DNA of 64,000 nucleotides from Pomacea canaliculata (taxonomy: Eukaryota > Mollusca > Gastropoda > Architaenioglossa > Ampullariidae), in assembly GCF_003073045.1 (NCBI RefSeq), contig NC_037590.1, positions 11,861,042 to 11,925,041 of the forward strand, in the 5' to 3' direction. This document shows, in pieces, positions 1 through 64,000 of the stretch. The notes below the pieces were generated by a model. The model was not told the DNA's origin and made no database searches. It worked only from the letters and a program-made list of their open reading frames with translations. The first letter of the stretch is position 1. Each line of letters opens with the position of its first letter. Made by a program: the position numbers and the translations under genes.

Positions 1-102
1 TATTTTCTTTGATTTTTACGGCAGAACGCATTGAACAAACGATAGCACGTGCACAAAGCAAGTACGTACACATTCACGCACACACACACACACAATCAAT
101 CG

Positions 103-2231
103 TCATAAGGGTGCGATGGGTTCTTTTCCCTCCCCTCTCCCCTGATATTTAAGCCAGAGGCGCTTGACCACAAGACTAGTAAACTGCACACCCGCCACCA
201 GCTCCATCTTGCGCAGGATGAGCACGGTGTCCGCGTCCACGTGACGCGTGGCGAAGGTCTCCGTGTCCTTGTCCTTGACACTCAGGGCTTGCTTCAGCGA
301 CGGCACACCTATGCGCAGGTGTTTGCGCACGAAAGCCGTCGTCCGCCCTGTCTCACCAGCTTGCGCCACCAGTCCAGATAACAGAAGACGCTGGCGACGA
401 GCAGGACGGGCAGCCAGACCCACAGCACCAGGAAGATCTTTTCGCTCCACAGGTTGAGAGGCAGCACGCACTGAACCGTGTACACGTGGACGTTCTGCTG
501 CTGCCGGATGCGGAAGTCGCACAGCGTCTCGCGCTGAAAGACGTTTCTCGCCTCGGTTCCGTCAGCGTCCTCCTCCAAGCCAATCAGCTGCCGCAGCATG
601 TACCAGCCCCACGCCGCGAAGTCCGCCTCCAGAAAGCGGCTCAGCAACGGGTACAACAGCGCCACCACCACGACGTTCAGCAGGCGAGTCAGCAGGAACA
701 GACCCGTCTGGTACGTGCCGCCACCCGACCCCAGCACGAAGACGCCAGTCGCACTGACCCACTCGGCCACCGCCTCCACGGGGCCCCACCACCGACGACG
801 ACGACGTTGCCGGCTTTGGAGGTGGAGGTCGATGTTGTTGGCTACGAGCTCAGCCTTCTTCTCGCCTGCAAGACAGCTGGTCACCGACTGGATCATTCTG
901 TCCAAGTCAAAGCCATCTTCAGCCTGTCCAAAGCACAAAAAGTGCGTTTACACACCTATATATATATAACAAATACAAACAAAATGCTGAAAAATAATAA
1001 GAATAAATGTATGATTTATGTAGCGCATAATCACCCTCACGAAGGAGCATGCTGTCAGCGCTAAAGGCATGGACAGAATACGGACAGAAGGACATAAGGA
1101 GAAACAACTGTGCTATGTCGATAGGTGTAAGAGTAATGCTCGTGTAACAGGTATAATTTAGTTTAGTTTTAAAGGACTCGATAGTGGGTAGGTGGCGGAT
1201 ATGGAAGGGAAGATAGATAAGGATGTGTGCAAAGAGATAAACATTTGATTCATCCTGACGTTTAACTTATTCATGGATAAAGGATTAAGTAAATAAACAA
1301 TAAATACGGATTCCACATTAGGATTAATGCATTATTTTATTTATAATCTCACCTGCCAGGTTTTCCACAGAATCGTTGGAATTTGAAAGAAGAAGGCGGT
1401 GAACGCAAAAATAAAAGGTATATAGGGATAGAAACTGATGGTCCTGGAGGATATTTCTTCTTTCATCGCTGAGAGTTTGGAATGGCAAGGTCCTGAAAAA
1501 AAGACAGATTTTGTATGCGCATAATATTCACAAAAATTGATCTCTCACAGACATGGTTCCATCTCCCGAGCCTCAAGACATTTATTTACATCATTTAACT
1601 TCCACCAAAACTGGTTTTGAAGGAGAAAGGAGGGAAGGGTACAGCGAACAACCGTCTAACCTCCCTTTGAAATCAAAGAAGAATAGAGGTTGAATCCACA
1701 ACAGGAAACAAAACAACATGTGAGTAAACTATGAAGAGTAGCTAGAGCAAGAGAACACACTCCCACATGGAATTAACAGTAGGCTGAATCCATTGCAGTC
1801 ACTCCCTCCCTGGGAAAAAAATTTTTTTTCAGGCAAGCAAGGTTCATTGAAGTGGAAAGTGCCAAGCTGGATCCTCACACTTAATCGCTATCTTCGTTTT
1901 TCGCTTCTGCTTCCCCCCATTGATGTGAACATGTAGCAGCAACAGTAGCAGCAGCAGCAGCAGCACACTCTACTGCAGATGTACCCCGGTTGACTTACAT
2001 GATCTATGAAGTAGACACGAGAAATCCAACACACGGACTTGGTGTAGTTGCACTGGGCATCGGTGGTCTGCGCTGGACACCAGCACTCGATGGCGTTGCC
2101 CACCAGCTGCACTCCAGACAGGCAGAGAGCGATGATGACGAGGGTGTAGCAGGTAAGGCGATTGATGAGGATGGAGGCAACATCTTCCCCTCTAAGGGTG
2201 AACCAGCTGTAGCTGGACACGGTGTTCAAAT
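103..2231 (-). CDS. Innexin A (divergent gap-junction/hemichannel subunit), 5' incomplete
   Basis: Coding exons in transcript order are 2231-1999, 1492-1353 and 923-103. Innexins are four-pass membrane proteins that form invertebrate gap junctions and hemichannels. Exon 1 holds TM1 and the first extracellular loop, with the cysteines of ECWCPAQ and KSVCWIS. Exon 2 holds TM2, with FYPYIPFIFAF where the relatives have YYQWVP. Exon 3 holds TM3, loop 2 (TLCDFRIRQQQN, YTVQCVLPLNL), TM4 and the cytoplasmic tail, ending at a stop at 103-105. Donors CAT|GTAAGT and CAG|GTGAGA and acceptors TTTCAG and GGACAG support the exons. Two single-base lesions break the frame: near 1476-1480 and near 346-348. 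Restoring one base at each makes every junction phase 0. The exon at 2231 starts after an acceptor, so the ATG exon lies upstream and was not found. The lesions could be assembly errors or true decay. Family assignment is firm; functionality is not. Confidence 0.88.
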
Positions 2232-5200
2232 CTAAGAAAGGTTTGTGTCCCCTGTACAGAGGGAACAGTGAGGGAGTTTATTGCAACAAAACAAACATTA
2301 CAACAAAAACAAAACTAGGTTGAAGGGAGCATGTACTCGTTGTGTCTGATTGTTGGTAATAAACAAATTCTAACGCAAAATCTCGGACCTGTTTCTTCTT
2401 CACATTTTATGCAGAAATCGCAATGTGTACAAAAAGAACAAGAAAACAAAAACAAAAACATTTGCACCTTGTTTTTTGTGAATCCCATTATTAAACCATC
2501 TAATGTAGAAGCTTTTTAAACCATCGAACCTCAGAAGAGTGATTTGTCTACTCACATTGTGCTTGTCACATTGCTTGCTGGAGGGCGTGAGAGAAAGGTG
2601 TGACCTCAACAGCAACTTGTCGCCTGTGGACGAAATGGCTTACATGTTTACACTGGATATCACATCCGTCTGAGCGTCTATGTCAAATCGGGAAAATAAA
2701 AATTAAGTCATATTATTGAAAAATGAACCCCTAGGCAGACACAAACACGTCTGAATAAAACTCTTTCTCTCTTTCTTTCTCCCTCTCTCTCAACGCTATG
2801 TCTTCTTCTTTGTCTCCCTCTTTCTTTCCATCTCACCATCTCCAGGCTGTGTGTGTGTCTGCGTGCTTGCGTGCATACGTATCCTGACAGCGCTTGTGAG
2901 TGCCGTCCGTGCGGTTCGTAAAAGCAACATGCTATTAACTCTAGTCATCGCAGTGTTTGTAACAATGTCATTCAAGGGTTTGGATCATGTCAACACACGC
3001 TCTTGCCTATGGGGAAAGTTTTCTGGAAAATAATGCTTATGACTTTTATAGCGTGTAAATTATCATCTTCCCTCTTCAGACATGTCTCCCATGGGTCTCC
3101 TGGACGCGAAATATTTACTATTTTCCGTCAAGGCCTTTCTCTATCCCTGACCTCTCTCTCTCTTCTGTATGTTTGCTTTTTCGCCCTCCTTAGCGCAGTT
3201 TACTTTTGAAAAAAAACAACTTTGTGTGATTGACGGGATATGGAAAAAGGCTAACGGGTGTATGATAATGCGCGAGTGCGTGTGAACTATGACCCCTGTC
3301 TAGGTAAGTCCCGGATGTCTTTGGTTTGATCTACTCATTGTTGTCAGTTCGGGAAAGCTCTTCCTCGTAGTGAGTAGACTTCGTCTCGGAATGTTTAGTA
3401 AACAACGTGGCCGTTAGCACAGAATTTACGTACACGTATGAACAAGTGTCCTCACAATGTTTGCTTCGCTCTTGAACATAAGAATCTGATCAGCGCTTAT
3501 CTCTGGCGCTGACAAAATGAAACCCTTTATCGTTTGAATGGCTCTGCATTTCTGAGAAAATGTAATGTGAGGAAAGTAAAGGTCACACATTTCCCATGAG
3601 GTTGATGCCTGATGGAGGCCACTAGCATGCGACTATTTCCTTCATTTCTGAAATACAGTTTACCTAAACGACTGTTGCATTACCTGCATAGTAGTTTTTA
3701 TTCAATACTTTTTTCTTTCTTAAAAGTAATTTGATGACCTTAGTCTCGGACATGTGATATATAGCTATGTTGGCTGACTAAAAGAAAAACTCTCTAAAAT
3801 TGTCAAAAAAGGTTAATAAATGGATCGAAATACAATTCCCATGCATATAAATGCGCGCCAACGATCTTAGCGACAGACAAAATTCTTTAAAACTCACCTA
3901 TCAGGTAATATCTTGTCACAGTCCTCTCCTCTCACTTCCTTCTGGTGAGCAGCCGCTGATCTCTGATTGGCTGCATGTAGTCACGTGAGAGCTCTCAAGA
4001 CTTTCTCTACATTTTTTTTCCTCTAATTTTTTTCTGCTGGTTAATATATCTTCACAGTTTTTAACACAAACAATGACACGTTTATCAAAGAAATAATTAT
4101 ACGGTTAGAGTTTTTCCACAGGCATCGTAAAGGTTTGGCGTTCGCACGACGTCCACCTGTGCGTCAGCCGCCGTCGACTGTAAATGTCGCACCAAGGTTG
4201 CTGTGGACTGAATGTCGCCAGCTGCTGACCCTCGGGGTCCCTAGTTAGAGGTAGGGGAACCTAGACCCGATGTTCCAACACTTTCCTAGTCCACTGGCGT
4301 TCTAGAGAACGCACTGTGCTTCCCGCATTCGTCACCTCCGCTGATTTCCATACACCATTCCCTGCCGGTCACGTGACAGACATCCGCTGTACCATATGCA
4401 GGATCACGATAATCAACCTACCGTCGGTTGGTTTTTTTTTTCTACCTCACTCTGTAAAGTTTTCTAAAACATTGAGTAACAACCTTTTGTATTCAAACGA
4501 AGCGGTAGAACAATGGAGACACACGTGCAGCACAGGACGCGGACAGGAGCAAGAAAATTGTCTGATCAGGGTAGTCCTATCACGGAGGCACGACCTGATT
4601 ACACCCGCCTTCCCCAATCGTGCATTTGTAGAGCAGTTGCACCCGTGACCCTAGACTTGTATCTGAACTTCTTGCGGTCAAGAGCTCCTGAGGCTGCTAC
4701 TCAAGCGACCACCTGCTGGGAGCGATTGCAGGCTGCCATGAGGCCAACTTCAAATCTGAGGCTAGATGAACTCACGTTTCAAACAAACCGCCATATTCCT
4801 GACTGTTATCTTGGGCCATGGTGATGTAACTCAACTGATTCACTCGCCTGTAGATGATCTGTGTCGTCTTTTGTCTCAGTGTTATCTTTCTCTCGTCGTT
4901 ATTTAATTACCAAGAATTAATGCTAATGTGATCAGTAGTCAGCACCTCATTTTATTGGCAGACGAGTTGAGGCAGTCAGTAATCAGAAAAATGTCATATT
5001 TACTAGATTTCTATTTTTGTCATATGATCTCATCCTTTCTACATCCGGTGTGACGTCATAAATGTGCTCCTTTTACCGGTGTGCTTAGTGTCTGATATGG
5101 ATTCAGATATGATGGAAACAGTAACTTTGCTGTGTCGCCCTGACAGTCCACTCTGTCACGTTCTGATAGAAGTCCGTTCTGGTCACGTTAATGTCACGTT

Positions 5201-6238
5201 GTTAGCACACAAACGATAGAAATATTCACAGGCAGTAAATTATCGTGAAAAGACAGCGACTCTAGAAGCACAAGATTTTCGAGTTTTCCCCACAGCGTTT
5301 CTCTCAATCAGATGGACGTTGAAATCACTCAGTGAGTCACATCCAGTCGGAAATCACCACAGGTCAGCTTCCCTTCCTGGAGTCTGCATCGAGTGCGAAT
5401 GTTGCTGCAAAGACTGAAGCAGAAACTCTCACTTTTCAGGAGCAAAAAACATCATCTTTTGCGTTGATACAGCGAGAGACTGTGGGCATTGGTGGTGTAG
5501 TTTGTAACCAGTCTTCAGGGTATTTTCACTTCGGGTATTTGACAACCTGTTTGGAGGCCACAGCTCTTTTGACAGACTCACCGCAGTCGCTGTTCTGAAA
5601 CGTGATCCTGCATGCTATCGGAGAGCACTGAATAGCACAATGGTGTCTTGGCACCCGGGGTGGGGGAAGAGGGGTAGATAGGGGCGTTGTATTCGAAATT
5701 GATAGCCCGATAACAGTAGATGTTGAAACTTTGCGTAAACATGAGTAAGCAAGTGGAATGTTTTTCGCTCGGACAGTTTCTGAAAAAAAACCATTAGCCT
5801 AGCAGAATATGACGGCAATAAACCATGGCCGCCAACTTTCTCTACCAGCACTGACGTGACCTAGCCTTGACACCATGGAAAAATTCTGAAGTGAAAGTAG
5901 GTCCGTATTTCTGGAACAAGACATAGGGCTGGATGGTCGCCCACGACGGAAGCCATCGCGCGCTCAGAAAGAAAGGGTGCGCCTTACTTTTTTTTTTTCT
6001 ATTTAGCGTTTCAATCGCTAAGCTCCGCACTGTCATGTTAAAATCTATTCACAAAAGAACGAAGAACGTGTGCCTGGTTCTCTATCAGGAAATTCTTATC
6101 TACCCAATAACAGACTTACAGGCCCGGGCATGCCGATACAACCTCTGTCCACAACTTCTTCATTTTTTATTTTCGCGAAATCCCCTGTCTCCTCGGCCTC
6201 ACGTGCTGCAGAGACACGCGAGGACTGGCGGGAAGGGA
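2232..6238. other. Gene-less stretch between innexin A and the small secreted-type gene
   Basis: I see no coding exon with protein-like content. It holds a pyrimidine-rich patch at about 2760-2835, AT-rich intergenic-looking DNA, and one perfect CRE octamer (TGACGTCA) at 5051-5058. The unidentified first exon of innexin A (minus strand) and any upstream promoter should lie here. Short open frames occur but none shows a domain, a signal peptide or good splice context. Confidence 0.5.
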
Positions 6239-6241
6239 ATA

Positions 6242-6300
6242 TGACGTCAAACCCTTTTTATGACGTCGAATGTGATTACGTCATTCAGAAAGTTTGACGT
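6242..6300 (+). promoter_or_regulatory. Cluster of CRE-like (CREB/ATF) sites upstream of a start codon
   Basis: Within 59 bases there is a perfect palindromic CRE (TGACGTCA, 6242-6249), a TGACGTCG variant (6261-6268), TTACGTCA (6276-6283, the reverse of TGACGTAA) and a TGACGT half site (6295-6300). They end 39 bases before the ATG at 6339. CREs bind CREB/ATF bZIP factors and couple cAMP or calcium signals to transcription. The spacing and position suggest a proximal promoter for the gene that follows. No TATA box is obvious. This is sequence evidence only; binding is inferred. Confidence 0.5.
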
Positions 6301-6338
6301 TGCCTCGGCAAAAGCATTTGAAACCCAGCCATCGTCAA

Positions 6339-7904
6339 ATGGCGTTCTCTGTCGTAGTCAGGGTCTTGTGTCTGCAGGCGCTGGTCACCGCTGCTAAAAT
6401 TTCTTCGGACACAAATAATGAAAAATCGTGAGCATATTTCTTGATCAAAACTTAGCAATGCTCTATGGACAATCCTGGTTTGTTCTCTCTTGACTGGTAT
6501 GTCGTATGTGGTATGTACATGACTGCCATGCCATCGTACTTACGGCTGGTCAAGACCATCAAATCTTTTTATTGGCTTATATAGTGTCATCTGACTTTGT
6601 CACACACACACACCCTAAGAATAATTATTCTATGTCTGGATTAATCGGTTGCAAGCAGTTGTTTATTTCTCTGTGCAGAACAGTATTAGAAGTGTAATAA
6701 AAATGTTTGTGGACAGTTTAACAGAAGAGGAAAACCCACAACCAGACTGCGACCCTGTGTGGATCAACCAGGGTGGAGCAGCAGTCTTTCTTTGTGTGAA
6801 AAAGGTAATAAAATTCACTTTGTTCTTTCTTTCTATCCACACTATCTCTCTCTCCCTTTCCTTCTTTCACTCGCCTCTTTTGTATATTTCTTGTCAGCAA
6901 CCGCCTTCTCTCCATCATTCACCCATCTCTCTCCCTCTCTCTCTCTCTCCCACACATATCCATAGATGCAATCACACACTACACAGACTTCCCGACAGTA
7001 AGCAGAAGCCTATAATAATTAGCATGGGAAGGTAAGTGGTCTGGCATCTATAAAGGGAAGGGCAGGCAGAACATTCTTGCGTTGTTTAAAACTTCAGATA
7101 ACGGCAAAGGGACGCAGTTTACATGAAACAATTCATCAGTTACTTCACTGTTGTTGACAGGTTGTATATTATACTCCAGATGGGCAGGAACGGACCAAGG
7201 TGATAAATTTTCTCCTTTTTTCTCACTCTCTCTCCATTTTTACATATGCTTAGTTATACGCATTTGATTTAACCATTTTAACTGATGTTAGAGGAATTCA
7301 ATATAGGCTGAAAGTTCTACAATGTTAGTAGCTTTATTTTAATTCTAGGGAACACAAATTTTGTCTTTATTCAATCACAATGAGTTCTTTCTCTTGATCT
7401 CTCATACTTACAAGTTTACTCTGTCTCATTCTCTTTCTCTTACACACACACAAATCAATTTTAAAAATTAGCTGCTGTCAAAGTTATTTTTTAAACATTT
7501 ATGTAAAAATTATTTATCTATCATCCAACCATTCTTTGCAGCTTTTAGACGTATCACAGAATTTCCAGGAATTAGACGGGGTGCCACTTAATTTCGTGGA
7601 ATTAGACAAGGTACCACCGGATTTCCAGGCATTAAAAAAGGTACCACAGGATTTCCAGGAATTAAACAAGGTACCACAGGATTTCCAGGAATTAAACAAG
7701 ATTACAGTTTTACATTCACTCTATTTCTCTTTAGCTTTACATATCTTCTGTGCATCTATCAAGGACCGTATGCAGTTTTGTACCATTTTCACTGGTGATA
7801 GAAGGTATGGATGTGTCGTTACAACTGTCTACAGTCTGGAAAAAAAAGCTTATCACATAGATTTTGCAGTAAAAATAACTGAATTTTATTCTTATTCATT
7901 ATAA
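6339..7904 (+). CDS. Putative small secreted protein with decapeptide repeats and a weak Ig-like pattern
   Basis: I do not recognise a named gene. Proposed exons are 6339-6427 (ATG, hydrophobic signal-like start MAFSVVVRVLCLQALVTAA, donor TC|GTGAGC), 6679-6804 (ending AAG|GTAATA), 7161-7199 (VVYYTPDGQERTK) and 7542-7904 (stop TAA). The last three are all phase 0. Exon 1 ends two bases into a codon, so one base would have to be missing, for example in its A5 run. The order AVFLCV, VVYYTPDG, RYGCVVTT, IDFAVKI resembles strands B, C', F and G of an immunoglobulin fold with its Cys pair. Between them sit about five copies of a ten-residue unit like VPQDFQELNK. A further possible exon (6984-7032, LPDSKQKPIIISMGR) does not fit the phases. 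The CRE cluster lies directly upstream. Exon structure and the Ig reading are tentative. Confidence 0.4.
7548..7702 (+). repeat. Coding 30-bp tandem repeat (decapeptide units)
   Basis: About five head-to-tail 30-bp units lie in the last exon of the putative secreted gene. Later units are near identical (GTACCACAGGATTTCCAGGA, then ATTAAACAAG), the first two more diverged. The period is a multiple of three, so the frame is kept and the product repeats x-VPxDFQxLxK. Each unit also contains AAG|GTACCA, a donor-like string, and CAG|G, an acceptor-like string. Confidence 0.85.
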
Positions 7905-8094
7905 CCTTGTACATCCCCTTCTTGTTCAAAATTTTTTTCATGTTAATACTAGGAAGGTGTCCTTTCAATCCATGATGCTTTCAAAGACTAAGCACGTCCA
8001 GTTACGTTTCAAATTATTACTTCAGCGTCGCAATCTCTGCTCATTTTTTACACCCGGTCATTCTTAAAGGCTGTTGGAGACAGTGAGGGGGTGA
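7905..8094 (+). other. Short spacer before the P450 gene
   Basis: It holds the likely 3' end of the small gene and the 5' side of the first recognised P450 exon. No clear promoter element or initiation codon for the P450 was found. The P450 frame has a stop at 8092-8094, so its exon must begin after that point. Confidence 0.4.
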
Positions 8095-11000
8095 CCGAGG
8101 TGCCGGGGGACGCATCCATCCACAAAGAGCCTGAGAGGTCCCTTTGTGATCGACACCCTGCTCCGCGCCCAACCTTTCACGGTTTTCAACCTGGGGCTGC
8201 TGGTCACCGCCCTGTGTGTCATGGTGGCGGTGCTACAGTACACGTGAGTATCGCAGGCCTTGGGGCAAAACAAAATATGGAAAAAATGTTCATTCAGATG
8301 TAGATCTAGTAATACATCTCATATATATGATTTTTCTGCCTCTGTGTACGTGTAAAAGGGCCAGGATTTAAAAAGCAGGGCGTTTTACGGGATTCGAATG
8401 ACAACTGTCATAAAAAAACAATTGTATGTATATTAGATGTTTAAAGGAAAGTTTACAGTTACGAACAAAAACTATGCATCACCACGTTGAAAGCACTAAG
8501 GCTGTGTTATGCTGTAACACGACTCTTAACTTGGTTTACGTGTATAAACTGTCAGTTAAGACGGTTTCATATATATATATAATTTAATTTAGAAATAGAC
8601 CATGTTTGTCGGGGAAAATAAACACTAAGATCTCCATGTCTTCGAGTGTATAAAGTCATTCACTCTGGTTCACACCCTGGTCTTTGCAGAATGGCACGCT
8701 ACAAGACCAGCACGTGGCATAGGCTGGGGTACCCAGGACCCACCTGCTCATCCATTCTGGGTAACTACTGGGAGGTCATGATGGAGGTGAGTAGTCTACA
8801 AACATTCACAAAATCACAATTCCACTCAAAGAAGAACTAGACCAATGTATTTCTTTCTGTGTGATAAATTTCTTTACATGCTGAAGTTTAAGTATTTCCG
8901 ACACGTATTAGTCACGACTCAGAACAATGACTCGAGCTGCCATCTTAAGAAAAGGCGAGAGAAATAAAGTTGTCCCCTAACACATAACAACACTGAGCGC
9001 ATCTTGAGAGTTTTCACAGGCCGTGACTAGCAATGATGACCACTGGCAATCATGTCTCGTACAATCATTTCACGGTTGATGTGCGAGACAACAGAGCTTC
9101 GAGGACACAAACTTTGCTCAGACTTCGTGTCACGCTTCCTGGGTATGTGTGGTGCAAACATTCATTGAAGGTCTCTGGGTAGGTGTGTTACAAACATTCA
9201 AGGTCTCTGGGTATGTGTGTTACAAACATTAAAGGTCTCTGGGTAGGTGTGTTACAAACATTCAAGGTCTTTGGGTAGGTGTGTTACAAACGTTCATTCA
9301 AGGTCTCTGGGTAGGTGTTAGGTAAACCACCTTCATTCTGTAAGCTGTCTGGGTACGCGTGTTACAGGGAAGCCTGAGGCGCTGCGTTGAAGCGATGGCA
9401 CGTGCTGTACGGAGATATTTTCGGGTGAGTATTACAGTGGGAACTGCCTTTTTCTGTACTTTTTGTCAAATCATTTTTGTGTTCAATCCAGCTTCGAATC
9501 GTCACTCCCTAAAAAGGAATTAATCTTATCCATGGATGACTGACCCTCTTCTGTTCTTGTAGCATCAGCAGAAAGACAGTTAATTAGTGAGGTCACACTT
9601 GATTACAGACACTTTTAATTGACGTCTTGGCCGAGCTGTTAACAACGTAAACATATTCCTATCCAATCCTGGTATCTGGTTTTCACTGCTTTTGGTAAAC
9701 CACTCAGACTGAGGGAAATAATTTCTTGCATTGAGCTTTCCCAGTGACGAGAAACAAAATTGCATCCATCCTACAATTTTAAATTAAAATGAACACGCTA
9801 GCATCATTCTGCAAATAGAAGTTATCTTCAAGCTTTTTGGTATATTGATATGGGAGAGAGATCTGCCCTCTACCGCTCACGTGAAGCCGTTTCCCAAAAT
9901 AAAAAATTGAGAACTTCACAACGAGGTTTGTAAGTAGTTGGGTTACATCCTGAGTGAGCACCGTCATGTTTATTTGCTGCGTGTGTTGAATGTTTGTTCT
10001 GTTGATGTTTATGGCTGCTGTGGGATTTATTGACTGATGAATATGTCTTGACTCTTTCTCGTGAATGTCTGCCTTGTGTGGTCTCTTAACTTTGATGTGT
10101 ACGTGTAATATCTCATGGCCATTGACGTTTGTGTGTGTGTGTGTGTGTTTTTGACATAAAATTCTTACCTTTGTTGTTGTTGTTTGCTTGCAGAATTCAC
10201 TTAGGCTTGTCACCTGTTCTTGTGATTTCTGATACAAGTTTGATAGCAGGAGTTCTGGAGAACGAGTCCGGATGCTTTACAAACAGATCCGTGAGTGACT
10301 TAACTTTCATATACGACAGCGAGAACACAGACACATAAACGTGTATGAACGAGCGTGTGCGCGTGCGTGTGTATATGTGTGACATAGAGAGAGAGAGAGA
10401 GAAAAAGAAAGAGATAAGAAAGAGAGAGAAAGAAAAAGAGAGGAAACGGAGAGAGAGAGAGATCTATTATTACTCGCGAACTATTGTTTATCTCGCCGTA
10501 AGTGGTAAGTCCCACCTCGCATGTTTATGATTATGTACGTGGACGTGCGCGTGAGGTTTGCTTGCACTTTGTTGACCGTATGCTCGCCATGAATACATCT
10601 GCACGTTGTGCGTGTGTGCGTGTGTGTGTGTGTGCGCGCGGCCAAACCATACTTACGTCACGTGTGTGCCTTCCTTAAGTGCAGGACCTCACCGCAGCGC
10701 TGAACTGTCCATCCCTGAAGTTCTCTTTGTATAACATCAAGGACTTCCAGGTGGCTGACCATGCGATACAATTTATCTTTTCTCTTCAACGAAGAGAATT
10801 TAGACTATGTAAGCAAACTCTGTTTTCACAGCTTGTGTTTGGTGCTTCGACTTCTTATGTGTGTGTGTGTTTGTGTGTGTGAACTAAAATTGACATGAGA
10901 ACGTGGAGAAGTAACCATTCAATTTTATGGACGCCATCATGTTCATCTGAATGTGCCTTGTTGACAAGGCCTGCACGCGCTATTCCAAAGTGTAACTTGA

Positions 11001-14000
11001 GACGACTGATGACATATAAGCCACCTCATCCTCTACGTTGCTGTGTCGTCCAACAGATGCTGCGGCATCTGAACCCTTGCGCCGGTCGCCTAGCGAACTA
11101 CCTGAACAAAGAGTTGCAGAGGACAGACACCGTCAGCCTTAAAGAGTGAGTTGGCTTTCCTGCCTGCTTCACCCCACAGCCTCCAACTGAACACCTGAAC
11201 ATCTGTTATTTCAAAGTAATGTAAATGACATTATAAAATTTAGCAAAATAAATGTAAAGGTAAGTCCGCGAGTACCACGACAATCTTCAGGTTTTTGTTC
11301 TCACTTGTTGATGAAAGTTGCATGATCTCTCTATTTTTTAATATACGCAATATGATGTGAAAATATTGTTTTCAAGAGAGAAGTATGTGCACGGTTGGCA
11401 AGCTAAGTCTGTAATAAATTTTACATCAGTTTAGGTCGCTAAACGTTTGATAATGACAGCAACTGTCGTTTTGTAATAATGCATCGTCTTGTTGCTGTAC
11501 ATTCAGAACGATCTCGTTAGTATCGTCTGTATTCCGATAAATCGGACATTGACCGATAACTGCGAATGACAGTAATGTGAATACAAGACACGGACACCAT
11601 GTTGCAGGTTTGTGACGTCATACGAGTATGACGTCATAGCGTCCATGTTGTTCGGCCTGAAGTTAGACCATCACTTTGACAGCAGCAGTGACCCGTTCTT
11701 CCGATGTATGACCTCAGCTTTCAAAACGGTCCCCGCGGAATATGAAGGGTTTCAGTTCCTTGTGAGTAGCCTGGTGTTTAAAGTCGGAGATTAGAAGAAA
11801 GCTATCTCACCACAGGTCTTACACACACACACATACACGTACACATACACATACATACACATACACACACACATACACACACACATACACATACACATAC
11901 ACATACACACCCAATGTCCACGTGTCTACCCGCTTTCTTTTCTTGCGCGAGCCAGTGTGCATGTCACAGATTGAGAGGCGGGACAGGAAGAGGGTGGCAA
12001 AATAACATAGAGGGTGAGCAGGTAAACAAACAAGGAAACAAACACACATACATACAAACAAACAATTGCTCGACATGTAATGCTGAACAACCAAATAGGA
12101 GCTTCCTTTCGCACTAAGGTAGGCGTACGTCAGCATGCATCGGTGCTGCTGATATCTTCTTGGAGAACGTCATGCTCGAATCTCTCCACGACCACCATAC
12201 TTCTGGTGGAAGACCGATCTGCAACCTACGCTATGCAGATGACAGACCTGTTAGCAGGCACTAACAAACAACGCCAAGACCTCAGAAACAGACTGACAGA
12301 CAGATCAAATGCATATGAAATGGAGACCAGCACTGTAAAGAGCAAAGTCATGGCCAATGGCAGCGGCAAAGCAGAGATCTTTATGGACGAGGTACAGGTT
12401 GAAGAGGTAAGCAGCTTCAAGTACTTGGGAGCCCTTCTCTCCAAGGACGGCAGCTCCAAGCCAGATGTCCGCCTCAGGATTGCAACAGAACAGTGGCAAT
12501 GGCTAGACTATAGGAGCTGCAAAACCATAACAAGCTGTATACATCTCTGGTGGTAACGATCCTGCTCCACGGATGTGACACATGGACTCTGCTCGCCGAA
12601 ACAGAAAGGAGAATCCAGGCATTCGAGAACAAGTGCCTGAGGAGGCTGCTCCGCATCTCATACAGACAACATAGAACCAACGACGTTGTACGAAACAAGA
12701 TGGTCACACACGTAGAACATCAGGAGCCTCTACTTTCAACAGTCAAGCCAAGTAAGCTCGTCATGTTTGGTCATGTGACCCGGCACGACATCTTGGAGGG
12801 TAGTCGATGCCGCGGAGGTCAGAGAAAGCACCGGATTACAAACGTCAAAGACTGACTGGACGTCCTGTACAGGACATGCTGACTATCGCCCACAATGGGC
12901 AAGATTGCCGGACCCTGTCATCTGCCTCGTCTATCCATGTGCTCCCCCCCCCCCCAACGCGAGGTGCCGGGCAAGGGATGACTGATACATAATAGCTGTT
13001 TCTTGCAAGTTTTCAGTCTACACTCTGTGCAGCCGACATGAAGATGCTCTTTGGCTACGTGCAGTGCGCAGTCCACAATCGAAGTGAACATAGAAACGTC
13101 CGGGTGAGTAGCGGATGGTGCTAGGCGAGCGGTGTGCTAGTGCTAACGCGTGGGGTTAGTGCTGGGTGAGTAGCGGGTGGTGCCAGCAAGTACAACGATA
13201 ATGCTAGGTGAGCACGGTGCTAGTGTCGGGTGAACATGACCTATGACGGTTTAACATGCTGGCAGTGTCACACGATGGATGTCTCATGAAAGCTGAATAA
13301 TATAACTGACAGATGCAGTGTGTGTGTTACGTGGTGTATGAGGACCATTGACGTGACGAGACAAAAACCAATACTGCTCAATCGTAATGGAGGGTGTGTG
13401 GGAAGGGGGTGGGAAAGGAGTACATATGACAACATCTACCCGTGGCTCATTCATATGTTTACCCAGTCTGTTACCTTACCCAAGCTACACAGATTGCCGT
13501 GATGCACGTTTCATGGTCTCTATGTACACTCAAACCCCTGCAGATAAAAAAAAAAATCTGCTTCGCTCTGGGGTTTTTTTCTCTAAAAGGCGGATGTTGT
13601 GTTTGATCAAATGAAACAGAAGCCTACACAGAAGTTTTTTAAATCTAAAAAAAACTGAATTTTCTGTAGGATTTTGCTTGTTTTTTTTTCCCCCGTTTCT
13701 TCGTGCTTCCTTTAGTTGGATAACGCGTGCACCGTTTCATCATTTTTCAGAAATTTCTGCTTTGCCATTTCAGTAGTTAACTTCATCTTCTCAGCGGCTT
13801 GCTTATCTGGAGATTAGTCCTTAGGAGATTAGTCCTTTGGAGATTAGTCCTTTCATTTTATCCTTTGGTTCCCTTGAACACGTTACGCAGGTAGGCAGAC
13901 GGGCACTAATTACGAGGATAAATTGTTTACAGGAGGCGGGGGATTACCTGGATTTGCTATTACGTCGAGGAGCTTCATTATCTCCTGTCACCCTTCCGCC

Positions 14001-17000
14001 CTACGGTGAGTCAAGGCCGCCCCTCCCAGTGTCCGGATTGTTGTGTGATGGTGTCTTTGACTACACAAACACAAGGTAGTACTGAGGAAGGTCAAAGGTC
14101 CAAGGCCTATGACCAAGAGGGTCTATACTCGATAGGTACTGAACTGTAAGTAGCTGTGTGTGTGTGTGTGTGGTTGGGGGGGTGATTTTCCATATTGTCG
14201 ACCTTTTGCTCTGACATCGAACCCGCCGAACATCAGAATACTGATCGTACTGTATACATAGCAGATAGCCGACTAGTCAGGTCACTGGCATCCATCCCGA
14301 AAGATCCTCCGGTTTCATCTTTGTGCGGTGCAGCAAGCTCTCCCCAATGGACCCAGCTGTCGTGAGTAGGTACCGTACCTGAGTCCTGAGGTTTTGGGAA
14401 AGGTGTAAGTGTGAGGGGCAGGAGATCGGCAGTGTCCTCACAAAACAGCTGGCCCGAGAAAAGTCAGGTCTCGAACGCAACTCACTCCCCAAACGACCTT
14501 AAAAAAGGTTTGGGACGACCTTTACCACCTTTTTTTTTGACTGTATGCATCGTCAAAACGACAGTTTGCTATACGCACCTCGACATATTCACGATGTCCA
14601 CATATTTGACATATTTCCGACATACTTCAAAATGATCCCTCATGGGGTTGGTGTATTTTATGACACCACATGCTTGACGTGCGCAGAACTGAGCTGGCCT
14701 GAGGTGTACGGCAACCTGCTCCTGTGGATCCTGCACAGCCACCAGACGATGATCAGCACCCTACAGTTCGTCATTTACATGCTGGCGCATAACCCCGAGT
14801 ACCAGACCATGGCCTTCGATGAGATGAAGTTCACACTAGGCAAAGTACAAAAGAGAATAGTCATATCAGACGCTTTTTTTCTTCTGAGTTAATGCATCAT
14901 ATTTTTTCTGTTCCTGTATTTTTTTATGTGTGACTTGGATGTGAGACACTTGTTACTTGCAAACGTGAAATGCTTAGCTTTAGTATTGAGAAAATCAAAG
15001 ATGAAGAGTATACTTTTATAGTTGTTCGTTACCTTATAAATGTATCATATCAGCATGGGAGGCGCTAGCTGACAGACTGCAATATTTAAATTGCAACGAA
15101 TGAAAATTGAACAAAGCTTTCCTAGTAGAGAAGGAAACGAAAAACGAACATACAAAAGAAGATACCCTTCATAAAGGAATGAGTTACTACTTCAAATGAT
15201 GAAGTTAACGAAAATGATTTGGGATTTGATGAAAAGGTAATGCTCCCTCCTTTAGAAGTTTGTCTGGACGGCGTCTTCCACCACTGGACCGTTAACAAAC
15301 CCTCTCCCAACTCTTGTGCAGGATAACCTGACCTATAATGACCTCCAAGAACTTGCTGTGCTGGACAGCGTCATCCTGGAGACCCTCCGCTTGTTCTCAC
15401 CTGTGCAGGAGTAAGTCACCTGGGCGCTTGTCTCCTCCTGCAAATAAAGTCTTGCGCATAGACTTCGTTCATTCTCTTTTCTTCAAGCGCTTGCGTCCCT
15501 TGTTAAAAAAAAGGTTACACCTTTTTCTACTTTAAGTGATTAGTCTGGACATCCTGACTTTTTTTCGTTAGAAAGAAATCCTCCCCCCAAACGCTACCAC
15601 CAAATGAACTCACCGAGAGAAACCCGTTGTTCGTCATTAGTGGTCTTTTCCCCATTACCTTACTTCCTTTTCATTGAAGTTTTTTCCCTTAAGCATGACC
15701 AGGCCTCTAAAATGTCATATTTGCAGAATATGGCGAAGGTCCAGTTCCGAAACAAGGATTTTTGGCATAGCTTTTCCCAAGGACGTTGACATTCTCATCC
15801 CTGTTGACCTGGTTCACAGCAGCGACAGCAACTTTTCGCACCCTGATGACTTCAAGCCAGAAAGGTATTACTTCGTTTGTGCGAAAGATTGGCAAATGTT
15901 TGCTCCATTTTCTCCATTTCTAAGGTTTGAGAGCTAGGATTATTTTTAACTGAATTAGCATAATTTATCACTAAATATCAATTCCACCCATAAAAGTAAT
16001 CACTAGTCAGATCCTTTCCAAACAAAGGAAACAGTAAATTGTGCCGAAACCATACAATCATAAACCTAACCATGCACCCAACCAAAATAATGCTGAAATT
16101 CATACTTGATACCAACAACAACGATATTTACGTGAAAGGAATAAATCTTTGAATACTTAAAAGCCTCTTTCTCTAAAGACTTGCCACTGCCCAGAAAATG
16201 TTTGTATCAGGATGCAACAACGATTAGCAACAATGTCTTAGCTGGACAGGATTCAGAGAACCAACATCATCAGGTTTACTACCTAGTACAGACCGTGCAA
16301 GGTCCTGGTACTTCCTGATGTACGGATGTAAGACGTAGACTCTGCTTGCCAATAAGGAGATGAGAATCCAGGCATTGGAGACCAAAGGCCAGAGGAGGCG
16401 GCTCAGAATCTCGAATAAGGAAAGCAAAAACCTGTAACTTCTAGGTATGGAAACACGGTCGTCACCCTCGTGTGGCACCAGAAACCCCTTTTCACAACAG
16501 TGGTCTGGTCATATGACTCGGTTCGACACTCTACCTTCCATTCTTCAGGGTAGATTGACAAGCTTAAAAGAGTTTATTGGCCATTCAGAACCTGCTCCAG
16601 ACAAACTTCAGTTGTGAGTCTATCAGCCGAAACGTCTGTCCCCGATGACTAGTACCGCAAGACTAACTGTTTAGTTGGGCTAGTCAAGGAATTATATATA
16701 TGTGTGTGTGTGTGCAGATGGGGCTTGGGCACCTTCGGTCAACTGCCGCACCCAGCCTTCCTGCCCTTTGGCTACGGCCCACGTGCCTGCATCGCATCGG
16801 ACCTCGTGCTGCTGCAACTGAAGGTGGCGCTCGTGCACTGCATGCGGCTCGTTGAGTTCGACGTGGCCCGCCAAGACCCTCTGCCTCCCAATCAACATCT
16901 TGAAGTAAGTGTCAGTCGCAAAGTCGCTTCTGGAACTGAAATTATAATTTTTTTTTTAATTTCTACCAGAAAATATTCAACCCCCGCCCTATCTGGGGCC

Positions 17001-19192
17001 TGTAGTTAGGAAGTGATGGTAAGTCGCTGCCAGGGACAACGTGGGAAACCAAGAGCAAGCGTCTTTTCTCTGTGGCAGTGTCCATTGTACTCCCACCCCC
17101 AAGGAAAAAATCCCTGGATGTTGCTTTACCGCCGAGGTAGAAGTTTTAAAGCAGTGGCAAAGATTGTCTGGTATAAAGTAACAGAAAGGAGCATCTGCGG
17201 AGTCTGGACAGTGCTTAGTAACTACAAGGATGAGACTTGATTTCTAGGGCAAGGACTTAGCATCGCTTCATTATTACGGCCAATAGGGTCCGTAAGTTTG
17301 AGCTATGGGGTTCATCGTATGTTTGTGCTTTGTTCTCGGTCACGGTTGTTTTCATTACGCGGACGCCACTCTGGTCATTTAGAGGCAGTAGAAGACCCGG
17401 GGTGGTTTACCTCCGCAAATGGCTTCTTTTTGACGTCTCCATTTTCCACGTGAGAGTCACAAACCGCCGTCTGCTTGTATTTATTGTGTTTGTTTCTGTA
17501 AACAAGGGGTTAAGGGACTGGATGACCGATCGACTGACAGACAGGCTGATATTAGAATAAAGAAAGCTTTTTCTCGTTTATGCGTGGATGTTGTGTGTGT
17601 GTGTGAAAGAGAGAAAGAGAGGGAAGGAGAGGTCCTGTTCCCTTGGTGAAGTCTCGGACTGCAGAGAATCACGTCAACCTGGCTGCGAATGTAACATACA
17701 CGTTTTAACACATATGTCAACATACATATTATAACACAAATATAGCAAACACACTTTCTCTTGAATCAATGTAGGTGAAGCTGGGAGTGGGAGTGACAAC
17801 CGAAGGCATTTTGCGACCTGCGACCTCAGTAAAAGTACGACTGATTTTGAGGGGGCCTGGCTTGCCCCCGCCTCCACCTACACAACAGATACCAATGTCC
17901 GTTCTACCTCCCTTTGGCGCTGCGACTCTTCAACCTTCTCCTGCTCCACCTCAGCCTAGTCCTGTATCCGTGGCACCAAAGGTGAGCTCGCCATTCTACG
18001 CGTTCTAAGATCTGTTGTACAAATGTACAAAGTATGAAAACTATCGAGTAGTCTGAGGTCAGCTCCCTGTCCTTGCCCCTGGATGTTTAGTTGCTGCCGT
18101 CCTTGTATCAACATACAGAACAGCTCGCTAACAAACAACACTGAATACTTCATTCATGCCAACTTGTGAGTGGGGGCCTGCGTGCATGAGTGTTCGCACT
18201 CGTACGAGACAGTCAGGCCTGAGCAATGAGTACTGCAGCAGCCGCAGCACGAGGCAGGAAGAGCGCGCTGACGTCAGCACTTCGATAACTTCAACGCGGC
18301 CTTCTTTGATGTGGAATTGCATCACATGCCATAGCCCCTCGTACCAGGCTCTGTCTTTTTCAGTCAGTGAAGTTGTGGTAGAGGTCCCTTTGATGATGAA
18401 GATACTTTTCTCTAAGGATGCGACAGCTGAAGATCTGCTCAACTGTGCATCTACGTGGTCTGAATCCAGCCTGCAACTCTTTTCAAAATCAGGATTTAAA
18501 AAAAAATCCGTAGTATATTCACATAAAGTAGTGCTTGCAGTAGAGCGCTGCTGTTAATAATATTTTAGTTTGGCGTTTCCTATTTTAGTTGTTTGGTATT
18601 TGATCAGACATTTTGTTTTCATATAGTTGGTAATCAGGATAAATGTAATTTTGAAATGTAGTTAACAGTCGTAGTGGCAGAAATATCAATGATGGAAGTG
18701 TCAGTAAAAAATATTCCGTCGTGCAGGTCATCCAGACACCTCAAGAGACGCCACCCTCTTTCAAGCCCCCTATCTCTGCGCAGCTGATTGAAACCGATCA
18801 GGGTGTACAGCCGGTAAAAACTCGGTATGTCCAAGGAAGCTATTTGTAGGTTCTTACAAATGTCGGCAATTGAATGTATGTACACACACACGCGCAAATA
18901 ACAAATAACGAGAAAGGCAGAAAGCGAGCGTTGTATTGCATTCAGAGAGCGAGATTTCCTTATCCACCTCCTGACCTTCAGGTATCTAACGTCGACCCTC
19001 CCAGCGTCGCTTGACCCCGACACACGCCGTGAGCGGAAGTGGAAGGAGGATAAGCAGCTGACCTCTCGCTGGCGTAAGGACGCTATAGTCTCCGAGGTTG
19101 ACACCAAGGAGGTAGGAAAGCAAATGCTGCCCTCCCTCGCATCACGCGCTTTGATGGTTAAGCAGGCTACCCTGGCCACACTCCTCCTTTAA
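8095..19192 (+). CDS. Cytochrome P450, CYP3-clan / thromboxane-synthase-like, with C-terminal extension
   Basis: Exons: 8095-8243, 8690-8786, 9368-9424, 10194-10290, 10685-10750, 11057-11145, 11608-11761, 13017-13103, 13933-14005, 14687-14844, 15322-15410, 15727-15864, 16718-16904, 17775-17981, 18727-18824, 18982-19111 (or on to a stop at 19190-19192). In order: hydrophobic anchor FNLGLLVTALCVMVAVLQY; hinge LGYPGPT; GLSPVLVISD; FTNRS; EYDVIASMLFGLKLD; I-helix; ExxR as ETLR (15379-15390); PER region FKPERW; heme loop FLPFGYGPRACIA with the Cys at 16788-16790. Phases agree at nearly every junction except 9424/10194. The C-helix (WxxxR) exon was not found between 10750 and 11057, and the start codon is unknown. 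The I-helix lacks the usual AGxET and has HSHQTMISTL; the heme motif ends in Ala, not Gly. The last exons leave the P450 fold and become proline-rich. Clan is inferred from motifs; substrate unknown. The enzyme may be an isomerase-type or inactive P450. Confidence 0.87.
9135..9325 (+). repeat. Intronic minisatellite, ~32-bp unit, about 6 copies
   Basis: Imperfect tandem units built on GGTCTCTGGGTAGGTGTGTT followed by ACAAACATTCAA lie in a P450 intron, just left of the acceptor of the exon at 9368. Units vary by small indels. No coding role. Confidence 0.85.
10384..10462 (+). repeat. GA-rich simple repeat in a P450 intron
   Basis: An interrupted (GA)n / GAAA-rich purine tract lies in the intron after the exon at 10290. 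The reverse strand is pyrimidine-rich. It generates spurious open frames on both strands. Confidence 0.85.
11821..11910 (+). repeat. (CA)n / (CATA)n microsatellite
   Basis: About 90 bases of ACAC and ACATAC repeats lie 60 bases into the large P450 intron, left of the LINE fragment. Confidence 0.92.
12135..12990 (+). mobile_element. Decayed non-LTR retrotransposon (LINE) 3' fragment
   Basis: Broken frames read as the C-terminal half of a LINE reverse transcriptase. In order: a remnant of the catalytic YADD region (ATYAMQMTDLLAG, the acidic pair lost or frameshifted); VSSFKYLGALLSKDGSS; ILLHGCDTWTLLAETERRIQ; FENKCLRRLLRISYRQH; FGHVTRHD; and the terminal TGRPVQDMLTIAH. At least three frame changes separate the pieces. 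The 5' part with the endonuclease is absent, as is usual for 5'-truncated LINE insertions. It sits in the P450 intron 11762-13016 on the same strand as the gene. The motifs match the RT C-terminal region common in mollusc and cnidarian LINEs; clade is not determined. It is a dead copy. Confidence 0.85.
13100..13260 (+). repeat. Degenerate GTGAGTAGCG-type tandem repeat
   Basis: Starting at the donor of the exon ending 13103, units like GGTGAGTAGCGG-TGGTGCTAG are repeated imperfectly. Several copies contain a donor-like GGTGAGTAG, so decoy 5' splice sites follow the true one. Confidence 0.55.
16205..16625 (+). mobile_element. Second decayed LINE 3' fragment
   Basis: Frame-broken text resembles the same RT C-terminal segment as at 12135-12990: pieces equivalent to the YGC..WTL, IQAxE and FGHV/VRHD region, with stops in every frame. 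It lies in the P450 intron between exons 15727-15864 and 16718-16904. It is older or more damaged than the first copy. Confidence 0.6.
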
Positions 19193-19203
19193 TTCCCACT
19201 CGC

Positions 19204-20808
19204 ATGCCACGTGCAAAGGACACAACACCACAGCAGCCCCATTCAAAACTGCCAATGAGCTACTTGCCATGTTCTGTCGATTCCAACTTACTGGTGGCGC
19301 CGTATGAGGGAGGTGAGGAGGAACACCCCCTTTTTAGAGAATTCCGGGACGTGCAAGATATGGCGCAACACCTGCTAGAAGAACTGGACAGCGTGCGACC
19401 AGGCGAGACCAGGCCTGAACCTGGGCTGCTCCTGCCAAGAGAAACTGAGAGGGCAAGATCAAGTAGCGACCATTTATTCCTTGACATTGACATCTCTCGC
19501 CAAACACTTGAAGTCGAGAGTGAGTCCTCACTCCACCAGTCACTTTCGCTCTACTTCAGCGCCATTGACTTGTCCGACGAAAGTCCCGCTGCCCTTGCAG
19601 AGGCCGAGATCACGAGGACCTTCGACTCTCAGGCATCAGAGTACCAGACGTTAGAGTCTCTCCTGTTGGAGAATTTGAACGCCCTGTACAATCGCCTCAA
19701 GTGCCTAGGTTCCCATTTAGTGATCACTTTACATATCAGCGTTGAACCTGAGGAAGGCCAGGACGGGTTTGAGAGTCGCAGCCTTGCGTACCCACTCCAA
19801 GGGCCACAGACCGCCGGCGTCGACACTCGTTTGCCGTTCACAAGTCGGGCAGCCAGTCAGATACCCTGGCAAGCGACCACAAAGACAAAGAAAGTACAAG
19901 CGACTCCGAATGAAGAGCAAGCGAAAAATAAGGAAATAATAATGCAGGTGGGTGTGCCTCGGTCCGGGCAAGATGTCTCGCAACCCTTTCAATCAGCGTT
20001 AAGTATCGGCGGCACGCCACCCTCTGGGAAGTCAATGGCAGATGGCACACATCCCTCTCTGAGAATGCCAGGGGCAGACGACTCGCAACCCGTTGGGAAG
20101 TCAATGGCAGATGGCACACATCCCTCTCTGAGAATGCCAGGGGCAGACGAGTCCCAACTCTCTGGGAAGTCAATGGCAGATGCCACACATCCCTCTCTGA
20201 GAATGCCAGGGGCAAACGACTCGCAACTCTCTGGGAAGTCAATGGCAGATGCCACACATCCCTCTCTGAGAATGCCAGGGGCAGACGACTCGCAACCCGT
20301 TGGGAAGTCAATGGCAGATGGCACACATCCCTATCTGAGAATGCCAGGGGCAGACGACTCGCAACTCTCTGGGAAGTCAATGGCAGATGCCACACATCCC
20401 TCTGGGAGAATGCCAGGGGCAGATGACTCGAAACCCTCTGAGGGCATGTCAATGGCGACTGCCACGCAATCCTCCCATAAGTGGCACGTAGACAAGCCGC
20501 GCGCTACTGACAGGGCATTACTCGTCCAACTTCTCAAAGAATCCCAGATTAGAGGAGGGTCTTCTGCAGAGGATCTCGCAGCCCCATGGGACAAAGGCAC
20601 TTCGGGTTATTTCAAAAGACCCTGGGGTAGGGCTTCTGGAAAGCAGGATCACTGGCCTCCTTTGAGAAAACCGGAAATTCCAGAGAGATTTCGTTCTAAT
20701 ATACGGTTTCCTGACACACAAGTCCAGACAGACAGAGGGGCTTCCACCTCATCTAGCCCCAGCTTGACAACAAAAGCTGGAAAGAGGACGATCCAATTCT
20801 ATTGTTGA
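19204..20808 (+). CDS. Repeat-containing disordered protein segment, probably the P450 C-terminal tail
   Basis: A 534-codon open frame starts with ATG at 19204, twelve bases after the stop that ends the preceding P450 exon in another frame. It can be joined to the P450 by splicing GAG|GTAGGA (19111) to ..CCACAG|CAG (19234), which is phase 0, or by one lost base near 19185. Residues 1-240 are acidic and mixed (YEGGEEEHPLFREFRDVQDM, ESESSLHQSLSLYFSAIDLS) with some helical character. Then come six 23-residue repeats of the form GKSMADxTHPSLRMPGADDS and a basic end. No known catalytic domain is seen. It could instead be a separate gene with its own start. The frame is undoubtedly coding-like, because the repeats vary mostly by codon-level changes. 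Function unknown. Confidence 0.65.
   Translation: MPRAKDTTPQQPHSKLPMSYLPCSVDSNLLVAPYEGGEEEHPLFREFRDVQDMAQHLLEELDSVRPGETRPEPGLLLPRETERARSSSDHLFLDIDISRQTLEVESESSLHQSLSLYFSAIDLSDESPAALAEAEITRTFDSQASEYQTLESLLLENLNALYNRLKCLGSHLVITLHISVEPEEGQDGFESRSLAYPLQGPQTAGVDTRLPFTSRAASQIPWQATTKTKKVQATPNEEQAKNKEIIMQVGVPRSGQDVSQPFQSALSIGGTPPSGKSMADGTHPSLRMPGADDSQPVGKSMADGTHPSLRMPGADESQLSGKSMADATHPSLRMPGANDSQLSGKSMADATHPSLRMPGADDSQPVGKSMADGTHPYLRMPGADDSQLSGKSMADATHPSGRMPGADDSKPSEGMSMATATQSSHKWHVDKPRATDRALLVQLLKESQIRGGSSAEDLAAPWDKGTSGYFKRPWGRASGKQDHWPPLRKPEIPERFRSNIRFPDTQVQTDRGASTSSSPSLTTKAGKRTIQFYC
20026..20440 (+). repeat. Coding minisatellite, 69-bp unit x6 (23-residue repeats)
   Basis: Six consecutive 69-bp units encode GKSMADGTHPSLRMPGADDS plus QPV or QLS. 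Two end types alternate in a pattern (QPV, LS, LS, QPV, LS, KPS) that suggests a higher-order duplication. The last unit degrades into a related MSMATATQ segment. Confidence 0.93.
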
Positions 20809-21035
20809 ATCTTTATATAGTTTCGTACAACAATCATCTATATTAGCACCGAGCTTGGCAACACAAAGCCAGAGAACGATCGGAATCTGTGGCTCAATCT
20901 GTATACGATGCAGTAAGAAAATCATCGATATTAGCACCCAATTGGCAAAAAAGCCAGAGAACGATCAGAATCTGTGGCTCAATCTGTATACGGTGCAGTA
21001 AGAAGATCATCGAAATTAGCACCAACGTTACAACA
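20765..21035 (+). repeat. ~88-bp repeat x3 whose reading frame slips between units
   Basis: Three units each end in a TTAGCACC-like string (about 20848, 20936, 21021). In unit 3 the frame reads ESVAQSVYGAVRRSSKLAP, in unit 2 ESVAQSVYDAVRKSSILAP, in unit 1 NSIVESLYSFVQQSSILAP. Each unit lies in a different frame, so one base has been lost per unit. This argues that the stop at 20806-20808 is not the original end and that the tail continues into 20974-21522. Confidence 0.7.
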
Positions 21036-22420
21036 GATGGCCACAACATTACCTAAAAAGATAGGCCTTTCACGTCGCGCAGACCAATTTAAGGCAAAGG
21101 AAAGCAGTCAAGATAAGTTCGAAGATCATGAAGAACTTACAGAAGAAGAAAGCCCTCCAGATGATGAAGACACTATATCAAACGAAAGCACTCCAGATGA
21201 TCTTGCAGAAACCAAAGAGAAAGAAATCTCTTCAGACGATCTAGATGAAACTATAAAGGAAGAAAACATTCAAGTTGATAATGAGGATGCCAAAGAAAAA
21301 GAAATCCCTTCAGATGACTTTGATGAAACTATAAAGGAAGACAGCCCTATGGCTGATATTAAGGGCCCTGAAGATGATGCCAAAAAGAAAAAAAGGCATA
21401 AAGATGATGCTAAAAAGGAAAAAAGCCCTAAAGATGATGCTAAAAAGGAAAAAAAAAGACTCAAAGATATCGCCAAAGAGGGAAAAGGCCCTAAAGATGG
21501 CGCAAAAAGGAAAACATTCTAGCTGATAATGAGGAGGCCAAAGAAAAAGATATCCCTTCAGAAGACTTTGGGGAAACTATAAACGAAGACAGCCCTTTAG
21601 CTGATATTAAGGGCCCTGAAGATGACGCTAAAAAGGAAAAAAGCCCTAAGATGATGCTAAAAAAAAAAGCCCTAAAGATGATGCTAAAAAGGAAAAAAGC
21701 CCTAAAGATGATGCTAAAAAGGACAAAAGCCCTAAAGATGATGAAAAAGAAAAAAAGCCCTAAAGATAGCGCTAAAAAGGAAAAAGGCCCTAAAGATGGT
21801 GCCAAAAAGGAAAACATTCAAGTTGAAAAAGAGGACTCCAGAGAAAAAGAAATCCCTTCAGATGACCTTGGGGAAACTATAAAGGAAGACAGCCCTATAG
21901 CTGATATTAAGGGCCCTGAAGATGAGGCTCAAAAGGAAAAAGGCCCTGAAGATGATGCTCAAAAGGAAAAAGGCCCAGAAGATGACGCTCAAAAGGAAAA
22001 AGGCCCAGAAGATGATGCTCAAAAGGAAAAAGGCCCTGAAGATGATGCTCAAAAGGAAAAAGGCCCTGAAGATGATGCTCAAAAGGAAAAAGGCCCAGAA
22101 GATGATGCTAAAAAGGAAAACGGCACTGAAGATGATGCTAAAAAGGAAAAAAGCCCTAAAGATGATGCTAAAAAGGAAAAAAAGCCCTAAAGATGATGCT
22201 AAAAAGGAAAAAAGCCCTAAAGATGATGCTAAAAAGGAAAAAAGCCCTAAAGATGATGCTAAAAAGGAAAAAAGCCCTAAAGATGATGCTAAAAAGAAAA
22301 AAAGCCCTAAAGATGATGCTAAAAAGGAAAAAGAACCTAAAGATGGCGCCAAAAAGAAAAAAAAGCACTAACGACGATTCCAAAAAGAAAACAAAGTCTA
22401 AAGATGTTGCCTAAAAGGGA
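20974..22420 (+). pseudogene. Lys/Asp/Glu-rich repetitive tail, frame-broken continuation
   Basis: The first open piece (20974-21522) reads from AQSVYGAVRRSSKLAPTLQQ into an acidic region (EELTEEESPPDDEDT) and then decapeptides. A second piece (about 21740-22190) contains about seven GPEDDAQKEK units and then SPKDDAKKEK units. Later pieces read the same repeat in shifted frames. Breaks fall in A-rich runs (about 21520, 21660, 22190). KEKSPKD is KSP-like, reminiscent of neurofilament or MAP-type phospho-repeats, but I do not claim homology. The segment follows the previous open frame with only repeat DNA between. It is probably one long disordered tail with indels in the poly-A parts, either assembly errors or real decay. 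Confidence 0.6.
21355..22420 (+). repeat. 30-bp tandem array encoding KEK-SPKDDAK / GPEDDAQ decapeptides
   Basis: About 25 or more units are built on GATGCTAAAAAGGAAAAAAG plus CCCTAAAGAT. Two variants form blocks: GCTCAAAAGG...GGCCC(T/A)GAAGAT at about 21930-22110, and GCTAAAAAGG...AGCCCTAAAGAT elsewhere. The period of 30 keeps frame, but A-run length differences shift it. Confidence 0.93.
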
Positions 22421-23631
22421 AGAAAATCCCTAGAATGTGGGTAAAAAAGAAAATATATATCTGCAAGCGATGCCCCCCAAAAAGACAAAAAAAAAGCCCT
22501 AAAGATGATGTTAAGGATATTCTTTACAAAAAGGGATATTTTACAAGTAATTAAAAAGGAAAAGTTTCTAATGATAACACAAAAAAGTAGAAGAAATATC
22601 TGCGGATGGTGCCAAAAATAAAATAATGTGGAAAACGCTTAATATGATTCAAGAAGAAGTGAAAAGAGAAACCCGCAAGATAGTCTTGAAATAAGGATAA
22701 AATGAGTGGTGGCAGCCCTAAAGAAGATGCCCAAACGGTAAACAAGGAACATGGGAAAATGCCAGAGATCACTATCAGAAATAAATTACAACTGACAAAA
22801 GAAGAAAGAATTACCAAGACGAAAAAGAGGTGACAGAGTGGAAGAAAAGGAAACAAAAGATCTTTAAGTATGTACAGTCAGTTGCTAGAGCTAAACAATT
22901 TGTCTGCAGAGGACAATGAGGAAGAAAAGTTGAAGGAATGAGAAGAGACCAAAACCCATTCACATGCTGAACGATCAGATTCACTGCTCAGGTAGTCCAT
23001 CTTGGCGTGATACGAACAGCATTAGTAGTCTTAGGGAAACTTTAGACCTTCCAGTAGCAACAGCAAATTGAAGACCATTCATGACAAAAACCCGCATCTG
23101 TTTTTTGTGTTTGATCACGCGTGCGTGCGTGTGTGTGTGTTGGGTGGGGGGCTTGACCCTGACTCCAGTACCAAGTTCTCTGATGAACAGGATGAAGAGC
23201 AGGATGATGGCCACCCACTGCGCCTTCCTTTCATTTCCTCCACGGTTAAAACCTGAGTTGAGCCACATATTTTTCTCTCATTCCTTTTTTGCTAATTTCA
23301 GGTTGTCGTTCCCATTTCTCTCATTCCACCCACCCAACCATAACTCATTTCGTTAGATTACAAAATGTAACTGTTTGCAGGTAAATTGTCTACTTTCCTT
23401 CGAGCGCACAAACCTACACTGCGTGCATGCGTGAAGCATCGCTGTAAACATGTAATTTTATAGCCTTTCCAGAAAGGTTAAGCTTACCCAGAAGATTCTA
23501 AAGCTGTAGAGAAACTGATGTGGTAGATGTGTGAGCTAACAATATACCTAGCAGCATTCCACACAAGCGTGATCAAAAACAAACAAGAACGAACAAATAT
23601 AGACTGGTATTAACCAGCACAAAAATACAGC
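22421..23631. other. A-rich remnant and spacer between the tail repeat and innexin B
   Basis: To about 22940 the plus strand stays purine-rich with decayed echoes of the tail (KDDVKD-like, GSPKEDAQ-like) but no frame is kept. Beyond that I see no gene. A short (GT)n-like run lies near 23120-23145. Parts from about 23500 rightwards match the left flank of innexin D. Confidence 0.5.
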
Positions 23632-23975
23632 AGTGACCAAAGTTTGTATACACTCTTAAAGTGCGCATCGTCGTGCAGTTCCAAATAGCTTCTAACGTTC
23701 ATATCAGATGACACGGCAACAACGACAGCATTGCGGTTCTCGGTTGTACCTCGTTGGCGGAGTTGAACTTGATCGTAGACATGAACAACAACAAAAAAAA
23801 AAATTTGATCTGAACCAATGCAAAACAGAACAACAAAAGCAGTTACCAAAGTTTGTATATAAGGGACACAGCTCATTTCTTGCCGTTTGCATCATCGTGC
23901 TGTTCCAAAAAGATTATAACGTCCATCCCAGATGACACGGCGACAACGACATCACTGCAGTCGTCGGTCACACCA
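23632..23975. repeat. Tandem duplication covering the innexin B 3' end
   Basis: Two diverged copies, about 23632-23760 and 23838-23975, share ACCAAAGTTTGTATA, a CATCGTCGTGC-like string, GTTCCAAA, TTCTAACGTTCAT/TTATAACGTCCAT, AGATGACACGGC and the stop-codon region of the innexin. Innexin D has one copy (about 59950-60085). The left copy carries a decayed innexin C-terminus. Confidence 0.7.
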
Positions 23976-26900
23976 GCACCTCTTCGGTGGAGGCGCCATT
24001 TATAACGAGCGGCTTGGCCTTGTACAGGCGCCACAGCTGCACAAGCAAGTCTGTGATGACGACGTTGTTGGAGTTTTTGGCGATGACGCGCAGAACAAAG
24101 ATGCCGTCATCTCTCAGGTAGTTGTCTGCAAATCTGGTGGCCAGGCGCCGCTCTTCTTCTCCGCCACCCAGCTCCCCTGACGCCTACAACATACAGCTGT
24201 CTAGCTCTAATACCTGTAATATACAGCGGTCTAGTTCTAATATCTGTAATGTACAGCGGTCTAGTTCTAATATCTGTAATGTACAGCGGTCTAGTTCTAA
24301 TATCTGTAATGTACAGCTATCCGGTCTCTAACATCAAACATCAAAGACTTTGAGATAAAGTACGAGTGCAATGTACGAGTACGGTTTGCGCTTTACGTCA
24401 TCGGCTGCGCAAAGGCGGACTACTACAGACGGCGACGCGTAAATCGAGATCCACAGAATATTTTGAAAAAGAACCATGTATGAAATAATTAGAAAATAGA
24501 TCAGATAAGTAAATAACGACATGTTCCATGCACAAACGAAAGAATCACAGTTCATTGAGTAAAATGACCAAATAAGAAAAATCCTCAAAAGACTATTTGC
24601 AACAACTACTTGACACGAAAATTCACTATCACAACTGACTCATGCCAACCCACATTCTCATCCTCACTTCACCAAATACCTTGAGGATTTTCTGGACGTA
24701 TTGCGCACGATTGTCTGGCAGTAAGGCCCTGATGAACCAGAATAAGAAGCTGGACAAGGTCACGATGGCAACCATGACGAACCAGAACCACAGGAAGCTG
24801 AAGATCTGCTCGTTGAAAAGGTTGATGGGCAAGGCACACTGAAAGGTCCAGTCCTGCGAGTTTTGCAGCTGCCTGATCTTGAGATCACACATCGTCACCT
24901 GCAGACACCACAGACAAGCACCGAGTGAGCTACGTTGTCTTGAGGCCCCGTGTCATTGTTTCCTCAGCTGCTTCACGGATTTAAAGAAAAAAATTCGGCA
25001 GTTCGATGATCCTCTAAATGCAAGAGCTCGTGTGCGCAAAGCGTGTACTCCCTCACACGCACGAACGCACAAGACAGAGGGGAGATATAAAGGGGCTGCA
25101 CTCATGGCCGCAAGGGAAACTCGTCGGTTAGAGTTATCTTTCGTAACGTGATGCTAGGAAACGACATGACACAAGCAAGCGAAGGTGATCGTCTGAGGCA
25201 AAGTGGACAATTTTGTTCTGCAATTAACTGTCAGAGCGCCAGGTTTAAATTAAGTCCTGAAAGAAAACATTTCCACTCCTTCCCAAAGGACGACGAGAGG
25301 TAAGCTACGTATTTATTATCAAATTACGATCGATGAGTGTACTGTAGTTGAGAGCAGTCTAGTACAACGCGGTTGCTCGATTACTATGGTGGTTATTAAA
25401 ACGGACTTTATTGATTATACTGTGAAACTGAGAGATGAGTTTTCATTTATCCGATGACGAACCTATTTAACTTTGTTATAGTATTATCATTTAAGGTATT
25501 CGTCACTGGGGGGAGGTGTTGGCTATAACGTTTGACTTAAGCACATAGTCTCATAATGCTATTACTTGTTAATTTTGCATTACTACAATATTTGTTATTA
25601 ATATATTGAAAAAATTATTACAACAGGTGCAAAATATGGATGAATTTTACAAGAAGAAAATATTTTGACCATCTTACACTGTCTGATGTGTATAGAAAAG
25701 GTGATTGTCTTTGTTCTGATCATTTCGAGGAAAGTCAGTACAACTGTCCAACCCCAAAAAAAGTCTTGTCTGGAATGCTGTACCCACAGTTTTCTCCATT
25801 CCAAATCCACCATGCAAGGTTGATAATTATGATTATTAGATTATAATATATTCCCATATATAGAACTAAGCCATATTTTACCATCATAGGCCTTTGTTTC
25901 TGTCAGGATTTCCCAGACAGCTGTAGTCTTGAATGGTTTCTAAATCATGTCTTCTTGCTATTTTTCATTCATTAAGAAAATATTTATAAAGGAAGGAGTG
26001 ATATTGTCCAGAATATTATAAGCATTTTTATACATCTATTTGCAGAAGAACAAGCAGATATTGCAGTTGAGCCTGCATGCTCTAGAACTGGGCCAGATGC
26101 TCCTACAAAAGCTGAATTAAAGCTAAATCTCAGTTGATTCGACTTCTGCGGGAAGAGCTAATAAGCATTGACCTCTGCTGTCCACTTGGTGCATGTGATC
26201 TGAAAGGGAGTGTGATTAATCTATTATCAATGTTCACTTTAATTTTTCTCTTAAAGATAGCTGTGTTGTTTTTTGACAAAGGAACAAAAAGAAATTAAAA
26301 AAATGTTGAAGTTACATCATTTGTTGCTTTTAATCTAAAGGAATTTAAAATCGTTTTAGAACAGTGTGAAAGAAAATGTTATAATCTTTTAAAGTACATG
26401 TGTGAATGATCCTTTTTGAGTATCTGCTTGCTGTATATTTCCTAGTAAGCTTCGCTGTTATCTTTAAATTGTCCACCAATGTTCTTACAATAAGGGATAT
26501 GAAGGTATATATATACATTATTAATAATAGTATTATGATTTGTTATTTATTATGAGTATTAGTAGTATGTGATTTATGTGAGAATTTATTGCTGCATGCT
26601 TATATGTAAACAGAAATCTATGCCTCAGTATGTGAGCAAGTCTTCTGAATGGGGGCATGTTTGTGTCATGTTTATATTCATGTGTAAGTCTGTTTTTAAC
26701 TGCTTTTCTTATAGTCATAAATTCTCATAAATTAGATTTTTATGCATTTTAAATGATGCACATTTGTGCTAGAGTCAGCAGTCATACATGTATTCAAACT
26801 CTCCCAAACTACCCTCATCTAAGCAATTCCCATCAATAAAAGACACAAAAATCTGTTCTTAGATAACAGTCATTTCATATCGCAAACACATAGACATTTA

Positions 26901-27609
26901 CTCCAAAGATAAACACTGCTAACGACGACTTTGTTTAGCAGTGCTTGATAGTAGCAGCTGTTGCGTAGCATCCCGTTTCGAAGGGACGCAACTGCGTCAC
27001 TACTTTTCTTAACAAGTAAAGACAAAGAAGGAGTGCAGCCTCTCTATATCTAGCCTCTCTGGTAAAGATAGAGATGCTATCTCTACCACTGCCACATCTG
27101 AGAGCTTAGATCACCCTAAACAGACCTCTGAGGTTGGCAGATACTGTAAAAGACCCTTCCCTGACTCCAGTCCCTGACTCCGGTCCCAAGAACACAAGCC
27201 ATCTTGCTGGTTACCTTGGGAAAGTACGGTGACTCCGCCCAGGTGCGCGTGTAATACAGGCCGGAAAGTAACTTAAAGCCGAACAGTGAGTACCAGTTGC
27301 CCATGAAGCTGTTGAGGAGGAAGAACTGGCTGATAATGTTGATGCAGTAGAGCAGTTTGATGAAGATGTACAGCCCCGACAGGTAGGAGCCGTGCCGTTT
27401 GCCAAAGCAAAAGCAGTACAGTTTAGAGATCTGCAACAACAGGTTTGGAGATAGGGGATAGTTACAACGAGCCTGGTCATTTCAGACAGCGGCGCGGTTA
27501 AGAGATTTTCAATTAGGCAGCCATTCATTCGCGCGCGCGCACACACACACAGTTCATGTGAACGATATTTACCAAAATATACAGATCAACGTTAACAAAG
27601 TAACGGATT

Positions 27610-27662
<53 letters not shown>

Positions 27663-29718
27663 AACAAAACGAAGAAAAAAACAGTCGGGATGGCTGTTTC
27701 CTGCTCTAACTAGAACCTCACTAGCCGTGTACACGCCGGATGCTTCTCTCACCTTCTGTCTGATTCGCATCATGAGGTTCCACTGGTACTGGCGGTGAGC
27801 ATCCAGCCAGCGGTCCATGTAGCTGGCGATCTGTCTGATCGTCTCCGGGTACTTGCCTCCTTCGCCCAGCTGCGCCTCCAGCGTCAGGGTCACGATCTGC
27901 ACAGGACGCACGTGCTGTCAACATGACCCACCCGCTGCACGCGCCACCTTCGCCTAAGTCACACTCTAACACCCTCGTCATTTCCCCTCGTAAAATACAT
28001 AAAAAGCAACTATACGCCAGGAAAATGTAACTGTTCTCGCGCGCGTATGCACATATAATCAGACCACGAAGGGTGGGAACGTCCGACTAGAATCACTAGA
28101 TGACCGTTTAAATTTAACAGCTTTTTCCATATGAACAAAAATTTATATTAAAAAACATAATAATAACTTAAACTTTTAGGGACAAGCAATGAACGCCTCC
28201 ATTACGTGATAGACAGGATGTATACACATGACAGGACATACACGTATATATGCTTTTTCGGTCCGTCTGCGTGTATTGCAGTGACTCACAGGACAGGCAG
28301 TGCCAGGCAGGCTGGTAGCGTACACGTAGCCAAAGAGTCAACACGCTGTGGCGAAACTACGGCTTAATCAAATATAGAAGACTAATTTTTTGGATGATAA
28401 TTTTATGACCCGCTAATGATGCTATAAATATGAAAATAGCCTTCGGCCAAAAAGTTTCGTCACTCCTTGCATAAGCCCTCCCCCGGCCTACCCCAAAGCT
28501 CGCTCACCTTGTCCAGATCGACACCCGAGGCGCCAGACAGCAGCCTCCAGATGATGCAGGGCAGCTTGAAGAGCAGCGCCATGAAGAGCAAGTGATGGGC
28601 ACCCACTGGTAGTAGCTCAGCTCTGCCTTCCTCCTCATTTCCTCTATGGACGGCACCCGGTCCTTTGACGGCACGTAGTAGGTGTTGTGTACCCAGCAGT
28701 ACGTCTTGGCGTAGGACCTGCGGAGGAGACCACACATACACCCACACTGGACACGCACAGCGGCAAAGTAGGCTACGGGTAGCATGGTGATGAGACCATC
28801 ACTGTGGGTGTCGTCACAGTTTAATGTCGACTTTGCCGATGATTTTAAGTCTATAATCTTAGATTAAGGACAAAAACGGTTTTAAGGACTAATGGGATTC
28901 AATGAGGAGGTGAAACTCTGTGCAAGATATTACTTCCCCAAATGTTCACGTCACATTTAGCTTAATGAATCCTAATAAATGTTCCTCGCCCTCCCGTTAG
29001 TCGTCGCCTTTGTACTCCTGTATAATTCCCACCTCTGTGTTGTTGGTCTCTTTTGTGTAGGTTTGTATTTCGGGATCGGACGAGGGCTGGTGAGAGAGTC
29101 CATTCACCCAAATTTCGGAAGATATTTGCACTGATAATTTGCACCCAATAAGTAAATAAGTAAAAAATAAGTACCCAATAAGTAGAAAAAAGCATTTGCC
29201 TCTCACTAATATTTTAATCATGAAGTATCTATACTCTGCATCTGTGTCTATTATATTATATTTTAACCAACATTTATTTTCTAGATATTATTACTTCGTG
29301 AGTAGATGGGTGTCTGAAATAATTCGATAAGGGGATGAATAGTTTATTTGCTACCATCATTTGTTGCTTGAAGTAAGTTGCTCTAGTGCAGTACACAAGG
29401 GTAAATAAAGTCTTGCCACTGTTATTGTTATGCAATAAATGAGCAAGTCAGATCGAAAGGAAGAAAGAAAGAAAGGAATGGAGAGAGGAATAAATGTTGA
29501 AGGGACTAAAAATATAATCACGTGATGGCGCCGTCGTTGGAAACAGAGGCAGAGAGGCACTCTATGGGGTACCCACGTACTGCCCGCCCCCCACAAAGAC
29601 TGCGAAGATGACGAGCATGGTGGTGGTGTACAGGTGGCTCAGGCGGTCCGCGCGGTCGTCGTCGTTGCTACCCTGCAGCTTGGTGTAGGTGGCGAAGCCA
29701 GCAACGATGGCATTGATC
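23968..29718 (-). CDS. Innexin B, six coding exons, 5' incomplete
   Basis: Transcript-order exons: 29718-29522, 28717-28508, 27896-27753, 27430-27215, 24898-24673, 24176-23968. Content in order: INAIVAGF..SNDDDRADRLSH and TM1 ending GGGQYVG; first-loop SYAKTYCWVHNTYY, YYQWVP and TM2 (CIIWRLLSG); cytoplasmic helix MDRWLDAHRQYQW; TM3 (GLYIFIKLLYCINIISQF); second loop MCDLKIRQLQN and FQCALPINLFNEQ with TM4; tail LRDDGIFVLRVIAKNS to a TGA at 23968-23970. Both cysteines of each loop are present. The donor of the TM4 exon is TTTG|GTGAAG, which gives the phase-1 joint KVFG|EL. Lesions against innexin D: one base lost in the G run at 29566-29569, and one at about 28591-28592 (AAGTGATGG versus AAGATGATGG). 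The first donor (AC|GTGATT, 29521-29520) is weak. The ATG exon is not found. The large intron 24899-27214 holds the THAP insertion. Working gene with base errors, or young pseudogene. Confidence 0.9.
24186..24325 (-). repeat. 30-bp intronic minisatellite next to the last innexin B acceptor (~4 units)
   Basis: Units of the form ACAGCGGTCTAGTTCTAATA plus TCTGTAATGT (plus strand) begin about ten bases upstream of the acceptor at 24178-24177. The same array, longer, is in innexin D. In the gene sense each unit reads TACATTACAG, which is acceptor-like. Confidence 0.93.
25083..25103 (+). repeat. Left terminal inverted repeat of the THAP insertion
   Basis: It pairs with 27031-27051 in inverted orientation with two mismatches in 21. 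It ends in CTGCACTC. The first ATG of the THAP ORF is 48 bases further in. Confidence 0.6.
25151..26136 (+). CDS. THAP-type C2CH zinc-finger protein, nested antisense in an innexin B intron
   Basis: Exon 1 is 25151-25299 (ATG at 25151 or 25166, donor GAGAG|GTAAGC), exon 2 is 25627-25818 (acceptor CAACAG, donor CAAG|GTTGAT), and a possible exon 3 is about 26046-26136. Exons 1 and 2 join in phase to give a full THAP domain: C22-x4-C27, FHSFPKD with the conserved Pro, W54, C79-x2-H82 (CSDHF) and a closing MLYPQFSPF in place of the usual AVPTLF box. THAP domains bind DNA through the zinc site. Exon 3 gives a short acidic EQADIAVEPACS tail but needs a phase different from exon 2 as written, so the C-terminus is unsure; reading on from 25818 gives a stop within 30 bases. 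It is a domain-only product of about 110-140 residues. It could be a transposon-encoded regulator, a truncated transposase or a host gene. Confidence 0.72.
26160..26960. other. AT-rich interior of the THAP insertion without a gene
   Basis: No coding-like frame is visible. The DNA is AT-rich with short ATTATT runs. A transposase catalytic core would have to lie here in an intact P-like element, and it does not. Confidence 0.5.
27031..27051 (-). repeat. Right terminal inverted repeat of the THAP insertion
   Basis: It begins GAGTGCAG on the plus strand and mirrors 25083-25103. Just outside lies a further imperfect palindrome (GGTAAAGATAG ... CTATCTCTACC, about 27060-27086), which may be part of the element end or an older insertion scar. 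Confidence 0.6.
27612..27661 (+). repeat. (GTT)n microsatellite, about 16-17 units
   Basis: Pure GTT run in the innexin B intron between exons 27430-27215 and 27896-27753. Innexin D has only a short GTTGTTATTACTATT at the same place (about 62330). In the gene sense it is (AAC)n and would read as poly-Asn. Confidence 0.97.
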
Positions 29719-30816
29719 CTGTCAGCGCATGCACATCTTAAGGGTAATTCACACAATGTGGTGACAGCTGAGAGCCTGAGCATTTCAGTCATACCTTGTC
29801 TGATGTCGTTAACCTCGTCGCCGCCTTTCTATTGTCCGCGTTTCACCATTCAGAAGGCTTCACGCACTAGGTAGTCTAAGGGGAATAACTGTGATACGTG
29901 TAACAAGGGCAAAAGAGTTGTCGACCTGGATTTTCTATAGGTGCTGATTATTTTGAGTTCATTTGTTAGAAGAAAGATCTAAATGATAAATTCGTTTTGA
30001 AAATGCTGAAATATATTTTGTTCATTCCTTTACAATTTAAATGATTCCTGCATTTAATGTTAATAGTTAGAAAACATATAAAGTAACTATATGAACTGTC
30101 CCATGCTCTTGTCACCTATAAAACAATTCCTCAAATTATTTTTTAAGTAAGCATTAAGTAAAACCTTGTAATTAAACAGAAAAAATAGTGAAAAAAATCA
30201 GAAATGCTGCGAGTTAATTCAAGCAAAGAAAGTTTGGAATTTTCGAACACATAAAAAGTGAAAATCGTAAAAAGCTCACCTCTTATACTTTTTAATGAAA
30301 CTAGTTACGTACCAATGACCGGTGCTTTCAGAATTTGATGCAACTTTACGTTTGTATTTATCTCGTAATTATTTATTACAATTCCCAGCTATCTCAGTCT
30401 GGAGACAAGTTGAGATTTCCCTGCGACAAATCATCGTTTCATGTAAAATATTCAATACTCGAGACTCCGTGCTATCAGTGTTGAGACTTTAAGTAACAAA
30501 GCATTCCACAACATGGTTTATAATTCCTATGACGAACAGTAAAGTTTTAATTTATTTCTTTTCAAGGTTTTGATATCACACATAATTGTCCGTGTACGCA
30601 CATAAACTCACTTTTGAGTCTAAAATATGCTTATAGGAATATTAGATCACTATTCCAACTGCCTCTGCGTGTGTTGTTTTGTGTTGGAGCTTTTTAAAAG
30701 CTATAACACCTTGAAAATTTTTTCCTTTTTTATATATATATAAAACAACCTCGATTTTTTTTTTTTTATTTTTTAATTTTTTTTCACGATCAGATTAAAA
30801 CACACCTGAAGGGATT
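29719..30816. other. Gene-less stretch upstream of innexin B
   Basis: It should contain the first intron and perhaps the start exon of innexin B (minus strand), but no convincing ATG exon was identified. It is AT-rich, with poly-T runs near 30757-30782 and no domain-like frame. Confidence 0.45.
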
Positions 30817-30908
30817 AAGGGAGACAACAACCTAACAGGTTTCTGTTGTCTCCCTTAGACCATCAGACAACAACCTAACAGGTTTCTGTTGTCTCCCTTA
30901 GACCATCA
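30817..30908. repeat. Hairpin element (AAGGGAGACAACA arms) with a 43-bp tandem duplication
   Basis: AAGGGAGACAACA at 30817-30829 and TGTTGTCTCCCTT at 30844-30856 are perfect 13-base inverted arms around a 14-base loop. A 43-base block (30823-30865) is then repeated exactly at 30866-30908, adding a second hairpin. Such short GGGAGA-ended palindromes resemble the termini of MITE-type elements. No ORF. Confidence 0.75.
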
Positions 30909-33900
30909 GACGTCCCCTGCATCCTCGATCTAGTCCGCTGGTCACTCCAATCTTGTTTCCGGATATCATTTCATTTTTTAAATTATAAACTGTGTGTAGA
31001 CGTGAGTGAACAAAGCATTGGTAAAGAAATTAAAAATAATTATGTATGAGATCAATCATTAAATTTTTTTTGAATGAATTTCTGCCTCTGTGTTACTATG
31101 ACTACTGAAGGCCAGCACTTGCACTTGGGACTGTCAGAAGCGCCAGCCTTGTTCACATGAGAGTCGCTATTAACAATAAATCTGATAATAAAAGTTGGTC
31201 GTATTGTTTGACCCCTCACGCAGGACAGGGCTAAAAGTTACTCTGCAATAAACAAAACTAATTATTTATAAATTTGCCTACGGTTTTAAAGTTACAGAGT
31301 TGTTTCGGACGCTCAGTCGTAGGTCACAGGTCATTCATTACCCAAAAACGTCGCCACACATTAAGTTTGTAGGCTTGTTTTTATTTCAAAATAGATGTGC
31401 TACATTTCAACAATTGCATCATCAGCACAATTTTCACCCGCATTCTCAAAAGCACTTCATTATTATTAATGTTATGTAAGAAAATAGTTTTCTACCAAGA
31501 AAAGCACATTACATGTATTTACAGTCATATTTTCACTAAGTCGCTGTCCAGAGAATTCGTCGCCACTATACTACAGACAGCACAGTTGTCAATAAATTCT
31601 TTGTATTTTTTCTTTTTGGCAAAAAGACAAGTGTCTCGCACACATTTAACACGGAATGTATCTTACACAAATGTGCGAAAATAGCAAGCTTAGCGGATTT
31701 TGCATCAGTGCTGATTTGATTTCATTTTTTTCAATAAAGGCAACAACAACAAAAATCAATCAAATGTGTCCATCTTTGACTAAGAATCAATCTTTACTGG
31801 CACTGTAATACAAAAACAGCAATGGTATATAAGTACGACTTTCCCAACAGCCTCACTAATTTTCTCGCACACAAAACTCGTACAGGACCAGCTACCCACA
31901 TTTACAGTGACAAATGGAAATGTGAAGTGTACAAGCTACTGGATTTCCATACAACCTCCACGCACACAGTGTAGTTGTAGCCCACAGGTAAAAATGCCCT
32001 CCTCGGTCACAGTAGCTTCAGGAATTTAAATGTCCTCCCCAGTTCCTTGCGCGCAACAGTCAAGCGTGGGACATGAAAGTTTATGAAGATAAGAAGAAAA
32101 GAATGGTTTCGTAAAAATTCCTAGATGTCAAGCCACTTTCTAATATTCGAAAATTTATCACGCATAAGGCACGAGTGAACAGATCGTGACTAGCTTTATC
32201 TCACAAATCAGAAAAGGCACTTGTAGTGTGTACAGTCAAAATATATTACAACAGCGGTCACGTGTGTGGAGAAAAAAAGCTAAATTTGTTTTGGGTTTCA
32301 AAAAAAAAAACAAAAAAACAGACAATGTTCAAGTGATATGTTATCAAATATTAGGCTTCTGACAAAATGGTGGTCTGCATAATCTGACAGAACATCGCTG
32401 TACATTTGAAAGATTTCAAAATCCACGTGATTTGACCGCGAGTGCAATGTTACTCTCAAATACCATTCAAAATAAACATATCAAATTCAAATAACTTGAT
32501 TATACGATGTCTTTCATTGCAAGTTCTTTCGAAAATCTTTAGTTAAAAAAATTAATTTCGTCGTCAGAAAAATGTTTTTTCACGGATGTAAAGGCTATTT
32601 AAAAGTCAAAGACCATCAAACTCCCACAATTTATGGCAACAAGCCAACATTATTTAATACACGAAAAAATATGAATATATAAATGTGTGCTGGATGCGAG
32701 TAGCTGATCTGGTAAATAACACAATTTCCTTAAGGCCAACTTTGTACATAAATTTAATTTAAAGAAATGCAGGCACTAATACAGAACGTGAGGTCTGCGT
32801 ACCAAACATTCACTGGCACCAACGTTGAACGATGTTTACAAGTAAATGCCGCGTACTGGCGGTTCCTTTACAAGCCACAGAAAAGCTTTGTACACAAAAG
32901 GACACAACAACATCAAAGGTTGCTGCGGCCTTTGACCTCTCCACCCACATACCCTGCACGAGGAAGACAAGACGATACCAGACAGACTGCTGGTGGCACC
33001 AAGACTGCCGTGAGCCAAACAGTCTGTTCTGGTGATGGAAGACATAGCGTGTTGTTGAGACTCGTGTCCAGAACCAAGACAACGAATCGACCATAGTTTA
33101 ACAAGCACATGCACAATATATGTACAAACAAAAGTCAACAGCCTTTCTTTAAAAAAAAAACAAAAAAAAAAAAAAAAAACAAAAACGCATACATACATTT
33201 GGAGAAGGGGAATGAAGGTGTCCAAAAGTCAGGATATACAAATCTATTTAGCTGGTGGAGGGTGTAGACGCCATGACATCATGGACGTGTATTTATTAGT
33301 TCATGATGACATCGTGTGACTAGAGGTGTAAAGATGGCTCTCCCCATAATCGTGCGACAAACTGGAGGCGATTGGTAAATAACAGGATGGGTAGGATGAC
33401 AAATCAAATGCCCAAAACAAGGTTACAGTGGACAACTTTCGATTTTTTAAAATTATTTTCACCTGCGTTTTATGTGTGACTGGGGGCGGCGAGATAATTT
33501 AAGCTGATAATTAAAAATAAAATGCTCAAGGAAGTGGGAGAGAATTTTCGCCACTCCTAACACCACTGCCTAGGGGCCAGAAATACAAATCTCTTTTTAT
33601 CAGCAGTTACCTCCCCTACTATCAGTATTATCTTCACCTGAATCGGGTGCACACATACTACATATCGCACCCATCTCACGATCGGCGATACACCTGACTT
33701 GACTCTACACTCTATTTTCCCCAAAATAACCCACGCATATAGTACAACCGCTCACCCGAAACTATCTCTGGCCACAGACGAGAAGTTTCACCTCTATCCT
33801 GTTACCACCCATCTGCATCGCTTCTCAGTACCCGTTCAGGATCTGCGGATGAAACAAAGGATGTGACTATGCTTCGAACGAAGCTTTCGACTAGTGAGGA

Positions 33901-34820
33901 TGGCTGTGACGAGGGACTAGATTTGGATAGTCGTACTTCATTGGGCAGGTCTGACATTTGTTACCCCGAGTATACAGCCACACAAGAGATCTGTTCTGTA
34001 AACCCTGTTCTCCTGTTTTACTTATTTTTGGTCAAGGCCGCTATGGACTACACACACACATCACACGCAAGTCACGCGCTACAAGCGAAGGAATGAGAGT
34101 GTCGTGGGAATGTTCACCGATAACAAAAACCACAGACCACGTGATATGATCAGAGGGCAAACCCTAATGTGATATTTGATTGTCATGGCCGGTGAGATAT
34201 GGGCAATGAAAATAAAATATCAAACTGTAAGTATGGTAAGACGCGTCCTTTTTCACGGAGAAACAAGTGCGCAAGCAGTAGAGTCATCTTCTCGAACTAC
34301 CGCTGACACACCTAGCTGTTCTTTCTCCCACTCTCTTCCTTCACAATATGGAAGAACGAGTTTCCACATGCATGAAACCCTATTACATATTTCAGCGATG
34401 ACGTTTTACAGTGCCAGGTAATACAAACAAGTAAATCTCAAAAAAAGCAATTCTAAAAAAAAACCTACACCGCCAAGGCTACCAAATCTCCAATTACTCG
34501 TTACTGACAATGCAAACTTTAACAGTTTTTCACATATATTCGTTAGACCTGTTTTGTGCTCAACATGGACATCGTTGTATAAGATGAAAGGCACGTACGA
34601 GAAAAAGGCATTAACAATTCGTAGATAGTTCATCAGAAACATCGACTCCCACAATCCCCTCATATATAATCACTCAGCAAATTCGCGCAAACATTTTGTG
34701 CATTTTTTTTAGTTTGATCTTTACTTCCCAAGCAGTGCTCCTCACTCAAAGGAAATGTTACGATCGTGCTTTGACAGCACTTCCCGGCGCATAAAATCTT
34801 CCAATCTGCCCGAGGCTGAC
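30909..34820. other. Gene-less AT-rich stretch downstream of innexin C
   Basis: Innexin C ends at 34821 on the minus strand, so its 3' UTR should occupy the right part. Minus-strand AATAAA-like strings occur (for example TTTATT on the plus strand near 31380), but the cleavage site cannot be set. A poly-A stretch with C interruptions lies at 33151-33184. No domain-like coding frame was seen on either strand. Confidence 0.45.
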
Positions 34821-36032
34821 TCAGGCTGGCGACTCGTTGGTGTAGTCTTCATCGCCGACGGCGGTCTTGCGGATCATGGGCTTGTTCTTGTAGGTTTTCC
34901 ACATCTCCAGAACAAGGTCTGACAGCAGAATGTCGTTGGAGTTCTTGGCGATGATGCGCAAGACAAAGATGCCGTCGTCACGCAGGTACTGGTCAGCGAA
35001 CTGCCGCGCCAACTTCTTGTCGGCCTCGCCACGAAGCTCGTCAAGGATGCGCAGATACTTCTTGATGTACGCCACGCGGTTGAAGCGGATGAGCGCGCGC
35101 CAAAGCCAGAAGATGAAGTTGCCCACCGTCAGCACGGCTACGAAGCAAAACCAGAACCAGAGGAAGATGAAGACCTTCTCGTTGAAGAGATTGATAGGCA
35201 ACACGCACTGTACGGTGTAGCGCTGGATGTTGGACAGCTGCCTGACATCGAAGTCGCAGAGGGTGACTTTCGGGAAGCGAGGTGACTCGCGCCAGGTGTG
35301 GTCACTGGCCAGGCCGTTGAGAACCTCAAAGCCATACAGTGAGTACCAGCTGCCCATGAAACTGTTTAGGATGAAGAACTGGCAGATGACATTAACGACG
35401 TACAGCAGCTTGACGAAGATGTAGAGCCCCGTCAGGTAGGTGCCGTCTCGCTTGGCGCACAGAAAGCAGAACACCTTCGACACGCGTTGGCGCATGCGTA
35501 CAAGGGCGTTGAAGGTATACTGGCGGTGAGCCTCCAGCCAGCGGTCCAAGTACAGCGAAATGTGCTTGATGGTCTCCTGCCGCTTGGCCGGGTCGCCGAA
35601 CTGTGTGGACATGGTCATGTTGACGATCTTGTCCAGGTTAATGGCCGAGCCGCCGTTAAACATGCGCCAGATCAGACACGGGAACTTGAAAAGGAAGGCC
35701 ATGAACATCAGGATGATGGGAACCCACTGATAGTATGTCAACTCTTCCGAATCGCGCCGGTGGTGCTCCGTGGGGATGGTGTCTTCCATGGGGATGTAGT
35801 AGGTGTTCTTCACCCAGCAGTACGACTTGGTGTAGGCAATAAATGCCCCGTGAAGTGGGCGGGGGTCCAGCACTCGATGGGGTTGCCCACATACTGGCCG
35901 CCCGAAATAAAGAGGGCGAAGATGGCCAGCAAGATGACAGTAAAGATGTGGTTCAGCCGGTCCACCCAGTCATCGTCGTTGCTGCTTGTTAGTTTGGAGA
36001 AGGAGGCCCAGCCTCCCAAAATCGCCGAAACC
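34821..36032 (-). CDS. Innexin C, nearly complete in a single exon
   Basis: One exon starts after acceptor CACTACAG at 36033 and runs to TGA at 34821-34823, about 403 residues plus the missing start exon. In order: VSAILGGWASFSKLTSSNDD and TM1 (FTVILLAIFALFISGGQYVG); loop 1 with NPIECWTPAHFTG and YTKSYCWVKNTYYIP; YYQWVPIILMF and TM2; MFNGGSAINLDKIVNM; LDRWLEAHRQYTF; TM3; loop 2 FPKVTLCDFDVRQLSN and YTVQCVLPINLFNEK; TM4; tail LRDDGIFVLRIIAKNS and KPMIRKTAV. All four extracellular loop cysteines are present. One base is missing in the C run 35846-35849 (plus strand), which breaks the frame between FTG and AFIAYTK. Otherwise this is the best preserved copy of the four. It has none of the five introns that interrupt B and D after the first acceptor. 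Confidence 0.93.
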
Positions 36033-39000
36033 CTGTAGTGCAAGAAAATGTTTAAGCATAAGTAAATTATGTACTAATACGGGGAATGATTGCTTTATCA
36101 AGTGACGAAGAGAAAATGTGGGGTTCACCGGAATCTTCATTGTTATCATTTAATAATGGAGTGGTGCAGACGCCTCCCAGGTGGATGCGGAGCTCCTTAG
36201 AAGAAACAGGATCAAGTAGACTAAGAAAAGAGTCGCGAGCAGAGGCATAAGCGGGTATGACAGAGAAAATATATGTGAAGACTGGCCCTCAAGCCCGATG
36301 CCCCTGCCACTAGCTGACATGGTCAACTACACCAAGGAGGTGCACAGCTGTGGTGATTAAAGACGATGTGAGGAAGGACAGAATCTGCCTCATGCTGACT
36401 TCATAGGAGACAATTTCAAGCTATTTTCTGTGAATCTCGGCACATTGATAATATATGATTGAAGATGGCGTTCGAAAGAGTTATAGGACACCATGCTGCT
36501 CTGAGGGAAGCATTTTTTTCTGGTTCTGAGGATCAGGAAATAATTGTCCCTACAAGACAAAGACGAGACGAGGTGACGTGACTCAAGATGCAGAAACACA
36601 GGACAACAAGGTGGGTTACGTGCAGATGTAGATGTGACGTACACGCAACAGGCGGAAAAAGGATGGGTGGCTATAGGGACAGAACAAGACACAGAAGTAG
36701 GATGGTCTGAGATAAAGAGGCTGTGAGAAGTAAGACTGAGTTCAGTGAGTTCATTAAAGTAAGAGGTCAAATAATTAAGGAATGGCAAGTGGAACAAGAG
36801 GTTGGTGGAGGCGGGTGGATACAGTAATCCCACACAGCGCTAACAGGATCATTGTAGTTCACAGCCGACATTGATAGACGGAGTGTTACAAATTTGTACA
36901 GAATTCTGTACCTTGCCTTCCCGTGATCAAAGCGGTTACTTTCGTTTGAGTGCTATTTCAGACACAACAGAGCGAGCTCTTACAAACGTTTCCGGCAATC
37001 AGGTTTTACTTAGGCTCAGGTGCCGTGTGCAAAAAAAAACCTCCAAGACTCAGACGTTCCACATCTTGCCTCTCGAGGACCTGTCGGGGGGAGGAGGGTA
37101 TCACCGACTATCAATCAGGGAAGGTTTCTGATAGCGCATCGTGGTTTCCGTGTCTTAGACAGCAACGGCTTTTGGCGTGACCTCCTTGAGGGCCGGTTAT
37201 GAGACTGCTGAAGTCAGCTGAATTCCCTTAAGTTCTACAGGTGAACGAGAAAGGCCACGAACTTATCTTATTCTGGCGTCACACATCTGTCTGCTGTGTT
37301 GCTTGAGCGTGTAAAAACTGACAGTGTGCGATTTTTTTAATTCTTTCTGAACGGATAACATCAAGATGAAAGTACCCGCCTTAAGTCTGCGAATAATTAA
37401 ACGTCCTACGATTCCATTTTGAATGTTTCATTCTCCCCAAATTACTCGCAACATCCTATTCTACACTCTAAAAACAAAGTTTGCTCATTCTGGTGGTGGG
37501 GCGAACGTCTTTATTAACACAGCCAAAGCGTTGTGCGCCATCTTGCTTCCTGAGGCGCCAGGTAAACGTTCTGTTGAGACCTTGAACGAGTCTCGTGACC
37601 CTACCTTCGGCCTACTTTTGGACACGATTCTAGACGCCACAATGGTTACTACAGACAGCCCAAGGTTTTCCTGCTCAAAACTTTGCACTTTAAGTCTTGT
37701 CCCTGGCATTGCATCAGCCACGCCGGAAGTCTACCTGTCCACACCACAATCTTGGAGACCTTAATCACAAGACTGCCTGTCTCCACGCATTATCTTACGT
37801 TTCTGAAAACCCAGAACATCTTGTAGGCTTATCAGTCGTTCTAGGGGACACATTTTTGCTCCAGAAAAGTAAAGCGTTTCTTTTTCTCGAAAAAAGTTTT
37901 GATGATGATGCAACATACTCTATTTTACATGGGATACAGTTTAACAGATTTTTCGGGTTTGTTAATTATTGGAGAACAAATTTTTCAACCTGCTTTAAAA
38001 CTTTATTGTATCTATGTAAATCTGGTTTTTCTGTTTGCCTAGGTTAAATGCATCGAGAAAAATTAACTATCGAGGTTCAAGCTTATCCTGAGTCTGTGTC
38101 CTCCAGGTCTAAAAGAAACTATCCGTACAGTGATATATACATGTATATATATTTTTTTGCCATCAACACAGTATCTGCTCTTCCCAGAGAATCGTGTCTA
38201 GCAACGTTCACCTCTGACTTTTTATAATACAAGGATTTAATGAATATTGATGGATTTGCTAACTGCTCTCATTGTGTCTGTGGTCTTGTTCTCACCGCTG
38301 ATACCGAGGCTTCGTCACACAGAACGACTGTTTTGCATGCAGGGCAAGAGGTCACAGAGAGGGGTCAACGTCCCGACTGTCGACACTAAGTAGGAGACAG
38401 CACCACAGGCTGCTCACCACTGCACCAGAAGTCAACACTATGCATGCAAAAGATGGAAGGGGTGAGTGATCGGTGAAAGTCCGGGCTGGAGGCAACACTG
38501 ACAGCTTACAGGAGCTGAAGCTGCATTTCGTTTCGAATATTTTCAAAGCTGAGAATGACACAGGGCTTATACGCTTTTATCAGATATCCCTAAATCAAAC
38601 AGAGGACAGTTGGGGGATTAGATGTGTACATCCCACTTCACATGGCCCAGTCAGCCAGCACTCGGGGGTCGGATGTACGAGGGTGGGAGGAGAGAGTAGT
38701 GACGTGAAGGAGCTAACCCAAGGTATCTAAGGAAACCAAGCGTGTGAACGGAGACGGGAGGATGGGCGCGGGAAAGGTGGACCGCCCGCTGTGTAGCTTT
38801 ATTGTGCTTCTTCACACAGGTCCCACGGTCGAGCCCCGGTTACAGTGGGTAGGAGGGTGTGAGCAGGGAAGGGGAGCGATAAGATGTTGACCTTTCACCT
38901 TAAACTCGGACACGTCTGCGTTGGTCTGTGCCGTGGGTGTTGAGAACCCACCCTGCACTTATCGAGACGAACTGTCGCCCACATACCGAACGTAAATCAG

Positions 39001-42000
39001 TTTCTACCCGGCGCGATCTTCCTGCGCCGCGACATGCCGGGGTAGCCAATCAAAACTTATCTTCGGGACAACCGGGTTCAAAAGCAAGACTTAATGAAAA
39101 ATGCAAAGGTAGGTAGGCGTATCTGTTAAGTGGGTTTCCTTTTCACGTTCACTCGTTTGTCTAAGTAAAAGAAGGGGGGAGAGAGAGAGGGGGTCTTTCT
39201 TCTCAGGACAAAGACTCGCTAAGGTAGGGCAGCCTCACATCAAAGACATTGTGGCGATCACGTCCAGGACCGAAGCAGGAAATCGTTACGTAACGTCAGG
39301 TGGAAGTGAAGGAGTAACGTGCGTGCCCGCAGGCTGACCAGTTGACCTGACCCTCCACAGGTGGCTAACGGACATCCCAGTGTGCATTGCGACCAGGGGG
39401 AAGGGGGCAGAGGTTAGGTCAACACGCGCGCGGTAGGGGAGGGAAGGTGTGTGGGAGGTGTGTGTGTCGTACCGCCACCTCAACCACTGCCTGCTGGGTC
39501 TCGCTGACTCCGAAGCTTTGTACAGGATGTTGACTTCCCCCCTCTCTCCCCACCCCAAGCATTACCGCTGCATGATGGGATGCTGTTTCTCGGATTGTCT
39601 CCCTGTATCGGCGGTGTGGTGGAACGGACTACAATACGGCAGCAATGAAAAATACACAAAATGTTAATGCGTTTGTCAGGGTTTACACGACAGTTAAAAT
39701 GTACATTTAAAAAATATTTTAAATGCCAGGCATAGTAGTTGTCACCCAACCAATCTCTGGCGAGAGTGACAACAGGCTTCAAACACGCAAGATAAAACAC
39801 ACAATGGCACTTAAGGGAAGAAGCAATTTGAGAAAGATGAGGCAGGTGATTAAGACAAAATGCCAAGGAGGGGGGAGATGCACTGCTTGCAGCACTGTGG
39901 GGCTTCTTTACCGGACACATCATCGTCTAGACTCTACAACGACACGAGTCCAGTTCACTCTTTTCCTGAACGTGTTTTAAACAGACCACATACAGAAGTG
40001 CGAGAGCTTGTTTTTTAACTTTATTTTTTTCTGTTTGGTGTGGAAAGGAAAGGTGTTATGTACTTTCGTGAACAGAGAAAAGCCAACGGGGTCTGCATAA
40101 TTACAGAGGGAGGGAAGTACTTTCCAGGTATCGGGGTAGGGGGAGGTAAATGTACTTATGTTCTAGGCTTTGTGTCCTTTTACATATTTATTTTGGTCGG
40201 GAAGGCCGAACGTAAAATTCAGAAACTACTTTACAAATGTCTTGTGAGTGGCGTGTGACTTTGTATCCGAGATAAAGCAACTTTCTGTACACACCCTGTA
40301 TTTGTCCAGAGACGGCGTTGATCCCGATACTGTACAGTGTACCCACCGACTAGAGTCACTAGACCTTCTGATATCAAACCTGATGACTATGACAAGCTTA
40401 GTCTGCAGGTGATAAGACGTTAGTGGCACTACCTCTGTGACCTGTAACCCGTAAATCCACCCACCTACCCACCCTTTGTGAGTACAGGTGTCTAGGTTGC
40501 TCAAAAGTCGGTTAATGTCCTCTTTCGTATCAGCTTTTTCTTTACAACTTGTGGCTACGACTGTGCTAGAAAGTATCTCTGGACGTTCAAAGTGTACAGC
40601 AAATTATGTTATCACCGGGCTTCTGGCTGTGGCTGGCTGTACACTGGAGCCACGCCGGGTGTATATGTCTGAGATAAGTCAGCTCGTGCCACTGCTCCAC
40701 AGAGCGTGAGCAAACATGAACAGATAGAAGCTTTAGGAAGAAGAAAGATGAAGATCCCAGAATGCACGCGAGCGCGCGCACACACACACTACTCCAACCA
40801 CACTGTATTATGAAATTCATATGAATATATTCATATATATTCATTATGAAAAAATGAAAATATACTTGACTTGCTGGCGACAAACATCTCTGTAACAGGA
40901 TGTAAAAATGGTTCTGCAAAGTTTATTCCGGCGAATTCAGCACCCGTAGCAGTTACGAAATATTCTTTTTATTACTTTTTTGGTCGGTTTTCAGGCGGCA
41001 TTCTACAAATTGTGTGATGCATGTCATAACTCCACCCGACCTGCTGGTGTTTATCAAGTTATGTCTAGTCTCAGGTTGACTGTTAACGAGATCTTGGCCA
41101 GGCACCGGTGCCAAGCTGATAAGACTTTACAAACCACCTGACTGTGTGTATGTGTGTGTGTATGTGGATGAGATGAAGAGGGTGGTGAGGGGAGAAGGTA
41201 AGGAAGGCGCGTGCATGCAAAATAAACAGGTGAGTACGCGCGCGTGCTGTCACCAACGTCATCATCAGGTGAGGGCGGATTTTCCGAGTTAACAACATCA
41301 GTCGTCGCCACGTCGAGAAGCAGCTGTCAGCCAGCTGCAGTGGTGTATACTGATGGGCCATCAGCCTGATTACGCAACAATAGCTCAGCTGTGGTCTTAC
41401 CTATTGTCATATTGCAAAAAGCCATAGATTTGTGTGTATATAAATAGATAACAGCATAATGTTACAGAATAAAGCCAACCATGAAAAACAATTTCCAGTT
41501 GTGATGTTTTAATTTCACGCCGATGCCTTTTGATGTGAAGTCAGAGACACCTGGGTGTCATGGCGATGTGCTTTACCGCACGACTCCTGCCCTCCGGCTG
41601 ATCAACCAGTCAGACGATGCTCCATCGCGTGAATGTAGAAAGGTGTCTACTATTTTCGCTTAAATTTTAAACCAAAGCAACAATTCGTGTAAAGCGGATG
41701 TGGTGTTGGGGACCGGTAGCGGCGAGGCCCCTAGACATCATCCCCCCTACCCCGTACCTCCGTCTGGCCTTTTGGAGTCGCCAGGTCAAGGTTGCTCTGA
41801 GCAGGGCTCACCTGTGTCGCGTTGTAATGCCGAGCGACATGTCAAAGGTCATGTGAACACAATAAGAAAAAAATCACTGCTAGACCAAACTAGCCGCACC
41901 ACGCCGTGAAACGTCACCTGTTTGTCAGGTTACAAGGTTACGTAGCCAACGGGTCAACGTCTTTAGTTCGATGAAACGATGACTTTTTCGATAATCGTAT

Positions 42001-43637
42001 TTTTTCCCCGAGTTATCATTTCAAAAGGGACAGTAATCAACAAGTTTAATAAACCTTTCTATAGTGAACACGTGAACATCAGTCAGGTTCACTACATAAC
42101 AGTGATGTAACCCCAAACTCATCACGTCACTGTCTAACGGCAGTTTAGAGAATGTCAGCGCGACATGACATGCCGCTAGTCGTGTGTTTAGGGTGGGGTG
42201 AAGAGTCACTGAGACAGATGTTAGGGATTAAGCAGAAGTGAAGTAACAGTAGGATGTATTACATCACGTGAAACTATGTACAGGTGACGTGTGGGTGTGT
42301 GAGAGATGGAGGAGGAACTGAGGAAGGAAACATGAAACACAACTTGGATCCGGGAAACAGTATTCTGACAAGCAAACTGCCGGCATAAATCACAGATGCT
42401 GAAGTAGGTAGTGCTGGCTTTAAAAATAAAAACAACAAAACAACCGCAAGTTCACACGCCCAGTGTTTTGACTTCACACGGACACCACTGTACGTCTGCC
42501 GTCATTACGTCAACGGCGTCGTGCGAACTACGTGCCGGGGCGTTCACTGGGGGTCAAGGGTTATTCAGACTTCCGATATTCCTGAAAAAGTCTTTCTTTT
42601 TAAACAATAATTTCGTGAAATCGGCATGCTGGAGGGCTCTAGATTCCCCTACAACAGCCGTGCCCCGATCCTGTACTCAGTCCGTGACGCTACGCACGGA
42701 AACAGTCGTCAGACCACACAAAGTGCTGCTGCGTCAGTGCCGCTACAGCAGGATGAATAATAGTTTTGCCAGACCTCAGACTGTGTGTGTGCGGGTGTGG
42801 ACTACACAGGACCTCATCACTTCGCGGAGGGAGGCGGGAAAGCGGAGGGTTGGTGTGTTAGGGATGCACAGGACAGCGCGAGTTGTTGATGCGTTAAGGT
42901 CAGAGCAGGCCTGACGAGAGGGGGGGACAGGGGGGTCTGGTGTACCCGGCCCGCGCTGTCAAGGGGCCCGGCCTTGGTCAGTGGATTTTTCTTTCTTCTT
43001 CTCCTTTTCTTTTCTTTAAAGAAAGGTCTAAGGACAGAACACCCAAGCATTACACATGCAGAAGTTGAGTTTGAGTGTAGATATTGAGATTCGAATTGTA
43101 GACATACATTATATACTGGAAAATAATTTACGATTACAAGTACAAGGGGCCGGAGAGGTCAGAGGCAGGTCACGGTGGGTGCTGGGCCACGTGCTGTGCA
43201 CTTCAGGCTTTACTTCCCCTTTCCCGTGATTTTCGAGATAGACGTGTGTGTGTGAAGTGTGTACTGATGTAGCCGTGTAGTGTGTAGCCATCAGTCCTCA
43301 CCCTCGGCGCAGTAGAGCGCCCTACAGAATGGTTCTAGGTCCCCCATCACATACTCATCGTGAAATGGCTTCCATCGCACGAGGTCCGAAGTCCTGTTGG
43401 TGTGACAACGGACTTTTAACCACTCACGTGTACGTGGCAGCATGGTTACCCGCTCCACTACACTCACTAATACTTGGTTATTATGCCTACAGAACACATG
43501 GTTTGCTAACCAGCCTCATGCTCCCACTACTGTCATGTCATTAACGCAGAATTAAACAAACTACTTTTAACGCCTGACTGCCAGATGGCGAATTAATTAC
43601 GGAACATTCGTTGTTGTTATCGGAATATTAATTAACG
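36033..43637. other. Gene-less stretch upstream of innexin C
   Basis: It should carry the start exon, first intron and promoter of innexin C, none of which I could fix. I see only short chance frames, a GA-rich tract near 39176-39191 and short CA/TG runs (about 40778-40789, 41143-41164). No domain, RNA gene or transposon was recognised. Confidence 0.4.
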
Positions 43638-43814
43638 ATGTCCGCTGCAAAATTTAAGGATAAACGAAGGCGACATGCTGTGAGGGCCATGCGAGAGAGA
43701 GAGAAAAAGCATGCAGATGAAAGTAGAAATCGTGCTCAGGAAACAATGAATAAAAGAACGAAAGAAAATCTAAATAATTCTTTAAAATTATCGAAAGCTG
43801 ATAAAACATGTTAA
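43638..43814 (+). CDS. Small basic ORF, 58 residues, unknown
   Basis: ATG to TAA encodes a very charged, helix-prone peptide (MSAAKFKDKRRRHAVRAMRE, then EKKHADESRN and a Lys/Asn-rich end). The composition resembles the Arg/Lys-rich N-terminal stretches of some transposon-encoded proteins, but there is no diagnostic motif. It stands alone, and the next stretch has no matching continuation. It could be chance, a lone exon or a mobile-element remnant. Confidence 0.2.
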   Translation: MSAAKFKDKRRRHAVRAMREREKKHADESRNRAQETMNKRTKENLNNSLKLSKADKTC

Positions 43815-46800
43815 AGCCAAATTTTCAGATAAAAGAAAGGAAGAAAAGTACTTACGACATCTCGTCTTCACTTCACGTTTCCAATCAGCGGTTCGTCTTC
43901 CAACGCCTGATGAAAGCGTTGGTCAGAGAGCGACTACAACAAGTGGTTGTACCCTCCCCCCCTCACACGTCACGTCACGCGCTCACAACGAGGCGCGGCG
44001 AGCGGTTAGCTTGTTGTGTCTCGTGAGATCTCCGGCCACTCGTGGTCTAGCGCCTGCCAGCCAGCCAATCAAACGTCCTACCTGTAACAACAAAAACACC
44101 GAGAGAAGCGAGTGTTGGGGTTCAGGTAAAAGCTGGTATGACACGGATAACGTGCTTCGGACGTAGTGAGCTCTCGTGGGTGCGTACTGAACACTAAGTG
44201 GGGACGTACTGTGCTTTTTCTCTCCTTCTCTTGTCTGCCCCCTTGTACCACACCATCTGTGTTTCAAGAGTTCGGCTTCATTAACCCAGGTGCATGTTCC
44301 CTGCCCTGATCACACGTTGTGCGCATAAATCCCAGGTGACGACACACACAGGTCGCACTGTTCCCTCTGCGCGTGCGGTTACTGATGCGCGTGCAGCGCA
44401 GTTACCCAGTCAGTCGAACTCCTAACCCAAGTAAAAAATGTGTCGTTCTTGTGAACGTTTCCCCAACTGTTTAGAATGTGTTCAGTTAAGTATATTACTC
44501 TGTCTTTAGTTTATATTTTACAGTTTTAATATAAAACTTAATGTAGTGATTATATGTAACGACATACAGCACGTGCTCCCACGTGTCAAGGAATGCGTTA
44601 TAGCAGTGAAGCATCGGTCACAACCCTGTCCGATTCTACATCCACACGACTTGGTTTTACTGTCGATCATGTGACAGAAATTATTAAGCTGTATACAAAA
44701 GAAGGTTTTAGAGTAAAGTAAATAAGTATATTCACATATCGAATCCCAACCGCACACAGAAATCTGTCAAACATACTGTTGTTCTAATTGTAGGTTACAG
44801 ATGCTGTGGGCTGGAGGCAATGAACACCAAGGGTTACACCACCGTCTATAGGCTGGCTTGACTGCCATCCACGGTGAGAGAGAGAAATCACAAAAAAGTT
44901 GGGAGGGGAGGTCACAAGGATGGGAGGGGAAATGAACACACAGACAACAAGCTTGACAGTGAGTCGCTCACTTACGTACACGATGTAAATAATTCTGGCA
45001 GTTATTCCACTGTGAACAGGCCACAAATGACCTTTTAATGGGCATGGTGAGACCTGTCGCCTCCTTACACAGCAGTTGGCCCCGAGCTGGCTACTTGTTC
45101 TCGGTTTCACTAAGAGGCGGTGTTGCTCAGCATCTCCAGGGACCGTCCGACATCCAGAGGGTGGGTGTGAGTGGGTGGGTGGGCTGGAAAGCCAGCGTGT
45201 ACGTGACTAGGACCAGGTGGGTCCACAGGTGTGTGTATGGAGGTTGTGCCTCTCTCCGTCCACTACCACCTCCCCTTCCTCGTCCTTTCCTGTCTGCACT
45301 GGCACGGCGTTGACAGCCAGCAAACATGGTCTCCTGTTGCCCACTCCTCCCTCTCCCTCTCCCCTTCTCCACCCACCCTCCTCCTCCCTTATTTTTGTTC
45401 CCCCCTCTCCTCCCAGCATCTTCCTGTGTTCTCTGCACCCCCAGTAACCCTCCTAAATCTCTCTGCAACCTCCCTCACTCAACCCACCCTTCCTTCTCGA
45501 CTACTGAGTCCAGTGGTGAGCCACCGATATGTTTGGGAACAAAGATACCTGTCCAGTCACAGGACAGGCACGACACCTGTATGTCCGCAGGTTAACTGTA
45601 GATACGCTACTGACCGATAGACCTCATTCCCGGGGTACTATCAGAGGTTAGGGTGGATGATGTCAACGACAACAACAGACAATGGCGACTGTGAGTCACT
45701 GGTATCCACTGTAGGGTGGACAGTGGCTAGACGCCCAAGTGCAGGATGAGGAGCTGATTACAGTTAGGGATTACGTCATCCTATGGTGGACAGTCAGTCC
45801 TCCAAACATTTAAACCTCGTGAAGGAAGAACGGAGAAACTTGAACGACGAACGAAGCAATTACAGATTTAAAAGATAGTAATAATAAATAAGGGGCATGT
45901 GTGGTCATAGAGCAGCCTAATAAAATGTAAATAAGAATGGCAGAGAGATAACACATTCCTTCTCATTCACAGACGCACTCTTTCTTTCTCTCTCTCACAG
46001 ACGCACTCTTTCTTTCTCTCTCACCGCACATCTCGGTCGCCCAGGTGTGTTTCTTACGTGCATACCTGTGCTGCTCCAGGTGTGTTTCTTCTATTACATC
46101 ACATGTGCCTCGTGTGTCAACGTGACACTGGCATGCTGCCACAGCCACCCCCTCCCTCCCCTCCTTTTCTGTCACCTTCCCTCCACTCCTTCCCTCCACC
46201 GCCTCATCTCACTTTCCATCTTCTCACCGTCGCGCCGTTCTCATTTGCACACATCGTGGTTTTATTGTAGGCAGGAGTGACAACAGGTCACGTGCTATTT
46301 CGCTCTCAGCACAGACTTCTTACATTTTGTCTGCCTTCAAAAAAATCACTGTTAATTTTTTTTTAATTCGTCTCACCGGTATGTTGATGCCCCCCAGGCT
46401 TTTGCATCACGTCCGTGACCAAACGACGCCTGTACCTTTTGTTTGTTGTAAATATGTTTTGTTCTTATGGATAAAAGTACTTCTCCCTCCTCAATCCTCC
46501 CCCAATGAAGATATAGACATTGTTCCCGAGAGAGAAGCTGGGTCCTGATGTAAGAGTTGATGCTGTCTATGATGTGGGTCATGACGCCGCAGTTTTTGCT
46601 CATCCTGCGTAGAAATCTCACCGACAGGTAACCGTCTTGTGCCGATAGTATCATACTTACTGGCGCTATGAAAACAAGTACCACACAACAACAGTCGACA
46701 ACATTCGATGACGAGGCTGGTGTGTAGAGAAATACCGTGTAGCCTGTCACAGTGTAGGAGGCTGGTTGGTGTTTGCCGTTGAGGATTTTTACCTGTTAAC

Positions 46801-48640
46801 TGTATCGTGTCAACAAATTAACCAACGAACACGTGGAGTGGTTTTCGTCCTCGGATCATCGGTGTCATTAGATAATTGAGCTTTTACAGCCTCGCTTTAA
46901 ACCTGTGCTTCCTGTCCCACCTGCCAACATCACAGTAATAAAGATTGTAAAAATTGTAAAAACTGTCAGCGAGAAAATAATCTGAAAGGTTTGGATATAT
47001 TTTACTGGGTGATTACATACAGGTGAGCGGGTCATCTCGCACAGGATGACTTGGTACACAAAGTAGTTCCAACTGCAATAAGACTCCAAACCTTCTCCAT
47101 CATCAATAGCAAGAATGTTTAATAAACTGGACCGCAAACACAATCTGGTTACTAAAGTCGAGAGAGAACGATTCAGCAAGATGTCATCGGCCCTCACATT
47201 TAAAAAAATGTTTTAGCCCTGACCTTCCTGTACAACCGTTAACGATGTATACTCAAGGACTGTACCGTGCTAAACACGTGGATCCGTTACTTGGTCTGGT
47301 TTATGTGACATTTTAAATTACAGAAGTAAATCTTTGAACACATTTATCTTTGAATGTGCCTGAATGGTGAGAGAACTTACAAGTTGGGCAACACAGAGAT
47401 CATCGGCGAGATGAAGGACGAAATGTAAGTAGCAAGGGCGCCAAGAGATGATCATGTTTTTATGATGAGGGCAAAGTCTCCCGCCTCTCATCCGCAGGCA
47501 AATGTTGCTGCAGGTGAGGATAACTAGGTGATGATGGCCGCTTCACCGTTTTGACCAGAAGCTGGAGTTTGTGTTCGAAATATCTAATATGCAAGCAGGT
47601 CGTCATGGAGATATCTGGAACCAAATTACAGGCTGTGAGCTCAAAGTCTGTCTGAATGTTTGATCATCCTTCATGTCCTCCTCTCTGCTCTGGTGAGGCC
47701 ATCAGGACTTCCTTTCATTTGATGGCAGCTGCCAGTCTAGTGAAACTACTGTAATTATGAAATGGAGAAAACATTGGTTACTGTGGTCCTCCCTGCCATT
47801 TGTTAACTACATATGATCTTTATGGCATTTATGATACGTGTTTCAGTTGTGTTCTGCATAATTGTGTCATGTTTGTTCTAAATGCATCCAATGAGCTATG
47901 TGTTTCTTATTCCCACACACCACAGAAAACCTCTACTTTTTTCCTTTAGTAGACTGAGAAATTGTCCTCCTTTCCACATGGCTTCCCAAAAATAATTCAA
48001 CGATTTTGTAAGAAAATATGTAAGGTTCTCAGGCTGCGGGCGTCACCACTGGGCAAGTCGCTCATCCATCTCACATAGCCATGTCACCACGGGACGGTTT
48101 ACCCATACTAGACACGGTCTGTCGACTTGCCTTTTCATGTTATATCAAAAAGACAGGTTATTTCAATGACAATATGTCTTAAACGATTTTGCTAAACAGG
48201 ATGTAACATCTTGTCCGCCTTGAGGACTTGATGACGACACTGAAAGGTTTCCGCCTCCCACTAAACATTTTTACGACTCAACGTAACACGGACTCGAGGA
48301 TCGCAACGTGTTTCCGCCACCGCGTGTTGCGCAGGTCACGTGACCTCTGAAAGGCACATCTGACCCTACCCAGTCGATCACTGCTCGGTAACGGGTACAT
48401 GGACTGTCGGACCAACCCTGTAAAAGTTGTCTGTGTCGGTCCAGACGTGACTGTCCCCACGAATTCACGAGAGGCGGGGAGCTGGCGGTCCGTCTGCTGG
48501 AAGTCACTCAGTACACGGAAATAACAAGTGACACGACACCCTCCTCGCTCCTCCCGAAGAAGCCGATTGATGTAAAGTCTCGACACTAAAGTTTTACGGT
48601 CCTTCGTGCACACAGAGACAGCTTTCCAAGGCAAAGGACG
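43815..48640. other. Gene-less stretch with pyrimidine-rich tracts
   Basis: The main features are strongly pyrimidine-biased plus-strand blocks at about 45245-45500 and 46140-46215 (CCTCTCCCTC and CTCCTCCC types), which could form triplex DNA. A tandem duplication of CACAGACGCACTCTTTCTTT-like sequence lies at about 45969-46022. No supported gene. Confidence 0.45.
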
Positions 48641-48802
48641 ATGGAGGAAGATGCAAAGATGGCCGCCAGATGGCGCTTTGTAGCCTGTGTGATGTTTTTA
48701 GCATCTTGCGTGACACAGAAGCTGAGACTGTCAGCAGTCTACTTAAAAAGTGTAAAACTTAAATTTAATTATTGGTCTACTGTATTGGTTTCATGCGTTT
48801 AA
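48641..48802 (+). CDS. Small ORF with a signal-like start, 53 residues, unknown
   Basis: ATG to TAA. After a second in-frame Met with a good initiation context (AAGATGGCC, 48659-48661) it reads AARWRFVACVMFLASCVTQ, hydrophobic enough for a signal peptide or anchor, followed by a basic segment. It is isolated, has no match I recognise and may be chance. Confidence 0.18.
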   Translation: MEEDAKMAARWRFVACVMFLASCVTQKLRLSAVYLKSVKLKFNYWSTVLVSCV

Positions 48803-51800
48803 CGCGAGAAAGAATACACACCCTCGGGGTAGTGGAGGGAGGGGAAGGACTTTAGGGGAAAAGGGGAGAGGGGGTCTAACAGAGGTGGGAGGAGGAAGGG
48901 GTAAGGTGTATCAGGGAACATCTTGGCTGATGTGAACTCTCTATCTTCCTAAACTCAAGTTTCGGCTTTGACGTGCAGTGTCCCGCTTCCGCCGGACTGA
49001 ATGGGGGTTGGGGCGGTGTTTCACGCATCGTTTGGCTTTAATAGCCGAGACTCTGTGCGGGGGATGTGCCATGTCCTTGGAGCCATTCAGTACAAAAGCA
49101 TTGTTAAGACCTAAGATGCGTGACGTGAACTCCAGCAAGAGGCGACAGGGGCAATGACCCTCGGTCTGGATGCTGCCCTCCCTCTCCGCTCGCGAAAACA
49201 AGTGGTAGGTCTTCTTTCCTACCCCCGCCCTCCTCTCTTCTTTGTACGACGAACAGCGGACAGCAAAGAAAGAAAGGAAAAAAAAAAAAAAAGACATGGT
49301 TCTGTGAACAGGAATGAACCACTCACAAGCAAAACCCATGGTGAGTTAACTGTCTCACGTTCAACATGTCGCTGTCTCCATTGTCAGCCCTCAGTCAAAG
49401 TCATGACAATGGTGATGGTGGTCATTATTTCGTAGATGAGAGACCAACTGTTCTCTGCTGTTACAACTGTTGTTGTTGTTGCCGCTGCTGCTGAGTTCAG
49501 TGAGGTCGTCTTTTATCAGAACACAATGTTCACCGTCCTTTTCGTCTTTTACCGTAGCATGTACGCCACACCTGCTTCGATGTTAGCACTGATGACGAGG
49601 CCCCAGTCCGGGCCAAGCAACATCTGTCATCGCTGTCATCGGGTCGCTAGAACCCTGGTGTTGTCGTTGGCTGCCAGGAGAGATGTAGTAGCTCCCTGGT
49701 GTCCACAACCAGTCAGGCCAAGCCGTGAATCACAGAAATCATCGACTTGCTCATCCAGTCTAACAGGCAGAGAGCTAGCGAGGGGAGAGAGAAAACCTTC
49801 ACAAAACTTGGCTCCGGGAATTATAAAAGTCTTGCTTGAAGTTTTTTTTTTCCAATACTTTTAGAGATTATGGTAATGTTCAGAGGACAAGATGAAAAAT
49901 GTCTCTGCTTTAGATAACTCGGCCATCTGAAGCTCCAGCGATTTCCTCAACACCTCTCCATCTCCTTTTCCCCTCATCATCGTCCTCCACACCCCAATTC
50001 TACAATCCCAAGAACTTCCATTTGTAACACGCCTGTGACCTCAGGTCGCTCCATCCAGCAAGTCTGAGGCCAGCGCCAGAGACCACACGTCCATTTCTTG
50101 TGGTTACCTGCAGGGCGTGGGTGGAATTCTAGCGGTTATTTACGGAATGGATGGAGAGGAAGTGTATTGCAAGTGTTAACAATGGAAGAAAACAGTTTAT
50201 TTGTAACGTTCTGTATCAGGCAGGCGGAGGAACACACCTCAAATGCATGTATTCCTGGCCCTCGTGCTAAGCTCGTGACCAACTTCGGACTTTAGAGATG
50301 ATAGGACAGTTCTGAATCGGTAAACATACTGGCGAGAGGGTAAACATCTCTCCACCTGTTGATATCCGGGGGTTGCTTTATTTTTTCATACGATGTTTTG
50401 GCACCTATGCTCATCCCATCTTTTAGTTTGTCCTTTGTCAAAATGTAGCACAGTGGGGGAGGCAAGTGGATGTTTCTTGTTATCGAGAGTTTGTGAGCGC
50501 GAACATATGTGTGTGTGGAGAATAAGAGACTGGTGTTTATGAGGGTTTGGGGTTAGGTTTAGGAATAGGTTTTTGCTTTGTCAGAATGACCAAACAAAAA
50601 AAATAAAAAGCATAAGCCAAACAAAGCCAAAAAAAAAAAAACTTCGTTTGAGGTCAAGGACTGATTGTCGGCAATCGCGTTGCAATGTTCGCACATGCGC
50701 AGATCAGTGCCAAAACATTTTGAGAAAAATATAGTCTAGTCCGGGCGAGAGAATACACATCCGTCCACCTGTGAACATGGGTACATCCGACACCCCGATT
50801 CCTTGACTCTGTCAGCAGGCGGGTGAAATACCTCTTCTCTTTGACCGCTTCTTGGTCATATTTACCTGTCAGGTGTGAAGTAAGACAAGCCTGTACCAGC
50901 CGGACACTTAGTCTTCAAGTCCGCGCTTTTATTTAAACAAAGTTACTTTTATATCCAAACTTGATCTTCTACATGATATACTTACATGGTGAATGTCAAA
51001 CATTTCTGTGTGGCATTAGTCAAGAGAGGTACACTGTAACCAAGAGGTGAGAGATGAACAAAGAGTGACTTGTGTTTTTTGAGTAAAGAGTAACGAGTGT
51101 TCAATCAGCTGCCAGTGGACTTTGAGAAGTGGTAGCAGGTGGTTGTGCTGCCTAGCTCGTTCATTATTTAAGGCAAAAGGAGAAAAAAAACTTAACATTA
51201 TTTTACTAAAGAAACTGATTTAAGATCATTAATTTAACTGTTTACCTTTTCATCTAAATAAATTAGAATCAAATTACTCAAGCTAAATTTGCATTTTGTG
51301 CAATAAAAGCTCATTTTGTCAGTTATTCACCCCCTGCCCCCACACCAACTTTTTCTTGTGTTGTATTTCAAATTTTCTGTCAAATCAGTTAGAAGTGACA
51401 AACATCCTGCTGCTCTCTCTAGCAACACACGTCTAAGCTGCTGTCCTCCCTCTGACGGAACTTGAAACTACTTCCTGTACACCTGTACACCTGTATACCT
51501 GTCTACCTGTCTACCTGCCGCCGCGCACTCCCTCCCGTTTCTGCAACTTTAAGGATGAGAGAACCAAGGGTAACAATGACAAGGGGAGGAGCATGAACAA
51601 ACAAAACTATTATCATAAGTTTCCTTCACAAAGGAACCAACAGGCGCAGCGCACTTGCTACCCCGGTGAAGGTTTTCGTCAGAAGGCAACAGGATTAATT
51701 ACTGCTTTGTTGTGGGGTAACCGGGACAAGGGCATGTGGCTTTCTTGTCTGAATTACAAAGTAGATACATTTTCACGACACCTTTAATATTAAAAGTTTA

Positions 51801-53940
51801 TTTGTGATCATGACTGGGGTTACATACAGGACAAAAGTTTACGACTTTCGGGTCCAGTCGCGAGAAAAGGACGAAGCATGAAGAGTAAGGCAGGCCATAG
51901 AAGGGGTGTGCTGCTGATAAAATATAACAGAAATGTTGTCTATGGGCAGGCAAGATACACATCATGGCTGTTCTAAGTGATCATCTTATATATTATCACG
52001 AATTGTTTTTTAATGCGTTCTTTTGCACGAAAATATTGTCAAGAAACAGTGAAAATCGTATTGTAAATTTAAAGAAGGTTTAGGATTGTCTGAATGCTTC
52101 TCTTCGTTCACAAGGTAAAGGCTACTTTGAGAGTAAAGATTTGGAAACAAATAAAAGGGAGAGTATTTTGTTTTTGAGAGGTTTTTAAAAAAATTTCTGT
52201 TGATACCTCGGTGTTACAAGCACACGCTTACCATAGTGCACCCGCTCAAACATGTTATAAAGAACACACTCCCCGTACCTACATACCTACACATTATTCA
52301 CATCGTGCTTAAGCCACAGTTCGTTAGTTTTGGTAGTTTTTCAACGACGAGGCTCTGGTACACAAAAACATACAAACGACAACTTGTTTCCTTCTCTGTG
52401 CAATAAAATGAGTGAGTATATCCCCTCCTACCCCTCTGGGGCGGTAGTTGTGAACCAGAGGTACATCCGCTTACTTGACCACCGTCCCATACCTACCGCT
52501 CTTTCAGGTCTTCTGTAGCCATAGCTACAGGACCGTAGGGAAGACGGGACTTCTATATTCTACATTCTATATTCTATATTCTCATTGCTAACTTCTAAAT
52601 CCTTCATCCGTTTCCAGTTATAGGATCCCACAACGGGTTGTGTCCAAAGCTGACCCTGAGATAACGGACCTCACGACTACAGGCCCTGATGGCAAAGCTT
52701 CCTGTATCTAAGACAATCTAACAGCCACGTAGTAGAAACGGCGAGGGGAGGACTTCAACACGCGTTCAACATCAACTTCAGTTGGAAGGAATTCAAAGTG
52801 TCCCAAGTGACAAGTGTACGACTTACCTATTGGCTCTTCGTGTGACAGACCTTGAGTGGAGGTCCACGTGGGCCAAGTCATTTATCCACTGTGGTGTCGG
52901 TCTGAGGAGCACAACAACACACTATGATGCCACTGTTGCTACAAACCTGACAATGTCGGTTATCGTTCTTCCAAATGCCACTATTTCCAGCCCCGCCGGC
53001 GATGTTTTTCAGGTTCCACTGTCACTGCCTTTTATCTACACCATTACAGGGTTGTGTATGATAACGAACATACACTGCTCCATTATCTTCTGAGGACAGG
53101 GGTGGACTGCAGGTGGGGGCTGCTAGCTGGAAGCCTACGAACCCGTCTGGGAGCAGGTTGGTTTAGGTTGACGAACTCACGTGCTTCCACCTGGTGACAA
53201 CCGCACCTTGAGTCGCTGCCCTGTCGTCACAATGCCTTGGATTGAAGCTTGTCCCTCACCTGAGTGGACACCGCACACAATCTCGATGATAGAGTGAAGG
53301 AACTGTCAAGGTCCTAGTCCTTTTGAATAGTTTCTGGAGGTTCCATTAGGTACAGCGAGTTACTGATGCAGTGTAGTGTCTAAAGTAAAGCTCGGCACTA
53401 AACATATTGTGAACACATGTTGGCGACAGACGGCGAATCATGGGTACTTACCCTCCCCGTCCCCCCAGTAACGACTTGACAGTCAAGTTTAGGGGAGTGC
53501 AGTGGGATGTGTCCAGTCTCAGGCTTTCACAACAATTGTTCTTATTCCTTCGCCTGTTACTTACATTTATCTATGATTGCTTCACGATGACCTCATCAGT
53601 CTATTATAAGACACATATAAACGATCAACACGCATTGCTAATCTTAATTTTCCCAGCAAGTCAAACTATGTTGTCGAGTATTTTTGGTGGGGACGACACG
53701 CCGGCAGTGGTCGTGGAAGTCAGTCACCACCCGAACAGGGCCCACGACAACAGCTGCAGAGGTGAGGGTTGGGTAGTGGAGGCAGCTGCAGCAGACGAAA
53801 GGCGATGTAGATTGGAGCACGATAATCAATCTGCTTCCCACACAGACCTTGTGTGTAGACAACCTACTCACGGGTCATCCTTAAGATCCCGTGTCTGCAA
53901 AACGCGCGCACATGCAAATACTGGCGTGAACACAGGAGAA
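48803..53940. other. Gene-less stretch
   Basis: It holds purine-rich sequence at about 48827-48905, A-runs at about 49279-49293 and 50627-50641, repeats of ACCTGT at about 51479-51520, and a TCTATATTCTA-type short tandem at about 52552-52582. No coding-like frame with domain or splice support. Confidence 0.4.
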
Positions 53941-54026
53941 CACACACACACACACACACACACACGTACACACACACACGTACACACACACACGCACACA
54001 CACGTACACACACACGTGCACACGTC
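53941..54026 (+). repeat. (CA)n microsatellite with CGTA interruptions
   Basis: About 85 bases of ACAC with ACGTACAC interruptions. It produces long spurious His/Thr and Cys/Val frames on both strands. Confidence 0.95.
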
Positions 54027-57000
54027 AGTAGTATGTCCACCTGTCTTCTCCGTCCGCTCAAACGCCAGAAACACACGCACGCGCACACATTCGCACCTGT
54101 GTGAACGAACCTAAGTCATGGCGACAGTGACGTAGCACGGGTCAAAGTCACGTTCCACGAAGTCACCTGTCGTTGATGACGTCACGTTTTGACAAACACC
54201 TGGCAGTGGAGTCGATAAGTTGCTAGCACTTTCCTCACTGCGCACACCTTGCACACTGACACTGAACCACAAGTTCTTAACAAAATCTTTCTGTTGTCAA
54301 CATTTTCGCAGATACAAGCAAATACGTTATGACGTCATTTAAAAAGATAACGGCGATGTTTAGAGGTGGGTGGCGTCTGCATGAAACTTCTCGAAGACCA
54401 GTTCGGCCGATCCTCACCTGGAGAATTCTTTTCATTGACTAGAACGTTGTAGGCTGTTTCACTGGTACAGTATATGTTTTTCAACTAACACTCTCTGATC
54501 TACTTTTCTGTGTTTTAAAAAGTCATCGGTGGCGCCAGCTAAAAGAAAAAAAATATTGCGCACAAGCATTTGCCACATACCTCCACCATGCCGAGCAATT
54601 CTAGACAATGATGTAATTTTAGACCGCACCCCTGCGAGAGAGAAAGATACTATGATGGAGAGGAAGAAGAGAGCAAACTATAGAAACTATAGTCGAATGG
54701 CGGCTTTACTCGAAAATTGTGCCAGAGTTACGACCATGAGCTGTCCACCTGTCCAGTTAGAGAAGGGACATCGAGTACAAGTGTTTCACTGTGTCGTTAC
54801 ACTGACGCCACAAATAACTCAAATGAAGTGCTAGAACAAAAGTTGACAATCAAACACCGAAAGAGCGACAGAAAATAACCCGCCATGGTTTGCTCAGCAA
54901 TGCTTCAAAGAGCAAAGACTGTTGGACACCAGACCGACATCACTGACTGTACTTCAATAATCGCGACTCTCCGACAGTCGAGCCAAAACATCTTTATTAA
55001 ATTTATCGACAACCTTTTTTCTTGTTGTTTCTGCGATTTCGAGGTTCTAATCAGTAATATGAAATGAGCCTTTGGAGCATGATAAACTTGGAGTTGTGCA
55101 CGCCGGCTGTACTATAAACCTAATCAATCCATCTAACCCAGAGATTTATTGTACCTGCGAATTAGACCTCGTGTACCTGTCAAGCCCTCTTACGACCATC
55201 AGCTGCAACTTTATTACACGTGACACCAGATTCTTCTAACAAATATTGCACAGTCTGTTACCAAGGTTGTTTCGTACTTCTTCGAGTACCCAGCAGTTAA
55301 AAGTCTTGATGAGTGGACAAGATCGGTCTAATTACACCTTGCATCTCTGAACGTGGTTCCCCGACATCCACACCGCTATATACCTGGGTACTGCTCGACC
55401 TGTCGCAACGGGAAGACGGACCTCGATTGTAAAAATAAATAAATAACAAATACAAATAAGGAAAGAATGTAGCTGAGCACCTCTTATCACGAATTATCTT
55501 TGTACTGCCCTACAACAGCTTCTATACACTTCATCTTCGACAAGAGTAGATGACTGTAATATCCCCCCACAGCAGCTCCCATCCTCCACCACGCCCACCG
55601 TTAACAAGCTGACACAATAAACATCATAATAAACATCTACCATTAGACAACTAAACTCCCGCGACTTGAGCAACACAAACTCCACAGTAGTACAGTAGTG
55701 CCGACAGGTGAGGGGAGTACCTGGACTACCTGGCCACATCCGGGCCACTGCGTCTTGATTTGAAAGCTAATAACAGTGTAAGCTGCCTCACACCTCCTTA
55801 GTACAAAAACCTTACTGCGGACAAGGTTCAAGACACGCATTAGTAAACAGCTGCGTGCATCAGTAAACAGCTCCATCACTTATCGAGTGCCGTTCCCTCC
55901 GACTTTATTGTTCGCCTCGGGAGGATAACGGAAGACGTAGTTAACCCGCCGGCTGACGAAACACGTGTGACACCTCGTGTCAGCCATCGTCTGATCGGGA
56001 CAGCAATAATTTTTACACGTCACTTTAAAAAAAAAAATAACTGTTTTTTTTTTTAAACAGGTACAGCAGGTGAAACCATGGATGGGACTTTGTACATTTG
56101 TATCCTGCATTTGAGATGGTGAAAATATGGCGACCTTTCCACCTCCGTCACCTGTGGGATCTTTCAAACCCTTTAGTAAATAAATCTTCTGAAATAGCTG
56201 CTGACAATGGAATTTGTGTACATTAGTGACGGCCAGCAGGAGTGATATATAAATAGTTATATACCTATGTTTAAGAACTTTTTTTTTCCAGTTTGTGGTT
56301 TAACGATTTGGGCATTTATTGTCGGTTAGACGAAGGTTGTTTTGTTGTTTAGGGTTCTCTCTTTCTCTCCCTTCTGTTTCCATTTAGTTCTCCGTTTTTC
56401 TCATTTAGTGACCTCTCCTGATGAACGACTCTTGTGTTGTAGCAGCTGTCAATCCTGGGTCCCGCCGACATTAAAGAGTTTGTGTGCTCATGGCAACTTG
56501 CTCGACATCCACTACACTGCTGACTCAGATAACGCGATCAGAAAGTCTGTTGGCGCGAGATAGCAGACCGCCTGTGTGTACATGCCGACATGGTCCCTGG
56601 ACAATCCAAAATGTCATGTGACAATGATCGCTTTCTCTGGATCCGCCATCTGGCTTCGCAGGAAACAGCCGAGAAGCGCCTCGGGGACAAAGGCAACTAC
56701 TGAGCATGCGCGGCGATAGAGGAAGTCGGGACAACCGGTGGCTGCACAGTGCAATGTGCAAACAGCTTCAAGGGGGTGTCTTTTTTATTTTACCAACCTT
56801 CTACATGCACCACATGCATCTCGAGGCCTGCTGACATTCACAAGCTGCAGCCAGAAGCTCCTGATCCTTTTCTTTATTTCTGGTTTTCTTCTTGTTCCTG
56901 GTCGTCCCCAATGGAGCATAGGGGCGCATCTTTATTTCTGACCTATTAGTCTATAAATATATTAATGTGCTTGGTGGTGGTGATGAAGGTGGTAAACGTC

Positions 57001-58850
57001 GATAAGGGAAAGAAGTACTGTTCTGGGAAAAAAAAGTTGGCCAGGTTGGCCTCACCTGAGCGTAAGGTTGCTGGGCGCGCACCTGGTCACCTTGTCCGTC
57101 GTCAAGACTGCAAGCAACGCATTTCTCCTACCTTCTCTTTCTCTCTTCCTCTCAGTCTCTCTCTCTCACACACACACACTTCTGCGCACGGCTTATAGTG
57201 TGCAAGGTTCATCGTATCTTGAACTTTTCTGCGCTTCACCTTTTGTTTTCAGCAAGACATTAGCCGAGGCAGGTTGATGGGAGAATCCATGAGTACTTTA
57301 TTCTTCCTGAACATACAGGCCCTTTTGTTTGTAGTCGATTAAAATCTTTCAACCTGCCAGCTTTCTCCCAGAAACGATCGTAAAGACAAATGGGAATAAC
57401 CTATAAAGTCAGAGACACATTTGACGACAGCTAACTCACAACACCCACAGGGGGTAGAGAGAGAGAAAAAAAAAACCCAAAACTTTTCATGATTGATGGT
57501 CTGCAACTACATCCATCCAGCTCAGTGAACGAGCTAATGGACTGTTCACTGTTGCCGGTGGGCTGCACGCGACAAGCGTGGCATTTCCCATGATTGCTGT
57601 TGGTTGGGGCAAACTACTAAAACATTCCGCAATTTGCCACTGCTGGCATTTCAGCTCCCGACTCCCAGCTCCTTAATCTGCGCATTTGGACAACACCAGC
57701 AGGTGGCTGCGCTGGGTCCGACGTTACGAAACACGTGGCAGCGCCAGCACGGACCCGGGGTGCACCGAGCTAGTGGTTACCCGAGACCCGGGTGCTTGCA
57801 GGCTGGCTTCAGGGCCCGCGTGCCTGAGGATGCACGACTTCTGGGGCCGCGTGCATGGCACGACCTGCAGCTGGGGCTGCGCACGGCGCCCGGAGCGCCC
57901 CCGTCGTCACGGGACAGGTTACACAAGCAGACCCACGTGCGAGAGGAGGCTGGTGGGAGCGCCGGGCGAACGTTGACAGATGCTGGCCGACAGGTAGCGG
58001 TGATGCTACCTGTCACTAGAACCAGATCCCCGTTGATGCAGCTGTGTGCACGGCGAAACTGTCAGGAGCAAAACAACAAATTTATTCTTATTCTTTTCTC
58101 TTGCCACATCTGTGTGTGTGCGCGCACGTGTGCAGTGTATGTATATGTGTGTTGTGATGTATGCTGGGAAGAGAGAGAGTGCACACCTTGTAGTTAATCG
58201 CAGGTACGTTCGAAGCCGTCAGGTACGGGACAAAGTGCACACCAGTTGTTGCCGTCTTGCTGACACGACGTAAAATACAAGCAACCAATCTCATCTTCCA
58301 AACACGATACTCTATATTTTCAGTTCCTATATTTTAAAATAACACTTCAGTGCCTCACCGTTTCTTTCACATGCAGCAAGGCCCCGCTGGTCTGTGTGAA
58401 TGTTGTGTCTGCCTCCGACATCATTGTAAAGCCCAGTCAGCAGTTTGTCAAGCAGCTGCGTCAATGCGCTCAACGGCCTCAACTCGCGACAGTTTATTTC
58501 CCTTGTCCGTGATAAACTTGTTAAAAAAAGTGAACCTCGAAACTGTGCGAGACTGTTGTAGCTCATCGTCCCTCCACCCTTATTTACGAGTCATATCCCC
58601 TGGTGTAAAGGACACTAATAATACGTCACGTGACCGATTAGACCTGCAAAGTAAAATCCCACTCAGCTGGTACCGTCAGCACTTCGCTGTTGATGTTGAT
58701 GTTTACCAAATTTCGCTGACCTTCATACGAGGCAGTCGCACCTAGCTAGCATGGTGATGGAGTTTCCGTAGCTGCTGGCCCCTCAGTCAACACCACCAAT
58801 TTATCTCCCCTTCCCTATCCTCCCTCTCTCTATATTCAAGAGTCAGTGCG
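54027..58850. other. Gene-less stretch with a GC-rich island
   Basis: Mostly featureless. The block at about 57700-57980 is clearly more GC- and CpG-rich than its surroundings and is open in several frames, as GC-rich DNA tends to be. It could be a promoter/CpG-type region or a first exon, but no motif supports either. A CT/CA-rich run lies at about 57139-57181. Confidence 0.4.
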
Positions 58851-58852
58851 GA

Positions 58853-59071
58853 GCAGCACGGAGACGGTGGTCAGAGGTCTGAGCATCACTCCTATTCCGA
58901 CAGCGACAGCGACTTCTACAGGCTCCAGAAGCAGCTAACGCCCGACAATTCTTTGGTGTCATTCAACGTCTTATCATGCGCACTTGTCGGCTTCTCCCTT
59001 GGGTCAGGAGGAGCAGATCGCTCAAGGTGGACCCATGCTAGAGTGAACAACAACCCAGGTTTTGTACGATA
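58853..59071 (+). CDS. Exon-like open segment with SYSDSDSDFYRLQKQL, unknown
   Basis: A strong pyrimidine tract (about 58805-58845) ends in AGAGTCAG. The following frame is open to a TAA at 59069-59071. It reads QHGDGGQRSEHHSYSDSDSD, then FYRLQKQLTPDNSLVSFNVL and a less coding-like end. The Ser/Asp alternation is a typical casein-kinase-2-type target. It lies just left of the decayed P450-tail copy, so it may be a terminal exon of the gene whose tail was duplicated, but no equivalent was found near 19-20 kb. No named family recognised. Confidence 0.3.
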
Positions 59072-59074
59072 AAT

Positions 59075-59560
59075 CATCATCGATATTATCACCAGCATAA
59101 GCAAAGTCGGCCTCGTCCACGCCATCATCATTAAAAAATGAAAGCTAAAACGGCGACAAGTTTTTCAGATCACACAGACCAATTCCCAAACAAAGGAAAG
59201 CACTCCAGATAATCTCCAAAAAAAAAATCCAAAATGGCGGAAGCTCCTACCAGTGATCTCAACCGAGGGAGAAACAGTTCCAGAAAGTCTACCAGATGAT
59301 TTCCAAAAACACACAGAAGAAAGCCTTTAAAGTGATCCGAACATAAACAAAAAGCAAAGGTAGTCCTAAAGATGGAGCCAACAGGAACAAAAAAGGGGTG
59401 GAAAGTGCTAAAAGATAATCAAGAAGAAGGAAACATCTACCGATTGTGATATAACGACAAAAGCAGCAACGTCTTAAGGATGGTGCCAAAAGGACAGAAA
59501 GGTGGAAACTGCAAGTAAAGACAAGGCCAAAAAAAAAAGGCCCAAATATTTACAGCAGCA
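59075..59560 (+). pseudogene. Decayed copy of the P450-tail repeat region
   Basis: Blocks match 20920-21560 in order: ATCATCATCGATATTATCACC (about 59074) against ATCATCGATATTAGCACC; AGACCAATTCCCAAACAAAG against AGACCAATTTAAGGCAAAG; then scattered repeat echoes such as AAGATGGTGCCAAAAGG. Stops occur in all frames and the decapeptide array is almost gone. It marks the left part of the duplicated segment that carries innexin D. Confidence 0.6.
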
Positions 59561-60080
59561 TAAGCCGTACAAGACAGCACAGGAAATTATCCTTTCAACA
59601 CTACAAGCTTCCCTTGTTCGAACGTCAGTTTACATCGACTTCGACATCGCTTTGTCGATCCATATATTTTCTAATTTCATGTTGCCGAGTCTATTTCTCT
59701 TTCTTTCTCTCTCTCCCTCTCTTGGTGAACGTGAAGCAGCTCTGTTAAACTTACGATTTTATTACCTTGCCAAGTACCTTGAGCATATCTATATGAAAGA
59801 AACTGAAGATGTGGCGAAATTGATATGATAGCTGTGTAAGGTAACAACATTCATAAGAGCATTTCACACACACTTAATCGTGGACATGAACAAAAAATAT
59901 TAACTGATCAGAAGCAACGCAAAACAGAACAAAAAATAAATAAAAACAGTCACCAAAGTTTGATCAAAGGGACATCACTCTAAGCTGCAGTCTTGCAGTT
60001 CGCATCATCGTGCTGTTCCAAAGAGATTATAACGTCCATCCCAGATGACACGGCGACAACGACGTCACTGCAGTCGTCGG

Positions 60081-63000
60081 TCACACCAGCACCTCGTCCA
60101 CTGAGGCGCCATTTCTAACGAGCGGCTTGGCCTTGTACAGGCGCCACAGCTGCACAAGCAAGTCTGTGATGACGACGTTGTTGGAGTTTTTGGCGATGAC
60201 ACGCAGAACAAAGATGCCGTCATCTCTCAGGTAGTTGTCTGCAAATCTGATGGCAAGGCGCCGCTCTTCTTCTCCGCCACCTAGCTCCCCTGACGCCTAC
60301 AACATACAGCTGTCTAGCTCTGATATCTGTAACCTACAGCTGTCTAGTTCTGACGTCCGTAACACACAGCTGTCTAGTTCTAATATCTGTAATGAACAGC
60401 TGTCTAGTTCTAATATCTGTAATGTACAGCTGTCTAGTTTTAATATCTGTAATGTACAACTGTCTGGTTCTGACGTCCGTAACACATAGCTGTCTAGTTC
60501 TAATATCTGTAATGTACAGCTGTCTAGTTCTAATATCTGTAATATGCAGCTGTCTAGTTCTAATATCTGTAATGTACAGCTGTCTAGTTCTAATATCTGT
60601 AATGTACAGCTGTCTAGTTCTAATATCTGTAATATGCAGCTGTCTAGTTCTAATATCTGTAATGTACAGCTGTCTAGTTCTAATATCTGTAATGTACAGC
60701 TGTCTAGTTCTAATATCTGTAATATGCAGCTGTCTAGTTTTTGAATAATGAAAAAGCAAGCTATTTTATCCTGACGATTAGCTACTACACTTGCGTTCAT
60801 ATTCTTATCCCATCGTCTTCCTCACTGCTTGTTTAAATAACTACAGTATTCAAGTGTTCGTCTTTACTAGTCAGGAATTTTATTACTAGCGCCTTACAGG
60901 GTTACTGTTCGCTTGTGTATTTAATACACCAAACCATCTATACATGTACACCGCCTAAGGCCTCTGACAAGGGTGACAGACTAGATGACAAATCTGACTG
61001 ATTCACTAGACTTGGCAGAGCGAATGATATATCTCAGAGTGGAAAGACTGTTTAAAACGACTGACAGTTATCACTGACTGATAACAACCCTAAAAAGACT
61101 ATTTGCAAGAAAATTCATTATCACAGTACAACGATGGCTGCTCGCCTCCTGACTCATGTCAACCCACATTCTCATCCTCACTTCACCAAATACCTTGAGG
61201 ATTTTCTGGACGTATTGCGCACGATTGTCTCGCAGTAAGGCCCTGATGAACCAGAATAAGAAGCTGGACAAGGTCACGATGGCAACCATGACGAACCAGA
61301 ACCACAGGAAGCTGAAGATCTGCTCGTTGAAAAGGTTGATGGGCAAGGCACACTGGAAGGTCCAGGGCTGCGAGTTTTGCAGCTGCCTGATCTTGAGATC
61401 ACACATCGTCACCTGCAGACACCACAGACAAGCACCGAGTGAGCTACGTTGTCTTGAGGCCCCGTGTCATTGTTTCCGCAGACGTAGGGACAAAAGTTCG
61501 GAATTTCAATGATCCTCTAAACACAGGTGCTCTATAAACAGCGCGTAAGCTCTTTCTCTTTTTCACACACACGCATGTTGTCCTTACCACTGGGTGATCT
61601 GAGACCCTAGGTAAGGACCATGTCCCACCCTCTTTCAATTAGGGTTTTCTATCAGTGTCGTGAGTACCAAAACTGACCGTTGTAGCCGGCAGATACCCTA
61701 ACTATCCCACTTCTCTCTGCCGTCACTCACCGCGGTCCAAGAACACAAGCCATCTTGCTGGTTACCTTGGGAAAGTACGGTGACTCCGCCCAGGTGCGCG
61801 TGTGATACAGGCCGGAAAGCAAGTGAAAGCCGAACATTGAGTACCAGTTGCCCATGAAGCTGTTGAGGATGAAGAACTGGCTGATAATGTTGATGCAGTA
61901 GAGCAGTTTGATGAAGATGTACAGCCCCGACAGGTAGGAACCGTGCCGTTTGCCAAAGCAGAATAAGAACACTTGTGAGATCTGTAAGAAGATCAGGTTT
62001 GAAGATTTGAGATGATTTGACATTGCAGGTATAGGTAAGCAAGAGACAAGCCATTTAGAAATTTGTAAGCAAATGATTCTTGTTATGAATTCCTGTCACC
62101 ATTAGGGGTTTAGTCAAATCGCTTAACAGAAGTAAGACGGCAATGGTTAGTGGTGACTCACAGGACAGAGAAAATCGACGCTGACATCTTGCCGAAGTAT
62201 CTTAACATGTTCTGAATGCCTGTCACATCCCTCCATACACACTTAAAACACAAAAATCTCAAGTTTTCCAGTTTGAAAGAAATTTTCCAAAATATACAGA
62301 TCAACGTTAACAAAGTAATGGATATGTTGTTATTACTATTAATAAAACGAAGAAAACATTGGAATGGCTGTCTCCTGCTCTAACTAGAGCCTCACGAGCC
62401 GTGTACACGCCGGATGCTTCTCTCACCTTCTGTCTGATCCGCACCATGATGTTCCACTGGTACTGGCGGTGAGCATCCAGCCAGCGGTCCATGTAGCTGG
62501 CGATCTGTCTGATCGTCTCCGGGTACTTGCCTCCTTCGCCCAGCTGCGTCTCCAGCGTCAGGGTCACGATCTGCCACAGGACGCACGTGCTATCAACATG
62601 ACCCACCCGCTGCACGCGCCACCTCCAAAGTCACAGTCTAGTTCACCTTGTCCCTCCTTTTCCCTCCCCCAGTGAAATAAAAAAAATGTGCATGCACGCA
62701 GGAACAAGTCCTGTAGGTATTACCGCACCCCACCCAAAAACTTGCTCACCTTGTCCAGATTGACACCCGAGGCGCCGGACAGCAGCCTCCAGATGATACA
62801 GGGCAGCTTAAAGAGCAGCGCCATGAAGAGCAAGATGATGGGCACCCATTGGTAGTAGCTCAGCGTCTGCTTCTTCTCATTTTCATCCGGCATCTGGTCA
62901 TCGATGGGCACGTAGTAGGTGTTGTGTACCCAGCAGTACGTCTTGGCGTAGGACCTGCGAACACACAGCTCACCCATACTGGACACCCACTAGTGATTTA

Positions 63001-63335
63001 CGATTACCACGAGAGTTAATTAACTGTGATTAAGATGCAAGAGAAACCCCAACAAAAATCAAGTCAGATCAAAAATAAGGAAAACGTAGAGACAGAGTGA
63101 GCGAAATGATGGAGAGAAGGAGGAGTAAGCCTACCCACCTGATAGCGCCGTCGTTGGCGACGGCGGCGGCGATGCAGTCTATGGGGGTGCCCACGTACTG
63201 CCCGCCCCCACAAAGACTGCGAAGATGACGAGCATGGTGGTGGTGTACAGGTGGCTCAGGCGGTCCGCGCGGTCGTCGTCGTTGCTACCCTGCAGCTTGG
63301 TGTAGGTGGCGAAGCCAGCGACGATGGCGTTGATC
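60081..63335 (-). CDS. Innexin D, six coding exons, 5' incomplete; paralogue of innexin B
   Basis: Transcript-order exons: 63335-63139, 62954-62750, 62570-62427, 61981-61766, 61412-61187, 60289-60081 (TGA at 60083-60081). All six have the same boundaries and phases as innexin B. Content: INAIVAGF and TM1; loop 1 SYAKTYCWVHNTYYVP; YYQWVPIILLFMALLF and TM2; MDRWLDAHRQYQW; TM3 GLYIFIKLLYCINIISQF; FMGNWYSMFGF; loop 2 MCDLKIRQLQN and FQCALPINLFNEQ; TM4; tail LRDDGIFVLRVIAKNS ending VDEVLV. The only lesion seen is one base missing in the C run 63205-63209 (five here, six in B at 29587-29592), which breaks GGGQYVG. Introns are short (181 to 897 bases). The last intron holds the expanded 30-bp minisatellite. 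The ATG exon lies upstream, perhaps beyond 63335 or outside the window. Apart from that base it looks functional. Confidence 0.92.
60295..60740 (-). repeat. 30-bp intronic minisatellite next to the last innexin D acceptor (~14.5 units)
   Basis: Fourteen 30-base units plus a partial one follow AACATACAGCTGTCTAGCTC. Most are ACAGCTGTCTAGTTCTAATA plus TCTGTAATGT. A minority variant carries GACGTCCGTAACACA (units 2 and 6), and an ATATGCAG variant recurs every third unit from about 60540 (60544, 60634, 60724), so a 90-base higher-order repeat has formed. The array abuts the acceptor at 60291-60290. Confidence 0.96.
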
Positions 63336-64000
63336 CTGTCAGCGCATGCACACCGTCATATGATAACTAGGAAGGGGGCTATAGTGTTGGTCTCCCTTCC
63401 CTAACGGATCGAGCGGACGCGCTATTAAACGCACTATCATAAGGTGCAATGGGTAAATGTGTGTAGGAGCTAGGAGTTGAGGTGAGGTCAAGTTGGTGAC
63501 ACAGTGGTTGGCCCTGGACGGTCGTAAGACGTCAGGATGGACAACATCCCAGTAAAGTCTCACCGCCCTCTATCTCCATGGAATCAGTTAGGACTAGGAA
63601 TCGCTGGCCACTTACACCAACGTGGACCTGACGGAGGGTTAGGTCGGCATGTGGAGCTATTGTATCTTTTGTAAAATGATTTGTAAAACTCTTGATCATT
63701 AATAACTTTCTTTACACTAGATTGCTTTGAGTTGTTGGAGACGTGCGCTGGGGGCTCTGAGTCGTTTGTATCATGATTAGCAATTTAGTGTAAGTGGTCG
63801 TGAAGTAGATGTCGGTGTGAGTTGGTAGAGGTACCCAGAGTGTGATTACCATGAGGCAGCGACAACTGCAACCCTCCTACCATCCTCGCGTGCTCATTCC
63901 CCGAGGTTCACGATACAAGGAGGAACACAACCCCCATGTTCCCCTATTCTGAACGACTTGTCTGATGCCCTTAACCTCATCTGGACATTTCTGTCTAATG
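63336..64000. other. Window end upstream of innexin D, no gene seen
   Basis: This is intron or promoter side of innexin D (minus strand). No clear ATG exon or other coding frame is visible. Confidence 0.4.

Follow-up and report, generated by a model that had tools for sequence, protein, structure and literature searches.

A diverged cytochrome P450 gene in the snail Pomacea canaliculata that may continue into a long orphan tail

Animal cytochromes P450 are compact enzymes that end shortly after their last beta strand. One P450 locus of Pomacea canaliculata raises the question of whether such an enzyme might run on, past that strand, into a long tail. The locus lies in a stretch of 64,000 nucleotides (here, "the window") from contig NC_037590.1, positions 11,861,042 to 11,925,041. 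All of its features described below are on the plus strand, with coordinates counted from the first letter of the window.

Judged by its sequence, the P450 gene is a diverged member of the CYP3 clan. Its joined exons 6-15 score 157.8 bits against the Pfam p450 profile (PF00067; cut-off 22.8), and CYP3A4, CYP3A5 and CYP3A7 supply the top 14 matches in the PDB (best 60 of 283 examined). Identity to the other P450s of its own genome is 24-31% over most of the longer alignments among the matches listed. With CYP3A, the snail P450 shares the ExxR motif (ETLR in the K helix, exon 11a, 15322-15410), the PER motif (PE(R)W, split between the ..FKPE(R) of exon 11b, 15727-15864, and exon 12, 16718-16904) and the cysteine of the heme loop. 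That loop, FGYGPRACIA, was found on reading the sequence at 16767-16796, where the initial annotation had put it.

The differences from CYP3A are a predicted long C-terminal tail and two changes near the active site. Against the consensus FxxGxRxCxG, the last G of the heme loop has become A, giving CIA for CIG. In the I helix of exon 10 (14687-14844), the oxygen-binding motif AGxE/DT is replaced by HSHQTM, which aligns with AGYETT of CYP3A7 and fails the monooxygenase pattern (A/G)Gx(E/D)T. Because the acid of the I helix is replaced by glutamine, the usual activation of O2 may be modified or abolished.

Exon 6 (11057-11145) begins with an ATG and is the first exon of an uninterrupted frame; from there, 12 exons (11057-20808, including a provisional exon 8) join in phase to give 994 codons, and no stop interrupts the 2,985 nt. 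Of the residues encoded, 351 belong to the P450 and the 643 that follow its last beta strand to the tail. For comparison, the C-terminus lies 4-6 residues past the P450 profile match in six single-frame P450s of the same genome. The sequence, through this frame and through linker exons that look coding, weighs in favour of a P450 prolonged by a long tail, as had been proposed; the length given for the tail did not survive, and the 5' half of the P450 is broken in frame in this assembly.

The insecure member of the frame is exon 8 (13017-13103; 87 nt, phase 0/0), which lies between exon 7 (11608-11761; FVTSYEYDVIASMLFG...) and exon 9 (13933-14005; EAGDYLDLLL...). Early support for it came from a profile score of 157.8 bits for a longer protein that included it, against 150.7 bits for a shorter one that did not. 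When compared in a common frame, however, the candidate gave 159.2 bits, a stretch of retroelement in its place 158.5, and made-up filler 154.5. As substitutes score nearly as high, the exon is kept only provisionally; its removal leaves the frame intact.

Upstream of exon 6, the gene is in worse order, and the N-terminal half of the P450 does not read in one frame. Possible exon 1 (8095-8243) encodes a hydrophobic, anchor-like segment, VFNLGLLVTALCVMVAVLQY, with no in-frame ATG ahead of it, and no codon stands out as the start. Exon 2 (8690-8786; MARYKTSTWHRLGYPGPTCSSILGNYWEVMME) shows weak similarity to CYP3A7, about 1 bit. Exon 3 (9368-9424; ..KRWHVLYGDIFG) has 57 nt, against 53 nt in the P450 paralogue L043, and is one base out of frame with its neighbours. 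Exon 4 (10194-10290; IHLGLSPVLVISD...FTNRS) is followed by exon 5 (10685-10808), which carries helix C as WLTMR and is one base out of frame immediately before the W.

Is this, then, a gene in decay? Its P450 frame would have been lost, its tail arrays would be decaying, and the long open frame would be a remnant. The broken frame of exons 3 and 5 fits such a history, as neither break lies at a long single-base run; so do HSHQTM, the A that ends the heme loop, and nine frame slips in the arrays between 20767 and 22412. Exons 6-16, however, are undisrupted over 2,985 nt. Moreover, a frame change inside a conserved stretch also occurs in each of three innexin copies checked in the window and, by our own reading, in the last exon of the P450 locus L043. 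Since single-base slips recur at these neighbours, those of exons 3 and 5 are read as local background, and the slips may be errors of assembly. Decay is considered quite unlikely.

The exons that would connect the enzyme to its tail are those that the initial annotation had proposed. Exon 13 (17775-17981) carries the final P450 beta segment, VKLGVGVTTEGILRPATSVKVRLILR, and passes into a proline-rich linker. This linker continues in exon 14 (18727-18824; VIQTPQETPPSFKPPIS...), and exon 15 (18982-19111) encodes a basic segment, ..DTRRERKWKEDKQLTSRWRKD... All three have GT/AG borders, and their joins are in the phases claimed for them. Exon 16 (19234-20808) would then add a 524-residue orphan tail, closed by TGA at 20806-20808. 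The 534-codon frame from which it is drawn is indeed present at 19204-20805, and measured from stop to stop it has 548 codons, beginning at 19162.

The join from exon 15 to exon 16 is the delicate one. The acceptor at 19234 has pyrimidines at only 6 of 17 positions, the lowest count among the 18 acceptors listed, where it is tied with an alternative three bases further; the acceptor of P450 exon 9 has 7 of 17. If exon 15 were left unspliced at 19111, the protein would reach an in-frame TAA at 19190-19192, about 145 residues beyond the last beta strand, and the 1.6-kb frame would be a separate or lost exon. Besides the poor acceptor, this shorter tail has in its favour that the read-through, 19112-19189, ranks best among its six frames, in a first codon-usage test into which exons 2, 9, 10 and 11b had been misentered. 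The donor at 19111, however, matches 6 of 9 consensus bases, comparable to several P450 donors, and the 548-codon frame would require a gene of its own. Exons 15 and 16 might even be a single exon, given the single-base slips in the neighbourhood. The shorter tail is judged quite unlikely. A splice-chain test, in which an in-phase chain to the frame at 19234 arose in 24 of 200 shuffles, was given no weight: that acceptor fails the test's own pyrimidine rule, so that the real sequence yielded other, unconvincing chains.

Whether the tail is coding can be asked of its statistics. Codon usage was trained on 35 segments (6,209 codons), seven of which duplicate another, plus one innexin frame with a slip near one end; the reference was 68,060 window positions in stretches treated as non-coding. 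By this measure, the score of exon 15 was equalled at 20 reference positions, that of the pre-repeat part of exon 16 at 11, and that of exon 14 at 336. Among the P450 exons, 10 and 12 were equalled at 9 positions each and the other scored ones at 93 to 8,674; exons 3, 5 and 9 were outside the scoring. Exons 14 and 15 look coding by their codon usage. Codon usage could not separate exon 4, exon 8 or the proline-rich portion of exon 13 (the last equalled at 4,499 of the 68,060) from non-coding windows.

For exon 16, the length of the frame itself is informative. When all but one of its repeat units are set aside, 1,272 nt remain, open for 424 codons; in 1,000 dinucleotide shuffles of that stretch, the longest open frame was 266 codons and the mean 129. 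The 1.6-kb frame of the last exon is beyond chance. Within it lies a 69-bp array spanning 20015-20465, with six units of 23 amino acids each at 20026-20439. These units gave no sign of amino-acid constraint, with pN of 0.069 against pS of 0.024 in five of the six. In three copies of a 111-nt repeat, pN was likewise not consistently below pS; third positions made up 10 of the 17 variable columns.

Downstream of the stop lie the arrays that the initial annotation had joined to this frame. They are present as described: units of about 85-88 bp at 20832-21023, with the frame moved by one per unit, and a 30-bp array at 21613-22453 that encodes KEKSPKDDAK-type decapeptides in slipping frames. Also beyond the stop lies a 195-codon open frame, acidic and lysine-rich (20935-21522). 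The TGA at 20806-20808 closes the 534-codon frame before it can reach the arrays, and a single peptide series emerges from these only if the nine slips already mentioned are bridged. The 800-1000 extra residues once suggested must accordingly be set at 643 in frame; about 1,000 would require that all nine slips be assembly errors.

The tail might, of course, be a gene of its own. The P450 would then close with exon 13 or shortly beyond it, and a separate orphan gene downstream would make the repetitive protein alone. Read past its donor at 17981, exon 13 meets a stop at 18006-18008, and the 534-codon frame is opened by an ATG at 19204; nor was a second copy of tail or linker found beside another P450. 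A separate gene would have to start at that ATG, at a later one, or internally in exon 13, because exons 14 and 15 have no in-frame ATG. Those two exons, with their GT/AG borders, their joins in phase and their coding-like composition, tell against a second gene. So does the absence of any canonical polyadenylation hexamer (AATAAA or ATTAAA) starting between 17557 and 22549 on the plus strand, the first after 17556 being ATTAAA at 22550 and AATAAA at 22617 (22550-22622). In the span 17982-20805 alone that absence is unremarkable, since 120 of 300 shuffles of it held no hexamer either. Two genes are held to be unlikely here.

A single protein, P450 and tail together, is the preferred reading, by a modest inclination; two genes, a shorter tail and decay come after it. 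In its favour stand the 12-exon open frame, the Pfam score, the CYP3A relatives, the statistics of exons 14-16 and the hexamer-free span 17557-22549. Against it stand the frame breaks of exons 3 and 5, an exon 1 with no in-frame ATG ahead of it, the weak acceptor at 19234, the stop at 19190-19192, a proline part of exon 13 that codon usage does not set apart from non-coding windows, and 69-bp units that show no amino-acid constraint. Were it one gene, the P450 exons and the rest as far as exon 16 would share a single transcript, perhaps polyadenylated near 22.6 kb.

Searches for relatives of the tail were negative within their scope. In its own 440-Mb assembly, the tail found no second copy and, besides itself, one weak match (E 0.037); the linker found none there either, again with one weak match (E 0.22). 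Among prokaryote contigs, 29 stretches fit a search pattern and none was confirmed. The pieces of the tail scanned matched no Pfam family. "Orphan" is thus meant relative to the snail's own genome and the prokaryote contigs. Among the matches listed from the literature on P450 extensions, P450 fusions and the CYP3 clan in Mollusca, none described a tail of this kind on an animal P450. For Pomacea canaliculata itself, RNA-seq exists for seven tissues (PMC6129957) and in AmpuBase, whose tissues include testis (PMC5839033).

Known proteins offer partial parallels. The KSP-repeat tails of neurofilaments are lysine- and acid-rich repeats with SP sites. The snail arrays resemble them in composition, a comparison of how such tails might work and of nothing more; the snail repeats differ in having no family match, in slipping frame past the assembled stop, and in lying in an enzyme gene. 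Natural P450 fusions are exemplified by CYP505 (P450foxy), CYP6001 (PpoA type) and CYP5619 (PMC4486971). These too place a P450 domain and further sequence in one polypeptide. Their partners, however, are enzymes (reductase, heme peroxidase/dioxygenase), whereas the scanned pieces of the snail tail have no Pfam match and much of the tail is repetitive.

What might such a protein do? The initial annotation had suggested tethering or phase separation of the enzyme as possible effects. The protein would probably be attached to the ER membrane, its P450 and C-terminus both facing the cytosol, into which the tail would reach as a flexible arm rich in proline, serine and charge, longer if the arrays are translated. 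Most likely, this arm would act as a spacer or a tether: by low-affinity contacts it would place the enzyme or gather it into clusters, and phosphorylation at SP sites might adjust those contacts. The fuller proposal is a tentative one, and somewhat doubtful: that a P450 of the snail lineage with an altered oxygen site acquired 640 to about 1,100 residues of orphan tail, with a proline-rich linker and with 23-residue and KSPKDDAK-type polyampholyte repeats, and is an ER-anchored scaffold or tethered enzyme rather than an ordinary detoxification P450.

If true, this would show how a membrane enzyme may acquire, from non-homologous sequence, an arm resembling a scaffold, and would raise the question of whether the altered active site still performs chemistry. 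A caution also follows: slips at tandem arrays in long-read assemblies easily cut or hide tails of this kind. Peptides of the predicted product include YLTSTLPASLDPDTR and SMADATHPSLR.

A diverged cytochrome P450 is encoded by + strand exons from about 8.1 to 18.0 kb. Its joined exons 6-15 score 157.8 bits against the Pfam p450 profile (cut-off 22.8), and its best relatives among solved structures, searched with a query that lacked exons 3-6 and 8, are CYP3A7, CYP3A4 and CYP3A5. The divergence follows from a whole-genome search, where most longer alignments to other P450s of this genome show 24-31% identity and short heme-loop matches reach 58%. At the sites that we take to be the ExxR (ETLR), PER and heme motifs, the first two and the heme cysteine are kept, while the heme motif has alanine where its final glycine would stand. 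The presumed I-helix motif reads HSHQTM, where CYP3A7 aligns AGYETT; with such an I helix, it is plausible that monooxygenase chemistry would be altered or absent. The genome paper, in its P450 counts, gives 157 genes, 56 of them CYP3A (PMC6129957).

Joining exons 6-16 (11057-20808) gives 2,985 nt, or 994 codons, whose sole stop is terminal. The protein so read has 351 P450 residues, up to the LILR that ends the last beta strand, and a tail of 643. In exon 13 (17775-17981) that last beta segment gives way to proline-rich sequence, which continues in exon 14 (18727-18824); exon 15 (18982-19111) is basic. Exon 16 (19234-20808) contributes 524 residues, among which six units of 23 residues keep strictly to a 69-bp register. 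The initial annotation was right about a proline-rich linker followed by a basic segment, and its P450 joined to a long tail holds as an in-phase open frame. It partly misread the extent, however, since the 800-1000 extra residues that it envisaged are 643 as assembled. Its remark that ordinary P450s end soon after the beta segment agrees with six P450s of this genome having single-frame profile matches, whose proteins end 4-6 residues past the match.

At the level of sequence, then, the finding is real. That it represents a genuine P450-tail protein we hold to be slightly on the probable side. Here, one transcript would span P450 and tail, the enzyme would be anchored in the ER as other microsomal P450s are, and the tail would form a flexible cytosolic arm, which may act as a spacer or tether and so hold the enzyme in position or in clusters.

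With its repeats reduced to one unit, the long frame is open for 424 codons, against a maximum of 266 in 1,000 shuffles. Codon usage was trained on 35 P450 segments (7 of which repeat another) and one innexin frame, and each exon's best 30-codon window was compared with 68,060 background window positions, from both strands of three stretches taken as non-coding. The background positions that did as well number 9 for exons 10 and 12 alike, 93 for exon 11a, 175 for exon 2, 176 for exon 11b, 595 for exon 7, 1,425 for exon 6, 3,423 for exon 8 and 8,674 for exon 4. They number 1,454 for exon 13, 336 for exon 14, 20 for exon 15, 11 for exon 16 before its repeats and 1,232 after them, and 182 for the frame at 20935-21519. 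By these counts exons 14 and 15 and the initial portion of exon 16 look coding, with values no worse than those found among exons of the P450 proper. Codon usage does not set the proline-rich part of exon 13 (4,499) apart from non-coding sequence, yet this part follows without a break from the P450 strand.

In the 69-bp units no protein-level constraint is seen, since amino-acid change exceeds silent change (pN 0.069, pS 0.024). Among the best candidates scored in its own genome, the tail matched, besides itself, one place (E 0.037) and the linker one (E 0.22). No Pfam family matched the tail pieces scanned, and with 339 residues of linker and tail as the query the best solved structure came at only E 0.82.

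The weakest junction, judged by its splice signals, is that of exon 15 with exon 16. The initial annotation had offered two joins of exon 15 to the frame at 19204. The proposed splice 19111/19234 is in phase, but reading straight on meets a stop at 19190-19192, 12 positions short of the ATG at 19204; a single-base slip within 19112-19192 would likewise unite the exons. A shorter tail ending at that stop would suit the acceptor at 19234, which has 6 pyrimidines in 17 where other proposed exons have 7-13, but the donor at 19111 is ordinary (6/9), and we consider this reading quite unlikely. That P450 and tail belong to two genes is fairly unlikely. The first canonical polyadenylation hexamers past 17556 are at 22550 and 22617. 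Their absence from 17982-20805 is unsurprising, 120 of 300 shuffles having none either; for 20806-22549 the figure is 0 of 300, but repeats make the test unreliable there.

The 534-codon frame does not lead into the arrays as had been proposed: as assembled it ends at TGA 20806-20808. Trained on those parts of the tail that read cleanly, a model that follows the frame continues the peptide to ~22.4 kb only with nine slips, through ARERSESVAQSVYDAVRKSSILAP units, an acidic segment and KEKSPKDDAK-type decapeptides. These slips fall within or next to tandem repeats, presumably the sequence that short reads correct least well. The assembly (440,159,624 bases in 24 contigs, the window being 11,861,042-11,925,041 on the first, of 45.4 Mb) is described as built from PacBio reads with smartdenovo and base-corrected by Pilon with Illumina reads (PMC6129957). 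Minor-letter cells in the 30-bp units (19 taken as clean, out of 27 anchored) fall at first, second and third codon positions in 27, 5 and 14 of 46 cases. In three 111-nt repeat copies, third positions make up 10 of 17 variable columns, but several of these ten change D to E, and pN does not stay below pS throughout. This codon-position bias hints that the array frame may once have been translated, or may be still.

Single-base slips are also found elsewhere. All three innexin copies checked, on the - strand, change frame within a conserved stretch, their expected continuity coming from copy-to-copy comparison and general knowledge of innexins: at 34824-36060 between readings GQYVGNPIECWTPAHFTG and AFIAYTKSYCWV, at 23980-29760 at YYQWVPI and again in the first exon, and at 60093-63400 in the first exon. 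The last exon of L043, a P450 paralogue at C1:20.34 Mb, seems to change frame beside a G and A run (reverse complement, ~7700-7760). Because slips are common here, they alone are no proof of decay.

The P450 itself reads in clean frame from exon 6, which starts with ATG. Upstream, exon 3 has 57 nt where L043 has 53, and its reading, KRWHVLYGDIFG, misses the frame of exon 2 by one base. In exon 5 the frame moves by one base just ahead of the helix-C tryptophan, and the hydrophobic part of exon 1 has no in-frame ATG before it. This 5' half, exons 1-5, may not be intact. A decaying gene would fit two observations that count against slips as background: exons 3 and 5 have their extra bases outside long single-base runs, and seven P450 matches that lie in a single frame, on the same chromosome, have no internal stop. 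Given the innexin slips, however, we think decay unlikely.

Exon 8 (13017-13103) is an uncertain candidate; being phase 0 at both ends, it leaves the frame open whether included or not. Two intron fragments, 12560-12659 and 16313-16412, are 78% identical and read as a reverse-transcriptase-type retroelement; an open stretch at 12118-12261 contains YADD. Another 30-bp array (7551-7700), whose units keep the phase of a 168-codon open frame (KVPQDFQELN decapeptides), lies ~400 bp upstream of the possible first P450 exon (8095-8243). The innexin copies at 24 and 60 kb share pieces ~85-93% identical, a partial duplication, and are adjoined by a 30-bp array (TACAGCNGTCTAGTTCTAATATCTGTAATG) of 4 copies at 24192-24317 and 14 at 60305-60739. 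A fourth innexin-like stretch, at 351-914 on the - strand, is 33% identical to the 34.8-kb copy.
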